Part shown: in pieces, positions 1 through 64,000 of the stretch
Layout: the number at the start of each line of letters is the position of its first letter
How positions within the stretch are numbered: position 1 is the first letter of the stretch
Assembly: GCF_029360665.1 (NCBI RefSeq)
Contig: NZ_JARDUB010000001.1
Location: 1-64,000, forward strand
Direction: 5' to 3'
Length of the DNA stretch: 64,000 nucleotides
Source of the DNA: Eudoraea chungangensis
GTDB taxonomy: Bacteria; Bacteroidota; Bacteroidia; Flavobacteriales; Flavobacteriaceae
The notes under the pieces: generated by a model
Databases searched by the model: none
The model's input: the letters and a program-made list of their open reading frames with translations, nothing else
Told to the model about the DNA's origin: nothing
Position numbers and translations under genes: made by a program

Positions 1-331
1 TAACTATATAAGAAACGCTGTCTGTCAATATGTCAATGAACTTCCTTTAACGCTCAAACTCTACCCCATCTATACATCACATCCCTGCCTAAGCGGCTGC
101 AAATATAAACACCTTTTTTTCCCTGCACAACCCTAAGTGAAAAAAAAATTCAACTTCTTTTAATTTTTATAATAACTATTTGATTATCAATATTTTAAAT
201 ATTAAAAAATATTGAGATTCTTTCATAAAACAAACCTTAACTACTTAATATCTATTTGCGCCTCGAGAGGAAATCAGCTCTAAAACGCTGACAATCAAAT
301 ATTATCTAATAAAAAGTTAGTATAAAACCGA
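1..331. other. intergenic region, no gene seen
   Basis: This stretch is very AT-rich, with long A and T runs between about 110 and 230, and no reading frame of useful length on either strand. It lies downstream of the putative porin gene, which is on the minus strand. A gene to the left of the window could use part of it as upstream region, but nothing supports a specific call. Confidence 0.5.
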
Positions 332-2308
332 TTATGAGAAGAAATTCCACACTAATCCAAACCGAATTACGAAATCCCGATAAGGATAGTTTGGAGCAGC
401 ATAAAAGTTATTTTCCATGAAGGAAGAATTGAAGTGTTCGGCTTTAAGATAGATACGTGCAGATTTCACCCTAGCATTGATAAAGAAGTCTAGCATTGGA
501 AAGCCGCCTAACTCCTCTCTGTTTTGTGTATAAAACTCCGCTAAAAGGGGATTGTAGGCATCCATATTATATTTACTAAAATACTTAAAGGTAATACCAG
601 TCTGCAAAAACATCGCCCTTTTAAAAACGTCCGTTGAAAAATACAAGGTATTTCTGGTAACAAACTCAGGCACATTTAAGACTTGATTTGTCTGGCTTAC
701 ATTCTGATACATTAAAGTATTTGCCAGTGCCCATTTCTTGTAACGAAACTCCTTGGTGTATTTAAGTTTTAGGTAATTAACACTATTATCTTCCTGTAGC
801 GGGGTAATAAACGCATTTTCTTGGGAGTTCTCAAATTCAGTGTCTGAGGCTAAAGAAGTAAAATAAGTGTAATTATTAGTAGTGGTATACTTTGCACTTA
901 GCAGACCCCAGAATTGGGAATCAAAGCTGACACCAAGACTACTTATTTGTTCCTTGTCAAAGCGGTTGGTATTTAACCAATTATAATTGACGTAAGAAGA
1001 TTGATAAAGCAGGTAATTAAAATCTGGCATCCTTGAGGAAGAGTTAAGACTAGCGCTCAAAACATTCTTTTCGTTAATACGGTAGCGAGCTGTGGCATCA
1101 AAAATATTTCCCGTAAGTGCTCCACTCAGCGCATATGTAACCCCCCCATCTAATGCAAAGCCTCCTATTTGTTTCGTATAACGTGCACCAAAAGCAATTT
1201 CTTCGCCTTGAAGTTTATTAGGGATCTCTCCTTCCTCACTTATGACTATGCTATTAAAAAAATAATTATAGTTATACAAACCCAGTAAAGCCTTTAACAC
1301 ACCTAAAGTCTCATTAGAGAACTCCGCATTGAGTTCATTGTACATAGTTTTTAGATTGGCTCTATCACTTATTGGAGTAAGGAAAGCTTCTCCAAAATAT
1401 TCATTTTCATTTGTCTGCCCAAACTGATAATTCTTGGATTCGTAGGCAAAGACATGTCCAAGTGCTAAATAGTTATCTGTTAAAGACAAAGAATCAGTAG
1501 CCTTATTAAAGAGTCTGTACTGATGATCGAGGTAATATCTTTTCCCAATAAGTTTGTTTTCCGCATCTGTAAAAAATACATCAAGTCTGGATCTATCCGA
1601 AAATTCGGGATCTTTAGATTCAAACTGTAATTCCTTATTAGATATTCCACCATTCTCTTCGCCTTCTATCTCCTGGGAAGTCCAGTGTGCCCTAATTCTA
1701 TATTTACCGTTTTCTGTGACATAGTTTAAAGTAGACCTAAAGTTACCAGACTTAACCTGCGACCACTGGTACTTACCTAAAGACCTAAATCCCTTGTAAG
1801 CAATAGAGAAATTAAACCTACGAGAAGTATTAAAAGTCAACATAGCGTCTAAAAGCTGACCCTGTTCAAAAGTTGTCTTAAAAAATAGATCCGTCATGGG
1901 CGTCGCAACATTGTAATAGGTCATATCATGACTCTCTAAATAATTAAAGTGCCTTGCTGTTGCGCCAAGAGATGGATACAAATTAATTCTATCAAATTCA
2001 TGTCCCAGACTATTATAAGGCTGCCCAACATTTGAGAATGGCATTAATTCAAAATTATCCTTTCGCAAATAGTTATATTTATACTCCTTTTGAATAGACA
2101 AGGTTGTGTCTAAATAAGTGGTATCTCTGGCATGTGAAATAATTTTGTAATCCTCTATGGTTATTCCAACGCTATCTAATTCTTTGGGTTTGGGTTTTTT
2201 TTTAGGAGCTCGAAACACGGTATCCTGCCCAACTGGGGGAATAGAATCTACCTGTGAAAAGCCATAGGTAAAACAAACAAGGGATAGCCCTAATAAAATA
2301 CACCTCAT
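332..2308 (-). CDS. putative porin (outer-membrane beta-barrel)
   Basis: The 658-residue protein starts with a signal peptide (MRCILLGLSLVCFTYGFSQ). A short Pro/Lys-rich linker (PKKKPKPKELDS) follows, then a long body of alternating aromatic and polar stretches ending in WNFFS, as expected for an outer-membrane beta-barrel. Family recognition: this matches the flavobacterial putative-porin family, about 600-700 residues. The start is placed at 2308 because the ATG at 2317 only adds three residues before the signal peptide. The gene stands alone and is divergent from rnhB. The substrate is unknown, and a role in diffusion across the outer membrane is inferred from the family only. Confidence 0.75.
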   Translation of the reverse strand: MRCILLGLSLVCFTYGFSQVDSIPPVGQDTVFRAPKKKPKPKELDSVGITIEDYKIISHARDTTYLDTTLSIQKEYKYNYLRKDNFELMPFSNVGQPYNSLGHEFDRINLYPSLGATARHFNYLESHDMTYYNVATPMTDLFFKTTFEQGQLLDAMLTFNTSRRFNFSIAYKGFRSLGKYQWSQVKSGNFRSTLNYVTENGKYRIRAHWTSQEIEGEENGGISNKELQFESKDPEFSDRSRLDVFFTDAENKLIGKRYYLDHQYRLFNKATDSLSLTDNYLALGHVFAYESKNYQFGQTNENEYFGEAFLTPISDRANLKTMYNELNAEFSNETLGVLKALLGLYNYNYFFNSIVISEEGEIPNKLQGEEIAFGARYTKQIGGFALDGGVTYALSGALTGNIFDATARYRINEKNVLSASLNSSSRMPDFNYLLYQSSYVNYNWLNTNRFDKEQISSLGVSFDSQFWGLLSAKYTTTNNYTYFTSLASDTEFENSQENAFITPLQEDNSVNYLKLKYTKEFRYKKWALANTLMYQNVSQTNQVLNVPEFVTRNTLYFSTDVFKRAMFLQTGITFKYFSKYNMDAYNPLLAEFYTQNREELGGFPMLDFFINARVKSARIYLKAEHFNSSFMENNFYAAPNYPYRDFVIRFGLVWNFFS

Positions 2309-2700
2309 TTTATACACTTGTTTTTCACATCGATGGATTCAAAACTTAGGGCCAAATTGGGTGTTTTTATGAATTGATGAATAGTTTGGTTTATAATTGT
2401 CAAAATAAACTCTTCTTGTTTGTTCTCTTGGGACAAAGTTAATTTTTTTGTTGCTAAGTAAATGTGAAAATTTTTTCTAGAACAAAAACGCAATAAATTT
2501 CGAGTTAAAAGTAAATGGTTTTGAACAAATGCATCTTAATTAGTTCATCAAAAAAACTAAATGTTTAAGAAAGCTACTTTACTTCATATTGTATGATATC
2601 TTCGTATACATAGATTTCAACTTTTAGGAAGGCTGTTTACTAAAGTCGCCTTATCAAGCATTTTCTCTATATTTAGAATTGTTTAATTCAAATACCTATC
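2309..2700. other. divergent intergenic region (porin / rnhB)
   Basis: About 390 bases separate the divergent porin gene and rnhB. The region is AT-rich, and a 62-codon frame on the minus strand (2305-2493) has no recognisable composition or start context. It must hold promoters for both flanking genes, but no box could be assigned with confidence. Confidence 0.4.
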
Positions 2701-3300
2701 ATGCTGAAGTATTACAAGAATTCTATTGGAGAGGTTGGGACAGATGAAGCCGGGCGTGGTTGTTTGGCCGGCCCTGTGACTGCGGCTGCCGTAATTCTCT
2801 CAGACAATTTTCATCATCCCTTACTTAACGATTCCAAAGTACTTACAGAAAAAAAAAGACAACTACTAAGGCCAATTATTGAAACTAATGCTATCAGTTA
2901 TGCAATTTCTTTTGTAGACCAAACTGAAATTGATAAAATCAATATACTAAATGCATCCATCCAGGCAATGCAATTAGCGATTAATGGTCTTAACGAAACT
3001 CCGTCTTTTATAATAGTGGATGGTAATAGATTTAAGCCCTACAAAAACATCCCTTACAAATGTATCGTTAAAGGAGATAGTATTTATGAAAGCATAGCCG
3101 CTGCATCCGTACTGGCCAAGACCTACCGAGATCAGTATATGGATACCATTCATGAAGAGTACCCTGTTTATAATTGGAAAAAAAACAAGGGATATCCCAC
3201 CAAGGAACACAGGGCTGCAATACTAAAATACGGAATAACAAAATACCATCGTAAGAGTTTTAAACTTCTGCCACAACAGCTTCACCTAGACTTTAAATAA
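2701..3300 (+). CDS. rnhB: ribonuclease HII
   Basis: RNase HII cuts the RNA strand of RNA-DNA hybrids and starts removal of single ribonucleotides from DNA in the cytoplasm. The 199-residue protein has the family's N-terminal signature [14 protein letters not shown] at residues 13-26, with the catalytic Asp-Glu pair. The further acidic motif FIIVDGN lies near residue 102. The conserved C-terminal segment [14 protein letters not shown] is also present. Length is normal for the family. The gene is followed after about 100 bases by a lipoprotein gene on the same strand. Confidence 0.96.
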
Positions 3301-3400
3301 CAAAGGGTTTTTAGCTTAAGAATTCAGGAAACAAACTTTATTCTGTCCTGAACTCTTACATAACTTTTTAAAGTTTTAAATTTGCTGTAAAGAATCACCA

Positions 3401-5854
3401 ATGCGCAACAGAATACCATGGTTTCTTCTTATTTTCTGTCTATGGGCCTGTGAAAAGAAGAAGGAAAAACCAGCATCTTTTTTTAATTTTTTACCCCAAG
3501 ACCCTTCCCTACTTATTAAAGTAAACCATATTAATGACTACAATGCGGCTTGGGAAAACAGCCCATTCTCCACTAGTGTAAAACTCAACCTACCTGATTC
3601 TTTATTTACAAAGCTTTCTGATTTACAAGAAGTAGAAACAAACAAAGGCGCCCTTCTCAGTATTTATCCCAAAGATTCTTCCCTAATTAACTTGCTTTTA
3701 ATCATAGAAAAACCTTTTACTTTTCAGACAAAGGATAGTATGGTTGTAAAAGAGTCCGTCAGCTTTGGAGCTTCAACCTATCAGAAAATAGAACTCAATA
3801 CATCTACCTATTATCTAGCCGAAAGTAAGCGTTTCACCATATTAAGTACAGATGTCTCCCTATTAAACGAAGCAATGTCTGAGCGAGAAGAAGTCTTTTT
3901 ATCGCCTAGCTTATTGAAAATCTACGGCAGTAATAGCTCTAAAAAGTTAGCTTCATTTTACATCAATCTAAAACAATCATCTTGGCTAGCAAGCTATGCC
4001 TTTAGCGGAGAGGCTAATAAAAAATTGTTGAGCATAGGAGATTGGGTCACTTTTGATTTTGATAGTTCTGAAAATTTTGTTCATTTCAGGGGTATTTCTA
4101 TGTCGCAAGATAGCCTGCCAAAGACTATAGACTTATTTAGAAATTCGAAACCCATACCTTTAAGTAATTCTGCCACGGCACCATTTGATACGGACGCATT
4201 TTTGAGTTTTTCCATAGACGACCACGAAACATTTTCCTTAAACCAACAAGAACACCTTAAGTTAGAGAATCCAATAGAAGGCATTTTTCATACGGTAGAC
4301 GAACTGTCCTTATTGCGAATAAAAGGCAAAAAAGCTGTTTTCTTGCATACCTATGGAACAGAGGAAATTAATCCGTTTTTAGAAGGTCGTCGAAGAAATG
4401 AGATTAGTTATCAGGGCCACGAGGTATATCAATTAACGGAGGGATCTTTTCTAGTCTCCTATTTCCGGCCTTTGCTCACCGATTTTATTCCCAAGTATTA
4501 TGCAATTCTGGAAAACACTTATCTTTTTTCTGAGGACTTAAAGACCATAAAGACCATAATAGATGATAACTCCAGAGCAAATACCTTCGATAAAAATCCA
4601 TTGTTTAAGAGTGCCATGTCGGTTCTGTCAGATGAGTCTAACGTGATATTTATTAGTAATAGTCAAGGAATAAAGGAAATACTAACCGAATTTGGTTCTT
4701 TACAGTTAAACAGAGATTTAGGCAAAAGTATGGATAAAGACTATGTTTATGCCGGACAAATAATTACAGATAAAGGATTTTATCATACCAATTTGGTAAT
4801 GCAAAAAAAGCAAATTGAAGAGACATCTTTATCTACCTCCATAGCCTTACGAGTTGAATTAGAAAGTGACTTGGCTACGAACCCGCAGTTTGTATTGAAT
4901 CACAGAAATGGTGAAAAAGAAATAGTAGTTCAGGATATAGACAACAACCTTTACTTAATCAATAATAAGGGAGAAATTCTATGGAAAAAAACACTGCAAG
5001 GTAGAATACAAGGAGATATAAGTCAGGTAGACCTTTATAAAAACAAGCGACTTCAACTGGCTTTCACCACGAATGACCAGTTTCTTATACTGGATAGAAA
5101 TGGTAAAGAAGTGGAGCCCTTTGACATGAAATTTCCAGGAGGAAATCTAAATGGTCTTGCAGTATTTGATTACGACAACAAAAAGAATTACCGCTTTGTT
5201 ATTTCTCAGGGCACAAATATTAGCATGTTTAACAACAAAGGGAAAAAAGTCACTGGATTTAAATACAACAAAGCCGACAGCCAGGTTCTAATGCCTCCCA
5301 AACACATCAGGATAGGCAGAAAAGACTATATCGTTTTTATGCTGGAAGATGGAAGCCTAAAGATTTTAAATCGTACGGGAAGAACAAGGGTAAACGTAAA
5401 AGAAAAAATCGACTTTTCTGGGAACGAGACGTATCTCTTTAAAGGTAATTTCGTGACCACCAATAAAAAAGGTACTTTAATCGCGATAAGTCCAAAAGGA
5501 AAGATCACAAAGTCTAAACTCGCTACCAATTCAGACCACGGAATTATAACTACAAATAAAACCTTTGTATTACAAAATGAAAATATACTTCAGATTAGGG
5601 GACATGAGGTAAACCTAGAATTGGGGGTATATAGCAAACCCCAGCTTTTTTATGTCAACAACAAAATATATATCAGTGTAACAGATATTCAAAGTCGAAA
5701 AGTCTACTTATTTGACAGTGCTGGTAAATCCATTTCAGATTTTCCAGTATTTGGCAACTACAAGATAGATTTACACGATATCGATAAGGATAATAAAATT
5801 GAAATTGTCACCAAAGAACAGGACAATGCCCTTATAGTTTATAAAATAAATTGA
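3401..5854 (+). CDS. lipoprotein with C-terminal propeller-like repeats
   Basis: This 817-residue protein begins with a lipoprotein signal (WFLLIFCLWAC, lipid-modified Cys at about residue 16). It should be exported and membrane-anchored. The first 480 residues show no motif I recognise. From about residue 490 on, short repeats of the type DIDNNLYLINNKGEILWKK and FLILDRNGKEV recur. They resemble PQQ-like or WD-type propeller blades, and the C-terminus repeats the pattern HDIDKDNKIEIVTKEQDN. The gene follows rnhB on the same strand. No function is assigned; a surface-exposed binding role is only inferred from the propeller-like repeats. Confidence 0.75.
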   Translation: MRNRIPWFLLIFCLWACEKKKEKPASFFNFLPQDPSLLIKVNHINDYNAAWENSPFSTSVKLNLPDSLFTKLSDLQEVETNKGALLSIYPKDSSLINLLLIIEKPFTFQTKDSMVVKESVSFGASTYQKIELNTSTYYLAESKRFTILSTDVSLLNEAMSEREEVFLSPSLLKIYGSNSSKKLASFYINLKQSSWLASYAFSGEANKKLLSIGDWVTFDFDSSENFVHFRGISMSQDSLPKTIDLFRNSKPIPLSNSATAPFDTDAFLSFSIDDHETFSLNQQEHLKLENPIEGIFHTVDELSLLRIKGKKAVFLHTYGTEEINPFLEGRRRNEISYQGHEVYQLTEGSFLVSYFRPLLTDFIPKYYAILENTYLFSEDLKTIKTIIDDNSRANTFDKNPLFKSAMSVLSDESNVIFISNSQGIKEILTEFGSLQLNRDLGKSMDKDYVYAGQIITDKGFYHTNLVMQKKQIEETSLSTSIALRVELESDLATNPQFVLNHRNGEKEIVVQDIDNNLYLINNKGEILWKKTLQGRIQGDISQVDLYKNKRLQLAFTTNDQFLILDRNGKEVEPFDMKFPGGNLNGLAVFDYDNKKNYRFVISQGTNISMFNNKGKKVTGFKYNKADSQVLMPPKHIRIGRKDYIVFMLEDGSLKILNRTGRTRVNVKEKIDFSGNETYLFKGNFVTTNKKGTLIAISPKGKITKSKLATNSDHGIITTNKTFVLQNENILQIRGHEVNLELGVYSKPQLFYVNNKIYISVTDIQSRKVYLFDSAGKSISDFPVFGNYKIDLHDIDKDNKIEIVTKEQDNALIVYKIN

Positions 5855-6052
5855 TTTAATTCTTCCTCCATTCATACATATTTAATTACCAAGCATACAT
5901 TATATATTGACTGATATGTAAATTTGGCTACTTTTCTATCTTAAAGCATTAATTATTAGCTATTTGTAAGTCTTTTAGCACAAATAATATCCAAGATAAT
6001 TCCCTATCTTTAGTTGAGAATATTTCTTGAAAACTTTAATACCATTAAGAAA

Positions 6053-7396
6053 ATGAAAAAATCGTCTCAAGTGCATCGCTTTGGCTTTATACTTCTCTTA
6101 AGTCTTTTTTGTACTCCAGAAATGAACGCACAATTATTAAAAAAATTAGGTAAGGCCGCAGAGCGTGCGGCAGAAAGAACTGTACAAAGGCGTGTTGAAA
6201 AAGAAACGGCCAAGAGAACAGATCAGGTCTTGGATAGTATATTAGAACCAGGCAAGAAGGGCAGCCAAAATAAAAAGGGTGAAACGGGTATGCAAAGTGG
6301 TAATTCGGGTGTGCAAAATGGAAATGATATGGCTGCAATGGGAGCCTCTGAGGTAGATAATAATGAGGAAAATCCGGCCTCCATGAAGGTATATAGCAAA
6401 TTCGATTTTGTGCCCGGGGATAAACCGTTATTCTTCGATGCTTTTGAAAAAGAATTTATTGGGGACTTCCCCTCCAAATGGAATACAAACGGCAGTGGAG
6501 AAATAATTACCTTAAATGATTCCCCAGAAAAATGGTTAGAACTACTTCCTGGCTACAAGGTCTTATATATTCCGGATGTACCAAGTCTACCAGAGGAATA
6601 CACTATTGAGTTCGACTTAATGGCCTACGGCCTTGACAACAAAACCTCTTCCACTGCACAATTACAGGTAATTTTAAGTGATGACGCTAATTTTGAACAA
6701 GGCTCTAATTATGCCCACGCTTGGATACCTTTTGGACAGTATGCTGCCTTTGGTATCCGGGTCGCCAATGTTATCAATAAAAGTTCCGGAGGGATTAAAA
6801 ATACGGTGACAGCGGATATACGGGAAGCTGTTTTAAACAGACCCCACATCTCTATTGCCGTGAATAAGCAGCGCTATCGCCTGTGGGTGAACGAAAAAAA
6901 ATATGTGGATATTCCGAGAATGATTCCCAATGGAGGAGTGTTAAGTACCTTAAAGTTTCATGTAGATAATTTTAAAGATGGGAAAGAACGTTTATTTATA
7001 ACCAATGTCAAAGTCAATGAAGGTGGTTTGGATTTAAGAAGAACCCTTATTTCTGAAGGAAAAGTTTCCACCAATGGTATTTTGTTTGATTCCGGTTCTA
7101 CCAATATAAAGCCGCAATCGATGGGCATTATTCGACAAATTTCCCAGGTATTAAACCAGGAAGGCGATATGAATTTAAAGATAATCGGACACACAGACGC
7201 CGATGGAGACGAGGCTTCTAATCTCAGTTTGTCCGAAAAACGCGCTCAAGCAGTAGTGGATGCCTTAGTTAGTTTATATGGCATATCATCCGAAAGATTA
7301 GTTGCAGAAGGCAAGGGAGAATCGGAACCTCTGCATGACAATAAAACGGAAGATGGTAAAGCCCAAAATAGAAGAGTAGAATTCATTAAAATATAA
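6053..7396 (+). CDS. OmpA-family outer-membrane protein
   Basis: The start is placed at the ATG at 6053 because it begins a clear signal peptide (MKKSSQVHRFGFILLLSLF); an upstream TTG would add only 13 non-hydrophobic residues. The mature protein opens with a charged helical segment (AAERAAERTVQRRVEKE) and a Gly/Asn/Gln-rich linker. A roughly 190-residue beta-rich middle domain follows. The C-terminal OmpA peptidoglycan-binding domain covers about the last 105 residues (ILFDSGSTNIKP, GHTDADGDEASNLSLSEKRA, NRRVEFIKI). It probably tethers the outer membrane to the cell wall. It lies 3 bases upstream of the TapB-like gene, so the two are probably cotranscribed. Confidence 0.88.
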   Translation: MKKSSQVHRFGFILLLSLFCTPEMNAQLLKKLGKAAERAAERTVQRRVEKETAKRTDQVLDSILEPGKKGSQNKKGETGMQSGNSGVQNGNDMAAMGASEVDNNEENPASMKVYSKFDFVPGDKPLFFDAFEKEFIGDFPSKWNTNGSGEIITLNDSPEKWLELLPGYKVLYIPDVPSLPEEYTIEFDLMAYGLDNKTSSTAQLQVILSDDANFEQGSNYAHAWIPFGQYAAFGIRVANVINKSSGGIKNTVTADIREAVLNRPHISIAVNKQRYRLWVNEKKYVDIPRMIPNGGVLSTLKFHVDNFKDGKERLFITNVKVNEGGLDLRRTLISEGKVSTNGILFDSGSTNIKPQSMGIIRQISQVLNQEGDMNLKIIGHTDADGDEASNLSLSEKRAQAVVDALVSLYGISSERLVAEGKGESEPLHDNKTEDGKAQNRRVEFIKI

Positions 7397-7399
7397 ACT

Positions 7400-8086
7400 A
7401 TGTTTAAAAATTTATTACTTGGATTATGTCTTTTTAGTCTAGTTCCAATAAGCGCGCAGAATTGTAGTCAATACTATCCCATGCAAGAGGGAGTTACCAT
7501 GGAATACACCTCCTATAATGGCAAAGGCAAAGTAGATGGAACTGTGGCCTACACGATTATAGAAGTAAAAAATGACACTAACACAAGTACGGCACAAATG
7601 CAAATGCATTATAGGGATGAAAAAGGCAAGGAATTATTTACTTCTGGCTATTCCTATTCTTGCAGTGGCAATATTGTTACCATAGATTATGAGTCTCTCT
7701 TATCGAGCCAGATGTTGGAACAATTTGGGGAGATGGATATGGAAATAAGTGGAACAGATATTGAATTACCAAATGATCTAGGTGTTGGTCAGGAATTAGA
7801 AGATGCCAATATTACCATAAAAATTAATATGAGTGGAATGAGTATGAACTCATCTGTAGACATGATCAATAGGAAGGTTGAAAAAAAAGAGACTATTACT
7901 ACTCCTGCCGGCACATTTGACTGCTTTGTACTTTTTAGTGAGAACAAAACCAAAATGATGGTTTCTACTCAGAGTTTAAGCTCTAGACTTTGGTTAGCGG
8001 AAGATATTGGCATGGTGAAACAAGAAAGTTATAATAAAAATGGCAAGCTTATGGCGAGCAGTGTTTTAACCGCGAGGACAGATTAA
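7400..8086 (+). CDS. secreted TapB / DUF3108-like protein
   Basis: The 228-residue protein has a signal peptide (LLLGLCLFSLVPISAQ) followed directly by NCSQYYPMQEGVTMEYTSYN. That opening is typical of the flavobacterial TapB/DUF3108-like family, whose members are periplasmic or surface beta-barrel-like proteins of unclear role. The segment TTPAGTFDCFVLFSE is also characteristic of the family. It begins 3 bases after the OmpA-family gene and probably shares its transcript. Function is unknown. Confidence 0.7.
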   Translation: MFKNLLLGLCLFSLVPISAQNCSQYYPMQEGVTMEYTSYNGKGKVDGTVAYTIIEVKNDTNTSTAQMQMHYRDEKGKELFTSGYSYSCSGNIVTIDYESLLSSQMLEQFGEMDMEISGTDIELPNDLGVGQELEDANITIKINMSGMSMNSSVDMINRKVEKKETITTPAGTFDCFVLFSENKTKMMVSTQSLSSRLWLAEDIGMVKQESYNKNGKLMASSVLTARTD

Positions 8087-8120
8087 TACACCTCACTCCG
8101 ATCCTATTGATTCTATCTTA

Positions 8121-8822
8121 TTACCCCTTAAATTCTACCTCAAATAGATTTTGAAAATGACGTAGTAACTTTTGTTTTACCTCTTCCAAAGGTATGTCTT
8201 CTTTTCCCAATTCTTGATGTAAGGAGGTTACGGCCTTGTCTTTAATACCACAGGGAATCATATAGTCGAAATAGGCTAGATCCGTATTTACATTCAAGGC
8301 AAACCCATGCATTGTAACCCATCTGCTTGCTCTCACTCCGAGGGCACAAATTTTTCGGGCGAAGGGAGTTCCTACGTCTAGCCAAACCCCTGTTTCACCC
8401 TCAGATCGCTCCCCTACCAAACCGTATTCTGCCAGGGTCAAAATCACCATTTCTTCTAAAAAGCGAAGGTATTTGTGAATATCCGTAAAAAAATTATCCA
8501 GATCTAAAATAGGATATCCTACGATCTGTCCTGGGCCGTGGTAGGTTATATCTCCACCTCTATTAACCTTGTAAAAGTCGATATTCCTGGCCTTAAGTTC
8601 TGCCTGACCCAAAAGCAAATTACTAAAATCTCCGCTTTTACCAAGGGTATAAACATGGGGATGTTCTACAAATAACAAATGATTCGGAGTTTCTAAGCCC
8701 GCACTTTCACGTCGATTTTTAATCTTAATATCAACTATATCCTGGAATACAGATTCTTGATAGTCCCAAGTTTCCTGATAGTCCTTTATTCCTAAATCTT
8801 TAAATGCAACTAGTTTATTCAT
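8121..8822 (-). CDS. lipB: lipoyl(octanoyl) transferase LipB
   Basis: LipB moves octanoyl from acyl carrier protein to lipoyl domains of 2-oxoacid dehydrogenases and the glycine cleavage H protein. The family motif RGGDITYHGPGQIVGYPI is intact. So is the catalytic pair: Lys in ICALGVRASRWVTMHG context and Cys in MIPCGI. Start is placed at the ATG at 8822 (MNKLVAF) rather than three codons earlier. It follows a Pmp3-type gene on the same strand with a 21-base gap. Confidence 0.95.
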   Translation of the reverse strand: MNKLVAFKDLGIKDYQETWDYQESVFQDIVDIKIKNRRESAGLETPNHLLFVEHPHVYTLGKSGDFSNLLLGQAELKARNIDFYKVNRGGDITYHGPGQIVGYPILDLDNFFTDIHKYLRFLEEMVILTLAEYGLVGERSEGETGVWLDVGTPFARKICALGVRASRWVTMHGFALNVNTDLAYFDYMIPCGIKDKAVTSLHQELGKEDIPLEEVKQKLLRHFQNLFEVEFKG

Positions 8823-8843
8823 CTTGTGCAAAGATAAGACGAA

Positions 8844-8999
8844 TCAATTAGGATTATTAAGAATAATTAAGGCTGCAATTACTCCCGGCACCCAGCCGCA
8901 GAGTGTGAGTAAAAAAACAATGAAAATGGAGCCACAACCTTTACCGATTACAGAAAGAGGAGGAAAAAGTATCGCTAATAATACTCTAAAAAAGCTCAT
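8844..8999 (-). CDS. YqaE/Pmp3 family small membrane protein
   Basis: This 51-residue protein begins MSFFRVLLAILFPPLSVIGK and continues through two hydrophobic segments with the conserved ILFPPLSV and CGWVPGVIAALIIL blocks. Those blocks are diagnostic of the Pmp3/YqaE family (UPF0057), small inner-membrane proteins linked to membrane potential and stress. It was found by translating the minus strand. A 61-codon frame on the plus strand over the same bases is a shadow. It sits 21 bases upstream of lipB on the same strand. Confidence 0.9.
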   Translation of the reverse strand: MSFFRVLLAILFPPLSVIGKGCGSIFIVFLLTLCGWVPGVIAALIILNNPN

Positions 9000-9116
9000 A
9001 ATAATTTAATTTGATTGATGTAACACCAATTACTATTGTGGTGTAATTATATGTCGTTAAAATAAGTAATTTGTTACAAATTCACTTACTTTTGAAAGAG
9101 TCTAAGATTCCTTGGA

Positions 9117-10163
9117 ATGCACAGAAAAATAATTCTTGTAACTCTTCTATCGATTTGCCTTAACGGCAATTCACAGTACTTATTCGAAGGTCAAATTGTA
9201 GAAAGTGTTTCTGATAAAACTATTTATTTATCTCTTATTGAAGATTATAGAAAGTTTTCAAGACCTTATTTTGAGCAAATTATTAAAAGAACAAAAATTG
9301 ATTCTTCAGGGTTTTTTTATTTTAAAGGAAATGATTTGCCCACAGACAATCGTGTCTATAGAATTCATATCGATGGATGTAAAAAGACCGATTTAGAACC
9401 CAACCATCTTTTTAAGAGTTGTGAAAGTACCCAAAGCATCTTATTTATAGCGAACAATAAGGATACGATTAGTTTCCCTATGACTTTTGAAAATGAAGTT
9501 TTATGCGACTTAGCCTCAACCAACGACAAGTCTTCGGCTTTCCTCGAAATAGATGTTCTAAAAGAGGAAATGGCCCTAGACTTCTATGATTTTCCTACAG
9601 AAGCCAGCCGCAATTTAAATACGAAGAAATGGTATGCTAATTTACAGGAATTTGGAAAAAAAACAGAAGAGCCACTAGCGGAGCTCTATATATTTGATTT
9701 TTTATCGGATAAACGAAATGAAACCTATTCCTACTATCTAAAAGATATTTCTCAAAACAATTATTACCAAGAATTAGGAGAGCGATTACAAAGCAAGTAC
9801 GAAAAAGCTGTATTCACAGAATTCTACCTGAAAGAAATTAAGGCAGACCAGAATCTTATTTCATTCCAAAAACCTATTCCCTGGGTATGGATCTTACTTA
9901 TTCTTCTTATGTTATCCTTCCTTTTAAATATTTACTTTCTCCGGCAGAAAAGTAATACATTAATAAATCGTAAAAGTCTTGCTCTTGAGCAACTTACTTC
10001 GCAAGAAAAGAACATTGTTAATCAAATTCTGTTAGACAAGACAAACAAAGAAATCGCATCTGAATTGTTTATAAGCCTCAGTACTGTTAAAACACATATA
10101 AACAATCTATACAAGAAATTAAACATTAGCTCAAGAGAAGAAATAAGAAAACTCTTCTCATAG
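9117..10163 (+). CDS. membrane-anchored LuxR-type transcription regulator
   Basis: The 348-residue protein has an N-terminal signal segment (IILVTLLSICLNGNSQ) and a roughly 230-residue extracytoplasmic domain with beta-rich start (YLFEGQIVESVSDKTIYLSL). One transmembrane helix lies near residues 252-272 (PWVWILLILLMLSFLLNIYF). A C-terminal LuxR/GerE helix-turn-helix follows (LTSQEKNIVNQILLDKTNKE, then ELFISLSTVKTHINNLYKKL). The layout implies that an extracytoplasmic signal is passed directly to a cytoplasmic DNA-binding domain without a kinase. Target genes are unknown. A thioredoxin-like gene follows on the same strand. Confidence 0.85.
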   Translation: MHRKIILVTLLSICLNGNSQYLFEGQIVESVSDKTIYLSLIEDYRKFSRPYFEQIIKRTKIDSSGFFYFKGNDLPTDNRVYRIHIDGCKKTDLEPNHLFKSCESTQSILFIANNKDTISFPMTFENEVLCDLASTNDKSSAFLEIDVLKEEMALDFYDFPTEASRNLNTKKWYANLQEFGKKTEEPLAELYIFDFLSDKRNETYSYYLKDISQNNYYQELGERLQSKYEKAVFTEFYLKEIKADQNLISFQKPIPWVWILLILLMLSFLLNIYFLRQKSNTLINRKSLALEQLTSQEKNIVNQILLDKTNKEIASELFISLSTVKTHINNLYKKLNISSREEIRKLFS

Positions 10164-10265
10164 ACTCAAAATCCACCGTGGGTCTAGTACTCATTTCCAC
10201 CCTGCATCCAGTAGTTTACTTATTTTATTAAAGAACTTTAGGCTTCATTATAAAACACATAACAT

Positions 10266-10826
10266 ATGAATCCTACGACTTTTTTATATCTATTCTTTCT
10301 CATTATAAATTTGACATATTCCCAAGAGTTTAATCGAGAAATCACTTTAAATAATGAGACTCCGTATCTCGTTGGACGGATTACTCCAGAAGGGTTAACT
10401 ACAGAGAATTACAAAGCTTGGTACAATCCTAATTACAATAACTATGGGGTTGATACCGAAATGATAAATTCCGTTAAAGAAGAACTTGCAGAATACAAAA
10501 TATTAATCTTTATGGGAACCTGGTGCGGCGATAGCAAAAGGGAAATACCTCGTTTTCTCAAAGTTTTAAAGGCTGCAGAATTTCCAGAGAAAAATATCAA
10601 GATTATTGGAGTAGACAGAAGAAGAACGAATTACAAGAAGAGTCCAAATGGAGAAGAATGGGGTTTAATGATTCAAAGGGTTCCTACCATAATATTTTTA
10701 AAAAATGGAAAAGAAACTAACAGAATAATTGAAAGTCCTGTTATCTCACTAGAGGCTGATACAAAAGTCATAATCCAAGGTGGTAAATACGTTCCAAACT
10801 ATTCCAAATCCCTCCATTTCGATTAA
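10266..10826 (+). CDS. thioredoxin-like protein, single-cysteine active site
   Basis: The 186-residue protein has an N-terminal signal segment (FLYLFFLIINLTYSQ), so it is probably periplasmic or secreted. The active-site region reads LIFMGTWCGDSKREIPRF, which is thioredoxin-like, but the second cysteine of CxxC is Ser (CGDS). The cis-proline region VPTIIFLKNGKE is present. A monothiol CxxS site favours isomerase-like or thiol-trapping chemistry over net disulfide reduction; this is inference from the family. It follows the LuxR-type gene with a gap of about 100 bases. Confidence 0.8.
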   Translation: MNPTTFLYLFFLIINLTYSQEFNREITLNNETPYLVGRITPEGLTTENYKAWYNPNYNNYGVDTEMINSVKEELAEYKILIFMGTWCGDSKREIPRFLKVLKAAEFPEKNIKIIGVDRRRTNYKKSPNGEEWGLMIQRVPTIIFLKNGKETNRIIESPVISLEADTKVIIQGGKYVPNYSKSLHFD

Positions 10827-10860
10827 AAGAGCTTCTTAGTTTAAGTAAACAGCTCCCAGC

Positions 10861-10899
10861 TTGTAAATGTTAAGAACAAAAGTGTAATTTTGCGAATTA
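10861..10899 (+). promoter_or_regulatory. probable lysS promoter
   Basis: A TAnnTTTG-type -7 box (TAATTTTG, 10885-10892) lies 18 bases before the lysS ATG. A TTG that could be part of a -33 element is at 10861-10863, 21 bases upstream. This matches the Bacteroidota promoter pattern of TTTG then TAnnTTTG. A start near 10899 would leave a very short leader. Confidence 0.45.
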
Positions 10900-10910
10900 A
10901 TAGAGAAATT

Positions 10911-12602
10911 ATGCAACTTTCGGAGCAAGAAATCGTAAGAAGAGAAAAACTAGAGAAACTGCGTGCCTTAGGCATTAATCCCTATCCGGCGCCTTTATAT
11001 CCTGTAGATACTACATCTAAACAAGTAGCTGAAACCTATGTGGAAGGAAAACAGGTAATTCTAGCAGGAAGACTTATGTCTAGAAGGATACAAGGAAAAG
11101 CTTCGTTTGCGGAGTTACAGGATTCTGAAGGAAGAATTCAAATATATTTTAACAGGGATGAAATATGTCCTGATGAAGATAAGACTAAATACAACGAAGT
11201 ATATAAGAAGTTATTAGACATAGGAGATTTCATTGGAATTGAAGGGACTCTCTTTACTACCCAAGTAGGTGAAAAAACCGTTTTGGTAAAAGACTTTAAA
11301 CTTCTAAGTAAAGCTTTACGGCCTTTGCCCCTGCCTAAAAAAGACGCCGAGGGTAATTTATACGACGAGTTTAACGATGCCGAACAGCGCTATAGACAGC
11401 GGTATGTAGACCTGGTAGTGAACCCGAGTGTAAAAAATACCTTTATAAAAAGGACTAAAATCACCAATAGCATTAGGGAGTTTTTAAATGAAAAAGGGTA
11501 TCTGGAGGTTGAAACACCAATCTTACAGCCCATCCCAGGCGGTGCGGCGGCAAGGCCTTTTATTACCCATCACAATGCTTTGGATATTCCCTTGTATTTG
11601 AGAATTGCAAATGAACTATACCTAAAAAGACTCATTGTAGGTGGCTTCGACGGCGTATACGAGTTTGCCAAGGACTTTAGAAATGAAGGTATGGATAGAA
11701 CGCACAATCCAGAATTCACCATCATGGAACTATATGTAGCTTACAAAGACTACAATTGGATGATGGAAATGACCGAACAACTCCTTGAAAAAGTTGCCTT
11801 AGACAGTATCCAAACTACCAAAGCCCAGGTTGGAGATAGAATTATCGATTTTAAAGCACCCTATCCTAAAATTCCAATTTTAGATGCCATAAAACAACAT
11901 ACGGGCTATGACGTAGCTGGATTAAACGAAGTGGAACTACGAAAAGTAGCCAAGGAGCTTAAAATGGAAGTGGATGATTCTATGGGCGTTGGGAAGCTTA
12001 TTGACGAACTATTTGGGGAATTTTGTGAGCCTCATTATATACAGCCCACCTTTATTACGGATTATCCGAAAGAAATGAGTCCTCTTACTAAGGAACACAG
12101 AGACAATCCAAGTCTTACAGAACGTTTCGAATTAATGATTAATGGGAAGGAAATCGCCAACGCATATTCGGAGTTAAACGATCCGATTGATCAAAAAGAA
12201 CGTTTTGAAGAACAACTAAAGTTATCTGAAAAAGGTGATGATGAAGCAATGTTTATAGATCAAGACTTTATAAGGGCTCTGGAATACGGTATGCCGCCAA
12301 CTTCAGGGATAGGCATAGGAATAGACAGATTAGTAATGTTATTAACCAATAATGTATCCATACAAGAAGTCTTGTTCTTTCCTCAAATGCGACCAGAAAA
12401 AAAAGCCATTAGTTTAAGTGAGAATGAAAAAATTATTTTTGATATTCTTAAACCAAAAGGGGAACTTCCTCTACAAGAATTGAAAGAACTTGCGGGCCTG
12501 AGCAACAAGGCTTGGGACAAAGGAATTAAAAATCTCGGCAAACTAGGTCTTACAAAAGTACATAAGACAGAAAACAACCTCCTTTGCAAACTTATAGAAT
12601 AA
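10911..12602 (+). CDS. lysS: lysine--tRNA ligase (class II)
   Basis: LysS charges tRNA-Lys with lysine. The 563-residue protein has the N-terminal OB-fold anticodon-binding domain (about residues 50-140). The class II catalytic core follows: motif 1 (LEVETPILQPIPGGAAARPF), motif 2 (FAKDFRNEGMDRTHNPEFT) and motif 3 (GMPPTSGIGIGIDRLVML). About 60 residues after motif 3 form an extra winged-helix-like tail (LPLQELKELAGLSNKAWDKG), common in Bacteroidota LysS. The ATG at 10911 is chosen over a TTG at 10890 because it begins the normal MQLSEQEIVRRE opening. Confidence 0.97.
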   Translation: MQLSEQEIVRREKLEKLRALGINPYPAPLYPVDTTSKQVAETYVEGKQVILAGRLMSRRIQGKASFAELQDSEGRIQIYFNRDEICPDEDKTKYNEVYKKLLDIGDFIGIEGTLFTTQVGEKTVLVKDFKLLSKALRPLPLPKKDAEGNLYDEFNDAEQRYRQRYVDLVVNPSVKNTFIKRTKITNSIREFLNEKGYLEVETPILQPIPGGAAARPFITHHNALDIPLYLRIANELYLKRLIVGGFDGVYEFAKDFRNEGMDRTHNPEFTIMELYVAYKDYNWMMEMTEQLLEKVALDSIQTTKAQVGDRIIDFKAPYPKIPILDAIKQHTGYDVAGLNEVELRKVAKELKMEVDDSMGVGKLIDELFGEFCEPHYIQPTFITDYPKEMSPLTKEHRDNPSLTERFELMINGKEIANAYSELNDPIDQKERFEEQLKLSEKGDDEAMFIDQDFIRALEYGMPPTSGIGIGIDRLVMLLTNNVSIQEVLFFPQMRPEKKAISLSENEKIIFDILKPKGELPLQELKELAGLSNKAWDKGIKNLGKLGLTKVHKTENNLLCKLIE

Positions 12603-12732
12603 GCTTATTGTTTTTTCTCAAGTGCTTAATTTTCAATAATTTAATGTTTTTTTAAGCCCTTTTCAGACACATTTTACCTATACTAAATTGGTGTTTTTTT
12701 CGTTATAAGTAGTAGATCCCAAATCTGCTGTT

Positions 12733-14133
12733 ATGAAGAAACTATACCCTTATGCCTTTTTTTTAGTACTACTCTTCTCTTGTTCTAAAGAGGGCGGACA
12801 AACGGATAATGGAGAAGACCCATTAGTTACTAATGTTAAGGCCTGTTTTTCTCTTACAAAAAACAACCTATTAGTCGGAGAGAGTTTAGAGATCACAAAT
12901 TGCTCTTCTGGGGCTACAACCTATAGCTACAATCTGGGTAATGGTGAGACCAGAACGGAGGCTAACCCAACCGTAGTTTATGGCAAGGCAGGAGATTATT
13001 CAATCTCTCTCACAGCTTCTAATGAACAAGAAGAAACAGACATTTTTAGCCAACAAATAGAGGTCATTGAGGCTGTAGCAGAAGATTTTTTCTTTTACCC
13101 CGAAATCGCCTCCGGATTTCAGATAATTCCATTAGAAATAGGAATTAATCCAAACAGCAATGCGCTTTATGGCATTTTCTTAGAGGAAGACCTGGAAGGC
13201 TCCGGTGGTAAAAAATTCTACTATCATGAAATAGATGAAAATTTTAATAGCACAAAACAGTACCTGGCAGACAAACCTTTTGAATCTGGAAGCGCATTTG
13301 TGGAGTATTATAGCAATTCAAAGAACTTTGTGTTTACCAGAACTTTAGATGGTCTATACGGATCACAGGAGGTTACTTACAATGAAGGGTGGGCCTTTAT
13401 GAATGGTGTAAGTCCGGCTGACAAACTTTCTTACGGATCTATTTCGGAAGGAGTAAACTACTTGTATTACGGAACACAGGAAGATGGTGGGATATACAAG
13501 ACCGCTGTAGAGACTAGAAATAGTTCGGGGGATGCTTTTCAAGTTAGTCTAAATGCGTTTGGCCCGGCAGATTCCATGCTAGGAGATTTACTGCCATATG
13601 GTACGGGATATATTGGTTTTGGTGCAGTATTCAGCAAGAATGAAAGCAATCCTAAAATCACCTCTTATAAGCCACTGCTTGTATTCTTTGATTCTGATTT
13701 GCAAGTGATAAGTCATAAAATATACGAAGAATCTGTATTGTCTTCTATGGTTAATTCTTCAAACGACTTAAATGGAAGCTATCATTTAACAGTACTCAGC
13801 AATGGAAACATTGCCATGTATGCTAATGGAGAGCTTCTACTAGCAGATTCAGAAGGTAACTTACTTAAAATAGAGTATTTTGAGAATTCCAGCAACATTC
13901 AGGGACTAGTTGGACTGGGAGATTCTTTTGTATTATCTAGTTATAAAGCCCTGCGGAAATATGATAGTTCGGGTACTGCGCTTAATTCAATAAATTACCC
14001 GGGTAATTTTACGCCAGAAATTGTTGAAATAGAAGAAAACCTGTTTTTTATAGCTGGTTATGAACTTGAAGGGAAAATTGCTCTCTTGTATGGACAGGCA
14101 GATAAAAACCTCAACCTTATAAATCTAAATTAG
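12733..14133 (+). CDS. lipoprotein with PKD-type domain
   Basis: The 466-residue protein starts with a lipoprotein signal (YPYAFFLVLLFSC, Cys at about 17). Residues about 37-113 form a PKD-type immunoglobulin fold, seen in ACFSLTKNNLLVGESLEITN, YGKAGDYSISLTASNE and the final strand IFSQQIEVIE. The remaining 350 residues are beta-rich with no motif I recognise. PKD domains usually mediate protein or glycan contacts at the cell surface. The gene stands between lysS and the SLC13 permease, all on the plus strand, but the gaps suggest separate transcripts. Confidence 0.75.
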   Translation: MKKLYPYAFFLVLLFSCSKEGGQTDNGEDPLVTNVKACFSLTKNNLLVGESLEITNCSSGATTYSYNLGNGETRTEANPTVVYGKAGDYSISLTASNEQEETDIFSQQIEVIEAVAEDFFFYPEIASGFQIIPLEIGINPNSNALYGIFLEEDLEGSGGKKFYYHEIDENFNSTKQYLADKPFESGSAFVEYYSNSKNFVFTRTLDGLYGSQEVTYNEGWAFMNGVSPADKLSYGSISEGVNYLYYGTQEDGGIYKTAVETRNSSGDAFQVSLNAFGPADSMLGDLLPYGTGYIGFGAVFSKNESNPKITSYKPLLVFFDSDLQVISHKIYEESVLSSMVNSSNDLNGSYHLTVLSNGNIAMYANGELLLADSEGNLLKIEYFENSSNIQGLVGLGDSFVLSSYKALRKYDSSGTALNSINYPGNFTPEIVEIEENLFFIAGYELEGKIALLYGQADKNLNLINLN

Positions 14134-14221
14134 CAGCTATGACATAAAGAAAGGGCAAAGCCTTCAGGTTTTCTTTTAAAACTAAATCAAAAAACCTAGC
14201 TTAGAGCTCAAATTTTAATAC

Positions 14222-15655
14222 ATGAGCTCTTCTCGTATACTTGGATTACTATGTGGTCCAATATTTTTTCTTTTAATTAATATACTTCCTCCCATAATTC
14301 CGGGGAACACTCTGGCAAATGGTGTAATAGCTGTGGCTGTTTGGATGATAATATGGTGGATTACAGAGGCGGTGTCTATCTCCGTAACAGCACTGCTTCC
14401 CCTTTTACTCTTCCCTCTTTTAGAAGTAATGCCTCTTACGGAAGTGGGAGCTAACTATGGCAGTCCTATAATATTCTTATTTTTTGGGGGTTTTGTCCTT
14501 GCCCTGGCTTTAGAAAAAGTAAACCTGCATAAGAGAATTGCTTTAAGTATTATTAGAATTACCGGGACCACTCCTAACAAAGTTGTCCTTGGTTTTATGA
14601 TTGCTACTGCCTCTTTAAGTATGTGGATTAGTAATACTGCGAGTACCGTGGTAATGCTTCCTATAGCAATGTCCGTAATTAATCTGTTAATAGATGACGA
14701 AGATGGCTTTACAAAAAATGATAAAAATTTTGCCTTAAGTGTAATGTTAGGCATTGCGTTTTCTGCTAATGCAGGAGGTATTGCAACTGTAATCGGAACA
14801 CCTCCGAACTCTATACTGATTGGACTATTAGAGAATGAGTACCAGATTGAAATTTCTTTTTTACGGTGGATGACTCTTGGCCTGCCATTTTCACTTATTT
14901 TACTCGCCATTTGCTATGTAGTTCTTGTGAAATGGATGTTTCCCAATGGAGCACTACAATTCCATGCATCTAAAGAGGTTATTGAAGGGGAGCTCAAAAA
15001 ACTTGGCCCTTTAGGCAGCAAGGAGAAAATGGTTCTTAGAATTTTTGGTATTACCGTCTTTTTATGGGTCTTCCGAACCCTATTAAACAAGTTAATCCCG
15101 GGGCTCGCCCTTTCGGACACGAGCATCAGTATGTTTGCAGCAATCGCACTCTTTTCCATCCCGTTTAAACTTCGTAAAGGAGAATTTATTCTTCAATGGT
15201 CCGATACCAAAAACCTAGCCTGGGGCATACTTATTTTATTTGGTGGAGGTTTAGCTCTTGCCAAAGCAATGTCGGTAAGTGGTATTGTAGGAATGGTTTC
15301 CGAACTAATTGCTAGCAGTGATATCAGTATTTTGTTAACGGCCAGCTTATTAATACTCTTAATGTTATTTATGACAGAACTAATGAGCAATGTTGCACTG
15401 GTAGCCGTCTTAGCTCCTGTAGTGGCGGGAATAGCCATAGGTCTCGATGTTCCTATATTATATCTTCTAATTCCCGTAACTATTGCCAGTAGTTGTGCTT
15501 TTATGTTACCAATGGCAACCCCTCCTAATGCTATCGTTTTTGCCAGTGGCTATATAAAGGTCTCCCAAATGGCAAGAGTTGGCATAATACTAAATCTTAT
15601 CGCTGTTGGACTTCTAATTTTACTTTTTCAGTTTGTAATTCCTCTGCTTTTCTAA
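14222..15655 (+). CDS. SLC13/DASS-family anion permease
   Basis: This 477-residue polytopic membrane protein has about 12 hydrophobic segments. The DASS features are clear: WWITEAVSISVTALLPLLLF near the N-terminus, MWISNTASTVVMLPIA in the first SNT-type motif, and IGTPPNSILIG. The second half repeats the pattern in MTELMSNVALVAVLAPV and MLPMATPPNAIVFASG. The family moves dicarboxylates, citrate or sulfate with sodium across the inner membrane. The substrate cannot be read from sequence alone. Confidence 0.92.
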   Translation: MSSSRILGLLCGPIFFLLINILPPIIPGNTLANGVIAVAVWMIIWWITEAVSISVTALLPLLLFPLLEVMPLTEVGANYGSPIIFLFFGGFVLALALEKVNLHKRIALSIIRITGTTPNKVVLGFMIATASLSMWISNTASTVVMLPIAMSVINLLIDDEDGFTKNDKNFALSVMLGIAFSANAGGIATVIGTPPNSILIGLLENEYQIEISFLRWMTLGLPFSLILLAICYVVLVKWMFPNGALQFHASKEVIEGELKKLGPLGSKEKMVLRIFGITVFLWVFRTLLNKLIPGLALSDTSISMFAAIALFSIPFKLRKGEFILQWSDTKNLAWGILILFGGGLALAKAMSVSGIVGMVSELIASSDISILLTASLLILLMLFMTELMSNVALVAVLAPVVAGIAIGLDVPILYLLIPVTIASSCAFMLPMATPPNAIVFASGYIKVSQMARVGIILNLIAVGLLILLFQFVIPLLF

Positions 15656-15681
15656 AAAAAAGGTCCATGGATTTATAAATC

Positions 15682-15709
15682 AAAAAAGCCTTTGCTAAAG
15701 CAAAGGCTT
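15682..15709 (-). terminator. rho-independent terminator for the repeat-protein gene
   Basis: An 11-bp perfect stem (15686-15696 with 15699-15709, core AGCCTTTGCT) is followed, in the minus-strand direction, by a run of six T. It lies about 50 bases beyond the stop of the minus-strand gene at 15762 and could also mark the end of the convergent permease transcript. Confidence 0.75.
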
Positions 15710-15761
15710 AAGGTGACTAACCCAATAAATCGATAGAAAAAGGTTATCTTCTATCAGCTTA

Positions 15762-16391
15762 TTATTTTGAGCTGGGTACAGCGTCTGCAGAAGGCAAATA
15801 GTACTCAGCAGCTAATTCAAAATCTATTTCTTCCTCCTCTTCAATATACTCCACAGAGTCTAAATCGAAATAAAATTCATGTGCATCGAAATGTACAGGA
15901 AGGTAAGAGGCTGTATCAAAACCTAAGGACAAATCTTCCTCTTCTATGTAGTTAAATCCACTTATATGCTCAGGATAGGCATAAGGATCAAAGTTTGCCG
16001 GCAAATACGCTGCAGAATCAAAACCTAAATCTGAGGAACTCTCTTCTAAATAAGTCACAGAATTCAAATCAAAGTAAGCAGTGTTCGGATCAAAATCCTT
16101 AGGCAAATATTCTTTAGTATCGAAGCCCAATTCAAAATCTTGCTGTTCTTCAATATATTTTATTTCATTTATATCCAATTCCGAAGAAACCGCTTCTACT
16201 CTCGTTACCAATTTTGGAGCATCCCAAACCGAATTTTCCAAATTAGCTTGCAGAGGATTTGTACTTTGTTCAACCAGCATAACATTTGTTAGCTTGGCTT
16301 CATTATCACAATTTTCAGGGATATTATTTTCTTGAGGAGTGGTAGTTATGCCCAGCATAACAAGTCCACACAAAACTACTATTTTATTCAT
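15762..16391 (-). CDS. secreted acidic tandem-repeat protein
   Basis: The 209-residue protein has a signal-like N-terminus (KIVVLCGLVMLGITTT). From residue 78 on it is built of near-identical 34-35 residue units starting at 78, 113, 147 and a partial unit at 181. Each unit has the pattern YIEE, then LGFDT, then YLPxxFDP, then YFDLDSV. The units are strongly acidic and rich in Asp, Glu, Tyr and Phe. I do not recognise the family with certainty; similar short repeats occur in flavobacterial secreted proteins. The repeated acidic motifs might bind calcium or a surface partner, which is inference. It has its own terminator at 15682-15709. Confidence 0.7.
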   Translation of the reverse strand: MNKIVVLCGLVMLGITTTPQENNIPENCDNEAKLTNVMLVEQSTNPLQANLENSVWDAPKLVTRVEAVSSELDINEIKYIEEQQDFELGFDTKEYLPKDFDPNTAYFDLNSVTYLEESSSDLGFDSAAYLPANFDPYAYPEHISGFNYIEEEDLSLGFDTASYLPVHFDAHEFYFDLDSVEYIEEEEEIDFELAAEYYLPSADAVPSSK

Positions 16392-16958
16392 CTTTATTAT
16401 TGTTTTTTTGTTGTTGATTTTGTTTGCTTATAAGACGGACTAAAAAATAAATTGTTACAGCAAAAGTTTTGTATTAACAGAAATAAATTAAATTTTCTTA
16501 GTGATATTAGGTTGGTTTTATTATTTAAAATATTGATTTACAGCATGTTATATAATTTTAAAAAAATAGCTCAAAAAATATTCTTATGAATTAATTAACA
16601 AAGCTTTACCTATAAACCAGGCAGTTTTAACTCTTTTATGGAACTAAAATTCACCTATTGCTACGAAATCAACAGTATCTAAAGAGACCCTTCTCAACAC
16701 CTTGCCCAGTACTTAGCAGATTAATTCAATCTTCAGTAGTATCTAAAGAGAAAGGCTAAAGACCAATTCCGGTTAATCATTATCGATTTAATGCGGATTT
16801 TTACGATGAAAGGAATTAAGGATTCGGCCTTTTTACATTTTAATTTATGGAAACCACATATTCAAGCTTTTTGAGGCATATAATACACGATTTCACAACA
16901 ATCTGCATGTTTTTAGCATTTTGAAACATAATTTAGATACTACTAAAACCCCGAGATT
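16392..16958. other. long intergenic region with a 14-bp direct repeat
   Basis: About 570 bases hold no convincing gene on either strand. The sequence agtatctaaagaga occurs twice, at 16674-16687 and 16738-16751, 64 bases apart. The left part is strongly AT-rich and probably carries the promoter of the minus-strand repeat-protein gene. The right part leads to the 59-residue small protein gene. Confidence 0.5.
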
Positions 16959-17138
16959 ATGAATTACAAAATCAAAAGTCTTCTATTCCTTTCCTGCTTC
17001 GTTCTGGCATCTTTGGTTTACCATAACTATTTTAACGAAGTTACAAATGATCAAAACTACGCCTCTTTAGAAGAGGTAAGAATTTCCCACGAAAATTTGA
17101 AAAAAGCGACAGAAGAAATATTAAAAGAACTGGAGTAG
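16959..17138 (+). CDS. small membrane-anchored protein (59 aa)
   Basis: The ORF encodes 59 residues with an N-terminal hydrophobic segment (SLLFLSCFVLASLVYHNYF) and a charged helical C-terminal half (EEVRISHENLKKATEEILKE). The layout is that of a single-pass or signal-anchored small protein. I do not recognise a family. A hairpin with a T-tract follows at 17172-17204, which supports a discrete transcript. Confidence 0.55.
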   Translation: MNYKIKSLLFLSCFVLASLVYHNYFNEVTNDQNYASLEEVRISHENLKKATEEILKELE

Positions 17139-17171
17139 ACCAAACCCTTCAACTTATATAAGCAACCTAAG

Positions 17172-17204
17172 GAGTACTAATTAAAAATAGTGCTCTTTTT
17201 TTTT
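17172..17204 (+). terminator. probable terminator after the small protein gene
   Basis: The stem gagtact / agtgctc (17172-17178 with 17189-17195, one G-T pair) is followed by nine T in a row. It sits about 35 bases after the stop of the 59-residue ORF. Confidence 0.6.
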
Positions 17205-17342
17205 AATACTGCCATAGACTAAAATATCTCTTGGTCCACTCTCCGGAGAAAAAACTGTTAATATATGCTTAAAAACAGCTACTGTATTAAACCCTCCAAA
17301 TAAAAGTTGGTCCAAGGTGTATAAATCATAAAAATCTAAACA

Positions 17343-17795
17343 ATGAAAAGAGTATTCTTAATTCCAATGATCCTTTTAGTATTTTCTACAAATGCCCAAG
17401 AAATGGATTTTAGAGAGAGGGTCCAAGAGAGGCATAACGAAATGACCAATGAACAAAAGGCTATTATTAAAGCAAAACAAATGACATTGGCCTTAGATCT
17501 GAGTGAGAAACAACAAGAACAGTTCCAATCATTAGAATTACAAAAAATTCAGGAAAAGGAACAATTAAAAAATGAAATGAACCTCGGAACTGGCAAGAGG
17601 GCTAAGAAGGATATGAGTACAGATGAAATCTTTGCCTTACGAAACGCGCGTCTAGATAAAATGATCGCTTTTAAACAGAAGGTAAAAACGATCTTATCCA
17701 AGGACCAATATGCAAAATGGGAAGAATTGCGATTAGAATTAGGTATAAAGAGACATCGTCAACACCAGAGAAAGGACCGTGGGAGGCGCGGCTAG
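17343..17795 (+). CDS. periplasmic Spy/CpxP-like helical protein
   Basis: The 150-residue protein has a signal peptide (VFLIPMILLVFSTNAQ). The rest is almost all charged helix: LALDLSEKQQEQFQSLELQK, then IFALRNARLDKMIAFKQKVK, then ILSKDQYAKWEELR. The C-terminus is very basic (KRHRQHQRKDRGRRG). The LxLxxxQ and LSxxQ spacing resembles LTXXQ/Spy-type periplasmic proteins, which act as ATP-independent chaperones or stress sensors. Family membership is probable, and the function here is inferred. A strong terminator follows at 17810-17845. Confidence 0.7.
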   Translation: MKRVFLIPMILLVFSTNAQEMDFRERVQERHNEMTNEQKAIIKAKQMTLALDLSEKQQEQFQSLELQKIQEKEQLKNEMNLGTGKRAKKDMSTDEIFALRNARLDKMIAFKQKVKTILSKDQYAKWEELRLELGIKRHRQHQRKDRGRRG

Positions 17796-17809
17796 TAATA
17801 TTACCCAAA

Positions 17810-17845
17810 TATAAACGGGATAAGAAAAATCCCGTTTATACTTTT
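17810..17845. terminator. bidirectional terminator between Spy-like gene and hemL
   Basis: A 10-bp perfect stem (ataaacggga at 17811-17820 with tcccgtttat at 17830-17839) is followed by ctttttaa. It lies between convergent genes and overlaps the end of hemL by one base, so it can serve both transcripts. Confidence 0.75.
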
Positions 17846-19146
17846 TAAACAATTATATCGGCCAGCTTAGGAGCAATATTTTCTAAGGCAGCTATAGTAA
17901 AATCCAAATCATCATAGCTCAAAGCGTCATTCAAAAAATAACTTTCGAAAGCACTTGGAGGTAAGTAAACGCCTTCCGACAACATTCCATGAAAATATGC
18001 CTTAAATCTTTCATTATTCCCCTTGGCTGCTGAATCAAAGTCATAAACCTCATCCTTCGTAAAGTGAACAGATATCATAGAGCCAAAGCGATTAATCCTA
18101 TGAGGAATACTATGGTTATTCAAAACCTTAGCAATTCCCATATGCAAATATTCGGTCTTTTCTGCTAGACTTTGAAAAACGCCCCTGTTGTTATTTAGTT
18201 CCGTTAACATGGCAAGTCCTGCGCTCATCGCCAAGGGATTTCCACTTAAAGTGCCCGCCTGATAGACCGGCCCATCCGGCGCCAAATATGCCATAATTTC
18301 TTCCCTGGCTGCGAAAGCCCCTACGGGTAGACCTCCTCCAATTACTTTTCCAAAAGCTATAATGTCGGCCTTTATACTCAAAACTTCCTGGGCACCTCCA
18401 GCACCGAGTCTAAATCCGGTCATTACCTCATCAAATACTAAAAGTATTCTTTCCTGTGTGCACAATTCTCTAAGGCCATTTATAAATTCCATCCTGGGTA
18501 TAATACATCCCATATTACCCGCTACGGGCTCTATAATTATGGCTGCTATTTCATCCTTATTTGCATCTATAATTTCCTGAACACTTTCTAAATCATTGTA
18601 TTTGGCTAAAAGAGTGTCTTTGGCAGTTCCCTTTGTTACCCCCGGGCTGTTTGGACTTCCAAAAGTTACTGCTCCACTTCCGGCCTGTATCAAAAAAGAG
18701 TCGGAATGCCCGTGGTAACATCCTGCAAACTTTATAATTTTATCTTTGCCTGTAAATCCTCGAGCCAGTCTAATTGCGCTCATACAGGCCTCCGTTCCAC
18801 TATTTACAAATCTAATTTTATCAACATTGGGCACCATATTAACTGCCAAACGTGCCAAATCTGTTTCAATCTCCGTTGGAATACCAAAAGAAGTTCCCAG
18901 CTTTGCTTTTGCGGTAATAGCATCTACCACTGGTGGAAATGCGTGACCTAAAATTAATGGGCCCCAGGAAGAAATAAAGTCTATTAATTTGTTGCCATCT
19001 TCATCAATTAAATATGCCCCTTTCGCTCTCTTCACAAATAATGGATTCCCTCCAACCGCCTTGAAGGCTCGAACTGGGGAATTAACTCCTCCGGGAATAT
19101 AACGTTTAGCCTCTTCAAAAAGAGCACTACTTCTTTTATAAATCAT
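17845..19146 (-). CDS. hemL: glutamate-1-semialdehyde 2,1-aminomutase
   Basis: HemL turns glutamate-1-semialdehyde into 5-aminolevulinate, the last step of the C5 route to tetrapyrroles. The 433-residue protein has the opening [19 protein letters not shown], the PLP-binding loop [17 protein letters not shown] and the FDEVMTGFR segment. The PLP lysine is at about residue 267 ([16 protein letters not shown]). Length is normal. It is the last gene of a minus-strand run of four closely spaced genes, 5 bases after the glucosaminidase gene. Confidence 0.97.
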
Positions 19147-19151
19147 TCTTA

Positions 19152-19976
19152 TTATTTAAGTCTACGGGATTTTATCTTCAATTTTTGTCCTACAGCGAGA
19201 TTATTCGAGTTCATGTTATTGAGTTTCTTTATTTCATCTACGGACATGAAGTAAGTCCGGGAAATGGAATAGAGCGTGTCACCCTTTTTTACAACATGAC
19301 TTCTGTAATCGTACTTCCTGGGTTCAGGCTTTACCACTAATCCGCCCTTTAGAACAGCTTTATCATATTGCTGAAGATTATATCTTTCAATAAAGGATAT
19401 TAATTTCTGGGGATATTTATTATCTGTTGCGTAGCCTGCTTTCTTTAACCCTTTAGCCCAAGCTTTGTAGTCGTCTCTTCGCAAATCAAACAAGGAAGCA
19501 TAGCGTGCTCTGCTACTGAGAAAGATGCTGTGGTCTCTGAAAGAAAGTTTAGGATGATTATATTTCCTAAAGCATTCTCCTTTTTCATCGTCATCGTGAT
19601 ACGCGAACTCACCTTCCCAAGAGTTATGGCATTTAATTCCAAAATGGTTGTTTGTCTTAAGCGTCAACGTACCCATTCCATAGCCACTTTCTAAGATACC
19701 CTGTGCCAGAGTAATACTCGCCGGAATACCATATTCCTTCATCTCTTGTTGCGCAATATGAGCATAGGTTTCCAAATATTCCTCAACGGAAGTAGTCTTG
19801 ATAATTGTAAAAGAGACGGCCTCTTTAAACTCTTTAGTCTTCTCTCCTGGCCTTTTCGAAGGCTTTTTTGTTTTAACCAATTCTTTGGTATTATCTTTAG
19901 AATAGGTAGTTTTCTTTTTAGAAATACAACTTTGAAATAAAAATACTACCAAAAGAGGCATCCATAGTTTTTTCAT
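19152..19976 (-). CDS. lipoprotein glucosaminidase with LysM domain
   Basis: The 274-residue protein starts with a lipoprotein signal ([14 protein letters not shown], Cys at 17). The glucosaminidase domain (about residues 70-205) shows [20 protein letters not shown] with the catalytic Glu, then NNHFGIKCH and [20 protein letters not shown]. The C-terminal LysM domain (about 228-271) reads [17 protein letters not shown]. It should cleave or remodel peptidoglycan from the membrane. It overlaps the upstream PLP-enzyme gene by 4 bases. Confidence 0.92.
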
Positions 19977-20875
19977 ATACTCAGCAAGGGTAAATTCTTT
20001 TTTTGTAAATATTGATTCATACCGTGAATACCCTGTAATCCTCCGGTGTGAATCGCCAAAATCTTTGTTTTAGGTTTAAAATAGTCTTTACCTATTAGAT
20101 CTATTAACCCAAATATCATTTTTCCTGTATAAACAGGATCTAGGGGCAGTGCATGCTTTTCAGACCACTCATTAATAAAACAAACTAATTCATGATTTAC
20201 TTTGGCATACCCTCCAAAATGGTATTCTCTACAGAGTTTCCAATTGCTATTCTCTACAAATTTACAAATATCTTCCATTAAAAAATCCTCCTTTAAAGCA
20301 GGAAAGCCTAAAATCATTTGTTGTGGACTTGCCGCGTTGATTAATCCGGCTATAGTTCCTCCGGTACCAACAGGGCATGAAATAATATCAAATTCGGAAT
20401 CATCTTTGGTTAAAATCTCTTCACAGCCCCGTACTGCCAAAGCATTAGTACCACCTTCTGGTAAGTAATAAAAATCCCCTATTTCTTCTCTTAAGGCTTC
20501 TAAAAGTACATGGCGATGGGCCGCTTTATAGGCTTCCCTTGACACGAATCTAAACTGCATCCCATTGCTAGCAGCTTTCTCCAAAGTTGGATTCTCTTTC
20601 CAGATATATTGCAGTTCTTCCCCTCTTATTATACCAAGCGTTTTTACGCCCTTTAGATTTCCCGCGTAGGCGGTAGCAGCAATATGATTAGAATAAGCCC
20701 CGCCAAAAGTAACTAGTTGATTTTTTCCCTGGGCCTTTAGTTGTACCAGATTGTATTTTAGTTTTCGGAATTTATTACCAGAAATCAAGGGATGGATTAG
20801 ATCTTCTCTTTTAATATAGAGACTTACATCCTTTTTGTTGAGAATTGGAAGATCTATCTTTTGATTTAGGATCAA
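19973..20875 (-). CDS. ACC deaminase / D-cysteine desulfhydrase family
   Basis: This 300-residue fold type II PLP enzyme has the PLP lysine at about residue 35 (LISGNKFRKLKYNL) and the conserved TFGGAYSNHIAATAYAG. The phosphate-binding loop is SCPVGTGGTIAGLI. Family members deaminate 1-aminocyclopropane-1-carboxylate or desulfhydrate D-cysteine, and sequence alone does not separate the two. In flavobacteria D-cysteine desulfhydration is the more likely role. It overlaps the glucosaminidase gene by 4 bases. Confidence 0.88.
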   Translation of the reverse strand: MILNQKIDLPILNKKDVSLYIKREDLIHPLISGNKFRKLKYNLVQLKAQGKNQLVTFGGAYSNHIAATAYAGNLKGVKTLGIIRGEELQYIWKENPTLEKAASNGMQFRFVSREAYKAAHRHVLLEALREEIGDFYYLPEGGTNALAVRGCEEILTKDDSEFDIISCPVGTGGTIAGLINAASPQQMILGFPALKEDFLMEDICKFVENSNWKLCREYHFGGYAKVNHELVCFINEWSEKHALPLDPVYTGKMIFGLIDLIGKDYFKPKTKILAIHTGGLQGIHGMNQYLQKKNLPLLSI

Positions 20876-20889
20876 TGCAAAATGGGATT

Positions 20890-21222
20890 TTAATTATCCC
20901 AAAGGTATTTAATAAAGCTGAAAGTTTTTCTGGAGACTGGATAATCCAAGTCCCACTCATTGGCATACGCCTCTCTCTCAAAGCTAATATTCTCATAAGC
21001 CCTGTAAGAATTCAAATAATAGACTGTTTTTAGCATCCATTCAATGAAGTACAAAAAGTAGAATGGTAAGATCAGCAATTCTTTTTGTTGTTCTAAATGA
21101 ATTCGCTCGTGATTTACAAGTACTGCATCATATTTAAAACTATCTTCTTTTAAAATTATAAAAGGCCATATACAAAGACCTACATAACTCTTGTAAAAAA
21201 AATGCTTAAATACTACAATCAT
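20890..21222 (-). CDS. small membrane protein with HExxH-type motif
   Basis: The 110-residue protein has two hydrophobic stretches (FYKSYVGLCIWPFIIL and LLILPFYFLYFIEWML). Between them lies the segment LVNHERIHLEQQKEL. The HERIH segment is a HExxH zinc-peptidase motif, and it is followed by an acidic FEREAYANEWD that could supply the third ligand. The family is a flavobacterial unknown resembling truncated M56-type proteins. Start is placed at the ATG at 21222, since the frame upstream begins with TTG. It is the first gene of the hemL run. Confidence 0.65.
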   Translation of the reverse strand: MIVVFKHFFYKSYVGLCIWPFIILKEDSFKYDAVLVNHERIHLEQQKELLILPFYFLYFIEWMLKTVYYLNSYRAYENISFEREAYANEWDLDYPVSRKTFSFIKYLWDN

Positions 21223-21365
21223 AGGCAATTACGCTTTAGACCAATTTCCAATATAAAAATTAGAAGTTACATTCAACAAATTTTTGGCTAAAGGGTCAAT
21301 AAATTGGCCCTAATTCATATTATGACTAAGGCGTTGCTTATTTTTTTATGCTCCAGAATCCATAA

Positions 21366-21557
<192 letters not shown>

Positions 21558-21626
21558 ATATTTGTGTTTTCGGCATGATAATTGAGGCTTATAAGAAAAA
21601 CAATTGCTCCTATTAAAGCTCGACTT

Positions 21627-22208
21627 ATGAAACGATTTGGCTTATTATTTCCCTTTATACTTTTATTATTAATTCTTCAAGGGTGTTCTTCTATTAGTGT
21701 TATTTCTGACTATGATCCCGAGGTTGATTTCAACAACTATAAAACCTATGCTTTTTATAAAACCGGGATAGACAAGGTGAGGATTTCAGACTTAGACAAA
21801 AAACGAATTCTACGAGCTATTGAGAAAGAAATGAGTAATAAAGGCTTTATTAAGTCGGAAGACCCAGATGTTTTAGTGAGTATTTTTACCAATGAAAGGG
21901 TAGAAGTAAATGTCTATAACGGCGGCTGGGGATACGGTTATGGCTGGGGTTGGGGCTGGCCCGGCTATTACGGGTATTACGGGCCCTATGGATGGCCTGG
22001 CTACTATGGTGGAACTGTAAGCACTAGAACAGAAGGAGCTCTTTATATAGATTTAATAGATAAAAAGAAAAGAGCTCTCATTTGGCAGGGAAAAGGTGTT
22101 GGCGATCTCTACACCGGACAAAAAATTGAAAAGAAGGAAAAAAGGATTAGAGAGATTGTGGCCAAAATAATGACCCAATATCCGCCGAAGGCCTACGTCG
22201 ACAACTAA
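21627..22208 (+). CDS. DUF4136 lipoprotein
   Basis: The 193-residue protein starts with a lipoprotein signal (LLFPFILLLLILQGC). The start is placed at the ATG at 21627 because the 15 residues gained from an upstream TTG are not part of the signal. The DUF4136 body has VDFNNYKTYAFYKTG and VLVSIFTNERVEV. It is interrupted by a Gly/Tyr/Trp-rich loop (about 35 residues of repeated GWGWP and GYYG units) common in this family. The function is unknown, and it is anchored at the envelope. A terminator follows at 22214-22239. Confidence 0.88.
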   Translation: MKRFGLLFPFILLLLILQGCSSISVISDYDPEVDFNNYKTYAFYKTGIDKVRISDLDKKRILRAIEKEMSNKGFIKSEDPDVLVSIFTNERVEVNVYNGGWGYGYGWGWGWPGYYGYYGPYGWPGYYGGTVSTRTEGALYIDLIDKKKRALIWQGKGVGDLYTGQKIEKKEKRIREIVAKIMTQYPPKAYVDN

Positions 22209-22213
22209 TATTT

Positions 22214-22239
22214 AAACCACCTCACAAGGTGGTTTTTTT
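22214..22239 (+). terminator. rho-independent terminator after DUF4136
   Basis: The stem aaaccacct with aggtggttt around a 3-5 base loop is followed by seven T. It directly follows the DUF4136 stop and precedes the hydroxylase gene. Confidence 0.8.
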
Positions 22240-22268
22240 GTACCTTTAGAAGACTAAACTTACAAGGA

Positions 22269-24023
22269 ATGACATTTGATAGCAATCCTGTTTTAGACAA
22301 GTTACCCAATCACCTAAAACAGTATATAAAGCCACAAAACTATAGTCTTTACACTGCCATAGACCAAGCGGTATGGCGCTATGTAATGCGAAAAAATGTA
22401 GCCTATTTAAGCGAAGTTGCACATCCGTCATATCTGGAAGGTTTAAATAAGACCGGTATTTCCGTAGACCAAATTCCAAATATGTACGGAATGAACAGAA
22501 TTCTAAAAGAAATAGGCTGGGCTGCGGTAGCTGTAGACGGTTTTATACCCCCTTCAGCATTTATGGAATTCCAGGCCTACAATGTTCTGGTTATCGCTTC
22601 GGATATAAGACAATTAGAAAATATAGAATACACACCCGCCCCCGATATCATTCATGAAGGTGCCGGACATGCGCCCATTATTGCGAACCCGGAATACGCG
22701 GAATACCTGCGACGGTTCGGTGAAATTGGCTCCAAAGCAATTTCAAGCGAGAAAGATTATGAATTATATGAGGCGGTACGCTATTTATCAATAATTAAAG
22801 AGGCTTCCGGATCTACAAAAAAAGCCATAAAAGAAGCGGAAGAAAAGATAGAGGTCCTGCAGCAAAACATGGGAGAACCCTCGGAAATGGCTTTAATTCG
22901 AAATTTACACTGGTGGACGGTAGAATATGGATTGATTGGTGAAGTATCTAATCCCAAAATCTATGGAGCCGGCCTGCTTTCTTCAATTGGGGAAAGTGCC
23001 TGGTGCATGACCGATAAGGTTAGTAAAATTCCGTATTCTATTGAGGCTGCACATACAGCTTTTGACATTACACAGCCGCAACCGCAGCTTTTTGTTACCC
23101 CTGATTTTGCTTATTTAAGTCAGGTTCTGGAGGAATTTGCCAATACCATGGGGCTTAGAAAAGGGGGCTTAAAAGGACTAGAAAAGTTGATTAATGCCAA
23201 AGCGCTTGGGACCATAGAGTTAAGTACAGGCTTACAGATTTCTGGAATATTTTCCAGGATGATTACACACGAAAACAAGGCGATATATGTTCAGACAACA
23301 CAGGAAACAGCTTTGGCGTATCGAGAAAGAGAATTAGTTGGCCATGGCATAGACGACCATCCAAAGGGTTTTGGATCTCCTTTGGGAAAATTAAAAGGGA
23401 TTAATCTTGCTATTGAAGACATGAGTCCAAGAGATCTAAAAGCCTATAACATTTATGAAGGGGAAACAATCTCACTGGAATTTGAGGGAGATATGTTCCT
23501 AAGCGGAAAAATAGTAACCGGAACTCGAAACCTAATGGGCAAGATTATCCTTATCAGCTTTGAAAACTGCACCTTAAGACATAAAGATGAAGTACTTTTT
23601 GAACCAAGTGATGGCCTCTACCATATGGCTGTGGGGCAAAAGATAATATCTGCCTACAACGGACCAGCAGACCTCTGCAGCTTTAAAATGGTAACGCACG
23701 AAATAAGCACTGAGACAATCCAGGAAGACAGCACCAAAGAAAAGGCAAAACTTTGTGCATATTACCAGCAAATAAGAGAGTTCCGCGAAGGAGTAAATAG
23801 GACTATTTCTAGAAATAAAGTTTTTAATGTTCTCAAAGAAGAATATCCTTCGGATTGGCTCTTGCCTGTTGAATTATATGAACTGGCAATACTAAACGGC
23901 GATAAAAGCTTTTCAGAAAAAATTGTAAAACACTTAGAATCCATTAAGCTTTCAAATCCTAAACTTGGACATTTAATTGATGATGGATTAGCCTTAGTAA
24001 AGAATAATATGATCCCTAATTAG
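22269..24023 (+). CDS. aromatic amino acid hydroxylase
   Basis: This iron- and pterin-dependent monooxygenase hydroxylates Phe, and possibly Trp or Tyr. The 584-residue protein has the iron ligands His129 and His134 in PDIIHEGAGHAPII and Glu219 in HWWTVEYGLIGE. These match the conserved HxxxxH...E triad. The catalytic half ends near residue 350; the C-terminal 230 residues form an extra domain typical of Bacteroidota homologues of about 585 residues. The start ATG at 22269 has no close alternative. A CE15-like esterase gene follows after only 4 bases. Confidence 0.9.
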   Translation: MTFDSNPVLDKLPNHLKQYIKPQNYSLYTAIDQAVWRYVMRKNVAYLSEVAHPSYLEGLNKTGISVDQIPNMYGMNRILKEIGWAAVAVDGFIPPSAFMEFQAYNVLVIASDIRQLENIEYTPAPDIIHEGAGHAPIIANPEYAEYLRRFGEIGSKAISSEKDYELYEAVRYLSIIKEASGSTKKAIKEAEEKIEVLQQNMGEPSEMALIRNLHWWTVEYGLIGEVSNPKIYGAGLLSSIGESAWCMTDKVSKIPYSIEAAHTAFDITQPQPQLFVTPDFAYLSQVLEEFANTMGLRKGGLKGLEKLINAKALGTIELSTGLQISGIFSRMITHENKAIYVQTTQETALAYRERELVGHGIDDHPKGFGSPLGKLKGINLAIEDMSPRDLKAYNIYEGETISLEFEGDMFLSGKIVTGTRNLMGKIILISFENCTLRHKDEVLFEPSDGLYHMAVGQKIISAYNGPADLCSFKMVTHEISTETIQEDSTKEKAKLCAYYQQIREFREGVNRTISRNKVFNVLKEEYPSDWLLPVELYELAILNGDKSFSEKIVKHLESIKLSNPKLGHLIDDGLALVKNNMIPN

Positions 24024-24027
24024 AACC

Positions 24028-25296
24028 ATGAGAGGATGTTTAGCCTTTTTGCTTATTTTATTTTATCTGACTGATATGAGTGCACAATCCAAGGTAAATT
24101 ATGAGGAATCTCAAATTCCTGATTTTGAACTTTGTGATCCTTTGGTATCTTTAAATGGTACGGCTATTAAAAATAGAAAACAATGGGAGGACCTAAGGCG
24201 ATCCGAAATTTTAAGCTTTTTTGAAAGGGAGGTTTATGGAAAAATTCCTGCTGCACTAGATAACATCTCTTTTAAGTTAATTGAAGAAAAAAAACCTGCA
24301 TTAAATGGTAAAGCCTATAGAAAACAGATTGAAATAAGACTTCAAAAAAATGATAAGGAATTATCCTTTACGGTTTTAATTTACCTTCCCCAAGATCAAG
24401 AAAAAGTTCCGGTATTTTTAGGATTGAACTTCCATGGCAACCATACCGTAATGGAAGACAAAAAAATACTTATCTCCAGTGCCTGGAGCCTAAATAACCA
24501 ATCGCTAGGGATAGAAAACAATACCTTGGATAGCAAAAGTAGAGGCGGTAGGGCGCATCGATGGTCTATAGATAAGATTTTGGCAGCAGGTATGGGCCTG
24601 GCCACCATTTATTACGGAGAAATTGACCCAGATAAAAATGATTTAACCGATGGATTACAGGCCTTGTTTTACCAACCAAATCAAAAACAACCTGCATCCG
24701 ATGAATGGGGATCTATAGGAGCCTGGGCCTATGGATTAAGCAGAGCGATGGATTATTTACAGACAGACGAGGACGTAGACCCATCCAGGGTAATTGTCTT
24801 TGGTCATTCCCGATTAGGGAAGGCAGCACTTTGGGCAGCTGCTGGCGACCCAAGATTTGCCGCAGTTATATCTAATAATTCGGGTTGCGGAGGAGCGGCT
24901 TTGTCTAAGAGACGATTTGGGGAAACTATCGCAGCCATTAACACAAACTTTCCCTATTGGTTCTGTGAAAATTATAAACAATTTAATAATGCGGAAGACC
25001 TTCTTAGCTTTGATCAACATTGCTTATTATCCCTGATCGCTCCCAGACCACTATATGTGGCCAGTGCTTCAGAAGACCAATGGGCAGATCCCAAAGGAGA
25101 ATTTCTATCAGCATTTTACGCCAGTCCTGTATATAAACTATATGGCTTGGAAGGAATAACTCAAAAAACACCGCCTAATCTAAACGAACCAATTCAAAAT
25201 GTAGTAGCGTATCACATTCGAAGTGGAAAACATGAGGTTACGGATTTTGATTGGGAGCAATATATACGCTGGGCGAAAAAAGTACTTCCTTACTAA
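24028..25296 (+). CDS. CE15-like glucuronoyl esterase
   Basis: The 422-residue protein has a signal-like start (CLAFLLILFYLTDMSAQ) and an alpha/beta-hydrolase body. The nucleophile elbow GHSRLGKAALW (Ser261) and the His402 motif GKHEVTDFDWEQYI are the CE15 signatures. The acid residue is not assigned. CE15 enzymes cleave glucuronoyl esters linking lignin and xylan, and related enzymes act on other uronic-acid esters. In a marine flavobacterium an algal glycan ester is a plausible but unproven substrate. It follows the hydroxylase gene by 4 bases. Confidence 0.82.
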   Translation: MRGCLAFLLILFYLTDMSAQSKVNYEESQIPDFELCDPLVSLNGTAIKNRKQWEDLRRSEILSFFEREVYGKIPAALDNISFKLIEEKKPALNGKAYRKQIEIRLQKNDKELSFTVLIYLPQDQEKVPVFLGLNFHGNHTVMEDKKILISSAWSLNNQSLGIENNTLDSKSRGGRAHRWSIDKILAAGMGLATIYYGEIDPDKNDLTDGLQALFYQPNQKQPASDEWGSIGAWAYGLSRAMDYLQTDEDVDPSRVIVFGHSRLGKAALWAAAGDPRFAAVISNNSGCGGAALSKRRFGETIAAINTNFPYWFCENYKQFNNAEDLLSFDQHCLLSLIAPRPLYVASASEDQWADPKGEFLSAFYASPVYKLYGLEGITQKTPPNLNEPIQNVVAYHIRSGKHEVTDFDWEQYIRWAKKVLPY

Positions 25297-25312
25297 TTTG
25301 CCTTAATATATC

Positions 25313-25927
25313 TTAATTCTTTATAAGGTCTTGGCTAAAACCTTCGTTTACAATTTCATTTCTATAGGTAAGCTTCCATCCCATTGAATTAGTAAGCAGG
25401 TAAAACTTGGAAAGCTCACTTAACAATCTCTCTTCTGCATTAGCCTTTAAATTAGAGAGCATCACCTTATCTAAAACAGATTTTCGTACATTCCGCTTTA
25501 TAATATTATAATCTGTTGCACTAAAAGGATTCAGGTAGTCTGCGTCTATATCGTAGAATTCTAAATCCGGGTTAATCTTAATCTCTAACTCTGGTATATT
25601 CCTTATACTCATTGTTTTTGATGCTTCATCTAATTGAAAGTCTAATTGGCGTAAGTCGTAAGCCAAAAGTACTTCGGCATTAACAACCACCAGGGCCTTT
25701 TTATCTGCTGTAAACAGAGGTCCAAATAACTCTCTCGAGTCTTTATAGGTATATACCTGAGAGAAATGACCCTCTGTTACCACTAGCTTAGATACATTTT
25801 TTATCTCTTCCTGAATTAATTCAGAGTTCTCTTCAATAGACTTCTTGTAAATTTTTCCCTCAACGCAAGACCTAAAAACCAGAACCAACATCAGGGTAAT
25901 TATTACGCCAAACAGCACTCTTCTCAT
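25313..25927 (-). CDS. DUF4230 membrane protein
   Basis: The 204-residue protein has an N-terminal transmembrane segment (VLFGVIITLMLVLVF). The DUF4230 body includes the stretches KLVVTEGHFSQVYTYKDS and ALVVVNAEVLLAYDLRQLDF. A C-terminal helical region (LKANAEERLLSELSKFY) follows. The function is unknown. It overlaps the GSCFA gene by 4 bases and ends the alaS run. Confidence 0.85.
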   Translation of the reverse strand: MRRVLFGVIITLMLVLVFRSCVEGKIYKKSIEENSELIQEEIKNVSKLVVTEGHFSQVYTYKDSRELFGPLFTADKKALVVVNAEVLLAYDLRQLDFQLDEASKTMSIRNIPELEIKINPDLEFYDIDADYLNPFSATDYNIIKRNVRKSVLDKVMLSNLKANAEERLLSELSKFYLLTNSMGWKLTYRNEIVNEGFSQDLIKN

Positions 25928-26883
25928 AGGTCAAAAGTCATAAAAGGATAGTCTTTGGTTATAGCGTTTATCTTCTCTTTTAGCACCTTTAAAAAATTCT
26001 GGTGTTTTTTTGAAGATTCGTTAAAAGGTCTATGGGATATAGATTTTTGGATATGATCAACTTCTTTCATGATTTTAGCAGTATTCTCTGCTATCCAAAC
26101 GAATTTAAATTTTTCCCAGATATATTCTATCCCTAGCTCATTTAAATGTATCAAATCATTTGCATAAAACCTATAATCTCTCAGTTCATCCATAACCAAT
26201 TCATAAGACGGGAAGTAAAAAATGTTTTCAGCGGCCACTTCCTCCAAAACTGCCCCCAAGGCAGTTATTAAATGCGCTTTGCTTCTCTGGTTCTCTACAA
26301 GTCCGTTTTTAATATGTCGTACTGGGGAGATAGTAAAAATAATGGAAACCTGCTTATTTACCTTTCGAATTAGGGAAATAATATGCCGCAGACTTTCTTC
26401 AATTAGCCCAGGATTAAGTAATTCTCGCTCAAAATAATTAGATGGCATTTTATGACAATTTACCACTAATTTATCGCCTTTCTTTTCTCTAAAAACCCAT
26501 GAAGTTCCTAAGGTAATAACAATATGCGATGCCTTTTTTATTTGGGTATTCGTAGTTCTTAAGGCCTGATTTAATTGACCAACTATTTCCAATTTACTAT
26601 CAGAACGCAGTTGGGAGTGTGCATCAAAGCAAACCCAACTCTCCCCATTAAAGACAAGGTCTTCCTCTCCGTAAAAGTTGTTTTCTAAAGCTCTTTTTAT
26701 TAGATTTTCTATTCCCGGTGGATGAAAAAGAATTCCAAAAGGATTCTGAATACTTTGGTATTGATAATAGTTTAGTTTTAGCCCAATATTCTCTACAAAG
26801 CAAGATCCTAAAAGTAGAAGTTCACTTTTATAGTCTATTTTGTTTTTAGCATGCGATAGAGGCAGTTGCGTTTGTAGATTCAT
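25924..26883 (-). CDS. GSCFA domain esterase-like protein
   Basis: The 319-residue protein begins MNLQTQLPLSH, and residues about 26-31 show the family's namesake sequence LGSCFVENIG. Further family blocks are HIVITLGTSWVFRE, TISPVRHIKNG and FYFPSYELVMDELRDYRFY. GSCFA proteins resemble GDSL/SGNH esterases, so a hydrolase role is inferred. Start is placed at the ATG at 26883 because ten upstream codons lack family similarity. The next gene, DUF4230, starts inside its stop. Confidence 0.88.
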   Translation of the reverse strand: MNLQTQLPLSHAKNKIDYKSELLLLGSCFVENIGLKLNYYQYQSIQNPFGILFHPPGIENLIKRALENNFYGEEDLVFNGESWVCFDAHSQLRSDSKLEIVGQLNQALRTTNTQIKKASHIVITLGTSWVFREKKGDKLVVNCHKMPSNYFERELLNPGLIEESLRHIISLIRKVNKQVSIIFTISPVRHIKNGLVENQRSKAHLITALGAVLEEVAAENIFYFPSYELVMDELRDYRFYANDLIHLNELGIEYIWEKFKFVWIAENTAKIMKEVDHIQKSISHRPFNESSKKHQNFLKVLKEKINAITKDYPFMTFDL

Positions 26884-26896
26884 CTTTCCTCTAAAC

Positions 26897-27556
26897 TTAC
26901 AAACAAAAATCAATCTTAGCTAACATAGCCTTATAATCTGTTTCCAATTGTTCTTCTAGTTGCTCTAGAAAACCCAAAACTCGAAGTAAGCGATCAATTT
27001 CTTCACTTTGCAAAGCTTCGGCTGCTTTATTTAATTCCTTCTTTACCAGCCGCTGAATATTGTACATGTTTTCTAAGTCGTATAAACACTCATATCCAAA
27101 TTCATTTGCAATTCCCATATTTCTTGATGTTTCCCAGGCAATTTCTGTTAAGGCAGTCAACTCCAATTGAATTTGGGTGTCGCCATTATAAAGCACCAGA
27201 TCTTCTCCAATAGGCATAGAATCTAGAATTACATAAAAGTCAGGGTATTCCTTTTGAAAACTTTGCATCACTTTGCTGCTAACTTCAATATCTCCTTCTT
27301 TGTTCTTGGGAAACCCGGCATACTCGCTTATAGCTTTTGGAATCTTAAGGTTAAGATTACGTGATGTCTGCAGTTCGTTTAGATTATTCTGAATCTCTTC
27401 TTTAATCTTGGTTACCGCAATTTTCTTGTTCGCCATGGTCTTATTGCTAGCATTCCAATCATTAAACCAAATAGCAAGATTTATTCCTATAAATATCAGA
27501 AGCACTTCTCCAATGATATACTTCCAATTCATAGTTCCTGGTTTAAAAAATCTCAT
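26897..27556 (-). CDS. DUF6090 family membrane protein
   Basis: The 219-residue protein has one N-terminal transmembrane segment in the typical DUF6090 opening (YIIGEVLLIFIGINLAIWFN). A long helical region rich in Glu, Lys and Leu follows (KIKEEIQNNLNELQTSRNLN). The function is unknown. It lies 5 bases downstream of alaS and 13 bases upstream of the GSCFA ATG, so it should be cotranscribed with both. Confidence 0.85.
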   Translation of the reverse strand: MRFFKPGTMNWKYIIGEVLLIFIGINLAIWFNDWNASNKTMANKKIAVTKIKEEIQNNLNELQTSRNLNLKIPKAISEYAGFPKNKEGDIEVSSKVMQSFQKEYPDFYVILDSMPIGEDLVLYNGDTQIQLELTALTEIAWETSRNMGIANEFGYECLYDLENMYNIQRLVKKELNKAAEALQSEEIDRLLRVLGFLEQLEEQLETDYKAMLAKIDFCL

Positions 27557-27561
27557 ATAGT

Positions 27562-30177
27562 CTAGCTTAGATAATCCTTAAACTTTTCCAAAGCCTCCGG
27601 AATTCCACTAGGATTTTTCCCTCCCGCGGTAGCGTAAAAGGCTTGTCCGCCCCCACCGCCTTGTATTAACTTTCCTAAATCACGAACAATTTGGCCCGCG
27701 TTTAGATTGCGTTCTGCAACTAGGGGTTTAGATATATAACAACTTAACACCACCTTTCCTTCTTGCTCTGATGCTAGTAATAAAAATAAATCCTGTCTGT
27801 TTTGTCCCAGCTCAAAAGCTAAGTCTTTGAGTCCCGAAGCATTTAGGTCTACCTTTTTTGCTAAAAACCCAACACCATCAATCTCTTTTACTTCATGTGC
27901 TAAACGCTGCTTTAAATCCCCGGCTTTTTCTTTAAGTAAAGAAGTCACCTCTTTTTTTAATTTAGCATTTTCATCTTGTAAGCTAGTTAAGGCTTTAACA
28001 GGATCTTTGGCTCCTTTTAATTGATCCTGAATTTCTTGTAAAATTTTATCATTTTTCTCATACATCATTCTTACCGCATCCCCTGTAACAGCTTCAATAC
28101 GCCTTATGCCAGCAGCAATAGCGCTTTCTGATACCAATTTAAAATGCCAAATTGCACTGGTATTCTTAACGTGGGTCCCGCCGCAAAGCTCAATAGATTT
28201 ACCAAAACGAACTGAACGAACCGTATCGCCATATTTTTCGCCAAACAGAGCCATTGCGCCTTCTTCAAGAGCCTCACTTACAGGCACATTTCGTTTTTCT
28301 TCTAAGGGAATTTGAGATGCAATTCTTGCATTTACAAAGCCTTCAACCTCATCTAGCTCTTCGTCTGTCATTTTTGTATAATGAGAAAAATCGAACCTTA
28401 GATAATTGGCCATAACTGCAGAGCCCTTCTGTTCCACATGATTTCCCAAAACTTGCCTTAAAGCTTGGTGTAATAAGTGCGTTGCCGAATGGTTCTTAGA
28501 TACTCTTTCGCGATATAAACTATCTACTACAGCGGTTAAGGTTTCTGAAGTATGTACGGGTAAATTCTTAGCAAAATGAAGAATTTCATTATTCTCTTTT
28601 TTAGTATCCAGAATATAAACTACATCTCCGTTTGGAACTTCTAGGTATCCTTTGTCTCCGGCCTGTCCGCCTCCCTCCGGATAAAAAGGAGTTAGATTAA
28701 AAACCATTTGGTAGAGCACCCCTTCCTTCTTAGAAACAACCTTTCTGTATTTCACCAATTTAACACGGGTTTTAAGCAAGTCGTAACCCACAAACTCCTG
28801 CTCCACATCGTCCATTAAAATGGTCCAGTCCTCCTTAGAAACTTCAGAAGCTGCTCTGGATCTATTTTTTTGCTCCTTCATGGCTGCCTCAAAACCTTCC
28901 CTGTCCAAGGTGAAACCTTTTTCGCTGAGAATAAGAGAGGTAAGGTCTATTGGAAATCCATAGGTATCGTATAACTCAAAAGCTTTTCTACCATCAATTA
29001 CTTTTTCCGAGGCGTTATTCAACACATTGTCTAATAAGAATAAACCTTGCTCCAAGGTTTTTAAGAAGGAAGATTCTTCTTCTCTGACAACATTTTCAAT
29101 ACCATTTCTAAATTCAATCAACTCCGGATAAGCGTCTCCAAGTATGGAACCTAAAGATCCTATTAAACGGAACATAAAGGGCTCTTTGGTATCTAAAAAG
29201 GTAAAGCCATAACGTATAGCCCTTCTTAGAATTCGTCTTATTACATAACCAGCTCCTGTATTACTGGGCAATTGTCCATCTGCTATGGAAAAAGCTACCG
29301 CTCTTACATGATCTGCTATTACCCTAATAGCAATATCCGTTTCCTCCCTCCTGCCATAGGTCTTATCTGTTATGGTTTCTATTTCTCTAATTAAAGGAGT
29401 AAAAATATCGGTATCGTAGTTAGAGGTAACATTTTGTAAAACCATACAAAGGCGCTCAAATCCCATCCCGGTATCTACGTGTTTCTGCGGCAATGCCTCT
29501 AGAGCACCGCTCGCCTTTCTGTTATATTGAATAAATACCAAGTTCCAGATCTCTACTACCAAAGGATGATCCTGATTAACGAGACTTGCGCCATCTACCT
29601 GGGCTTTTTCTTCTTGAGATCTTAAATCAACATGAATTTCTGAAGAAGGCCCACAGGGACCTTGGTCTCCCATTTCCCAGAAGTTATCCTTTTTGTTTCC
29701 CTTTATTATCTGATTTTCCGGGAGAATATTCTTCCATAGAAGAAAGGCCTCTTCATCCATTTCCAGCTGATCCGCGTCTGTAGAACCTTCAAAAACAGTT
29801 ACGTATAAACTGTTCTTATCTATTTGGCATACCTGGGTTAAGAATTCCCAGGCCCATTGAATTGCTTCTTCTTTAAAGTAGTCTCCAAAACTCCAATTAC
29901 CGAGCATTTCGAACATGGTATGGTGATAGGTATCTTTACCTACTTCCTCCAAATCGTTGTGTTTTCCGCTTACCCTTAGGCACTTCTGGGTATCTGCAAC
30001 TCTGGGGTTTTTGATAGGGCTGTTCCCTAAAAAAAATTCCTTGAATTGATTCATACCAGCATTGGTGAACATCAAAGTAGGGTCGTCCTTGATCACCATA
30101 GGAGCCGAAGGCACTATCTTGTGGTTCTTTTCTTTAAAAAAAGTTAAAAATTTAGCTCTTATCTCCTTGGAAGTCAT
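27562..30177 (-). CDS. alaS: alanine--tRNA ligase
   Basis: AlaRS charges tRNA-Ala and edits mischarged Ser and Gly. The 871-residue protein has the class II core ([50 protein letters not shown]). The editing domain follows, with [17 protein letters not shown] and the zinc-binding [11 protein letters not shown]. The C-terminal oligomerisation domain ends in [17 protein letters not shown]. Start is placed at the ATG at 30177 (MTSKEIR), four codons after the longest frame start. It leads a four-gene run. Confidence 0.97.
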
Positions 30178-30200
30178 GTAAAATGGCAAGGTTTTATTAA

Positions 30201-30274
30201 TTTTATCCTATTGTACAAAACAATCTTTATATTTGTTTGTTTTGATATTTGTAATGCACAAAAATAGGATAAAA
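30201..30274. repeat. 12-bp inverted repeat in the alaS / M23 divergent region
   Basis: ttttatcctatt (30201-30212) and its exact reverse complement aataggataaaa (30263-30274) flank 50 AT-rich bases. They lie between alaS (minus) and the M23 gene (plus). The arrangement could be two copies of one operator half or a cruciform. It is not a terminator, since no gene ends here. Confidence 0.6.
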
Positions 30275-30281
30275 TCCATAC

Positions 30282-31259
30282 ATGTCTAAGGTAAAATACT
30301 ATTACGATCCAGACACGCTTTCTTACCGAAAGATAGAACCTAAGAAATCTAAGCGATACAGAAATTTATTTCTCTTTGTACTTGGTTCTTTTATCTCAGG
30401 AATATTGGGACTAATCCTGCTTCTAAATACTAATTTTCTCAATACCCCCAGAGAGCTTTCCCTTGAAAGAGAGGCCAAAAATTATGAGCTGCAGTTTGAG
30501 TTGCTCAATAGAAAAATGGAACAAATAGAATATGTTCTGGGAAATATTGAGGATAGAGACAACAATATTTACCGTTTGTATTTTGAAGCAAACCCCATCC
30601 CGGAGGAACAACGAAAAGCTGGGTTTGGTGGGGTTAACCGATATAAATCGCTGGAAGGGTTTAACAATTCAGATATGATTATTGCTACCACTAAGCGACT
30701 AGACATTATTCAGAAGCAAATGGTTGTGCAGTCCAAGTCTCTGGATGAGATTACCAAATTAGCGGAGGAAAAAGAAAAGCTTCTAGCCGCCATCCCGGCT
30801 ATTCAACCAATAAACAATGAAGAAATGACTAGAATGGCATCTGGATATGGATGGCGTTCTGATCCTTTTACCAAAGCCAGGAAAATGCATTGGGGAATGG
30901 ATTTTACGGCGCCAAAGGGCACCCCTATTTACGCCTCTGGAGATGGGGTGATAGCCAGGGCAGACAACCGGGCTTCCGGATTTGGCAAACATATAAGAAT
31001 AGACCATGGCTATGGTTATATTAGCATTTACGCACACCTGAGCAAATACAATGTGAAAAGAAGACAAAAGGTAAAGCGCGGAGACCTAATTGGTTTTGTG
31101 GGAAGCACAGGGCGTTCAGAGGCTCCACATTTGCATTACGAAGTATGGAAAGATGGGGATAAAATCAATCCAATAAATTTCTACTACGGCAGTTTATCCG
31201 CAGAGGAATTTCAGAGTATGCTGAAATACGCAACCCAAGAAAATCAATCATTAGATTAA
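30282..31259 (+). CDS. M23 family metallopeptidase, membrane-anchored
   Basis: The 325-residue protein has an N-terminal transmembrane helix (LFLFVLGSFISGILGLILLL), a coiled-coil region of about 60-180 residues, and a C-terminal M23 domain. Motifs are HWGMDFTAPKGTPIYA, GYGYISIYAHLSKY and EAPHLHYEVW, which include the zinc ligands His and Asp and the HxH pair. Such proteins cut peptidoglycan cross-links or regulate other hydrolases. Its stop overlaps the start of the MerR-type gene by 1 base. Confidence 0.93.
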   Translation: MSKVKYYYDPDTLSYRKIEPKKSKRYRNLFLFVLGSFISGILGLILLLNTNFLNTPRELSLEREAKNYELQFELLNRKMEQIEYVLGNIEDRDNNIYRLYFEANPIPEEQRKAGFGGVNRYKSLEGFNNSDMIIATTKRLDIIQKQMVVQSKSLDEITKLAEEKEKLLAAIPAIQPINNEEMTRMASGYGWRSDPFTKARKMHWGMDFTAPKGTPIYASGDGVIARADNRASGFGKHIRIDHGYGYISIYAHLSKYNVKRRQKVKRGDLIGFVGSTGRSEAPHLHYEVWKDGDKINPINFYYGSLSAEEFQSMLKYATQENQSLD

Positions 31260-31588
31260 TGTATATAGAGCTTCCAGAAAAAAGGTATTATGGCATTGGT
31301 GAAGTAGCCAAAGCTTTTAATGTAAATACTTCTCTAATCCGTTTTTGGGAAAAAGAGTTCGATGTGATTCAGCCTAAGAAAAATGCCAAGGGCAATAGAA
31401 AGTTTACCCCAAAGGACATTCAAAATCTCCAGCTAATTTATCATCTGGTAAAAGAGAGAGGATTTACCTTAGAAGGGGCCAAAACACATCTAAAGGAAGA
31501 ACGGCAAAAAACACTTTCTAATTTTGACATAATTCAAAAATTGGAACGAATTAAGGTGGAACTGACTAAAATAAAGAATCAACTTTAA
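31259..31588 (+). CDS. MerR family transcription regulator
   Basis: The 109-residue protein has the MerR helix-turn-helix at its N-terminus (YYGIGEVAKAFNVNTSLIRF then WEKEFDVIQPKK). A coiled-coil follows, ending in LKEERQKTLSNFDIIQKLER. It is short and lacks a C-terminal effector domain. Such minimal MerR proteins lie next to M23 peptidase genes in many Bacteroidota. It sits between the M23 gene and lemA in one run of genes. Confidence 0.9.
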   Translation: MYIELPEKRYYGIGEVAKAFNVNTSLIRFWEKEFDVIQPKKNAKGNRKFTPKDIQNLQLIYHLVKERGFTLEGAKTHLKEERQKTLSNFDIIQKLERIKVELTKIKNQL

Positions 31589-31610
31589 GTAATTTTTAAA
31601 CCCAGACAAA

Positions 31611-32210
31611 ATGAAAAAATGGTTAATCCCTGTAATAATTCTCGTAGTAATTGCCTTTGGTTTCTACCGATGGGCTGTAGGATTTAACAATACTGCTGTT
31701 GAATATGAAGCCAATGCAAAAACTGCCTGGTCTAATGTGGAAAGTTCTTATCAGAGAAGAAACGATCTAATTGGAAATTTAGTGAAAACGGTGCAGGGAG
31801 CGGCGGATTTTGAAAGAGGGACCCTAACGGATGTAATAGAAGCTAGAGCAAAAGCTACGTCTACCACAATTGATGCCAATAACTTAAGCCCAGAAAAACT
31901 AGCCGCCTTCCAGGAGGCCCAGTCAGGATTGTCCTCTGCTCTCTCCAGGTTATTAGTGACTGTAGAGCGGTATCCGGATTTAAAGGCAAATCAGAACTTT
32001 CTGGAATTACAGTCCCAACTAGAAGGAACAGAAAACAGAATTAATGTTGCACGAGATCGTTTTAACGAACAAGTAAACATCTATGACATTCATATATCCA
32101 AATTTCCAAATAGTGTTTTAGCCGGTTGGTTTGGGTTCGACGACATGGCCCGTTATTCAGCCGATCCAGGATCTGAAAACGCCCCGGATGTTGACTTCGA
32201 TTTTAATTAG
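31611..32210 (+). CDS. LemA family protein
   Basis: The 199-residue protein has an N-terminal transmembrane segment (LIPVIILVVIAFGFYRW). It also shows the LemA-family blocks AWSNVESSYQRRNDLIGNLV, ARAKATSTTI and the tail FNEQVNIYDIHISKFPNSVL. LemA proteins are four-helix-bundle membrane proteins of unclear role, often found with TPM-domain proteins as here. It lies 22 bases after the MerR-type gene. Confidence 0.95.
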   Translation: MKKWLIPVIILVVIAFGFYRWAVGFNNTAVEYEANAKTAWSNVESSYQRRNDLIGNLVKTVQGAADFERGTLTDVIEARAKATSTTIDANNLSPEKLAAFQEAQSGLSSALSRLLVTVERYPDLKANQNFLELQSQLEGTENRINVARDRFNEQVNIYDIHISKFPNSVLAGWFGFDDMARYSADPGSENAPDVDFDFN

Positions 32211-32218
32211 CCTACCCT

Positions 32219-32656
32219 ATGTCTCAAGTAGAAGATTTTTTAACTGCCGAAGAAGAGAAGGAGATAATTAACTCTATCTTAAAAGCAGAAAGAAAAACTT
32301 CCGGGGAGATAAGAGTACATATTGAGCCAACCACTTCTTTAAATCATTTTAAAAGGGCAGAAGAGGTATTTGCACTTTTAAAAATGGAGAATACCCGAGA
32401 CCGTAATGGCGTACTTATCTATGTAGCCGTAAGAGACCGAAAATTTGTGATTATTGGAGATAAAGGAATTAATGAGGTCGTACCTGAAGGATTTTGGGAT
32501 AGCACCAAAGAAATTATACAACACGAGTTTAAGAAAGGGGAATATAAAAAGGGCATAATTGAAGGAGTCCTGCGAGCCGGGAGAGAATTAAAAGGGCATT
32601 TTCCCTGGAAACCGGATGATACAAATGAATTGAGCAATGAGATTTCTAAAGGTTAG
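32219..32656 (+). CDS. TPM domain protein (short form)
   Basis: The 145-residue protein consists almost entirely of a TPM/phosphatase-like domain: EEEKEIINSILKAERKTSGE, then NRNGVLIYVAVRDRKFVIIG, then WDSTKEIIQHEFKKGEYKKG. It has no signal peptide or membrane segment, so it is probably cytoplasmic or membrane-associated through LemA. It overlaps the next TPM gene by 20 bases. Confidence 0.9.
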   Translation: MSQVEDFLTAEEEKEIINSILKAERKTSGEIRVHIEPTTSLNHFKRAEEVFALLKMENTRDRNGVLIYVAVRDRKFVIIGDKGINEVVPEGFWDSTKEIIQHEFKKGEYKKGIIEGVLRAGRELKGHFPWKPDDTNELSNEISKG

Positions 32657-33431
32657 CGTACTCTTTATTTTACTGGGATGTGTTAAGGTCACAGCACAGT
32701 TTACAATTCCCGATAAGCCTTCAAATCAGACCAGTGTATACGACTATATATCCCTCTTGTCGCCCGGACAAAAGTCACAGTTAGAGAATAAACTTATTCG
32801 ATACTCGGATAGCACCTCAACCCAAATCGTCGTTGCCATAATTAGTTCCACCGAAGGAGAAAACATTAATTATTTAGGGGCGCAATGGGGGCAGAAATGG
32901 GGCATTGGGCAGGCCGAAGAAGACAATGGCATACTTGTACTCCTGGCTAAAAACGACAGGCGTATAGCCATTAATACTGGATATGGAGTGGAGGATCGTC
33001 TTACCGATGCATACTCTAAAAGAATCATAGAAACAGTTATTATCCCCAGGTTTAAAGAAGGAGATTATTACGCTGGATTAGACAGTGGATGTGATGCAAT
33101 TTTTGCCGTTCTGAACGGGGCCTTTAAAGGGGAAAGAGAATCGGGGAATAGCGGCGATGAATTTCCTTTACGAGCCTTTTTACCAATTATTATCTTTATT
33201 ATCATCATGATTATCCTCAGCAGTAAAAACCGGAATAACCGAGGAAAAGGAGGAGGTCGCAAAAGGGGTTTTGATATATGGGATGCCATCATACTAAGTA
33301 ATATGGGCCGTGGAGGTTATAAAGGGTCATCGGGTGGCTTTGGTAGTGGAGGCGGCTTCGGTGGAGGCGGCTTTGGCGGTGGTTTCGGCGGAGGCGGCTT
33401 CGGTGGAGGTGGTGCCTCTGGAGGCTGGTAA
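32637..33431 (+). CDS. YgcG-type TPM domain protein with Gly-rich tail
   Basis: The 264-residue protein has a signal peptide (FLKVSVLFILLGCVKVTAQ) and a TPM domain (residues about 25-150, with DYISLLSPGQKSQLENKL and NDRRIAINTGYGVEDRLTDA). A transmembrane helix (LPIIIFIIIMIILS) follows, then a cytoplasmic tail. The tail ends in more than 40 residues of GGFGGGGF-type repeats closing with GGASGGW. This is the usual YgcG/TPM layout, and the role is unknown. It ends the M23-MerR-LemA-TPM run and is convergent with der. Confidence 0.92.
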   Translation: MRFLKVSVLFILLGCVKVTAQFTIPDKPSNQTSVYDYISLLSPGQKSQLENKLIRYSDSTSTQIVVAIISSTEGENINYLGAQWGQKWGIGQAEEDNGILVLLAKNDRRIAINTGYGVEDRLTDAYSKRIIETVIIPRFKEGDYYAGLDSGCDAIFAVLNGAFKGERESGNSGDEFPLRAFLPIIIFIIIMIILSSKNRNNRGKGGGRKRGFDIWDAIILSNMGRGGYKGSSGGFGSGGGFGGGGFGGGFGGGGFGGGGASGGW

Positions 33432-33447
33432 TATTCCTTTTACTATT

Positions 33448-34749
33448 CTATTTCTTTCGCATATAAATGGTTACAGGTACCCCCTGAAAGTCGAAATTCT
33501 CTCGAAGTTTATTCTCCAGGAAACGCTTATAAGGATCTCGGATATATTGCGGCAAATTACAGAAAAAAGCGAACTGAGGATAATTGGTCGGCAGCTGCGT
33601 AATAAACTTAATTTTAACATATTTTCCCTTGTAAGCTGGTGGAGGAGTATGCTCAATAATGGGTAGCAAAACATCATTAAGCTTTCTGGTAGGAATTCTT
33701 TTTGATCTATTCTCATAAACCGTTACTGCAGTTTCTATAGCCTTAAAAATTCGCTGTTTGGTTAAGGCCGAAATAAAAAGAATAGGCACATCGGTAAAAG
33801 GTTCAATTGCTTTCTTAATTCTTTGGGTATATTCTTTAACGGCATGGGTATCCTTCTCTACCAGATCCCACTTATTTACCAAAATAACCACTCCCTTATT
33901 ATTTCTTTGTGCTAACCAAAAAATATTTTCAACCTGCCCATCAAATCCTCTGGTGGCATCAAAAACCAAAAGACATACATCACAGTGTTCAATAGCGCGT
34001 ACCGATCGCATTACACTATAAAACTCAAGATCTTCCTTCACCTTGGCCTTTCGCCTTATTCCCGCGGTATCAACTAAATTAAACTCAAATCCAAAACGGT
34101 TGTACTTTGTGTCAATGCTATCCCTGGTGGTTCCGGCAATATCTGTAACAATATAGCGGTCTTCGCCAATCAAGGCATTAATAAAAGACGACTTACCGGC
34201 ATTAGGTCGGCCAACGACTGCAAAACGAGGCAGTTCATCATCTTCCTCAACCGTATCAGGTAAAACTTCTACAAGAGCATCTAAAAGTTCCCCGGTGCCA
34301 CTTCCATTAATACTGGAAAGATTATAATAATCGCCGAGGCCTAAAGCGTAAAACTCAACAGCATCTTCCGCCCGCTTTGCATTATCTACTTTATTTACAG
34401 CTAAAAATACTGGCTTTTTTGAACGGCGGAGCAACTGAGCCACATCTTCGTCCATACCGGTAATACCAGACTCAACGTCTACCATAAAAATTATAGCATC
34501 TGCTTCTTGAATTGCTAATTCTACCTGCTTATCTATCTCTTGCTCAAAAATATCATCACTTCCAACAACATAACCCCCGGTGTCTATTAAAGAAAAATCC
34601 TTGCCATTCCAGTCGCTTTTACCATAGTGCCTGTCACGGGTAACCCCGCTAACCGCATCAACAATTGCTTCGCGTCTTTGAATTAAACGATTAAAGAAAG
34701 TGGATTTACCAACATTTGGCCTACCCACAATGGCTACAATAGCACCCAT
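33448..34749 (-). CDS. der: ribosome biogenesis GTPase Der
   Basis: Der (EngA) helps mature the 50S ribosomal subunit. The 433-residue protein has two GTPase domains in tandem, with P-loops [12 protein letters not shown] (near residue 8) and [12 protein letters not shown] (near residue 180). It also has NKVD and NKWD base-recognition motifs and a C-terminal KH-like domain. Length is normal. It is convergent with the TPM gene and about 100 bases downstream of the acetyltransferase gene. Confidence 0.97.
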
Positions 34750-34809
34750 AGGATATATTTAGTGGGCAAAGTTAGGTTAAAGGAACTAGATAAAAAATAA
34801 AACAAGCCT

Positions 34810-34836
34810 ACAAGATAGTTCCACTATGAGACTTGT
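34810..34836 (-). terminator. probable terminator of the acetyltransferase gene
   Basis: In the minus-strand direction ACAAG and ATAGT pair with ACTAT and CTTGT around a GGA loop, with a 4-base bulge. A T-rich tail (ttgttttatttttt) follows. It lies just after the acetyltransferase stop. Confidence 0.45.
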
Positions 34837-34846
34837 ATTGGAGAGC

Positions 34847-35557
34847 TTAAAAATCACTGGTGATAAAAAGTCGTGAAGACGTATGTTTATTACCCGCCAA
34901 ATAACTATCCCCAGCCACTCTTTGGGAAATGACCTGGGCCGGAGAACCATATGCGGTAACAAATTCAGGAACATCGTCTACAAGCAAAGACCCGGCCCCA
35001 ATTACCGAGTGTTTTCCAATAGTAATGTTTTCTATAACTCTGGCTCCCAAAGCCAAGACAGAATGCTGTCCCATCCATAGGCTACCACCAGTAATTACCC
35101 CGGGAGAAAGGCTAGAATAGCTTTCCATATGCCCGTCATGTCCTAAGCTTGAAGAGGTATTAAGGATACAGAAATCCCTAATTACAGCATTCGCATTCAC
35201 TACTACCCCAGGCATTATAACCGTACCAATTCCGATTTGCACTTCCCTGCCAATAGTTGCTGCCGGATGCACAATTGAAATAAAAGTAATATTTGGCAAA
35301 ATCTTTTTAATTCTATCTACCAATATCTTACGGACCCAATTATCTCCTATCGCCACAAACACCCCTTCTATAGTAAATTTATCTGCTATAAAGGGTAAGT
35401 CTAACTCATTCCCCAAGATTTCATAACCGTTATGTTGCAGACCCTTTTTTTTATAAGAATCCATAAAACCCATCATTTTATACTTACCTTCCTTTTCTAA
35501 GCAGTCTAAGACAACACTACCATGTCCGGAGGCTCCAAAAATGAGGACGTTTTTCAT
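34847..35557 (-). CDS. NeuD-family sugar acetyltransferase
   Basis: The 236-residue protein begins with a small Rossmann-like region (KNVLIFGASGHGSVVLDCLE). A left-handed beta-helix of hexapeptide repeats follows (HPAATIGREVQIGIGTVIMP, INTSSSLGHDGHMESYS-type repeats, IGKHSVIGAGSLLVDDVP). This is the layout of NeuD/PglD-type O- or N-acetyltransferases that modify nucleotide- or surface-sugars with acetyl-CoA. No other sugar genes adjoin it, so the substrate is open. Confidence 0.85.
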   Translation of the reverse strand: MKNVLIFGASGHGSVVLDCLEKEGKYKMMGFMDSYKKKGLQHNGYEILGNELDLPFIADKFTIEGVFVAIGDNWVRKILVDRIKKILPNITFISIVHPAATIGREVQIGIGTVIMPGVVVNANAVIRDFCILNTSSSLGHDGHMESYSSLSPGVITGGSLWMGQHSVLALGARVIENITIGKHSVIGAGSLLVDDVPEFVTAYGSPAQVISQRVAGDSYLAGNKHTSSRLFITSDF

Positions 35558-35765
35558 AGATTTATTAAAAAATGTGTATTTCGTCGGATTTTTTATACAC
35601 TTTATCGATAAAACGAAGATATAAAAAGATTTTAAATGGATGGGGATGTTTTTGAATTTGACTAAAAAAAAGTAACTTTTTAAGATTAATACAGTCGGAT
35701 TTAAGGTTTTTTAGAAGGCATCTTCACAAAAAATAGGTATCTTAAGAAAACAATCTAACGTAATC

Positions 35766-36260
35766 ATGAAGGCGCTACCCAATGATATTGTGTTGCGGCC
35801 TCGTTTCCAATTAGAACTTAAGAGAGCCAAAGAAGAAGCTCTTAATACCATGGAAGAGGCAAGCAACGATTTATATGTGGTAAAAAGAATAGACGACCAC
35901 ATTTTTATTAAGTTCCCAAAAAAAACAATTCATTTTTGGTCGCCTCAGCTGCATTTAGAAATAAATGAATCGGACGAAGGCCAGTGCAAAGTATACGGGC
36001 TTTTTGGCCCCAACCCTACCCTTTGGACATTTTTTATGTTTCTACATTTTGGCGTAGCCACCTTTTTTATGATTTTGGGAATCTGGGCATACTCCAGTGC
36101 CTCCTTAGGCAAACCATACGGTCTTCAACTTGGAGCAATGTTCCTTATGGTGGTACTATGGTTTGTACTTTATGGCTTCGGTAGAGCCGGGAGAAAAAAG
36201 GGGAAGCCTCAGATGATAGAATTATTTCAGTTTATGCGCGAAGTACTACAAATCAGTTAA
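35766..36260 (+). CDS. conserved flavobacterial membrane protein
   Basis: The 164-residue protein has a soluble first half (RFQLELKRAKEEALNTMEEA, IFIKFPKKTIHFWSPQLHLE). Two transmembrane helices follow (LWTFFMFLHFGVATFFMILG and LQLGAMFLMVVLWFVLYGFG) and a short basic tail. I recognise it only as a flavobacterial protein often annotated without function. It is convergent with era. Confidence 0.6.
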   Translation: MKALPNDIVLRPRFQLELKRAKEEALNTMEEASNDLYVVKRIDDHIFIKFPKKTIHFWSPQLHLEINESDEGQCKVYGLFGPNPTLWTFFMFLHFGVATFFMILGIWAYSSASLGKPYGLQLGAMFLMVVLWFVLYGFGRAGRKKGKPQMIELFQFMREVLQIS

Positions 36261-36264
36261 AAAA

Positions 36265-37146
36265 CTATTCGTATCCAAATCGACGGAGCTGTCTTGCATT
36301 GGAACGCCAATTCTTATTCACTTTTACAAAGAGTTCTATATGCACCTGTTTGTCAAAGAATTTTTCTAAATCTTTTCGTGCGGCTATACCTACTCGTTTT
36401 AATGCGTTTCCCTTATGGCCAATGATAATCCCTTTTTGCGAATCTCTCTCCACCATGATAACCGATCTTATGCGAATAATTTCCTCGTCTTCTAAAAACT
36501 CTTCCGTTTCTATTTCAACAGAATATGGAATTTCTTTTTTGTAGTGTTCTAAAATTTTCTCTCGAATAATCTCATTTACAAAAAAGCGTTCAGGTTTGTC
36601 GGTTAATTGGTCTTTAGGAAAATACGGAGGTGCAACAGGTAAAAGTTCTAATATTCTATTAAAGATTGGTTTTACATTAAACTTCGTCAATGCCGATAAT
36701 GGATGGATTTCTGCTCTGGGCAATTGTTCCTGCCAGTATTGTATTTGACTTTCCAAAATCTCCTGCGTTGCAGTATCTATTTTATTGAGAAGCAGCAATA
36801 CTGGAATTTTTGATTGCTGAAGACGTTCTAAAAAAGCTTCATCTTTAAGACCCTTTTCACCTATTTCTACCATGTAAAGTAATACATCCGCATCTTCGAA
36901 TGCAGATTTCACAAAATTCATCATAGAATCTTGTAACTGGTAAGCCGGTTTAATTATTCCGGGAGTATCGGACAAAATCATCTGAAAATCCTCCCCGTTT
37001 ACTATACCCAGGATCCTGTGCCGTGTGGTTTGCGCTTTAGCCGTTATAATCGACAATTTCTCGCCAACGAAGGCATTCATTAAGGTAGACTTTCCAACAT
37101 TAGGATTTCCTATTATGTTTACGTAACCCGCTTTATGTTTTTCCAT
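36265..37146 (-). CDS. era: GTPase Era
   Basis: Era binds 16S rRNA 3' ends and assists 30S subunit maturation. The 293-residue protein has the P-loop GNPNVGKSTLMN, the switch region AKAQTTRHRILGIV, DTPG, and the NKID base motif. A C-terminal KH domain has the IIIGHKGNALKRVG loop. Length is normal. Its start overlaps the end of the symporter gene by 14 bases. Confidence 0.97.
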   Translation of the reverse strand: MEKHKAGYVNIIGNPNVGKSTLMNAFVGEKLSIITAKAQTTRHRILGIVNGEDFQMILSDTPGIIKPAYQLQDSMMNFVKSAFEDADVLLYMVEIGEKGLKDEAFLERLQQSKIPVLLLLNKIDTATQEILESQIQYWQEQLPRAEIHPLSALTKFNVKPIFNRILELLPVAPPYFPKDQLTDKPERFFVNEIIREKILEHYKKEIPYSVEIETEEFLEDEEIIRIRSVIMVERDSQKGIIIGHKGNALKRVGIAARKDLEKFFDKQVHIELFVKVNKNWRSNARQLRRFGYE

Positions 37147-38497
37147 CTTGCAATTGTTTGAAGTATTTCTTGGAGGCTGCGTTTACTTTGGGTGCCAAAT
37201 AGAGCACTGCTATCATATTGGGAATCACCATTAAGGCATAGGATAAATCAATTAGGTTTTTAACCAAATCTAAAGAAGCCACCGCAGCAAAAACAATCAT
37301 AATCACAAAATATATATTATAATATCTGCCAATCTTTGCATTGGTTAAAAAGGACAAACTCTTTACTCCATAATACGAATACGTAAATAAGGTAGACAAG
37401 GCAAAGGCCGTTACAATGATCATCAGAAGCTCGTCACCGAAGCCAAAAAGTGTTCTTTTAAAAGCGGTTAAGGTCATTACAATACCGCTACCATCCTCCA
37501 AATATGCCCCACTTAATATAATAACTACAGCGGTAAACGTACAAACCAGAATAGTGTCTATAAAAGGCCCCAACATAGCTACAAGGCCTTCTTTTATTGG
37601 CTGCTCATTTTTAGACTGTCCGTGATACATTGGAGCACTACCCAAACCAGCTTCATTAGAAAACATTGCCCGTCTAATACCAATAATTACCAAACCCCAA
37701 AACCCACCTGTTACAATAGTCTTAAAATTCCAGGCTTCCGTAATAATCATTTTTAAAGCAGGCAGTATCTCCGAGGAATTCATTCCCATGACCACCAGGA
37801 CAGCCAAGAGATAAACAAATACCATAAAGGGTACAATGGCAGAAGCAACCTTAGCAATATTCGTAAGGCCTCCAAATATGACAAAAGAAGTGATAATCGC
37901 CAGAACCAAGCCAATAAGTAATTTCCAATTAAAATCAGAGATTGCCCATAAGGTTTCCTGCGGGTTTACCACGCTCATAAAGGTCTCCGTAAATTGATTA
38001 GCCGTAAAAACACCCAAAAATCCAAAGAGGCCACAAATACAGAAAAAAACGGCGAGAGGTCTGGCCTTCTTACCCATTCCCTGGGTAATGTAATACATAG
38101 GACCTCCCTGAAGCTTTCCCTCCGAGTCTGTTCCTCTAAACATTATTGCCAAACTACAGGAATAGAATTTTATACACATCCCAATAAGGGCCGTAACCCA
38201 GATCCAGAATACCACTCCGGGACCACCGTCATGTATCGCTATGGCCACTCCCGAAATATTCCCGAGACCCACGGTAGCGGCTACAGCAGCCGATAAGGCC
38301 TGAAAAGAACTCACCTCACCTTTCGCCTTTTTATTGTCGTACTTTCCGGCAGTAATGGCAATGGCATGTCCAAAGTATCGATAGGGAAGAAAGCCGGAAT
38401 AAAAAACCAGGAAAAGACCCCCGCCTATAAGTAGAATAAACATTGGCCATTCCGTAAAAGGGATAAGATTTTTAAAAAAAGTATTGAGTGTGTCCAT
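37133..38497 (-). CDS. alanine/glycine:cation symporter (AGCS)
   Basis: This 454-residue polytopic membrane protein has the AGCS family features. They are GKYDNKKAKGEVSSFQALSA with AVAATVGLGNISGVA, the GGPMYYITQGMGKKARPL block, and RAMFSNEAGLGSAPMYHG. It takes up alanine or glycine with sodium. It is transcribed toward era and overlaps it by 14 bases; upstream lies the tRNA-Met locus on the other strand. Confidence 0.95.
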   Translation of the reverse strand: MDTLNTFFKNLIPFTEWPMFILLIGGGLFLVFYSGFLPYRYFGHAIAITAGKYDNKKAKGEVSSFQALSAAVAATVGLGNISGVAIAIHDGGPGVVFWIWVTALIGMCIKFYSCSLAIMFRGTDSEGKLQGGPMYYITQGMGKKARPLAVFFCICGLFGFLGVFTANQFTETFMSVVNPQETLWAISDFNWKLLIGLVLAIITSFVIFGGLTNIAKVASAIVPFMVFVYLLAVLVVMGMNSSEILPALKMIITEAWNFKTIVTGGFWGLVIIGIRRAMFSNEAGLGSAPMYHGQSKNEQPIKEGLVAMLGPFIDTILVCTFTAVVIILSGAYLEDGSGIVMTLTAFKRTLFGFGDELLMIIVTAFALSTLFTYSYYGVKSLSFLTNAKIGRYYNIYFVIMIVFAAVASLDLVKNLIDLSYALMVIPNMIAVLYLAPKVNAASKKYFKQLQDGKT

Positions 38498-38616
38498 GCT
38501 ATTATTGATATCCGAAGGTAGGCATTTTAGGGAACGAAGGGAAAGACCAAACCTAAATAATTCTTTCTAGAAGTTTTGATTAAACAAATAAACCATCGTA
38601 TATTTGCCGTCCACAT

Positions 38617-38689
<73 letters not shown>

Positions 38690-38700
38690 CTAGTAATGAT

Positions 38701-38731
38701 AAGGCTTCACAGAAATGTGAGGCCTTTTTTT
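38701..38731 (+). terminator. tRNA-Met terminator
   Basis: An 11-base stem with one mispair (AAGGCTTCACA with TGTGAGGCCTT) around a GAAA loop is followed by T5-T6. It ends the tRNA transcript. Confidence 0.85.
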
Positions 38732-38739
38732 ATGCGCTG

Positions 38740-38780
38740 GGTACAACATAGGTACAACATTTATAGGTTTTTACAACATT
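38740..38780. repeat. ggtacaacat repeats at the element border
   Basis: ggtacaacat occurs at 38740-38749 and 38751-38760, with a related tacaacatt at 38772-38780. Direct repeats next to a tRNA at a mobile-element end are typical of arm-type integrase or excisionase sites, or of the attachment core. That role is inferred; no integrase gene lies in the window. Confidence 0.4.
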
Positions 38781-38888
38781 ATTTGTATTGATACCAATTG
38801 TTTCTATTTACTCTTAACTTCTATGAATTTTCAGTTAGAATAATAAATTTCACGTAATCATAGAGACAGAATTTAACTATTCTAGCTA

Positions 38889-39947
38889 TTAATACCTGCT
38901 TTTTCTACTACGATAACGTTCATCTCTTATTTCAGCAAAATAACCAGATAACCTATAGGATTTAGCGTGTTGTGTTTGTTTCAAAAAAGATAAATTAGGA
39001 TGAAGCATAAATGGAGTTCTATGATGCTGGACTGTAATAGATTCAGTTTCATCATCATTTATTGTTGGCTTAAACTGTTTTAATTCCAACTTTTTTTGAT
39101 TCTGGAATTTTTTAGACCTCTCAAGTAATTTTTCAAATTGAAAGTCCGATACATTAGATGTACCGTATAGAGCCTCATTTGCATAAAGGCACGTTAAACT
39201 ATTAAAAAACTCAACATCAGTTTCATTTATTTGGATTTTACTAAACTGTTTTCTATTTCCTATCTTATATACTTTGGGGTCATACATCACCAAAATCAAG
39301 TCTGGAGCAAGAGGATAAAATATCTGTAGACCTTTGCTAGCCATACCACAATGCCCATATGGGAAGTTGCGTGATTCTAAAAACTGATTGTATTTGGAAA
39401 CTGGATTGTCGCTCGTAATAATTTCCTTAGAAGTCTCATTAAAAAGAAGCTTAATTTGCATATCCATCATCATAGGTAGACTTTTGAGTAAGATGTCTAA
39501 TGTTTTTTCTATAGCATCATCATATGCGAAAAAATGGGTGTCGTATTTGAAATCTTTAAATTTAGGTTCAAATTTCATTATAGCTTTCAATGATTTATCA
39601 ACCATATCATTGAATTCATCAGCATTAGCTCTGGTTCTATAAGCTTGAAGCAAAATAAACATCCATATCCAGTAATATTCATCAGACTTATTTTTAGGCA
39701 AAACTTTTGTTTTAACTACCTCTTTGAGAATAACAGAAGTTTTGTCTTCAATGTTTCCAAACCATTCTTCCCTTTCTAAATCTTTTCCATAAAAATAATC
39801 CTCTTGTGCTTGATTTTGTAAATCTGCATTTTGAATAATCTTATCTGTTTTTTTTAAGCACAATTTTATTCTTTTTTGATTAGCTACGGTGCTAAAAAAT
39901 TTAAGATAAAATTTAGGGACATAATGTTGCTTCTTTTTTTCTGGCAT
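38889..39947 (-). CDS. DUF4238 domain protein (cargo)
   Basis: The 352-residue protein starts KKKQHYVPKFYLKFFS, the opening motif of DUF4238. It also carries the conserved ITSDNPVSKY near residue 170. It has no signal or membrane segment. DUF4238 proteins are common in accessory regions and near defence genes, but their activity is not established. It points away from the transfer genes and toward the tRNA, and is the first gene of the element. Confidence 0.85.
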   Translation of the reverse strand: MPEKKKQHYVPKFYLKFFSTVANQKRIKLCLKKTDKIIQNADLQNQAQEDYFYGKDLEREEWFGNIEDKTSVILKEVVKTKVLPKNKSDEYYWIWMFILLQAYRTRANADEFNDMVDKSLKAIMKFEPKFKDFKYDTHFFAYDDAIEKTLDILLKSLPMMMDMQIKLLFNETSKEIITSDNPVSKYNQFLESRNFPYGHCGMASKGLQIFYPLAPDLILVMYDPKVYKIGNRKQFSKIQINETDVEFFNSLTCLYANEALYGTSNVSDFQFEKLLERSKKFQNQKKLELKQFKPTINDDETESITVQHHRTPFMLHPNLSFLKQTQHAKSYRLSGYFAEIRDERYRSRKSRY

Positions 39948-40188
39948 AAATTTTTTAATGTAATGACAATTTAAAAATCTTATTGTTTTTTAATCAATAA
40001 ATTAGAATGTTTCTTTTGCGCTTATAACTTGAACTTATAGAATTGTCTATTGGTAAATATTAGATTTCTAATCTCATAAACCACTCAGCACATTCCCCTA
40101 CATTCCGAAAAAACTACATTCCAGGAAAAGAGCTTCACTATATAAGTCTTGGACACAATCCCCAATTTCGGCTGTCCATTCCGTTAAC
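39948..40188. promoter_or_regulatory. intergenic region upstream of DUF4238
   Basis: This AT-rich stretch should hold the minus-strand promoter of the DUF4238 gene. The word ctacattcc appears at 40098-40106 and 40114-40122, with a third copy at 40215-40223. No gene is seen. Confidence 0.4.
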
Positions 40189-40692
40189 CCTTCCCGATGC
40201 TCTGGGAAGGAACACTACATTCCCGAGCCAAAATTGTGAATTAAGTCCGCTTTTACATCGGAAAGTCATCACTTCGGTTTTCTTAACAGAATTTACGGTA
40301 AGCCCTTCTTGAGTGCTTCCTCGAAAATACTTAAAAACCGAACCGCTGCCTTACACATTTTAAGGGGTTTATAATAGATAAAGCCTTTGTTGTTTTTCGG
40401 GTCGTCGAAAAACAGGCACGACATAACCAATTCTAATTTAACCACAGCTACTTATTTCGCTTAACTGTCGGTACGCTCAAACGCAACTGCGTTTAAAAGA
40501 ACTGCTAATGCCCTTATGGAACTTGTCAAGACTGTACATAGTTTTAGTGAAAAATAAGGCTTCTACTTCCTTGAAAATCCAAGGATTTTACTACGTCGCA
40601 AACACACCTGATTTGTTCCCTAAAAGTCTTGACAAAACCCACTCTATCCATTGTGCGATGCACGAAAGAAAAGAACAAACACCCCTTAAAAT
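40189..40692. ncRNA. structured non-coding block upstream of ssb
   Basis: Perfect inverted repeats follow one another. They are CCTTCCC/GGGAAGG (40189-40195, 40204-40210) and TTCGGTTTT/AAAACCGAA (40273-40281, 40334-40342). A long-range pair ATTTTAAGGGG/CCCCTTAAAAT (40357-40367, 40682-40692) encloses GTTTTTCG/CGAAAAAC (40392-40399, 40406-40413) and AAACGCA/TGCGTTT (40479-40485, 40488-40494). It also encloses TTGTCAAGACT/AGTCTTGACAA (40523-40533, 40625-40635) and GTGC/GCAC (40653-40663). A further hairpin (CCTTG/CAAGG at 40569-40584) lies inside the 40523 stem. The nested layout is that of a folded RNA or of single-stranded DNA during transfer. The type is unproven and the strand open; it lies about 50 bases before ssb. 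Confidence 0.5.
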
Positions 40693-40744
40693 TTAATCAG
40701 TTTTAAATCAATAGGGGAAATATAAATCACTTAAATATTTTATT

Positions 40745-41089
40745 ATGAGTACTATTAAAAATCACGTACAGTTAATTGGAAACGTTGGACAAGAACCAAC
40801 AATTACGAACCTTGAAAGCGGAAAAAAAGTAGCCCGCTTTTCACTAGCCACAAATGAGTATTACAAAGACAGCAAAGGCGAGAAGCAAACAGATACTAAT
40901 TGGCATACAATTGTTGCCTGGGGCAAGACTGCTGAAATAGTAGAAAAGTATGTTGCTAAGGGTAAAGAAGTCGGAATATCGGGAAAACTAAAAACTCGAA
41001 GCTATACAACTGATGATAACGAACAACGCTATGTTACCGAAGTCGTAGCCGATGAAATCCTTTTACTTGGAAGTAAAGGCGATAACTAA
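40745..41089 (+). CDS. ssb: single-stranded DNA-binding protein
   Basis: The 114-residue protein is a single OB fold with family blocks HVQLIGNVGQEPTI, VARFSLATNEYY, DTNWHTIVAWGKTAEI and EVGISGKLKTRSY. It ends LLLGSKGDN and lacks the acidic, Phe-tipped tail by which chromosomal SSB recruits partner proteins, a shortening common in plasmid- and ICE-borne copies. It probably coats transferred single-stranded DNA. A terminator follows at 41100. Confidence 0.95.
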   Translation: MSTIKNHVQLIGNVGQEPTITNLESGKKVARFSLATNEYYKDSKGEKQTDTNWHTIVAWGKTAEIVEKYVAKGKEVGISGKLKTRSYTTDDNEQRYVTEVVADEILLLGSKGDN

Positions 41090-41099
41090 ACCTAAAATT

Positions 41100-41137
41100 A
41101 AAGAGGGCGTAGCCGTCTAAAGATGCGCCCTCTTTTT
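41100..41137 (+). terminator. terminator after ssb
   Basis: A perfect 10-bp stem (aaagagggcg with cgccctcttt, 41100-41109 and 41126-41135) around a 16-base loop is followed by T residues. It lies between ssb and the RadC-type gene. Confidence 0.8.
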
Positions 41138-41163
41138 TCATTATTCACTTAAAGAAATAAACA

Positions 41164-41613
41164 ATGAAAGCACAAGTTAACGAAATAAAAATTAGCTACA
41201 AAGGTGGTGTCAAGTCCAAAAATTGGATTCAAGTCTCAACCTCGGCACAAGCTGCGGAAGTCCTTTTTGAAAATTGGGATAAACGTACTATGGAACTACA
41301 AGAGTCTTTTAAAATTGTTCTCTTAAATAACAGTAATAAAGTAAAGGGTATTTGCCAAATTTCCCAAGGTGGAATTGCAGGAACTTTGGTAGATATGCGT
41401 ATCATATTTGCAACTGTTTTAAAGTCACTTTCTGTAGGTTTGATATTAGCACATAATCATCCGAGCGGCAAGTTAGAACCGAGTAAAGCAGATATAAAAT
41501 TGACAAACAAAATAAAGAAAGCTGCATCTGTTTTCGACATCAGATTGTTAGACCATTTGATATTTGCACCTGATGGCGATTACTATAGTTTTTCTGACAA
41601 TGGAATTTTGTAA
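41164..41613 (+). CDS. RadC-type JAB-domain protein
   Basis: The 149-residue protein has the MPN+/JAMM motif: Glu45 early, then His97-x-His99-Pro-Ser-Gly and Asp110 (LILAHNHPSGKLEPSKAD). It covers only the RadC catalytic domain, without the N-terminal helix-hairpin-helix part of full RadC. ICE- and plasmid-borne RadC-type genes are often next to ssb in leading regions and may act in anti-restriction or DNA repair; this is inferred. The small gene at 41625 follows. Confidence 0.92.
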   Translation: MKAQVNEIKISYKGGVKSKNWIQVSTSAQAAEVLFENWDKRTMELQESFKIVLLNNSNKVKGICQISQGGIAGTLVDMRIIFATVLKSLSVGLILAHNHPSGKLEPSKADIKLTNKIKKAASVFDIRLLDHLIFAPDGDYYSFSDNGIL

Positions 41614-41624
41614 AATAAAAGGCT

Positions 41625-41822
41625 ATGGTATATCTCAATTTTACAGACTTGAGCGAAGAGGCTCAAAACCGACTTTTAGAAAATTCTAAAAAAGATGTGG
41701 AACGAAAATTTGGCGATGCTATTCGCAAATACGTAAAAGAAAATTATACCTGTTTTGAAACGATGATTGAGGAAGAAGCACTTCGGAATTTATATTCTTA
41801 TAAATACGTATTCAATATATAA
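41625..41822 (+). CDS. small conserved ICE protein (65 aa)
   Basis: The 65-residue protein (opening MVYLNFTDLSEEAQNRLLEN) is acidic and helical with no signal peptide. I do not recognise a named family, but small proteins of this kind recur beside radC in Bacteroidota ICEs. It starts 11 bases after the RadC-type stop and is followed by a terminator at 41843. Confidence 0.6.
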   Translation: MVYLNFTDLSEEAQNRLLENSKKDVERKFGDAIRKYVKENYTCFETMIEEEALRNLYSYKYVFNI

Positions 41823-41842
41823 TTTTATCAATTTTTAAATCT

Positions 41843-41872
41843 AACACCTCTCAATTTCTTGAGGTGTTTTTT
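41843..41872 (+). terminator. terminator after the small ICE gene
   Basis: AACACCTC (41843-41850) pairs exactly with GAGGTGTT (41861-41868), followed by T residues. It ends the leading-region gene cluster. Confidence 0.85.
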
Positions 41873-41917
41873 ATATACAAATAATACCAAGTCAATAAAA
41901 ATACGTATCTTTATTTC

Positions 41918-42119
41918 GCTGAAATTCAGCACATATAAATTTATATAGCTATTCTATTTTTGACTTTCGCTGATAGCTATATCCATCTATTTTTTTACAT
42001 ACTGGAATTTGAAAAATTCCGAAAAAGGCAATCAGCTTTTGAGCTGGATTGTATGGATTTTTGTCCCGCGCGCGGGACGAAAAGGAATAGCAAGAGGGTA
42101 ACGGGCAGAGCCGCGTTAC
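41918..42119. other. probable oriT: array of six perfect hairpins
   Basis: Six inverted repeats lie in 200 bases: GCTGAA/TTCAGC (41918-41930), ATATAGCTAT/ATAGCTATAT (41943-41982), GGAATTT/AAATTCC (42004-42020) and CAGCT/AGCTG (42033-42046). They are followed by the 16-base palindrome GTCCCGCG/CGCGGGAC (42063-42078) and GTAACG/CGTTAC with an inner GGC/GCC (42098-42119). It sits in a 443-base gene-free gap immediately upstream of the mobilization genes, where oriT lies in related elements. GC-rich palindromes of this kind next to BfmA/relaxase genes are expected for a nic region. The nic site itself cannot be named. Confidence 0.6.
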
Positions 42120-42265
42120 ATATTCCATTTTTGTTTTAATCCATTGATTTTCAATATTTTAAAAATTATCGGATTTTAAAAATTTCAGCAATTTGCGTCA
42201 AATGGCTTCGAAACGCCTGTAAATAGGGATGGATTTACGTCAAATCTTTAAAAAAGCGAAAGAAA

Positions 42266-42646
42266 ATGGATTCATTCATCACCATCCGGTTCAAACGGAA
42301 AACCGCCAAACGGTTTCAGGAATTTTCAAAAACACACTTCAAGACCCATACTGAAGCGATGGAAAATATACTCGATTTTTTCTTCTACAACGAAATATCG
42401 CCAAAAGAAAAACTAGGTCCTACGGGAAGAACTATCGAAGCCAAATTACTCAAAAGAATCAATGCGGTCATCGCTATTATGAGGGATGTGGAAAAGACAC
42501 AGACCAAACCTACGGTAGCGATGATACAGTCACTCTTTCAAACGGAAGAACCGAACAAAAAACCGCTGATTGTGGAAAAGAAATATGCCAAAGAAAATAG
42601 GGAAGTACGCTTTCGTGAAAAGCAAAATCCCAGTAACCAACTCTAA
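42266..42646 (+). CDS. BfmA/BtgA-like mobilization accessory protein
   Basis: The 126-residue protein has a ribbon-helix-helix-like N-terminus (FITIRFKRKTAKRFQEFSKT) followed by HTEAMENILDFFFYNEISPK. It ends with a basic tail (KKYAKENREVRFREKQN). It matches the BfmA/BtgA family of Bacteroidota mobilization proteins, which bind oriT and load the relaxase. It lies between the hairpin array and the DUF5712 gene, with an 11-base gap. Confidence 0.85.
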   Translation: MDSFITIRFKRKTAKRFQEFSKTHFKTHTEAMENILDFFFYNEISPKEKLGPTGRTIEAKLLKRINAVIAIMRDVEKTQTKPTVAMIQSLFQTEEPNKKPLIVEKKYAKENREVRFREKQNPSNQL

Positions 42647-42657
42647 ATATTTGAGCT

Positions 42658-43689
42658 ATGTACATCACCATCACACCTCAAAAACTGGGCGGTAACTATT
42701 CTAAAAGTTCGGCAGATTTCGTTGGCTATTTAGAGAAAGAAAACCAAGGACTGGAACAACGCGATATCGAACATTTTTTTAACCAGTATGGCAATGAGAT
42801 TTCCGCCAAGGAAGTCATCCGGGAAATCGATGGCAATACCGCAAAACTGGAAAAACACGAACCAAGATTCTATTCTATTACTGTGAGTCCGTCGAAATAT
42901 GAATTACGAAAACTTCAGAACAGTAGCGAAGATTTGAAGAAATACACCCGTGAGCTGATGAAGGATTATGTAGTTTCATTCAATAGGGAAATCAAAGGGC
43001 GACCTATCGGCATCGATGACATAAAGTACTATGCAAAAATAGAACATCAGCGCACTTTCAAGGGAACAGATTTTCAGGTAAAGGAAAACCAACCCTTTGC
43101 CACAAAAATACTTCAGCTGAAAACTGAAATCCGAAATATTCAAGAAGGACGAGCTAAAGGGAATATTAAAAGGATGAAAAAGGAAATTGCCAAGCTGGAA
43201 CGCCAAGCACCACATCAACAAAATGGAAAACGAATTGTTCAGGGAATGGCGAAAGATGGAAACCAAAGTCATATCCATATCATAGTGAGCCGCAAGGATG
43301 CGTCCAACAGATTCAGTTTATCACCTGGAAGCAAATACAAAGCTTCCGATGTTAAGTTGAACGGGGAAACCATAAAACGGGGTTTTGACCGAGATAAATT
43401 TTTTGGGAAAGTAGAAAAGACCTTTGACAACACTTTTGGATATAAACGAAACTTTGCTGAAACCTATAAGGCAAGAAAGGATTTTGTAAAAAACCCCAAG
43501 CTCTACTTTGCTGCTTTGATGAAATTGCCAGCCAACGAAAGAGCATTGGCTTTCAAAATGATGACGAAAACGGGATTGCCAATCGTTCCAAGTATTCCTG
43601 TTACTCAGGCGCAAATTGCACTTCGTGTTTTCAAACGATTGAGACGTGGCGCAGAAATAGCAATTAAATCAAGTTCCATTGGAATCTAA
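42658..43689 (+). CDS. DUF5712 relaxase-like mobilization protein
   Basis: The 343-residue protein starts MYITITPQKLGGNYSKSSAD, the DUF5712 opening. It carries a relaxase-type histidine motif (NQSHIHIIVSRKD, near residue 202), and an upstream motif RFYSITVSPSKYE could form part of the active site. A Tyr near the N-terminus (residue 2 or 14) is the candidate nucleophile. It probably nicks oriT and pilots the transferred strand. The coupling-protein gene begins 5 bases later. Confidence in the relaxase role is moderate because the family is divergent. Confidence 0.82.
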   Translation: MYITITPQKLGGNYSKSSADFVGYLEKENQGLEQRDIEHFFNQYGNEISAKEVIREIDGNTAKLEKHEPRFYSITVSPSKYELRKLQNSSEDLKKYTRELMKDYVVSFNREIKGRPIGIDDIKYYAKIEHQRTFKGTDFQVKENQPFATKILQLKTEIRNIQEGRAKGNIKRMKKEIAKLERQAPHQQNGKRIVQGMAKDGNQSHIHIIVSRKDASNRFSLSPGSKYKASDVKLNGETIKRGFDRDKFFGKVEKTFDNTFGYKRNFAETYKARKDFVKNPKLYFAALMKLPANERALAFKMMTKTGLPIVPSIPVTQAQIALRVFKRLRRGAEIAIKSSSIGI

Positions 43690-43694
43690 TAGGT

Positions 43695-45275
43695 ATGCAG
43701 ATAGATAATGTCATAACAATACTTTCAATTATTGGCCTTACCAGTACTGTTTTCTATGGGATTTTTCGAGTAAGCAAATATGCGTTTTTATTAAATATCA
43801 CTATGCTCTCATTTCTCGTATTCTATACTTCTGAAGGAAATGAATTAGTATCGATATTATTGTATTTGGTTTGTCCTCTTATGCTAATTAATACAGGACT
43901 GTATGTTTTTCTTCATAAAACTGAAAGTTCTCAAAACGGTAGTGCTAAATACCAAGTCAATTTTGCTACCAACAAAGGAAATTTCAAATTAGATAATATT
44001 AAACGTGGCGCATCCGTCATCGGATCCGCCGGAAGCGGAAAAACCGAAAGTGTTGTTTACGGATTTCTAAAACATTTCCAGAAAGAGAGTTTTTGCGGAA
44101 TCATTCACGACTATAAGGACTTTGAGCTGACCGAAATGGCATATCCACTTTTTAAGGATAGTGATATTCCGTTTAAGGTCATTTCCTTCGATAAAATTAT
44201 CCATCGGGTAAACCCTATTGCACCTCAATACTTAGAGAACGAGGAAAGTGTAAATGAAGTTTCTAGGGTGCTTATTGAAAACCTTTTGGAACAAAGAGAA
44301 AGCGGAACTACGGGAACAACAAAATTCTTTAACGATGCCGCTGAAGGTTTAATTGGTGGTTTGATTTGGAAACTGAAAACCGACTATCCTAAATACTGTA
44401 CGCTTCCACATTTAATAGCCATTTATCAGATGCTCGATACCGATAGCCTAATTCAATTTTTGGAAACCAATACCACATCGCGGGCAATGGCAGATGCTTT
44501 TATTAGTGGCAAAGATTCCGATAGGCAGACAGCGGGAGTGAAAAGCACATTGGCAAATGCCCTGAAACGAATTAGCACACAGCGCATATTTATGGCATTA
44601 TCCGCAGACGAAGTGCCATTGAATATCAATAATGAGGAAAACCCAGCCATAATTTCAGTAGTAAATAACCCAAAATATGAAACATCCTATTCGCCTGTAA
44701 TCGCAACTATTATCCATACCATCACCAAGCAGATGAGTGTGCGAAACTCAAAATCCTCGTTTCTTTTGATGGAAGAAGCACCAACCATAAGGCTATTGAA
44801 TATGCATCGTATTCCAGCAACATTACGTAGCTATGATATAGCTACAATTTATGTGATGCAAGACAAGATTCAAAACGATATGATGTATGGGGACAAGGCA
44901 AGCAAGGCGATACTGAGTAATCTATCATACCAGTTCTTTGGCAAGGTCAACGACCCAGACACCGCTAAATATTACGAACGTTTTTTTGAAATCATCAAAG
45001 ACCCAACTAAAAGTATAAGTCGTGGACATAACCTTGATTTTGATACACGTATTACGACTGGAGAAAAAGAAATGCCCAAAATTCGGGCAGATGTTTTCTT
45101 TCGGTTAAAGCAAGGCGAGTTTATTACCTATGCTGATGGAAAGGATAAAAAAGTACAATTTAAATTGGCTAATATTCAACGAGAGTTACCGAATGAATCA
45201 AAACAGTTTTCGCAGGCTGATTTAGCGGCAAACTTTGAGCAGGTTTATGATGAGGCGAGGTCAATATTTAGCTAA
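43695..45275 (+). CDS. TraG/VirD4-like coupling protein
   Basis: The 526-residue protein has N-terminal membrane segments (about residues 5-75) and a RecA-like ATPase domain with Walker A GSAGSGKT at residues 110-117. Walker B is FLLMEEAPTIRLL. It carries the usual VirD4-type DNA-transfer blocks (FNDAAEGLIGGLIWKLKTDY, ATIYVMQDKIQNDMMYGDKA). It couples the relaxosome to the secretion channel. Its stop overlaps the convergent TrlF-like gene by 4 bases. Confidence 0.9.
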   Translation: MQIDNVITILSIIGLTSTVFYGIFRVSKYAFLLNITMLSFLVFYTSEGNELVSILLYLVCPLMLINTGLYVFLHKTESSQNGSAKYQVNFATNKGNFKLDNIKRGASVIGSAGSGKTESVVYGFLKHFQKESFCGIIHDYKDFELTEMAYPLFKDSDIPFKVISFDKIIHRVNPIAPQYLENEESVNEVSRVLIENLLEQRESGTTGTTKFFNDAAEGLIGGLIWKLKTDYPKYCTLPHLIAIYQMLDTDSLIQFLETNTTSRAMADAFISGKDSDRQTAGVKSTLANALKRISTQRIFMALSADEVPLNINNEENPAIISVVNNPKYETSYSPVIATIIHTITKQMSVRNSKSSFLLMEEAPTIRLLNMHRIPATLRSYDIATIYVMQDKIQNDMMYGDKASKAILSNLSYQFFGKVNDPDTAKYYERFFEIIKDPTKSISRGHNLDFDTRITTGEKEMPKIRADVFFRLKQGEFITYADGKDKKVQFKLANIQRELPNESKQFSQADLAANFEQVYDEARSIFS

Positions 45276-48127
45276 AAACCATACTTATCCTTTCTAAGTC
45301 TAAATGCTTTTTCACCACCTTCCATAACTGACGTAATTTCGTTTTTTATTTCTTTTGCATCAATAGCGCCTTCAGCTTTAATGACACCTCTTGTTTGCGA
45401 ACTGGCATCCTTATAATCACAGCAAATCACTAATTCGGCGTCGCCGTTAACAACAAGGTTTGCATTATGACTTGTGAATACTAGCTGCCTTTTCTTCTTG
45501 GCATTCCAAATATTTTGAATTATTGCATCAATTGCACGATTGTCGATGTCGTCCTCTGGTTGGTCGATTAGCAACGGTATTCCTGGTTGATTAAGCAGAA
45601 CTGTAAGAAGTGCGGTTGCTTGTTGTCCAGCAGAAGCATCCCGAAAAGGAATTTCATCACCGAGCTCGTTATTTGTAGTGTAAAAGAATTCTGGGTCGAA
45701 TTCTAATTCTGTTGCCGATAATTGCAACCAATCATCAGTAGTGATTTTAGACTGAATCTTAAACTTGTGGTCTTCAGTAAACCCTGTGTTATCTAGTATT
45801 GGCGTCGAAGGTAAATCTTGAGGATTATCCTCGTCTAATTTAAACTCGGCAAGCAATCTTAATTCTTCGGAAACCGATATAAATTCGGAAATCGGGTCTG
45901 ATTTGCTACGAATGGCTTCCAATAAAGCATCGATTCGTTCTTCTCTAATTCTAGTACCTTCGAGTATTGAACGTAATTTTTCTTTAAAATTAGTGAGATT
46001 GATATTCTTAGTAACTATTGCTTTAATCAGGTTATTTGACAAATCTGAAAAATTTGTGGCTTGTTCGTTAAGAACTTGCACTTTTTCAATATGAAAGCTT
46101 TTCCATTCTTCTTTCTGGGCATTATAATCTAGCTCAGGATTCCCAAGCTCTTTAATTACGGATTTCCTATCAGCAATTAGACTATTGATTTCGGCGAGGC
46201 GGTCTTCAAGTCGTTTAATGTTCGCCAACTGTTCTTGACTGGATAACGATTTTCCTTTAGCTGCCTCATATTGAGAATTAAATAAGGTTTGCTTTTTTTC
46301 CCATTCTTCTACAATTTCATTATAGGCTCGCAATCCATTTTCGCTAAAAATGTCTTTTAGCTTTTCAACCGCATCGTGGATATTTTGGAATTTTGATTTC
46401 ATCTCGGTATCGAGTTTTCTAATCAGTTCCTTATTTTCAACATTATCTATGCTGGGTTCAATGGGTTCTGGATATAGTTTTAAAAGTTCAAGAAGTTCAT
46501 CAGTTTTCGTATCAAAAAGTGTGAATTCCGAATCTGTATTTTCGATAATAGTCTTTTCTAACTCAAATTTTGATTTCTTATCAATTGTTTTTTGGTCAGC
46601 TTCAGAAATACCTTTTAGCGATTCACGAATACCCTTAACCTGACCACTTATAGAACTACCTTCTATATTAAAATTGGTTATTTCATTCTGTACTTTTTTC
46701 TTACGCACCAGTTGGCTGTATGCGTTTTTCAATTTAAGGTTTGTTTCATCTAAATTGTATGAAATGCGCTCTAAGCTACTTTTAATAGGTTGTTCAATAA
46801 ATCGTTTTAGTTCTTCTGTTTTAACACCAACATCGCTCAGCTGTTTTTGACTATAGGATTGAATTGGCAACACCTTACGGATATCCTCTTCACTAACTTT
46901 TTGAAATTCAGCATCGCCAATTTTCAAAAGTATTTCACGGCTTTCAGAATTTCTCTTAACTATATGGCGCACATCATTTTTGACCATTGTTATTCGTACC
47001 TCACCTGCAACAGCAGTCAAAGTTTTTCTTATTAGAGTATCTCTGCGATTTTGAATTATATCTAACTCTTGATAGTTTCCTATTTTAACGGTTTGGTCAC
47101 AAAGTCCCCATCTTATATATTCTAAAATAGTCGATTTACCAGTTCCTCTTCCGCCTATTAAAGCGTTGTACTGTTGGTTGAAGTTTATATTGAAACTTCC
47201 TAAAAACTTTGAATTTGTAACATCTAATGACTCAATAAATATTTGCGGCATCTCTGGTTCGTCCTGGGATATTCTGGATTCTTTGGCCAAACAGGCTTGC
47301 CTTATGGCTTCTGCTGTTGGCTCTGCCCATTTTACCCAAGTGGAATATTTTCCTAATTCACGACCATCCTCGAACCTATTGTCTGATGTAGATACAAGAC
47401 CTATACTTTTGTTCCCGTAGTTAACATCCCCGCCATTGATTTTATTTTGATAACCAGATTCTTGCGATATTTCTTTATCAACATAACCGCCAACACAGGG
47501 CATCTTTATATAGTGCTCTTGGAAACCTTGCCGTATAATAGAATGCTGCCCACCTTTACCAACATTGGGAAGAACAATGTATCTGCCCTTACAGTAGTTT
47601 ACTTCATCTAAAATTTTATGAAGTTGAGCAAGATTATTAATTACCTCTTGAGAAATTCTTTGAGTTTGAATGGTATGTCTGTCGTACTTGTCCGTAGGTT
47701 GTATCCCAATAAAATTTAAGACAGAATTAAGGTGTAAATCTTCGAAATCTGAATCAAAAACAATTATGACTTGACTTGCAGGATTGGAAAGACTAAGTTC
47801 TATACCAGGAAAAACAGTTACCTTTTTTTCTGGTTCGCCCATAATATCGTGTATATCATTCTGTGCTTTGGCGACTTTTCTTAGATGTTGGACAAACACG
47901 ACATCGTGATGGTCGGTAATAGCAATGGCATCGATTCCTGCATTGCTAATTTTATCCAAGTATTCCTTGCAAAATTGCTCTCGGTCATCATCAATTTTTT
48001 GCTTTTCAGTTTGAGTTAGACCTGCTACTTGCTCAGTATTTACACCAAAACGAGCACCTGTCCAACTTATATCTCTTGGGCTGTGTACTTGGAAATCACA
48101 TCTATAAAATTTTGCGCCTTTGTCCAT
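45272..48127 (-). CDS. TrlF-family PHP plus SMC-like ATPase
   Basis: The 951-residue protein fuses a PHP metallo-phosphoesterase domain with an SMC/Rad50-like ATPase. PHP motifs are DFQVHSPRD near residue 11, IDAIAITDHHD near 66 and VFPGIELS near 105. ATPase motifs are Walker A GGRGTGKST near 328, a coiled-coil middle (about 440-760), signature SAGQQA, Walker B LLIDQPEDD and H-loop FTSHNANLVV. The TrlF family is common in mobile elements and near defence genes; a DNA- or RNA-damaging defence role is inferred. It is last in the minus-strand run, 108 bases after the nuclease-like gene, and convergent with the coupling gene. Confidence 0.85.
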   Translation of the reverse strand: MDKGAKFYRCDFQVHSPRDISWTGARFGVNTEQVAGLTQTEKQKIDDDREQFCKEYLDKISNAGIDAIAITDHHDVVFVQHLRKVAKAQNDIHDIMGEPEKKVTVFPGIELSLSNPASQVIIVFDSDFEDLHLNSVLNFIGIQPTDKYDRHTIQTQRISQEVINNLAQLHKILDEVNYCKGRYIVLPNVGKGGQHSIIRQGFQEHYIKMPCVGGYVDKEISQESGYQNKINGGDVNYGNKSIGLVSTSDNRFEDGRELGKYSTWVKWAEPTAEAIRQACLAKESRISQDEPEMPQIFIESLDVTNSKFLGSFNINFNQQYNALIGGRGTGKSTILEYIRWGLCDQTVKIGNYQELDIIQNRRDTLIRKTLTAVAGEVRITMVKNDVRHIVKRNSESREILLKIGDAEFQKVSEEDIRKVLPIQSYSQKQLSDVGVKTEELKRFIEQPIKSSLERISYNLDETNLKLKNAYSQLVRKKKVQNEITNFNIEGSSISGQVKGIRESLKGISEADQKTIDKKSKFELEKTIIENTDSEFTLFDTKTDELLELLKLYPEPIEPSIDNVENKELIRKLDTEMKSKFQNIHDAVEKLKDIFSENGLRAYNEIVEEWEKKQTLFNSQYEAAKGKSLSSQEQLANIKRLEDRLAEINSLIADRKSVIKELGNPELDYNAQKEEWKSFHIEKVQVLNEQATNFSDLSNNLIKAIVTKNINLTNFKEKLRSILEGTRIREERIDALLEAIRSKSDPISEFISVSEELRLLAEFKLDEDNPQDLPSTPILDNTGFTEDHKFKIQSKITTDDWLQLSATELEFDPEFFYTTNNELGDEIPFRDASAGQQATALLTVLLNQPGIPLLIDQPEDDIDNRAIDAIIQNIWNAKKKRQLVFTSHNANLVVNGDAELVICCDYKDASSQTRGVIKAEGAIDAKEIKNEITSVMEGGEKAFRLRKDKYGF

Positions 48128-48235
48128 AAAATATTTGCTTCTTAAAACAGTTAAAGGTAATTAACATTTTATAGATTTTAACATTTCAGAGCGGCTTATA
48201 TTAACATATATTTTCCTGCTTTTTATGAGTACAGA

Positions 48236-49426
48236 CTAATAAAGTCCAAATCCTTTAAAATCTTCTTTCCTGTATTCTTTACTGTGTGAGATAGTTGGAT
48301 TTTTGAAATAGCCTAATTCGTCTTGTACTTCTTTGGCTTGGGATATAAATTCTTCACACATTTCTGGAATATAGTGAGCACAAATATCATAAACTTCTTG
48401 TCCGCTGCCATTGTTCCCAAAACCTAGTCCGATAACTCTTTCTACACTTGGGTTTTCCATTCTTGCAACAATACAACGAAGCTCTAGTTCTTTTTCTTTG
48501 CCTTCCCAGTTCCCGGAAGTCAAAGGCATAAAAACATAACAATGTTTGGCACCCTTCAAAGGCCTTAACATTCTTGCACTTGATTTTCTTTGAATAGCAT
48601 TATCCAAAATGCCGCCTAATTCTATTCTATTTATACGAGGTTCTTGATTGATAACTCTGATGGCATCCTCTAATTCATTTCTTCTTTCGTCAGTTGTTTC
48701 TTTAGAAATGTGATAGTTATGTAATTGGTTAATCATATAATCCCAAATATGGCTTTGAGGCAAGAGATTTTGCCATTCTGCATATTCTTCAGATTCTACA
48801 TAAGAATCCCATAAGCCACCATCAGATACTATCGAATCAACTTTTTCATCAATATCTAGACCGGTTTGAATGTAGAAAGCCAGAAAATCGGATTCTTTGG
48901 GCATTGAAAAATGTTTCCTTTTTAAGAATTGAACCTTATCTGTAAGGTATCTTGTAAAATCGGTTATAGTGTCCAATTCGGTTAAAAGAATAGAAGTAAT
49001 TTCTTCATCAAAAACGTGAACATAGCCTTGACCAAAATCCCCATACGGTAATGGGAATGTTTTGTCACTTCCAAAAGCAATTGCAATTTTGTGTATTATC
49101 CTGTCATTTATTGGTGGTAAGGAAATTTTGTTTGCTCTGTTTTTAGCATAAATTTCATCGACAGTTTTAAGATAGCGCTCAGCACCGTAGATTTGCTTTG
49201 CGGAGTCTTCAATAGCTTTTTTTACCCAACGCTCATATCTAATGTTTTCATCAGCGTGGTTTGACATTCTTATGTCCTTTACGGAAATGATTAAAACATA
49301 ATTGCCGCAAACAACCAAAACGTCACATAGCTCTTTATTCTTTTTGCCTATAGGATTTGGAAAATTCCAAAAAGGAAGAAATGATTGTTGGCAAAGGTTT
49401 GCCACATATTTTTCAGATGGCGTCAT
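48236..49426 (-). CDS. PD-(D/E)XK-like nuclease-fold protein
   Basis: The 396-residue protein starts with a restriction-nuclease-like core: PIGKKNKELCDVLVVCGN then YVLIISVKDIRMS. This matches the D-x(n)-xxK strand-turn-strand of PD-(D/E)XK enzymes, with Asp near residue 35. The position before Val-Lys is Ser, not Glu or Asp, so catalysis is uncertain. The C-terminal half (about 280-390) has GAKHCYVFMPLTSG and GLGFGNNGSGQEVYDI with no known match. It lies between the transfer lipoprotein and the TrlF-like gene on the same strand. The pair may be one defence module, but that is inferred. Confidence 0.6.
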   Translation of the reverse strand: MTPSEKYVANLCQQSFLPFWNFPNPIGKKNKELCDVLVVCGNYVLIISVKDIRMSNHADENIRYERWVKKAIEDSAKQIYGAERYLKTVDEIYAKNRANKISLPPINDRIIHKIAIAFGSDKTFPLPYGDFGQGYVHVFDEEITSILLTELDTITDFTRYLTDKVQFLKRKHFSMPKESDFLAFYIQTGLDIDEKVDSIVSDGGLWDSYVESEEYAEWQNLLPQSHIWDYMINQLHNYHISKETTDERRNELEDAIRVINQEPRINRIELGGILDNAIQRKSSARMLRPLKGAKHCYVFMPLTSGNWEGKEKELELRCIVARMENPSVERVIGLGFGNNGSGQEVYDICAHYIPEMCEEFISQAKEVQDELGYFKNPTISHSKEYRKEDFKGFGLY

Positions 49427-49492
49427 TCAGGAAAATAGAGATGTAAATTTATATCTGCAATGTAAGTTTAATTCTGATAAGAATATTATCAC

Positions 49493-49855
49493 TCAAAAAG
49501 GTCCTTTTTCCCTCGGACCTTTGCTAGTCACTTTCCATTGGTCATTTTCTTTAACGAGTTTAAAGATACCAGGCTTATTATCATAATTAGAACTGTATTT
49601 GACCCACGCGATATCAGTCTCGATAACTTCATCCGATATTGTAACGCTTGCATCGTTATCTGCATCTGGCACTAGACCCTGAATCATTATTAAACTATCA
49701 TAGCCGTCTGAAGTTGTATGTTTTTTTAAAGTGTTATTATCTTTAGCATAAAAGCTTTCTACCACAATTTTAGCGGTTTCTGATGGCGACATATTCTTGG
49801 TTTCAGAACAAGAAATAAATAGAAGTACGATTGAGCAAATGAGTAATCTTTTCAT
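49493..49855 (-). CDS. DUF4878-like lipoprotein of the transfer operon
   Basis: The 120-residue protein has a lipoprotein signal (LLICSIVLLFISCSET). An NTF2-like fold follows: SETAKIVVESFYAKDNNTLK, then WVKYSSNYDNKPGIFKLVKE, then NDQWKVTS. This matches the DUF4878 family. It lies 7 bases after traN, so it is probably cotranscribed. It may sit in the outer-membrane part of the transfer channel in the place of TraO or TraP, or act in immunity; both are inferred. Confidence 0.65.
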   Translation of the reverse strand: MKRLLICSIVLLFISCSETKNMSPSETAKIVVESFYAKDNNTLKKHTTSDGYDSLIMIQGLVPDADNDASVTISDEVIETDIAWVKYSSNYDNKPGIFKLVKENDQWKVTSKGPREKGPF

Positions 49856-49862
49856 AATATTA

Positions 49863-50693
49863 TTAATTTGGGTTATTGATATATCTATGTGATATATTCA
49901 GTTTTATATTGCGTTCGCCATCATTCTCATTCAATTCCAAAATTGCCCTACGGTCATCTGATAATGAAAATTTGGGCATTACATAAACAAACCGTACCAT
50001 TTTACCCTCTGCAATTTTTGAAGGCAGATGGTGCTTGCAAATAGGTTCTTGATACAAACTCTGTAAAGATTTCTTTTTCCCTTTTTGTCGAGTTTCAATG
50101 GAGAGATTCAAGAAATTCAAATCGTAATCCATCGTAGAATTATTCTCAATCTGGATAACAAAGTAGAGTTCTTCTTTATCAAAAACAACATTTTCAACGT
50201 TCAAGACAATGCCTTGCGTTCGCTTCTTAATCCGACCAATACGTTGGTTTCTGTTAAGAAGATAGGAGCAGAATTTTTGATAATAGTAGGTTCTGTTATC
50301 TATATTTTTTTCAGAAGTTACAACCTGAATCGAATCGGTTACAATTGGTTTTTCATTTCCAATGCTATTTGATAATGGAATGAAATAATTGAGCTTTGAT
50401 AGCTGCTTTTTATATCTTACAATATACGAAAAAATTGCACCATTTCTATTGACTACCAGTAGATTACTTTCTTTCCCAGGCTTCGCCTGAAGTAATCCGA
50501 AATACTGTTCTTTTTCACGATTGTAGGTAAAGACAAAATTATCTGAACCGGTTATGCCCTGTCTTATGGGTTCTGGGAAAAATAGCGCAACATTTTTAGT
50601 GTCGTTCGCATAAATTGTGTCTAGTACTGTGTCTGTTTGTGCTTTTGTAAAAGCAGAAATCAATGCTATCAATATTAAAAATAGGGTTCTCAT
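49863..50693 (-). CDS. conjugative transfer protein TraN-like
   Basis: The 276-residue protein has a signal peptide (LFLILIALISAFTKAQTD). The body is beta-rich, with VALFFPEPIRQGITGSDNFV, GLLQAKPGKESNLLVVNRNG and IFSYIVRYKKQ typical of TraN/DUF4138 of Bacteroides-type ICEs. It should be a periplasmic or outer-membrane component related to VirB9. Its start overlaps the traM stop by 4 bases, giving tight coupling. Confidence 0.9.
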   Translation of the reverse strand: MRTLFLILIALISAFTKAQTDTVLDTIYANDTKNVALFFPEPIRQGITGSDNFVFTYNREKEQYFGLLQAKPGKESNLLVVNRNGAIFSYIVRYKKQLSKLNYFIPLSNSIGNEKPIVTDSIQVVTSEKNIDNRTYYYQKFCSYLLNRNQRIGRIKKRTQGIVLNVENVVFDKEELYFVIQIENNSTMDYDLNFLNLSIETRQKGKKKSLQSLYQEPICKHHLPSKIAEGKMVRFVYVMPKFSLSDDRRAILELNENDGERNIKLNISHRYINNPN

Positions 50694-51619
50694 AATTTTG
50701 GTTTTAGTATTAGTCTATAATTGTTCAATACGGTCACTTTAACTTTCCTGTTAGTACGCCGAAATACTTGGGTAAGTCCACCCACTTGTGGAACAGTTGG
50801 AATGTTGATATCGCCTATAACATCATCCAGTACTTCCGTAGTAGCTTCTGCCCTGAAATTGTTCTGTACATAGATGCCTTCGCTACCATCCAATAAATCG
50901 AAAGCTTTAAGTTTGGTGGGATGATGTTGTATGTTTTCAATCTCGATTAAAGCACGATTGGGCTGAAAACTGATAAACCCAAAAACAGGTGTGTTCTTTG
51001 GCATCAGCTTACCGTTGATAGTTGCTGATTTAGTAAGGCGCATTCGTAATCGGGTAGTTGCTTTGACAACCTGGTCGCCATCTACAACTACATAAATAGT
51101 TGCATCTGTATTGCCTATAATCGAAATTTCATTGGGTTTAGGCGAAGCGGCAAAGAACAGTTGGTGTTCCAGCCCCAATTCTTTAGCCTCAATTTTTTGT
51201 TCTCGCCTTATTTCGGCAGAATCTGTTTGCTGGACATTGTTTTTAGCAACTTTCTTTTGCCCAAGGTTTTGATACTTCTTTTCAGAGTATTGAATTTTAC
51301 CAGCATCGTAAATACTATCTACAATGCGTTCTTTTTCCCGTTCCGGAAGGTCTGGGTCATAAAAACCCAAGGAATCAATCAGTTTTTCGTCATAGATGCT
51401 GGGTGCATTATTTTCGCGCACTTCCTTTAAATCATTTATGGCATCCAATTTTGAATCATACTCTTTTTGGTTCTCATCTAAATCAGGTATCAAGGTCTGT
51501 TCAAGATTTTCATTATCACTTTCGTCATCGCCCATTACCATCATAGAATAGGATATCAGGAATATGAAAATCACAACCAATACGGCTGCAAATACAATTT
51601 TATTTTTTTCAACTTTCAT
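50690..51619 (-). CDS. conjugative transfer protein TraM-like
   Basis: The 309-residue protein has an N-terminal membrane segment (IVFAAVLVVIFIFLISYSMM) and a charged periplasmic spacer. A C-terminal VirB10-like domain includes the stretches RLRMRLTKSATINGKLMPKN and TPVFGFISFQPNRALIEIEN. It bridges inner and outer membranes in the secretion channel. It overlaps traK by 11 bases and traN by 4. Confidence 0.9.
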   Translation of the reverse strand: MKVEKNKIVFAAVLVVIFIFLISYSMMVMGDDESDNENLEQTLIPDLDENQKEYDSKLDAINDLKEVRENNAPSIYDEKLIDSLGFYDPDLPEREKERIVDSIYDAGKIQYSEKKYQNLGQKKVAKNNVQQTDSAEIRREQKIEAKELGLEHQLFFAASPKPNEISIIGNTDATIYVVVDGDQVVKATTRLRMRLTKSATINGKLMPKNTPVFGFISFQPNRALIEIENIQHHPTKLKAFDLLDGSEGIYVQNNFRAEATTEVLDDVIGDINIPTVPQVGGLTQVFRRTNRKVKVTVLNNYRLILKPKL

Positions 51620-52229
51620 CGTTTAGTTTTTTTAATGTGTTCTCGAAATAGTTTGTAAGCAACAATCCGTGCGGATTGTTTGGAAAGTTTCTGTCAACTG
51701 GAATTAAGTTCCCGCTAGAAACAAGTTCGTAAGTATCGATTATTGAACCTCTATTGATTTCAAAAATGGTAACGGTTCTAAAGATGTATGTTCCGTTTTG
51801 TTCTTCGATTTGTGAATCAATACTCAGTACTTTCTGAACTAGCGAATATTGCAGCAATCGGTTATAGACACCATCCGCTTTTTTCTGTCGATATAGATTA
51901 TCCACGGAACTATTGCCCAACCAAAGTGCCTTTTCTAAATTACGCTCATAATTACTGGCGTCGATATTATAGAAGTAGTTGTGGAACAAGTCTAAATGAG
52001 CTAATGCTTCTACCTTGAAATTTTCTTTTTGGGTTACGAGTTTTAGGGGAATAATACTACCATCAGTATTAATGGCAAAAGCACTATTAAGAGCTTCTTT
52101 ATTCGTCTTAAATGCCATCCAAAGTGAAAAGGTGCTGGATAGCATTGCAAAAATGACAACTGCCAACACGATAAATCTGTTCAACTTTAAGACTGCATAG
52201 ATATTTTTGTAAGGTGTTTTCATTTTCAT
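51609..52229 (-). CDS. conjugative transfer protein TraK-like
   Basis: The 206-residue protein has one N-terminal transmembrane helix (FIVLAVVIFAMLSSTFSLWM) and a periplasmic NTF2-like domain. That domain contains EALAHLDLFHNYFYNIDASN and EEQNGTYIFRTVTIFEINRG. It is the VirB8-type scaffold of the inner-membrane complex. It lies 5 bases after traJ and overlaps traM by 11 bases. Confidence 0.9.
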   Translation of the reverse strand: MKMKTPYKNIYAVLKLNRFIVLAVVIFAMLSSTFSLWMAFKTNKEALNSAFAINTDGSIIPLKLVTQKENFKVEALAHLDLFHNYFYNIDASNYERNLEKALWLGNSSVDNLYRQKKADGVYNRLLQYSLVQKVLSIDSQIEEQNGTYIFRTVTIFEINRGSIIDTYELVSSGNLIPVDRNFPNNPHGLLLTNYFENTLKKLNDES

Positions 52230-52234
52230 TGGAA

Positions 52235-53077
52235 TTAACTGGTAAACAATCTGAGGGTAAATGATGTGGCACGTTTGTATAATTTGAATTTTAGAAAAAC
52301 AATGAAACCAACTGACCCAAGTTGAACCACGGGTGCAAAAAAGCCTTGGCCAACATCTGTCCCGAAAAGGTTTGTCCAGAAGTTCGTATTGATTTCAGTA
52401 TAGAGGGCATTTACAAATACATTGACCAAAAAGAAGGCAGGCACTAACATATAAACAGCAGCGTACAATTTGAAAAATGTATAAGCAAGAGAACGGAATT
52501 TTTCAAAAACTGCCAGACTAATAACCAGCGGAAAAAAAGCTTGCATTATACCCAATAAAAAATAACGTTCTGCAAGGAATAGCGGGTAGATGAACAAATC
52601 CAAAATCCAGAGGATAAGGCTGATGATAAATGCAAATATTTTGAATCCGAAAAGTGGTGTAACTAGAGCCTCATATAATAAGGCCATTGCCGCTTGAGCG
52701 GCCTCTAAAAAATTTATTTCTTCTTCTATGGGGATATCCTGCATTTGTAATGGCAATAAAGCGGGTGCTGTGCCACGATATTGCGCTTCAATGGAAACCA
52801 AGATGCTATCGAAAAAGCCCAAGACCTGTGTTGAAAATATGACCAGAAGAACGACTGCAAAGTTCTTGGTCAATTCCCCTGGGCTCAATCCCCAAGTATA
52901 CCCGTCTTTATCCGCAATGCCCTCATTGTATTTTTTTAGGATATTGACCAGAAAGAACAAAACGGCAAGCGTTTTCATTCCTGCAATAGTATATTGCGAG
53001 AAACTGCTATTCTGTATGGTTTGAAACACCGCATCGACGTATTCCAGTCCAATCCCTAAAAGTATGGTTGCGGTCAT
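52235..53077 (-). CDS. conjugative transfer protein TraJ-like
   Basis: This 280-residue polytopic membrane protein has six or so hydrophobic segments (MKTLAVLFFLVNILKKY, FAVVLLVIFSTQVLGFFDSI, YMLVPAFFLVNVFVNALY). It corresponds to TraJ of Bacteroides ICEs, the VirB6-type inner-membrane channel component. It starts 2 bases after the TraI-like stop and ends 5 bases before traK. Confidence 0.9.
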   Translation of the reverse strand: MTATILLGIGLEYVDAVFQTIQNSSFSQYTIAGMKTLAVLFFLVNILKKYNEGIADKDGYTWGLSPGELTKNFAVVLLVIFSTQVLGFFDSILVSIEAQYRGTAPALLPLQMQDIPIEEEINFLEAAQAAMALLYEALVTPLFGFKIFAFIISLILWILDLFIYPLFLAERYFLLGIMQAFFPLVISLAVFEKFRSLAYTFFKLYAAVYMLVPAFFLVNVFVNALYTEINTNFWTNLFGTDVGQGFFAPVVQLGSVGFIVFLKFKLYKRATSFTLRLFTS

Positions 53078-53079
53078 TT

Positions 53080-53667
53080 TTAATATTCCGTTTCTCTGTT
53101 ATTAACTTTATCCTGCATTTTTCTAAAGGAAATTATATCACGATACCGCTTCGTTCTGGTCTGGATATTGGAAACCATTTCCTTGGATTCCTTTTCTTTC
53201 TGTTTTAACACTTCAGCACGTTCAGCATCGGACATCTTTAAGTTATCACTAGATAAGATTTCACCCATAAAATCAACCGTGTCCAGAGAGTTTTGGACAA
53301 TGGCATCAAATGATTCCGCAACCCTTGTAACTTCCTCTGGCTTGATGTAAGGCGAGTTTAAAATATCCTGTAAATCGTTTTGCATTACATTGATAAGGCG
53401 TTGGTTGTTCTGTGCAATTTCCTGAACCGCCCTGAGTTGCTGTACCACACTCGATACTTTCTCGATACTTTCTTTCGCATCTTTCAAAAACTGTACAGAT
53501 TTAATAAGTTGGCTCGTCTGTTTTGCAGATTCTACAAGAGACTTTACCAAACTTACAAAGTTGGTATTGTCATAAACTGGCATTCCCTGAGCAGTAGCAC
53601 CGCTAGGTAATAAAAGGGCAACTGTTAAGCATAGCCCGAACAAGATTATTTTGATTTTTGTTTTCAT
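53080..53667 (-). CDS. conjugative transfer protein TraI-like (DUF4141)
   Basis: The 195-residue protein has a signal peptide (IILFGLCLTVALLLPSGATA). A helical body follows (GMPVYDNTNFVSLVKSLVES, AKQTSQLIKSVQFLKDAKES), matching DUF4141/TraI, the VirB5-like minor pilus subunit. It lies between the ATPase and TraJ genes with gaps of 4 and 2 bases. Confidence 0.88.
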   Translation of the reverse strand: MKTKIKIILFGLCLTVALLLPSGATAQGMPVYDNTNFVSLVKSLVESAKQTSQLIKSVQFLKDAKESIEKVSSVVQQLRAVQEIAQNNQRLINVMQNDLQDILNSPYIKPEEVTRVAESFDAIVQNSLDTVDFMGEILSSDNLKMSDAERAEVLKQKEKESKEMVSNIQTRTKRYRDIISFRKMQDKVNNRETEY

Positions 53668-53671
53668 AATA

Positions 53672-56074
53672 TTATGTTTTAGATGTGAATTCTTTTATTG
53701 CCAATTCCATATCATTGGTCTTTTTATAAATGGCCATTATGGTCTCATTTTCCTGTCCATCGGTTAGGTAGGCTGCATATACTTCCTTTGGAACTTCTAG
53801 CCTAAAAATGTTGCTTTCCTTTCCTATTTTGATGAACATTTCGGTGTACTTCCGTGGACCGGAAAGATTGTTTTTGATGGACTTTAATTGGTTTAAATCG
53901 TGGCTGGATAAATTGAGCCTTTTGACCAATTCGTCATAGCCTTTTTCATTATTCAGACTATAAATGACCTGCGTATTTTCAAGAATACTTGCTGAAGTTG
54001 AATTGTTGGGAAGCTGATTTATAGATTGAAGAATAATGCCTATCGCACCATTCTGTTTTCGGATGGCTTGATAGTAAAATTCAACACTTTCCAGTACGTT
54101 TTCAAACTTCAGTTGCTTTGCAAACTCATCGAAAAGGATAATGCCTTTCTCAGCTCTGTTTTTCCAAATAGTTCTTTGGATGGCAGACTTAATCAGCTTG
54201 AGCATAACTGATAAGATTTCCTTGTTATCCTTTACTTCATCCAGCTCAAAAACAATCAATCGTTTGTCTTCGATTTTATAGGTCTGGTCTTCGCTTACTT
54301 CAAAAAGGAAGCTGTATAGACCATCGCCGACGTATTCAGACATTACGTGCAAAAAGCTTGTAATATTGAAGTAGTCGGGATGGATTTTCAAGGTGTCCAG
54401 AAGGTCTTTCTGATTCCTTTCTATAAAGTTGTAGAAACCATCTAAAGAATGATTTTCCGAAGTATTATTGTAATAGTGGCGCAATATCTTTTTGACCGAA
54501 ACCGATTGTGCTTTCGTCACTTTTAAATCAGAAGCAAACAATTCAAACAGGAAGACGGACAAGTCTTCCAAACGTTCAGGTGCCAAGTCATTTGTATCAC
54601 TTATATAAAAAGGATTGATACCCAGGTTCTTTCCACTTTCATAGCGAAGTACTGTGTATTTTTCAGGGTAGAGTTTTGCAAATTTGGTATAAGAACCACC
54701 CAAATCGATGATGACCAAACGAATGCCACTTTCAAAATACTGGCGTAGAATGTTATTGGCTAAAAAGGACTTGCCTTCGCCAGTAGGCGCAAAAATGGCA
54801 AAGTTTCTTGCCTTAATGCGCTTCTTGCGTTCGTCCCAAACATCTTTAAGAACAGGCACATTATGTTCTCTATCATTAAAGATGATTCCGGTAGTATCAG
54901 AATTATAATTGGTGTTATTGATGAACAGGCATAAAGCGTGTTTTAAATCGGTAACATATAAATCGTTGTTTGAAAAGTTTGAAGAAAAGCAGCAGTAACT
55001 ATTCAAGATATAATTCTTTCGTTCCTCACCTCTAGGATAGTATGGGATAATGTCTAGTTCCTTAAACTCGGTCTTTATTTTTGAACCAATTCGACTTAAA
55101 TTTTCTGGGTTCTTGTCCCAATAAATTATATTCAAATGACCACGAATAATGCGTGCATTATCATCAGCGTTAATTTGGTCAAGGATATGCTGAATTTTAC
55201 CGAGGACTACTTTATTCTGCGAACCGAAGTTGGAACTTTTATTAAGTTCTTCAACTTTCTTATCCAGTAGCTTGCGCCACTTCTGTTTGTCATCCAAATA
55301 AAGGATTTGGTTGACAATATGATTTTCGTTAAGCGTAAGCCCTAAGCCATCAATAAACCCTTGATGAAATACAAAATCGTCAGAAGTGAATTTCTCATTA
55401 GTCTTGCTACTCTGTACACTTTCGCCAAAGCACAGTTCGCTATTGATAGCCAGGGCATCAAAATGGTTTTCGCCAATATTGACGCTTTTTTTATCTAGTA
55501 TGATATCCGTATCAAACCCATCATTAAAGCCATTGAAATAACCATTGGTTAACTGCTGTATATCTTTCGCTTTAAGCGAAATAAACTTCATTTTTCGACT
55601 ATTGTTTATGAAGGAAACGGAATCACTAACAGCCCCGATGAAGCTCTTAACATTGTCATCTAATTGTTGAGCAATCCCCTTAGAAACTTTACGGAAAGGG
55701 TTGACATATTTTGAATTATTCAGCGCTTTGTTCTTAGTGAGTGTAAAGAACAAAAAGCAACGATGTTCCATATAGCCACGTCCTTTGAAGTGGTCGTGTG
55801 TCGCTTTTTCTAAAAACGTTGTATTCGGAAGTGCTTCTGAAGTGTACGTCTTTTTAAGATAGATATCCTGTTTTTGCACCACAGTACCAATTGGCAATGA
55901 TTTTAAAGCTTGAAACCAAGCACCATGTATATCTTCAAACTCTTTTTCGGATAGTGAATATATCTCTGGCAACTTACCTTCATAGCACAAGACGACATTG
56001 CCATTATTGGCAAATATGATATTGTCTTGAATATCTACAATAGGTTGATATGCAGAAAGATTAATCTTGTTCAT
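53672..56074 (-). CDS. conjugation ATPase TraG-like (VirB4)
   Basis: The 800-residue protein is the motor ATPase of the transfer channel. Walker A APTGEGKSFLANNIL lies at about residue 435-445, and Walker B is GIILFDEFAKQLKF at about 655. The C-terminal VirB4-type blocks are QNGAIGIILQSINQLPNN and TQVIYSLNNEKGYDELVKRL. The start is placed at the ATG at 56074, since the frame two codons upstream begins with TTG. It overlaps the TraF-like gene and precedes TraI. Confidence 0.93.
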   Translation of the reverse strand: MNKINLSAYQPIVDIQDNIIFANNGNVVLCYEGKLPEIYSLSEKEFEDIHGAWFQALKSLPIGTVVQKQDIYLKKTYTSEALPNTTFLEKATHDHFKGRGYMEHRCFLFFTLTKNKALNNSKYVNPFRKVSKGIAQQLDDNVKSFIGAVSDSVSFINNSRKMKFISLKAKDIQQLTNGYFNGFNDGFDTDIILDKKSVNIGENHFDALAINSELCFGESVQSSKTNEKFTSDDFVFHQGFIDGLGLTLNENHIVNQILYLDDKQKWRKLLDKKVEELNKSSNFGSQNKVVLGKIQHILDQINADDNARIIRGHLNIIYWDKNPENLSRIGSKIKTEFKELDIIPYYPRGEERKNYILNSYCCFSSNFSNNDLYVTDLKHALCLFINNTNYNSDTTGIIFNDREHNVPVLKDVWDERKKRIKARNFAIFAPTGEGKSFLANNILRQYFESGIRLVIIDLGGSYTKFAKLYPEKYTVLRYESGKNLGINPFYISDTNDLAPERLEDLSVFLFELFASDLKVTKAQSVSVKKILRHYYNNTSENHSLDGFYNFIERNQKDLLDTLKIHPDYFNITSFLHVMSEYVGDGLYSFLFEVSEDQTYKIEDKRLIVFELDEVKDNKEILSVMLKLIKSAIQRTIWKNRAEKGIILFDEFAKQLKFENVLESVEFYYQAIRKQNGAIGIILQSINQLPNNSTSASILENTQVIYSLNNEKGYDELVKRLNLSSHDLNQLKSIKNNLSGPRKYTEMFIKIGKESNIFRLEVPKEVYAAYLTDGQENETIMAIYKKTNDMELAIKEFTSKT

Positions 56075-56345
56075 AATCAAAGCCTGAGTTTCTTTTGTTA
56101 CTTATTATCTTCGGAAAAGCCTTAGCCATCTGAAAAATTTGCGGGTTATGTGTTATTCTCGTTAAGGCTACGTATAAGGCAGCATTGAAAACGAGTATTC
56201 CAATTATTATCCCGAAGCTGAAAGAGAAGATTATGATGAGCAGCGAAGCCAAAATAGAAACCATCATCAGAGCAAACAGGGAAATAGGCAGTCCAAAAAT
56301 GACCGCCCTTTTCCTAATGTTTTTATAGACCTCGAAGCGTTTCAT
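56061..56345 (-). CDS. conjugative transfer protein TraF-like (DUF4133)
   Basis: The 94-residue protein opens MKRFEVYKNIRKRAVIFGLP. Two adjacent membrane segments (LFALMMVSILASLLIIIFSF, GIIIGILVFNAALYVAL) and a basic C-terminus follow. It matches DUF4133/TraF, the VirB3-like inner-membrane partner of the VirB4 ATPase. It abuts the TraE stop and overlaps TraG. Confidence 0.88.
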   Translation of the reverse strand: MKRFEVYKNIRKRAVIFGLPISLFALMMVSILASLLIIIFSFSFGIIIGILVFNAALYVALTRITHNPQIFQMAKAFPKIISNKRNSGFDYEQD

Positions 56346-56633
56346 TTAAACTACGATTCCTATTAAGTATGTGAAGATGCCAACAACTGCGCCAGCAATC
56401 AAAACAAACACAAGCACTCTAGTAATTCCTTTTTTAAGGTCTGCGTTTTCCCCAAAGAAATGACCTGCATTAAATAAGAAGCCAACTAAAAAAATGACAC
56501 CAAGTAAGATTGGAAAAATGGTACGTATGGTATCGCCCACATCGTTAACGGAATCTTCAATGCCACCAATTTGTGCAAAAAGTGATGTTGAGAGCAACGA
56601 TAAAAAAGTTGCCAAGTAGATTGATTTTTTCAT
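56346..56633 (-). CDS. conjugative transfer protein TraE-like (DUF4134)
   Basis: The 95-residue protein has a signal segment (IYLATFLSLLSTSLFAQ) and two further hydrophobic helices (TIFPILLGVIFLVGFLFNAG, VLVFVLIAGAVVGIFTYLIG). This is the layout of TraE/DUF4134, the VirB2-like pilin of Bacteroidota ICEs. It is the first gene of the transfer operon, and the roughly 190 bases to the divergent amidase must hold its promoter. Confidence 0.9.
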   Translation of the reverse strand: MKKSIYLATFLSLLSTSLFAQIGGIEDSVNDVGDTIRTIFPILLGVIFLVGFLFNAGHFFGENADLKKGITRVLVFVLIAGAVVGIFTYLIGIVV

Positions 56634-56822
56634 AATAAAACTGTTTAGATTTTTTATTCATTTTCTCTTTCTGAAATTTACATATATTTGTACATAAATA
56701 ACTGAAAATCAAATATTTGTGAATAAAATATTATTTGAAATCAATTGATTTTAATTGCTATTATTTGGCATCAAATTCTATGAGTTTTTGAAGGAAAGCT
56801 GTTGATAACCCGAAAATTGAAA

Positions 56823-57449
56823 ATGAAAAAAGTGCTCAAAAACGTCAGTTTTGTGATTTTGGTTCTAAAAATGTGTATCGTTTTTGGACAGGAAACTGCG
56901 TCTCAAAAAAGAATAATTATTGACGTTGGTCACGGTGGAAAAGATTCTGGTGCAATTGGCATAAATGGCATCCAAGAAAAGGATATTGTATTGAATATTG
57001 CGAATGCCATTTTGAAGCTAAATAATGAATTGGATAAGCCTCTGGACATTTATTTAACCAGATATAATGATACACTCATTTCGCTATCTGACAGAACGAA
57101 GCTGGCCAAGGCACTGAATGCCGATTTGTTTTTGTCTTTGCATTGTAATCATTCGGATAATGCTAATGCAAGAGGAATTGAAGTATATGTGGCTAACACT
57201 ATTACACGGCATTCTGATGATTCTACTTGGCTTGCTTTTCAATTACAAACAGGCCTTAATAAGAGAGTAGGTTTTGAAAGTAGGGGCGTGAAGTTTGCGA
57301 ACTTTCAAGTGCTGAAGGAAACGATTGGTTATTGCTCTTCTTTGCTTTTGGAATTGGGGTTTTTGAGTAATACAGATGAAAATGCATACTTATCAAATTT
57401 GAAAAGAACTAAAATTCTTGCACGTACAATATATAAATCAATAAAATAG
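56823..57449 (+). CDS. N-acetylmuramoyl-L-alanine amidase (Amidase_3)
   Basis: The 208-residue protein has a signal-like N-terminus (KNVSFVILVLKMCIVFGQ). The zinc-amidase motifs are intact: IIIDVGHGGKDSGA (first His), NGIQEKDIVLN (Glu), LFLSLHCNHSDN (second His) and LLLELGFLSN (catalytic Glu). It cuts peptide side chains off the glycan strand. Next to traE it is probably the cell-wall hydrolase that opens a path for the transfer channel. The ATG at 56823 is preferred to the TTG at 56802. Confidence 0.92.
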   Translation: MKKVLKNVSFVILVLKMCIVFGQETASQKRIIIDVGHGGKDSGAIGINGIQEKDIVLNIANAILKLNNELDKPLDIYLTRYNDTLISLSDRTKLAKALNADLFLSLHCNHSDNANARGIEVYVANTITRHSDDSTWLAFQLQTGLNKRVGFESRGVKFANFQVLKETIGYCSSLLLELGFLSNTDENAYLSNLKRTKILARTIYKSIK

Positions 57450-57454
57450 AAAAA

Positions 57455-57562
57455 ATGAAAGAACTATTTAAAGAAGTAATTCTATGCATTAAATCAACAG
57501 TAAGCTGTTTGTTTTCAGAAATAAAGCTATTGTTTATTAGAAATGTGGATAACCGTAAATAA
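57455..57562 (+). CDS. possible small ORF (35 aa)
   Basis: A short frame of 35 residues (MKELFKEVILCIKSTVSCLF at its start) follows the amidase stop by 5 bases with an A-rich leader. It has no recognised family and could be non-coding. It is listed because its spacing fits translational coupling, and a hairpin follows it. Confidence 0.3.
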   Translation: MKELFKEVILCIKSTVSCLFSEIKLLFIRNVDNRK

Positions 57563-57563
57563 A

Positions 57564-57599
57564 GGAAAAATCATTTAATTATCTTTATGAGATTTTTCC
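57564..57599. terminator. hairpin between amidase and the SMC operon
   Basis: A perfect 9-bp stem GGAAAAATC (57564-57572) with GATTTTTCC (57591-57599) lies 25 bases before the first gene of the SMC operon. It lacks a long T-tract, so it may be a weak terminator or a leader structure of the operon. Confidence 0.45.
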
Positions 57600-57623
57600 C
57601 TTAAAATGGATGAAGTATAAGAA

Positions 57624-58946
57624 TTGAACGAGAATAATAAAATAAATTTTGATTTTGTAAAAGAGATTAAGGAACCAGGTGTTTACCAACTACTCTTCCC
57701 AAAGAAGGAAGTTGGGTTGGCCGTTATGGTTTTATTTGAGAAAATTAAAGACAAATCTTTACCTGACGGAAAGTTTGTCGAAAAAGACCTTCACAATGCT
57801 TTTGCCCAGATAACCAAACCAAACGAAAGATATCCTAAAGAGATTTATAGCGAACATATAAAGGACCTTCAGGAATATTTTTTAGACTATAATCAAGAAA
57901 CGCAGAAATATTATTTTAAGGATTATGCACATAGGTTCTATGCTTATGCAAAAGAAACTTTAAAGGGTAACTTCAGTCCTACACATATAGAGAAAATATG
58001 TAGCCTTCTTACTGCTTCATTAAAACAAAGAGAATCCTTAGAAGATTTAAAGTTTTGGCTCAAATCTGAGTTCAAAAAATATGAGCCCGACCTGAGAGAA
58101 CAGGTGGATTTTTTAGATAGACAAATTATTGAATCTGTAAATAAGCTTAAAAATAATACCACTAATTCCGATAAGAAATTTATTGACCTTTTACGTGAAG
58201 TAGAAAGCAATCTAGATAGAGCACAAGACCAAAGTAGAGAATTAGCAGCAGCCTATTCTGAAACTAAAGTGATACGCTCAATTCTAGAAAAACGAGACGA
58301 TACAGATTCTGAAGCAGACGATTTAATTGCAGACGTTCACTTCTTTATCAAATATCTCAACGAAAGACTAGATTCTATCGATGGAAAACTCGATAGAATT
58401 CAGCCAAAGATTAGGCATTTGTTCTCTATTTTAAATAGACCTCAGTTCAACAGTAAAATTGAAAAATTTCTGCACTTCCTATTGGATAAAAGTACCATTA
58501 CCAGCAAAAAGGAAACCCTTCTTCCAAAGGTGGTCGAAAATCCAATTTTACATATAGACACACCTAATTTCACCATAGTTGAGAGAGAAAGAGAATTATT
58601 CCCTTCTAAACCCAAAAAGAGAGTTTCCTATAAATCAAACGAAGTGAAGATTGAGGAAAATACGCAAAGTATTTTAAAGGTGCTCACTCAACAGGATTTG
58701 ATTAGAAAATGGGAACAACACATCATTGCCGAAATAGAACTAAGGGGCAGCATCGATTTGTCCGAAACATTTTTCAAGATTATGGAAGAAACAAATGATG
58801 GACAGATAGCTGTAAGTGCAATCTATAGCTCAATACAACAAGCACGTAAATCAAAAAGTTTTGATTTCAAAATGAATAAAACCAAACAGACCAATAGCAA
58901 AATAGAGCATATAAGTTTATGGAAAATGAGTATACAAAAGATATAA
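57624..58946 (+). CDS. Wadjet/Mks-like kleisin-type subunit (JetA/MksF-like)
   Basis: The 440-residue protein is helical: an N-terminal winged-helix-like half (KEPGVYQLLFPKKEVGLAVM, QNPHIEKICSLLTASLKQRE-type region) and a coiled-coil middle (about residues 165-245). A C-terminal helical part closes it (WEQHIIAEIELRGSIDL). The first codon is TTG; the next ATG would cost 35 residues. It is first in a four-gene run shared with MksE-like, SMC-like and Toprim genes, which identifies it as the kleisin. Its end overlaps the MksE-like start by 28 bases. The protein itself is divergent, and the call rests on gene order. Confidence 0.7.
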   Translation: MNENNKINFDFVKEIKEPGVYQLLFPKKEVGLAVMVLFEKIKDKSLPDGKFVEKDLHNAFAQITKPNERYPKEIYSEHIKDLQEYFLDYNQETQKYYFKDYAHRFYAYAKETLKGNFSPTHIEKICSLLTASLKQRESLEDLKFWLKSEFKKYEPDLREQVDFLDRQIIESVNKLKNNTTNSDKKFIDLLREVESNLDRAQDQSRELAAAYSETKVIRSILEKRDDTDSEADDLIADVHFFIKYLNERLDSIDGKLDRIQPKIRHLFSILNRPQFNSKIEKFLHFLLDKSTITSKKETLLPKVVENPILHIDTPNFTIVERERELFPSKPKKRVSYKSNEVKIEENTQSILKVLTQQDLIRKWEQHIIAEIELRGSIDLSETFFKIMEETNDGQIAVSAIYSSIQQARKSKSFDFKMNKTKQTNSKIEHISLWKMSIQKI

Positions 58947-59566
58947 GGGTACAATTTTTAGACCATCCTGACACAGAAGAATTATTTGCCTCTTTGGACT
59001 ATATGTTGAAAGATGGCGTTCATTTTCAAAGGGAAGGAAGTCAAGCAAGATTCTACAACTATATCTATTCTAATATAGATAGCTTAAAAGCATACTACCA
59101 GTCTTTATTCAATGTTGAATTGACTTTTGGTGGAACAGAAACAAGAGGGTATTACTTTTTAGATTTTATAGGTAATACAAGAGGTCAAATAGATGCGGGA
59201 CATAGATATCATATGAAGAGTGAGCACGTTATAATCGGCTTCGTTATTTACAAGATTTTTTTCATAGATAATCAAATAGATGTTGTTTCTGTAAAAGACT
59301 TGCAAAAGAAGATTAGAACTGATTATGAAGATTTAAAGCCAGGTATTTATAGATTGATTGCAAAATCGAGAAATACCAACCCTGGAAATTTAAACGATGA
59401 TGCCATAGATTCAACTGTAGAATCTGCACTTAGAGAATTCAAAAAAATAGGTTGGGTAACATTAAATGATGACGAGTTCGACTTATTGCCAGCTTTTGAT
59501 AGATTGATTGCCATACACGAAGACCATATAAACAATATAGACGAAACCCTAAATGAATTGAAATGA
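58919..59566 (+). CDS. MksE/JetB-like condensin subunit
   Basis: The 215-residue protein has the MksE-family layout. The N-terminal part reads HPDTEELFASLDYMLKDGVH, then FNVELTFGGTETRGYYFLDF. The C-terminal winged-helix regions follow, with RTDYEDLKPGIYRLIAKSRN and STVESALREFKKIGWVTL. MksE/JetB binds the kleisin and contacts DNA in SMC complexes. It overlaps its neighbours by 28 and 4 bases, so all three subunits are translationally coupled. Confidence 0.8.
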   Translation: MENEYTKDIRVQFLDHPDTEELFASLDYMLKDGVHFQREGSQARFYNYIYSNIDSLKAYYQSLFNVELTFGGTETRGYYFLDFIGNTRGQIDAGHRYHMKSEHVIIGFVIYKIFFIDNQIDVVSVKDLQKKIRTDYEDLKPGIYRLIAKSRNTNPGNLNDDAIDSTVESALREFKKIGWVTLNDDEFDLLPAFDRLIAIHEDHINNIDETLNELK

Positions 59567-62500
59567 AAAGATACCCTAGAATAAAAAGATTATCCACTCT
59601 GGGCATCGTGCATCATCAATCATTTGATTATGATTTCAACCCATTTAGAACCGACTTTGTTGGCGAGGGTGGTTCTGGCAAAAGTATGATTGCAGATATT
59701 CTACAACTCATTTTTGTTGGTTCTGCTGCATTTCATTCACCTACAGATAGTAGCGAGCCAAGGAAACCCAAAACAATGGTATTAAGGACTGGTGGCAAAG
59801 GAACAGATATGGGTTACGCCTTTATTAATGTAGAACTTGGCAAAGATGCCTTTGTAGCCATAGGCATATACCTTGAAAGTACAGGAAGCTCACACTCTTT
59901 CATTATTCAACAAGGCGAAAATTTTGAGCCAGAAGATGAATTACTTCCATTTGGTAAAGCCCTTGGTTTCTCAGATTTTCTAAAGGACAACAGCATCTTG
60001 CCAATAGAGGATTTAAAAAATCACATATTCGATACTAAAGGATATGTATGTGAATCTTGGACAAGATTAGATAAGTTTCACAAGCTATTATTTGAAAATT
60101 ATATTATTCCGGTTGACTTATCTATTAATCAAGAATCTTTAAAAAGCTATGCTAAAATTATTCAGGCTTTTTCCAGAGAATCATTGGATATAAAAAAAAG
60201 CGAGAAAATTCAGGAATTTCTCTTTGGAAACGATAAGGAAAAAGAGCTTAAGCTAGATTTTGATAAGGCTGTTGAAGAATTGAGTGGCGATATACGTCAG
60301 TTTGAATCTAATAGAGATGAGATTGATAGGTTAACACATAAGCAAACAGAACTACAAGAACTTCTTAGTTTAAAAAAGGATAGAGACGAGGCTCAAAGCG
60401 ATTTTTCAAACACAAAATTTCACTACTTAAATCAGCAGATTGAAAAGTCTAATGTGAAAATGGTACAAAGGTTAAATTCCTTTTTCAATAATCGAAACAT
60501 CTTAATTGGGCTTAAAAATTTTGCCGAGACTAAAGTTGAAGAACTGAAATTGAATATACCTGCTTTAGACGAAGAATTTGATAAAGCTTCTGCGGCAAGA
60601 ATGTTATGGCTAGGAAAAAGCAATGACTTGAAAAAGTATTTTTCTTGGATGCAACACTTTGAAAAGACGGGTAAGGAACTGTTAGAACATTATCGAAACT
60701 ATCATAAAAATAAACAGGACATTGAGCGAATAGAAGAGTTTAAGTCACTTTTAAAAGACAGTGGTATTTACAGTTTCTTTGGAAAAAATAATAAACTCAA
60801 CAAGGATTCATTGTTGAATATAGCAGAAACAGTCAATGCAATCGAGAAGTCACTCGAAGAGAAAAAGAAACTAAAGGTCCTCAATAATTTAGATGATACT
60901 TCATCACTTGCGCATTGGGCGTTAAATCTTAAAAGAGGATTGAGCCCTAAAGAGGAAAGTGTAGTACACAAATATCAAAACGATAATATTACCACCAAAG
61001 AACCTATAAATGGGATAAAGTCAAGGTATATTCCAGACCCAAAATTGTTGATTGAAAATCTGCAGGTCACAAAAGATGAAGATGATGGATTTTGGTTGGA
61101 TTTAGGTGGTGTTCGTGAGTATATTCCTTATGTACCAGAACCAATATTTGATACTGGTAACTCAGATAAAATCAAGGAATATTTTTCAAATCAAAAGGCA
61201 ACTTTGGACAATGATATCAAGGATTTAGAAAAAGAATTTAGGAACTGGACGATTTTAAAAGGATTGCTAAATAAGCTGGATAACCCATCAGCGTACCTTT
61301 TGTCTTGGGAATTAAAAGATGCCAATTCTAAGTTCGATAAGCACGAGTTGTATGAGGAAACAGCGGATGAAGTAAAACGTTATTTGAAATTACTTGATGA
61401 AGACGAAAAGATAGATGATGGACTCAAAAAGGCAAACAAGACCTACAAGAAAATAGACAAAAAGCGTTCTGAAAATTCTTCTATAATTAAAGGATTAGGA
61501 ACAAGTCTGAAAACGATTTCAATTCCTGAAATCGATGATGATGTCAGGAAATTGACCACAAAGTATAATTATCGGACAAAAGACACGGATGGCTTTGAGA
61601 GTGTAAAAACAACACTTAATGAACAAAAGAGTTTCTATGATGCTTTTATTACTACCCTACACAAAGAGTCAAAAAATGAAATTGCTATTGAAGATTTAAA
61701 ATTTGAAGATAAAGCAATAGATGTCTTTAAAGCGGATTTGCAAAAATTAGTTGATGTACACCCAAAAGTTATTTCAGAAATTAATACGGATGAGAGTGAA
61801 GTTACCGCAGAAGCATTAGATGCAAAAGATGCAATTAATTCAGAATGCCAAAGACAATACAATCATAAATATGTTTTAGTCATAAAGGAATTTTTGAAAG
61901 AAAAAGCCAATCGCTATTTAGAAACAGATGATTTTAAACAGATATGCTCAGAAATTCTACCACCAGAGATTTTTTCGGAAAAGGATTTAGAAGATGATGA
62001 AATCATCCCACGTATTAAAAAGTTGCTTGACGACATCAACATCAAGAATAAAAAACTGAATATTAGAAAGCTGCAAAAGTTAACGAGCATCGTTGATAAG
62101 GTCAATACTGAGGTAAGCGAACAGATATATTACTCAAGAAAAATTAGGGATTTCATTGATGCAGACGATAAGACGATTACTGGCGGTCACAGGGCAAAAC
62201 TGTCCATCAATTTTGAAAACAGTTATCCTAGAGGCTGGATGGAAGACTTTATTGATAAAATACGCGAAGATATTAGAGTGTCTAGTGAGAATAATTTATT
62301 CAATGATTTACAAGGTGTTTCAAACGAATTGGAAAAGTACACGTCTTTAGAAGAGAAAATGCAGGAAGCTTTTTATAGATGCGGTGGTTCTAGAAATCTA
62401 AAACCTAAAGTTTTAGAATTACTTAATCCAAAATCATATTATGGATTAAACTTTACCATTCAATCCTTACACGGAAAAACTAATCCAGGAAGCACAAGCC

Positions 62501-62814
62501 AAACCTATGCAGCAATTGCCCTTTTGTGTATTGCTAGACTCTCATTAATTAATAGAGGTGCTAAAGATAAAGTAAGGGATGGAATTAGGTTTATGCCCAT
62601 TGACGAAGCAGCAGGACTAGGAAGTAATTTTGATATGCTTTACGACATTGCTAAGGCAAATGATTACCAGATTATATCGTTATCAATACAGCCATATAAA
62701 GTAGATATGTTGAACCAATATATCTATTTGCTTCATAATAACTTAGAAGAATCTGATAAGGTAAATTATGAACCGGTTCCAATATTTGGGGATTTTGAGA
62801 ACAATAATAATTAA
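59563..62814 (+). CDS. SMC-like ATPase (MksB/JetC-like)
   Basis: The 1083-residue protein has Walker A GEGGSGKS at residues 34-41 and long coiled coils (about residues 230-480 and 560-880). The hinge-like region lies near 500-560. The C-terminal signature is GSTSQ (976-980), and Walker B FMPIDEAAGLG starts at 1010, with the Asp-Glu pair at 1014-1015. This is the MukB/JetC form of SMC, shorter than chromosomal MukB. It should extrude DNA loops using ATP. It overlaps MksE by 4 bases and is followed 29 bases later by the Toprim gene. Confidence 0.88.
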   Translation: MKRYPRIKRLSTLGIVHHQSFDYDFNPFRTDFVGEGGSGKSMIADILQLIFVGSAAFHSPTDSSEPRKPKTMVLRTGGKGTDMGYAFINVELGKDAFVAIGIYLESTGSSHSFIIQQGENFEPEDELLPFGKALGFSDFLKDNSILPIEDLKNHIFDTKGYVCESWTRLDKFHKLLFENYIIPVDLSINQESLKSYAKIIQAFSRESLDIKKSEKIQEFLFGNDKEKELKLDFDKAVEELSGDIRQFESNRDEIDRLTHKQTELQELLSLKKDRDEAQSDFSNTKFHYLNQQIEKSNVKMVQRLNSFFNNRNILIGLKNFAETKVEELKLNIPALDEEFDKASAARMLWLGKSNDLKKYFSWMQHFEKTGKELLEHYRNYHKNKQDIERIEEFKSLLKDSGIYSFFGKNNKLNKDSLLNIAETVNAIEKSLEEKKKLKVLNNLDDTSSLAHWALNLKRGLSPKEESVVHKYQNDNITTKEPINGIKSRYIPDPKLLIENLQVTKDEDDGFWLDLGGVREYIPYVPEPIFDTGNSDKIKEYFSNQKATLDNDIKDLEKEFRNWTILKGLLNKLDNPSAYLLSWELKDANSKFDKHELYEETADEVKRYLKLLDEDEKIDDGLKKANKTYKKIDKKRSENSSIIKGLGTSLKTISIPEIDDDVRKLTTKYNYRTKDTDGFESVKTTLNEQKSFYDAFITTLHKESKNEIAIEDLKFEDKAIDVFKADLQKLVDVHPKVISEINTDESEVTAEALDAKDAINSECQRQYNHKYVLVIKEFLKEKANRYLETDDFKQICSEILPPEIFSEKDLEDDEIIPRIKKLLDDINIKNKKLNIRKLQKLTSIVDKVNTEVSEQIYYSRKIRDFIDADDKTITGGHRAKLSINFENSYPRGWMEDFIDKIREDIRVSSENNLFNDLQGVSNELEKYTSLEEKMQEAFYRCGGSRNLKPKVLELLNPKSYYGLNFTIQSLHGKTNPGSTSQTYAAIALLCIARLSLINRGAKDKVRDGIRFMPIDEAAGLGSNFDMLYDIAKANDYQIISLSIQPYKVDMLNQYIYLLHNNLEESDKVNYEPVPIFGDFENNNN

Positions 62815-62843
62815 GACGTAAAACACCAATATGTAAAATCAGA

Positions 62844-63791
62844 ATGAAAAAAGATGTTGAATGGAAATATCTGATTGGTCTTAACCAACTATATAAAAAC
62901 GAAAAGACCAACTTGAAGATTAGCAACAATAGCTTTATTAAACAAATACTAATGAAGCAAAAAAAGTTGATAAAGCCCAAGATGGGTAACCCTAATATTT
63001 TGGAAGCCAAATATGGCTTTAAGGTATATTATGAAAAAGAATTTTTGGACTATTTCGAGTATTATTCCAACTTCTTTGAAAAAGCTGGATTAGAGAGTAA
63101 CGCACACAAAACCTATAATGAGGATGACTTAAAAAGTTTAGCTTTTATTTATTATCAGAAAGACCAACTTAAAAAAAATCTTACAACGGAATATACTTTC
63201 TCAGCGAGAGTTTTTAAAGGGAAAGGGGCAAAATATTTAACAAATAAGCCCAGTTTACGCAATGCAGTATTACAGCTTCTGGAAATTGATGAGTTCCCAG
63301 AGAAAGACCCGAAGAATGCACAATGGCGATTCGTAGTAGATTGTGAAAATCCTAAGTTGGTTGTTATTTGCGAAAATATAGCATGCTTAAAAGTACCCTA
63401 CGAATACAAACAGAATAATATAGAATTATGGTATGTAGGTGGTAACAATACCAATCCTTTAAAAGATATTCCTGACAAAAAAATAGAATTACCTCTATTT
63501 TACTTTTGCGATTGGGACCATCACGGACTATCTATTTTTTCGAGAATAAAAGACATCTTTAAAGAAAAAGGAAAAGAAATAACATTAATTGAACCTACTT
63601 CATTAGATGATGCACTACCTGTAAATTCGCCACATCATAAAAGTAAATGGCGCAAAAAGGAATTTTCAGGATTAAAAATTGAGGACTTTTCTACGCAACA
63701 ACAAGAAATAATCAACAGTTTAATTCAAGATGATATTTGGGTAGAGGAAGAGTCGATGGACTTGATTGAGCTTCTTTCTGAGATAAATTGA
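62844..63791 (+). CDS. Toprim nuclease (JetD/MksG-like)
   Basis: The 315-residue protein has an N-terminal domain (1-150) of the DUF3322 type. Its C-terminal domain has the Toprim acidic residues: Glu177 in LVVICENIACL and Asp223-x-Asp225 in FYFCDWDHHGLSIFSRIKD. In Wadjet systems JetD uses these to cut the circular DNA caught by the SMC motor. It is somewhat shorter than most JetD proteins (about 380-400 residues). It starts 29 bases after the SMC-like stop and ends the visible core operon. Confidence 0.85.
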   Translation: MKKDVEWKYLIGLNQLYKNEKTNLKISNNSFIKQILMKQKKLIKPKMGNPNILEAKYGFKVYYEKEFLDYFEYYSNFFEKAGLESNAHKTYNEDDLKSLAFIYYQKDQLKKNLTTEYTFSARVFKGKGAKYLTNKPSLRNAVLQLLEIDEFPEKDPKNAQWRFVVDCENPKLVVICENIACLKVPYEYKQNNIELWYVGGNNTNPLKDIPDKKIELPLFYFCDWDHHGLSIFSRIKDIFKEKGKEITLIEPTSLDDALPVNSPHHKSKWRKKEFSGLKIEDFSTQQQEIINSLIQDDIWVEEESMDLIELLSEIN

Positions 63792-63818
63792 ATTAAAAAA
63801 ACCTATAAATATTGAGAT

Positions 63819-64000
63819 TTGGTAGAGATAGAAAAAATAGATTCAAAACTTGTATTAAAATACTATTCCGATTATGAACCTACGGAATGGTTAGATAAGA
63901 AACTGGAAACACTAATTCCTTTTAAAATCAAGCACATTTTTAATGTTGGAAGTAAATCTCTTCTTAAAAGGGTTGAAAATGAATTTGAAGAATCTGAGTA
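63819..64000 (+). CDS. partial ORF downstream of the SMC operon
   Basis: An open frame starts with TTG at 63819, 27 bases after the Toprim stop. It stays open to the last base (60 codons). An in-frame stop directly upstream rules out an earlier start. The visible part is helical and charged (VLKYYSDYEPTEWLDKKLET, SLLKRVENEFEES). No family can be assigned from 60 residues. Spacing and strand fit a fifth gene of the same operon. Confidence 0.55.
   Translation, partial: MVEIEKIDSKLVLKYYSDYEPTEWLDKKLETLIPFKIKHIFNVGSKSLLKRVENEFEESE

Follow-up and report, generated by a model that had tools for sequence, protein, structure and literature searches.

Genomic organization of the operon and its carrier element

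The window, that is, the whole 64,000-nucleotide stretch of DNA analysed here, carries four co-directional genes at positions 57624-63791, which encode a putative kleisin, a KITE protein, an SMC-type ATPase and a Toprim protein. As the first-pass annotation had described, their ORF coordinates give overlaps of 28 bases (kleisin/KITE) and 4 bases (KITE/SMC) and a gap of 29 bases (SMC/Toprim). The operon is cargo of a 53.5-kb conjugative element (ICE) inserted in tRNA-Met. The features referred to below are the following:

38648..38690, + strand: attL, the last 43 bases of tRNA-Met (attR repeat at contig 92168-92210, two differences)
43695..45275, + strand: type IV coupling protein gene (Pfam TrwB_AAD_bind 9.2e-16, T4SS-DNA_transf 7.7e-14)
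50690..51619, - strand: TraM gene of the conjugation module (Pfam Transposon_TraM 5.9e-39)
53672..56080, - strand: VirB4/TraG-type conjugation ATPase gene of the ICE (Pfam P-loop_TraG 1.3e-61)
56802..57449, + strand: amidase gene bordering the ICE cargo site on the left (Pfam Amidase_3 2.6e-45)
57624..58946, + strand: putative kleisin subunit gene (JetA/MksF/MukF position), 440 aa, TTG start
58919..59566, + strand: KITE subunit gene (JetB/MksE/MukE position), 215 aa
59563..62814, + strand: SMC-type ABC ATPase gene (JetC/MksB/MukB position), 1083 aa
62844..63791, + strand: predicted Toprim nuclease subunit gene (JetD/MksG position), 315 aa; residues E177, D223, D225, E302, E303
63819..64000, + strand: start of the Shedu SduA gene, which continues to contig position 65003

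The tRNA-Met repeat, the tyrosine integrase adjoining the far end of the element, and the coupling protein, VirB4/TraG and TraM genes confirm that the conjugative element proposed in the earlier annotation is real, and from this anatomy we infer a circular transfer form. The operon sits in a cargo hotspot. A homologue of the bordering amidase lies beside TraE/TraF/VirB4-like genes in all 15 other ICE stretches read, and 14 of these 15 cargo sites are without the operon; in sister ICEs the same hotspot holds Ssp, LmuB-like and type IIG restriction genes. In some pairs the operon has been exchanged independently of the ICE backbone. The SduA gene begins 27 bases past the Toprim gene, and its part in L017 matched SduA at 445 bits (PADLOC) and SduA_C at 8.3e-31 (Pfam); Shedu SduA is a separate defence system within the same cassette as the operon. 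Elsewhere in the same ICE lies a Ppl-like ATPase, and the copy of the operon in genome G002 is adjoined by DRT reverse transcriptase and nitrilase genes.

Recurrence and selection

The operon is rare, being present in 3 of 395 Bacteroidota genomes, its own included. A genome scan yielded ten loci, eight of which have all four genes intact and in order (in one of them, L002, the SMC is identical); the exceptions are L010, which stops within the SMC gene, and L009, in which the kleisin is represented by two ORFs. The four-gene set was also found in five further genomes, with SMC identity falling to about 23% (23% in the G419 version), and wherever the downstream side of a copy was read, the Toprim gene is present. 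For the four genes, dN/dS against ICE-borne relatives was 0.015-0.103 where dS was finite, the nuclease gene giving 0.036-0.103 against five such relatives. Against L008 and L011 the SMC gene alone could be estimated, with dN/dS of 0.17 and 0.19 at dS of 2.7-2.8. Because gene order is kept in distant relatives and dN/dS is low, the operon is more than a chance arrangement, and its genes are conserved under selection. The open frames together with the low dN/dS rule out decay.

Outside bacterial genomes, two JetD profiles matched a single locus in the viral contigs (L095), where the SMC and kleisin profiles gave no match. Searches with tblastn gave no match among plasmids for the window SMC, the window nuclease or the G002 SMC, nor among phages for the window nuclease. 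A promoter scan was uninformative (29 found, 27.9 in shuffles).

Catalytic residues of the ATPase and the Toprim protein

The SMC protein contains a Walker A motif (GEGGSGKS, residues 34-41), a signature-like GSTSQ (976-980) and a Walker B with D1014-E1015, so that both the Walker A and the Asp-Glu pair annotated at first sight are present. Among 11 aligned rows including the window, K40 and E1015 are the same in all and D1014 in eight, position 1014 being E in the three most distant rows.

In the Toprim protein, E177, D223, D225, E302 and E303 are identical in all 12 aligned rows, the window included. Comparison by hhalign with the type I JetD set gave P 9.4e-7 over residues 170-304, a match confined to the Toprim half, with the active-site residues in register: in the alignment the acidic residues coincide with three type I JetD motifs, EN, DxD and LEQE, which bears out the earlier assignment of Glu177, Asp223 and Asp225. 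PMC10123090 reports that the matching residues of MksG, E236 and D279, are required for cutting. In PADLOC the protein matched JetD1 (2.9e-4, 18 bits), and the Pfam match to JetD_C (7.6e-4) was below the cut-off. With 315 aa it is indeed short, 65-88 residues below the 380-403 of the type I set. Its AF2 model (pLDDT 84) matched TopoVI-A 1d3y best (7.6e-4) and JetD 7til_B at 5.7e-3 in Foldseek, where two matches only reached 0.001, their TM-scores being 0.33-0.36 and their rmsd >14; in the viral structure library no match reached E<=0.001, and the top entries were mostly primase-type Toprim proteins. Taken together, sequence and model indicate that gene 4 encodes a JetD/TopoVI-A-type Toprim protein and predicted nuclease.

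Affinities of the SMC, KITE and kleisin subunits

We compared the subunits with MukBEF and type I Jet proteins by hhalign, for which three unrelated pairs gave a background of P 0.26-0.43. The SMC matches span the N-terminal head only, at P 7.7e-7 against MukB and 1.8e-5 against the type I JetC set. The control comparison of JetC1 with MukB gave P 2.2e-6, and therefore the SMC alone gives this clade no closer tie to MukB than JetC1 has. In a tree of SMC heads the window clade is separate (support 100/99), and the stems of the unrooted tree measure about 3.55 changes per column for this clade, 3.56 for JetC1 and 3.09 for MukB. In this tree, the window clade is as distant from JetC1 and MukB as those two are from each other. 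Pfam MukB was above cut-off in a single relative (L016), the window SMC scoring 0.07, below it.

The KITE subunit matched Pfam PF21980 (MksE) at E 8.1e-22 and 78.8 bits (cut-off 27). This model also matches the control genomes of E. coli and C. glutamicum, and its match in E. coli means that it cannot separate MksE from MukE. In hhalign the KITE gave P 9.2e-7 against E. coli MukE and 1.3e-3 against the type I JetB set (control JetB1 vs MukE, 0.024).

The first gene product is very divergent, as had been noted: it has no Pfam family above cut-off and no PADLOC family, and hhalign gave P 0.2 against both MukF and type I JetA, neither significant, the JetA1-MukF control (0.053) being better than the window protein against MukF. 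Its AF2 model, of low confidence (mean pLDDT 68.5), has an N-terminal winged-helix-like part, a helical bundle, a low-confidence linker and a C-terminal part, and it is from this predicted fold, not from sequence, that gene 1 is called a putative kleisin. Used as a Foldseek query, the model returned chains from MukBEF or MukE-MukF entries at ranks 1-8 (best 9gm7_C, E 3.2e-7), which we take as MukF because their chain lengths are 290-440 (MukE has 234); rank 9 was the Jet core chain 8q72_E (1.3e-2). When the four proteins were searched as profiles against the sequences of solved structures, nothing reached significance (best, 0.26, the N-terminal domain of MukB). Only two subunits lean to MukBEF: the KITE leans to MukE by its sequence, and the kleisin to MukF by its predicted fold.

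Standing against the named Wadjet types

Wadjet is a system that destroys circular DNA, and type I (JetABCD, MksBEFG) is exemplified by E. coli GF4-3, P. aeruginosa PA14 and C. glutamicum. The type I set used here comprises L083-L089 and L094; PADLOC typed the nuclease of L085 and all four proteins of L083, and the rest are assigned from JetD_C matches, gene order and alignment. The earlier annotation had called the operon the Wadjet JetABCD/MksFEBG set, possibly a separate subtype. The four parts and their place on an ICE stand: the operon has the co-directional kleisin, KITE, SMC ATPase and Toprim genes of the broad Wadjet (MksBEFG) group, with the Toprim metal-binding and proposed nucleophile acidic residues. 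It shares with type I the kleisin-KITE-SMC-Toprim order, a similar SMC length (1083 vs 1122-1171 aa in the set), the EN, DxD and paired-Glu motifs and a nuclease modelled as winged helix plus Toprim.

Assignment to type I, in contrast, is not borne out. Of the JetA1-D1 profiles only JetD1 matched, and at E<=1 PADLOC found no family for the window kleisin, KITE or SMC, whereas L083, a type I system from the same phylum, scored 448, 214, 1213 and 405 bits with JetA1, JetB1, JetC1 and JetD1. Pfam PF13555 and PF13558 passed the cut-off in all three type I-like SMCs that were scanned and in none of five of the window clade, the nuclease is shorter, and the kleisin model is nearer to MukF chains than to Jet core chains. 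The PADLOC type II and III Jet models, through which (rather than actual sequences) these types were compared, gave no match at E<=1 among the four proteins. Across 148 Bacteroidota genomes each, the type II and III JetD models gave weak matches in 4 and 10 genomes; all four type II places and 10 of the 11 type III places are known JetD_C loci, the eleventh being G126:C67. The operon may be a separate subtype, types II and III being represented here by their PADLOC models. We conclude that the operon belongs to the wider Wadjet/MukBEF group, and that type I membership is not supported.

Proposed function and alternatives

We consider it probable (about 0.75) that the operon encodes an SMC nuclease of four subunits, belonging to the Wadjet/MukBEF group and to a deep lineage unrecognised by the PADLOC Wadjet models, and acting as an ICE-borne circle-cutting defence. 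That the subunits form a complex, extrude loops, sense circles, cut DNA and serve in defence is inferred from characterised Wadjet I systems; by this analogy the most likely activity of the operon is to sense and cut circular DNA. The SMC ATPase, bridged by the MukF-like kleisin and the KITE, would act as a motor reeling in DNA; once a small closed circle had been reeled in whole, the state of the motor would free the JetD-like Toprim dimer, which would then cut both strands. Targets would be incoming plasmids and perhaps circular phage forms or rival elements, and the operon would serve as a defence cassette carried with Shedu in the ICE cargo hotspot. It is thus likely to be a defence lineage that the PADLOC models miss.

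That the operon is no more than a divergent form of one of the named types of Wadjet (I, II or III) is improbable. In favour of this are the same four parts in the same order, a sole PADLOC match that falls on JetD1, the 2 of 11 SMC rows that reach the JetC1 model (best 4e-4) and the hhalign match of the SMC to JetC; against it stand the three subunits without a PADLOC family, the separate SMC clade with its unrooted stem, and a KITE closer to MukE than to JetB1, types II and III again being judged by their PADLOC models.

MukBEF is the chromosome organiser of E. coli. Less probable still is that the operon organises ICE or chromosome DNA in the manner of MukBEF, for instance in partition or stabilisation of the ICE circle, with the Toprim protein a topoisomerase-like or maintenance factor and not a weapon. 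The core resembles MukBEF about as much as Wadjet: the mukFEB genes have the same kleisin-KITE-SMC order with overlaps, their kleisin likewise has 440 aa, the window KITE and SMC head align with MukE and MukB, and the kleisin model matches MukF. The closest structure to the Toprim model is TopoVI-A, and copies of the operon ride on ICEs. MukB, however, has 1486 aa and mukFEB lacks an adjoining Toprim gene, and MukBEF is a standing chromosomal system whereas the operon is rare and mobile. An organiser also fits poorly with the other defence genes in the hotspot of sister ICEs, the independent exchange, the 14 cargo sites without the operon, and four copies (L008, L011, L015, L016) without a conjugation gene in the stretch read. 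PMC7617805 counts MukBEF within the Mks/Wadjet group.

Identity with Lamassu (LmuA/B/C), which shares an SMC-like ATPase and whose LmuB model is reached by 3 of the 11 SMC rows (best 1.1e-5), is ruled out, since in PADLOC the window SMC does not match LmuB at E<=1 and the operon has a KITE, a MukF-like kleisin and a JetD-type Toprim protein, not the Lamassu subunits as the review PMC10586767 gives them.

A circle-cutting defence on an element expected to pass through a circle would make self-avoidance a concrete question, one already posed, in the same review, for Wadjet operons on plasmids. Circles above roughly 100 kb escape Wadjet according to that source; the 53.5-kb ICE circle is below this size and within the range that Wadjet I destroys, and a way of sparing itself would therefore be needed. 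The problem is not fatal, because Wadjet operons are known on circular plasmids (PMC10586767).

The review regards both the origin of Wadjet and its link to other SMC complexes as unsettled, and offers the speculation that MukBEF arose from Wadjet. This idea could be tested with the help of a lineage that combines a MukE/MukF-leaning core with a JetD-type nuclease. We offer, as a tentative and rather unlikely extension of the circle-cutting reading, that the operon is a surviving Wadjet-MukBEF intermediate, a MukBEF-type core still carrying a JetD-type nuclease, recruited more than once and sparing its own element. Repeated recruitment by Bacteroidota mobile elements is suggested by two operon versions, with about 23% SMC identity, at two sites of what is apparently one ICE family.

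Operon genes and profile assignment

The operon comprises four genes, all ORF calls:

57624-58946, + strand: gene 1, kleisin position, start codon TTG
58919-59566, + strand: gene 2, KITE position, Pfam MksE match
59563-62814, + strand: gene 3, SMC ATPase
62844-63791, + strand: gene 4, Toprim nuclease

The coordinates agree with the first-pass annotation, which had described four co-directional genes with overlaps of 28 and 4 bases and one 29-base gap. Gene 2 matched Pfam MksE with an E-value of 8.1e-22 (78.8 bits; cut-off 27), a match that cannot separate MksE from MukE because the model also matches in the control genomes of E. coli and C. glutamicum. Gene 4 matched JetD_C under the cut-off (7.6e-4), and no Pfam family was found above cut-off for genes 1 and 3, with MukB listed for gene 3 at 0.07. 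The sole PADLOC match of the four proteins was gene 4 to the Wadjet type I model JetD1 (2.9e-4). As a yardstick we used a Wadjet type I locus of the same phylum (L083), which scored 448 (JetA1), 214 (JetB1), 1213 (JetC1) and 405 (JetD1) bits in PADLOC. Among 11 SMC proteins of the clade that includes the window, PADLOC detected the Lamassu model LmuB in three (best 1.1e-5), JetC1 in two (best 4e-4) and AriA in one (1.2e-3); the window SMC had no PADLOC match at 0.1. PF13555 and PF13558 were above cut-off in all three type I-like SMCs scanned and in none of the five clade SMCs scanned. Pfam MukB was above cut-off in the SMC from genome G002 (6.6e-7) and slightly below it in that of locus L008 (3.4e-4). 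On these PADLOC and Pfam results the clade lies outside the named Wadjet types as their profiles define them, types II and III being represented by PADLOC models only.

Toprim nuclease

Residues E177, N178, D223, D225, E302 and E303 were invariant in all 12 aligned nuclease sequences. The nuclease profile aligned with eight type I-like JetD proteins over residues 170-304 (P 9.4e-7), and the acidic residues were in register, with CEN on EN, DWDxxG on DxDxxG, and the final glutamates on LEQE. In C. glutamicum MksG, the matching residues E236 and D279 are required for cutting, and E349/E351 are the proposed nucleophiles (PMC10123090, available text). When the predicted structure (pLDDT 84) was searched against the PDB, the first matches were topoisomerase VI-A at 7.6e-4 and JetD from P. 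aeruginosa at 5.7e-3. Only two TopoVI-A chains reached 0.001, with low TM-scores (0.33-0.36) and rmsd above 14, which may reflect a different inter-domain angle.

Affiliation of the core subunits

Profile-profile comparison (hhalign) of the clade SMC gave P 7.7e-7 against MukB and 1.8e-5 against type I JetC, in both cases over the N-terminal head only. The clade KITE gave 9.2e-7 against MukE and 1.3e-3 against JetB, and the kleisin 0.2 against both MukF and JetA; unrelated pairs gave 0.26-0.43. Controls between the known systems were 2.2e-6 (JetC-MukB), 0.024 (JetB-MukE) and 0.053 (JetA-MukF). In a Foldseek search with the low-confidence kleisin model (68.5), ranks 1-8 were chains of MukBEF or MukE-MukF entries (best 3.2e-7, TM 0.43), taken as MukF from their lengths, and a Jet core chain ranked ninth (1.3e-2). 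E. coli mukFEB also resembles the window operon in gene order with overlaps and in a kleisin of 440 residues.

The first-pass annotation had equated the operon with the Wadjet JetABCD / MksFEBG set, while allowing for a separate subtype. In the SMC-head tree (11 clade, 7 type I-like and 1 MukB sequences; L095, a viral-database contig, excluded) the 11 clade heads formed a single group of their own (100/99). The unrooted stems were about 3.55 for the clade (2.9 + 0.65 across the midpoint root), 3.56 for JetC and 3.09 for MukB, so that the three lineages are about equally distant from one another; the MukB sequence was marked as a long branch of unusual composition. MukBEF itself is placed within the Mks/Wadjet group in the available text of PMC7617805.

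Distribution

A genome scan yielded 10 loci, from Croceitalea (L002), Leeuwenhoekiella blandensis, Bizionia echini, Mesonia aquimarina, Salegentibacter, Flavobacterium luminosum, Lutibacter and three MAGs named Flavobacteriaceae. The Croceitalea SMC was identical to that of the window. The four genes were intact and in order in 8 of the 10; L010 stops within the SMC gene, and in L009 the kleisin is split into two ORFs. Five further genomes carried the set, with SMC identities of 42-44% (G012, L015; G431, L091) or 23-24% (G002, L016; G419, L092; G449, L093), as did the IMG/VR contig L095 (kleisin 33%, nuclease 38% identity; SMC in two ORFs). The operon is rare: with the window's genome counted each time, the SMC protein search picked out 3 of 395 Bacteroidota genomes, the JetD profile search picked out those three again, likewise from 395, and the SMC profile search found 5 of 99 relatives. 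No match was obtained in the plasmid collection, or in the phage collection with the nuclease as query. Genome G186 has an MksE-family match near an 887-aa P-loop protein (L090:8779-13954), with no JetD_C match listed, probably another SMC-like gene set.

No publication naming this lineage was found at the level of listings and abstracts. This is weak evidence, because iterated profile searches of 254,733 bacterial genomes have been used to survey the Wadjet group (PMC7617805, available text), and Data S1 of that survey may contain these operons.

The integrative element and self-avoidance

The final 43 bases of a tRNA-Met (38617-38690, tRNA search) are repeated with two differences at C1:92168-92210 on the same contig beyond the window, next to a tyrosine integrase (C1:90791-92062), and the intervening stretch encodes a coupling protein, VirB4/TraG and TraM. 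These features together mark the stretch as an ICE of about 53.5 kb. An identical stretch of at least 24 bases lies in direct orientation just inside both ends (38738 and C1:92040), possibly as integrase arm sites. In the right part (C1:70857-90095; L017, L018), ORF reading revealed CzcA-like proteins and metal P-type ATPases, which look like heavy-metal efflux genes.

We infer each functional step of the operon by analogy with Wadjet I (PMC10586767, available text): the SMC motor would reel in DNA, and full extrusion of a small circle would trigger the Toprim nuclease. Circles escape Wadjet above roughly 100 kb according to the same text, so size alone would not protect a 53.5-kb circle of the ICE. 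Such a circle could be spared by being short-lived, by passing as a single strand in transfer, by operon expression being off while the ICE is excised, or by another size limit in this system. Wadjet operons also occur on circular plasmids (same source), and the puzzle of self-avoidance is thus not new.

Cargo hotspot and neighboring genes

VirB4 of this ICE kind was found in 31 of 120 family genomes (window's included), at 39 places, and we surveyed the best 15 of the 38 others by score, from 13 genomes. An amidase homologue bordered the site in 15/15, and in 13 (not L132 or L135) the stretch surveyed extended to the 220-aa replication-type gene that forms the opposite border. The operon occupied one of the 15 sites (L126, apparently the same Bizionia echini contig as L005). 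Elsewhere the borders enclosed SspD- and SspC-type genes (L128:7343-11687, scanned; L123 and L132 resemble this set only in ORF sizes and N-termini). L127 carried a type IIG restriction enzyme, further sites held other genes, and L121 had only about 100 bases between the borders. With such differing cargo between shared borders, the site is a cargo hotspot, and defense systems are among its users.

The operon is followed, 27 bases past the Toprim gene, by a Shedu gene cut by the window end:

63819-64000, on to C1:65003 (L017): SduA (PADLOC, 445 bits)

SduA also follows the operon in L002, L004 and L007; L003, L005 and L006 have a two-gene set in its place, the larger protein matching LmuB in L005 (one scanned). 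Within the ICE, a 951-aa ATPase (45272-48127) with a weak PHP-domain match and a PADLOC Ppl match (1e-39) represents a further defense-type gene. A 396-aa protein (48236-49426) has a NERD nuclease match under the cut-off, and in the distant operon of G449 a homologue (L093:3259-4455) occupies the second position after the Toprim gene on the downstream side. Genes for a DRT reverse transcriptase (UG5) and a nitrilase lie directly upstream of the G002 operon (L016:13836-17167).

Movement and selection

Between the window and L007, dS was 0.35-0.46 for the four operon genes and 0.62 for SduA, against 1.97 for VirB4, 0.95 for the amidase and saturation for the replication-type gene. Identity to L010 was 92% (kleisin) and 97% (KITE) versus 72% (VirB4) and 48% (amidase). 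This lower divergence of the operon than of the backbone argues that the cassette moved between ICE backbones, at least in some pairs; against L004-L006 the operon (dS 0.83-2.43) was not clearly younger than VirB4 (1.22-1.50). Where dS was finite, dN/dS over the four genes was 0.015-0.103 against ICE-borne relatives.

The operon version of genome G419 (SMC 23% identical) adjoins genes for SSB and DUF5712, the latter presumably relaxase-type, which seem to belong to another ICE of the window's family; the VirB4 gene of this ICE, 91% identical, is some 14 kb away. Its hotspot (L130) is occupied by other genes. We infer that the ICE family acquired such a system twice, at different sites.
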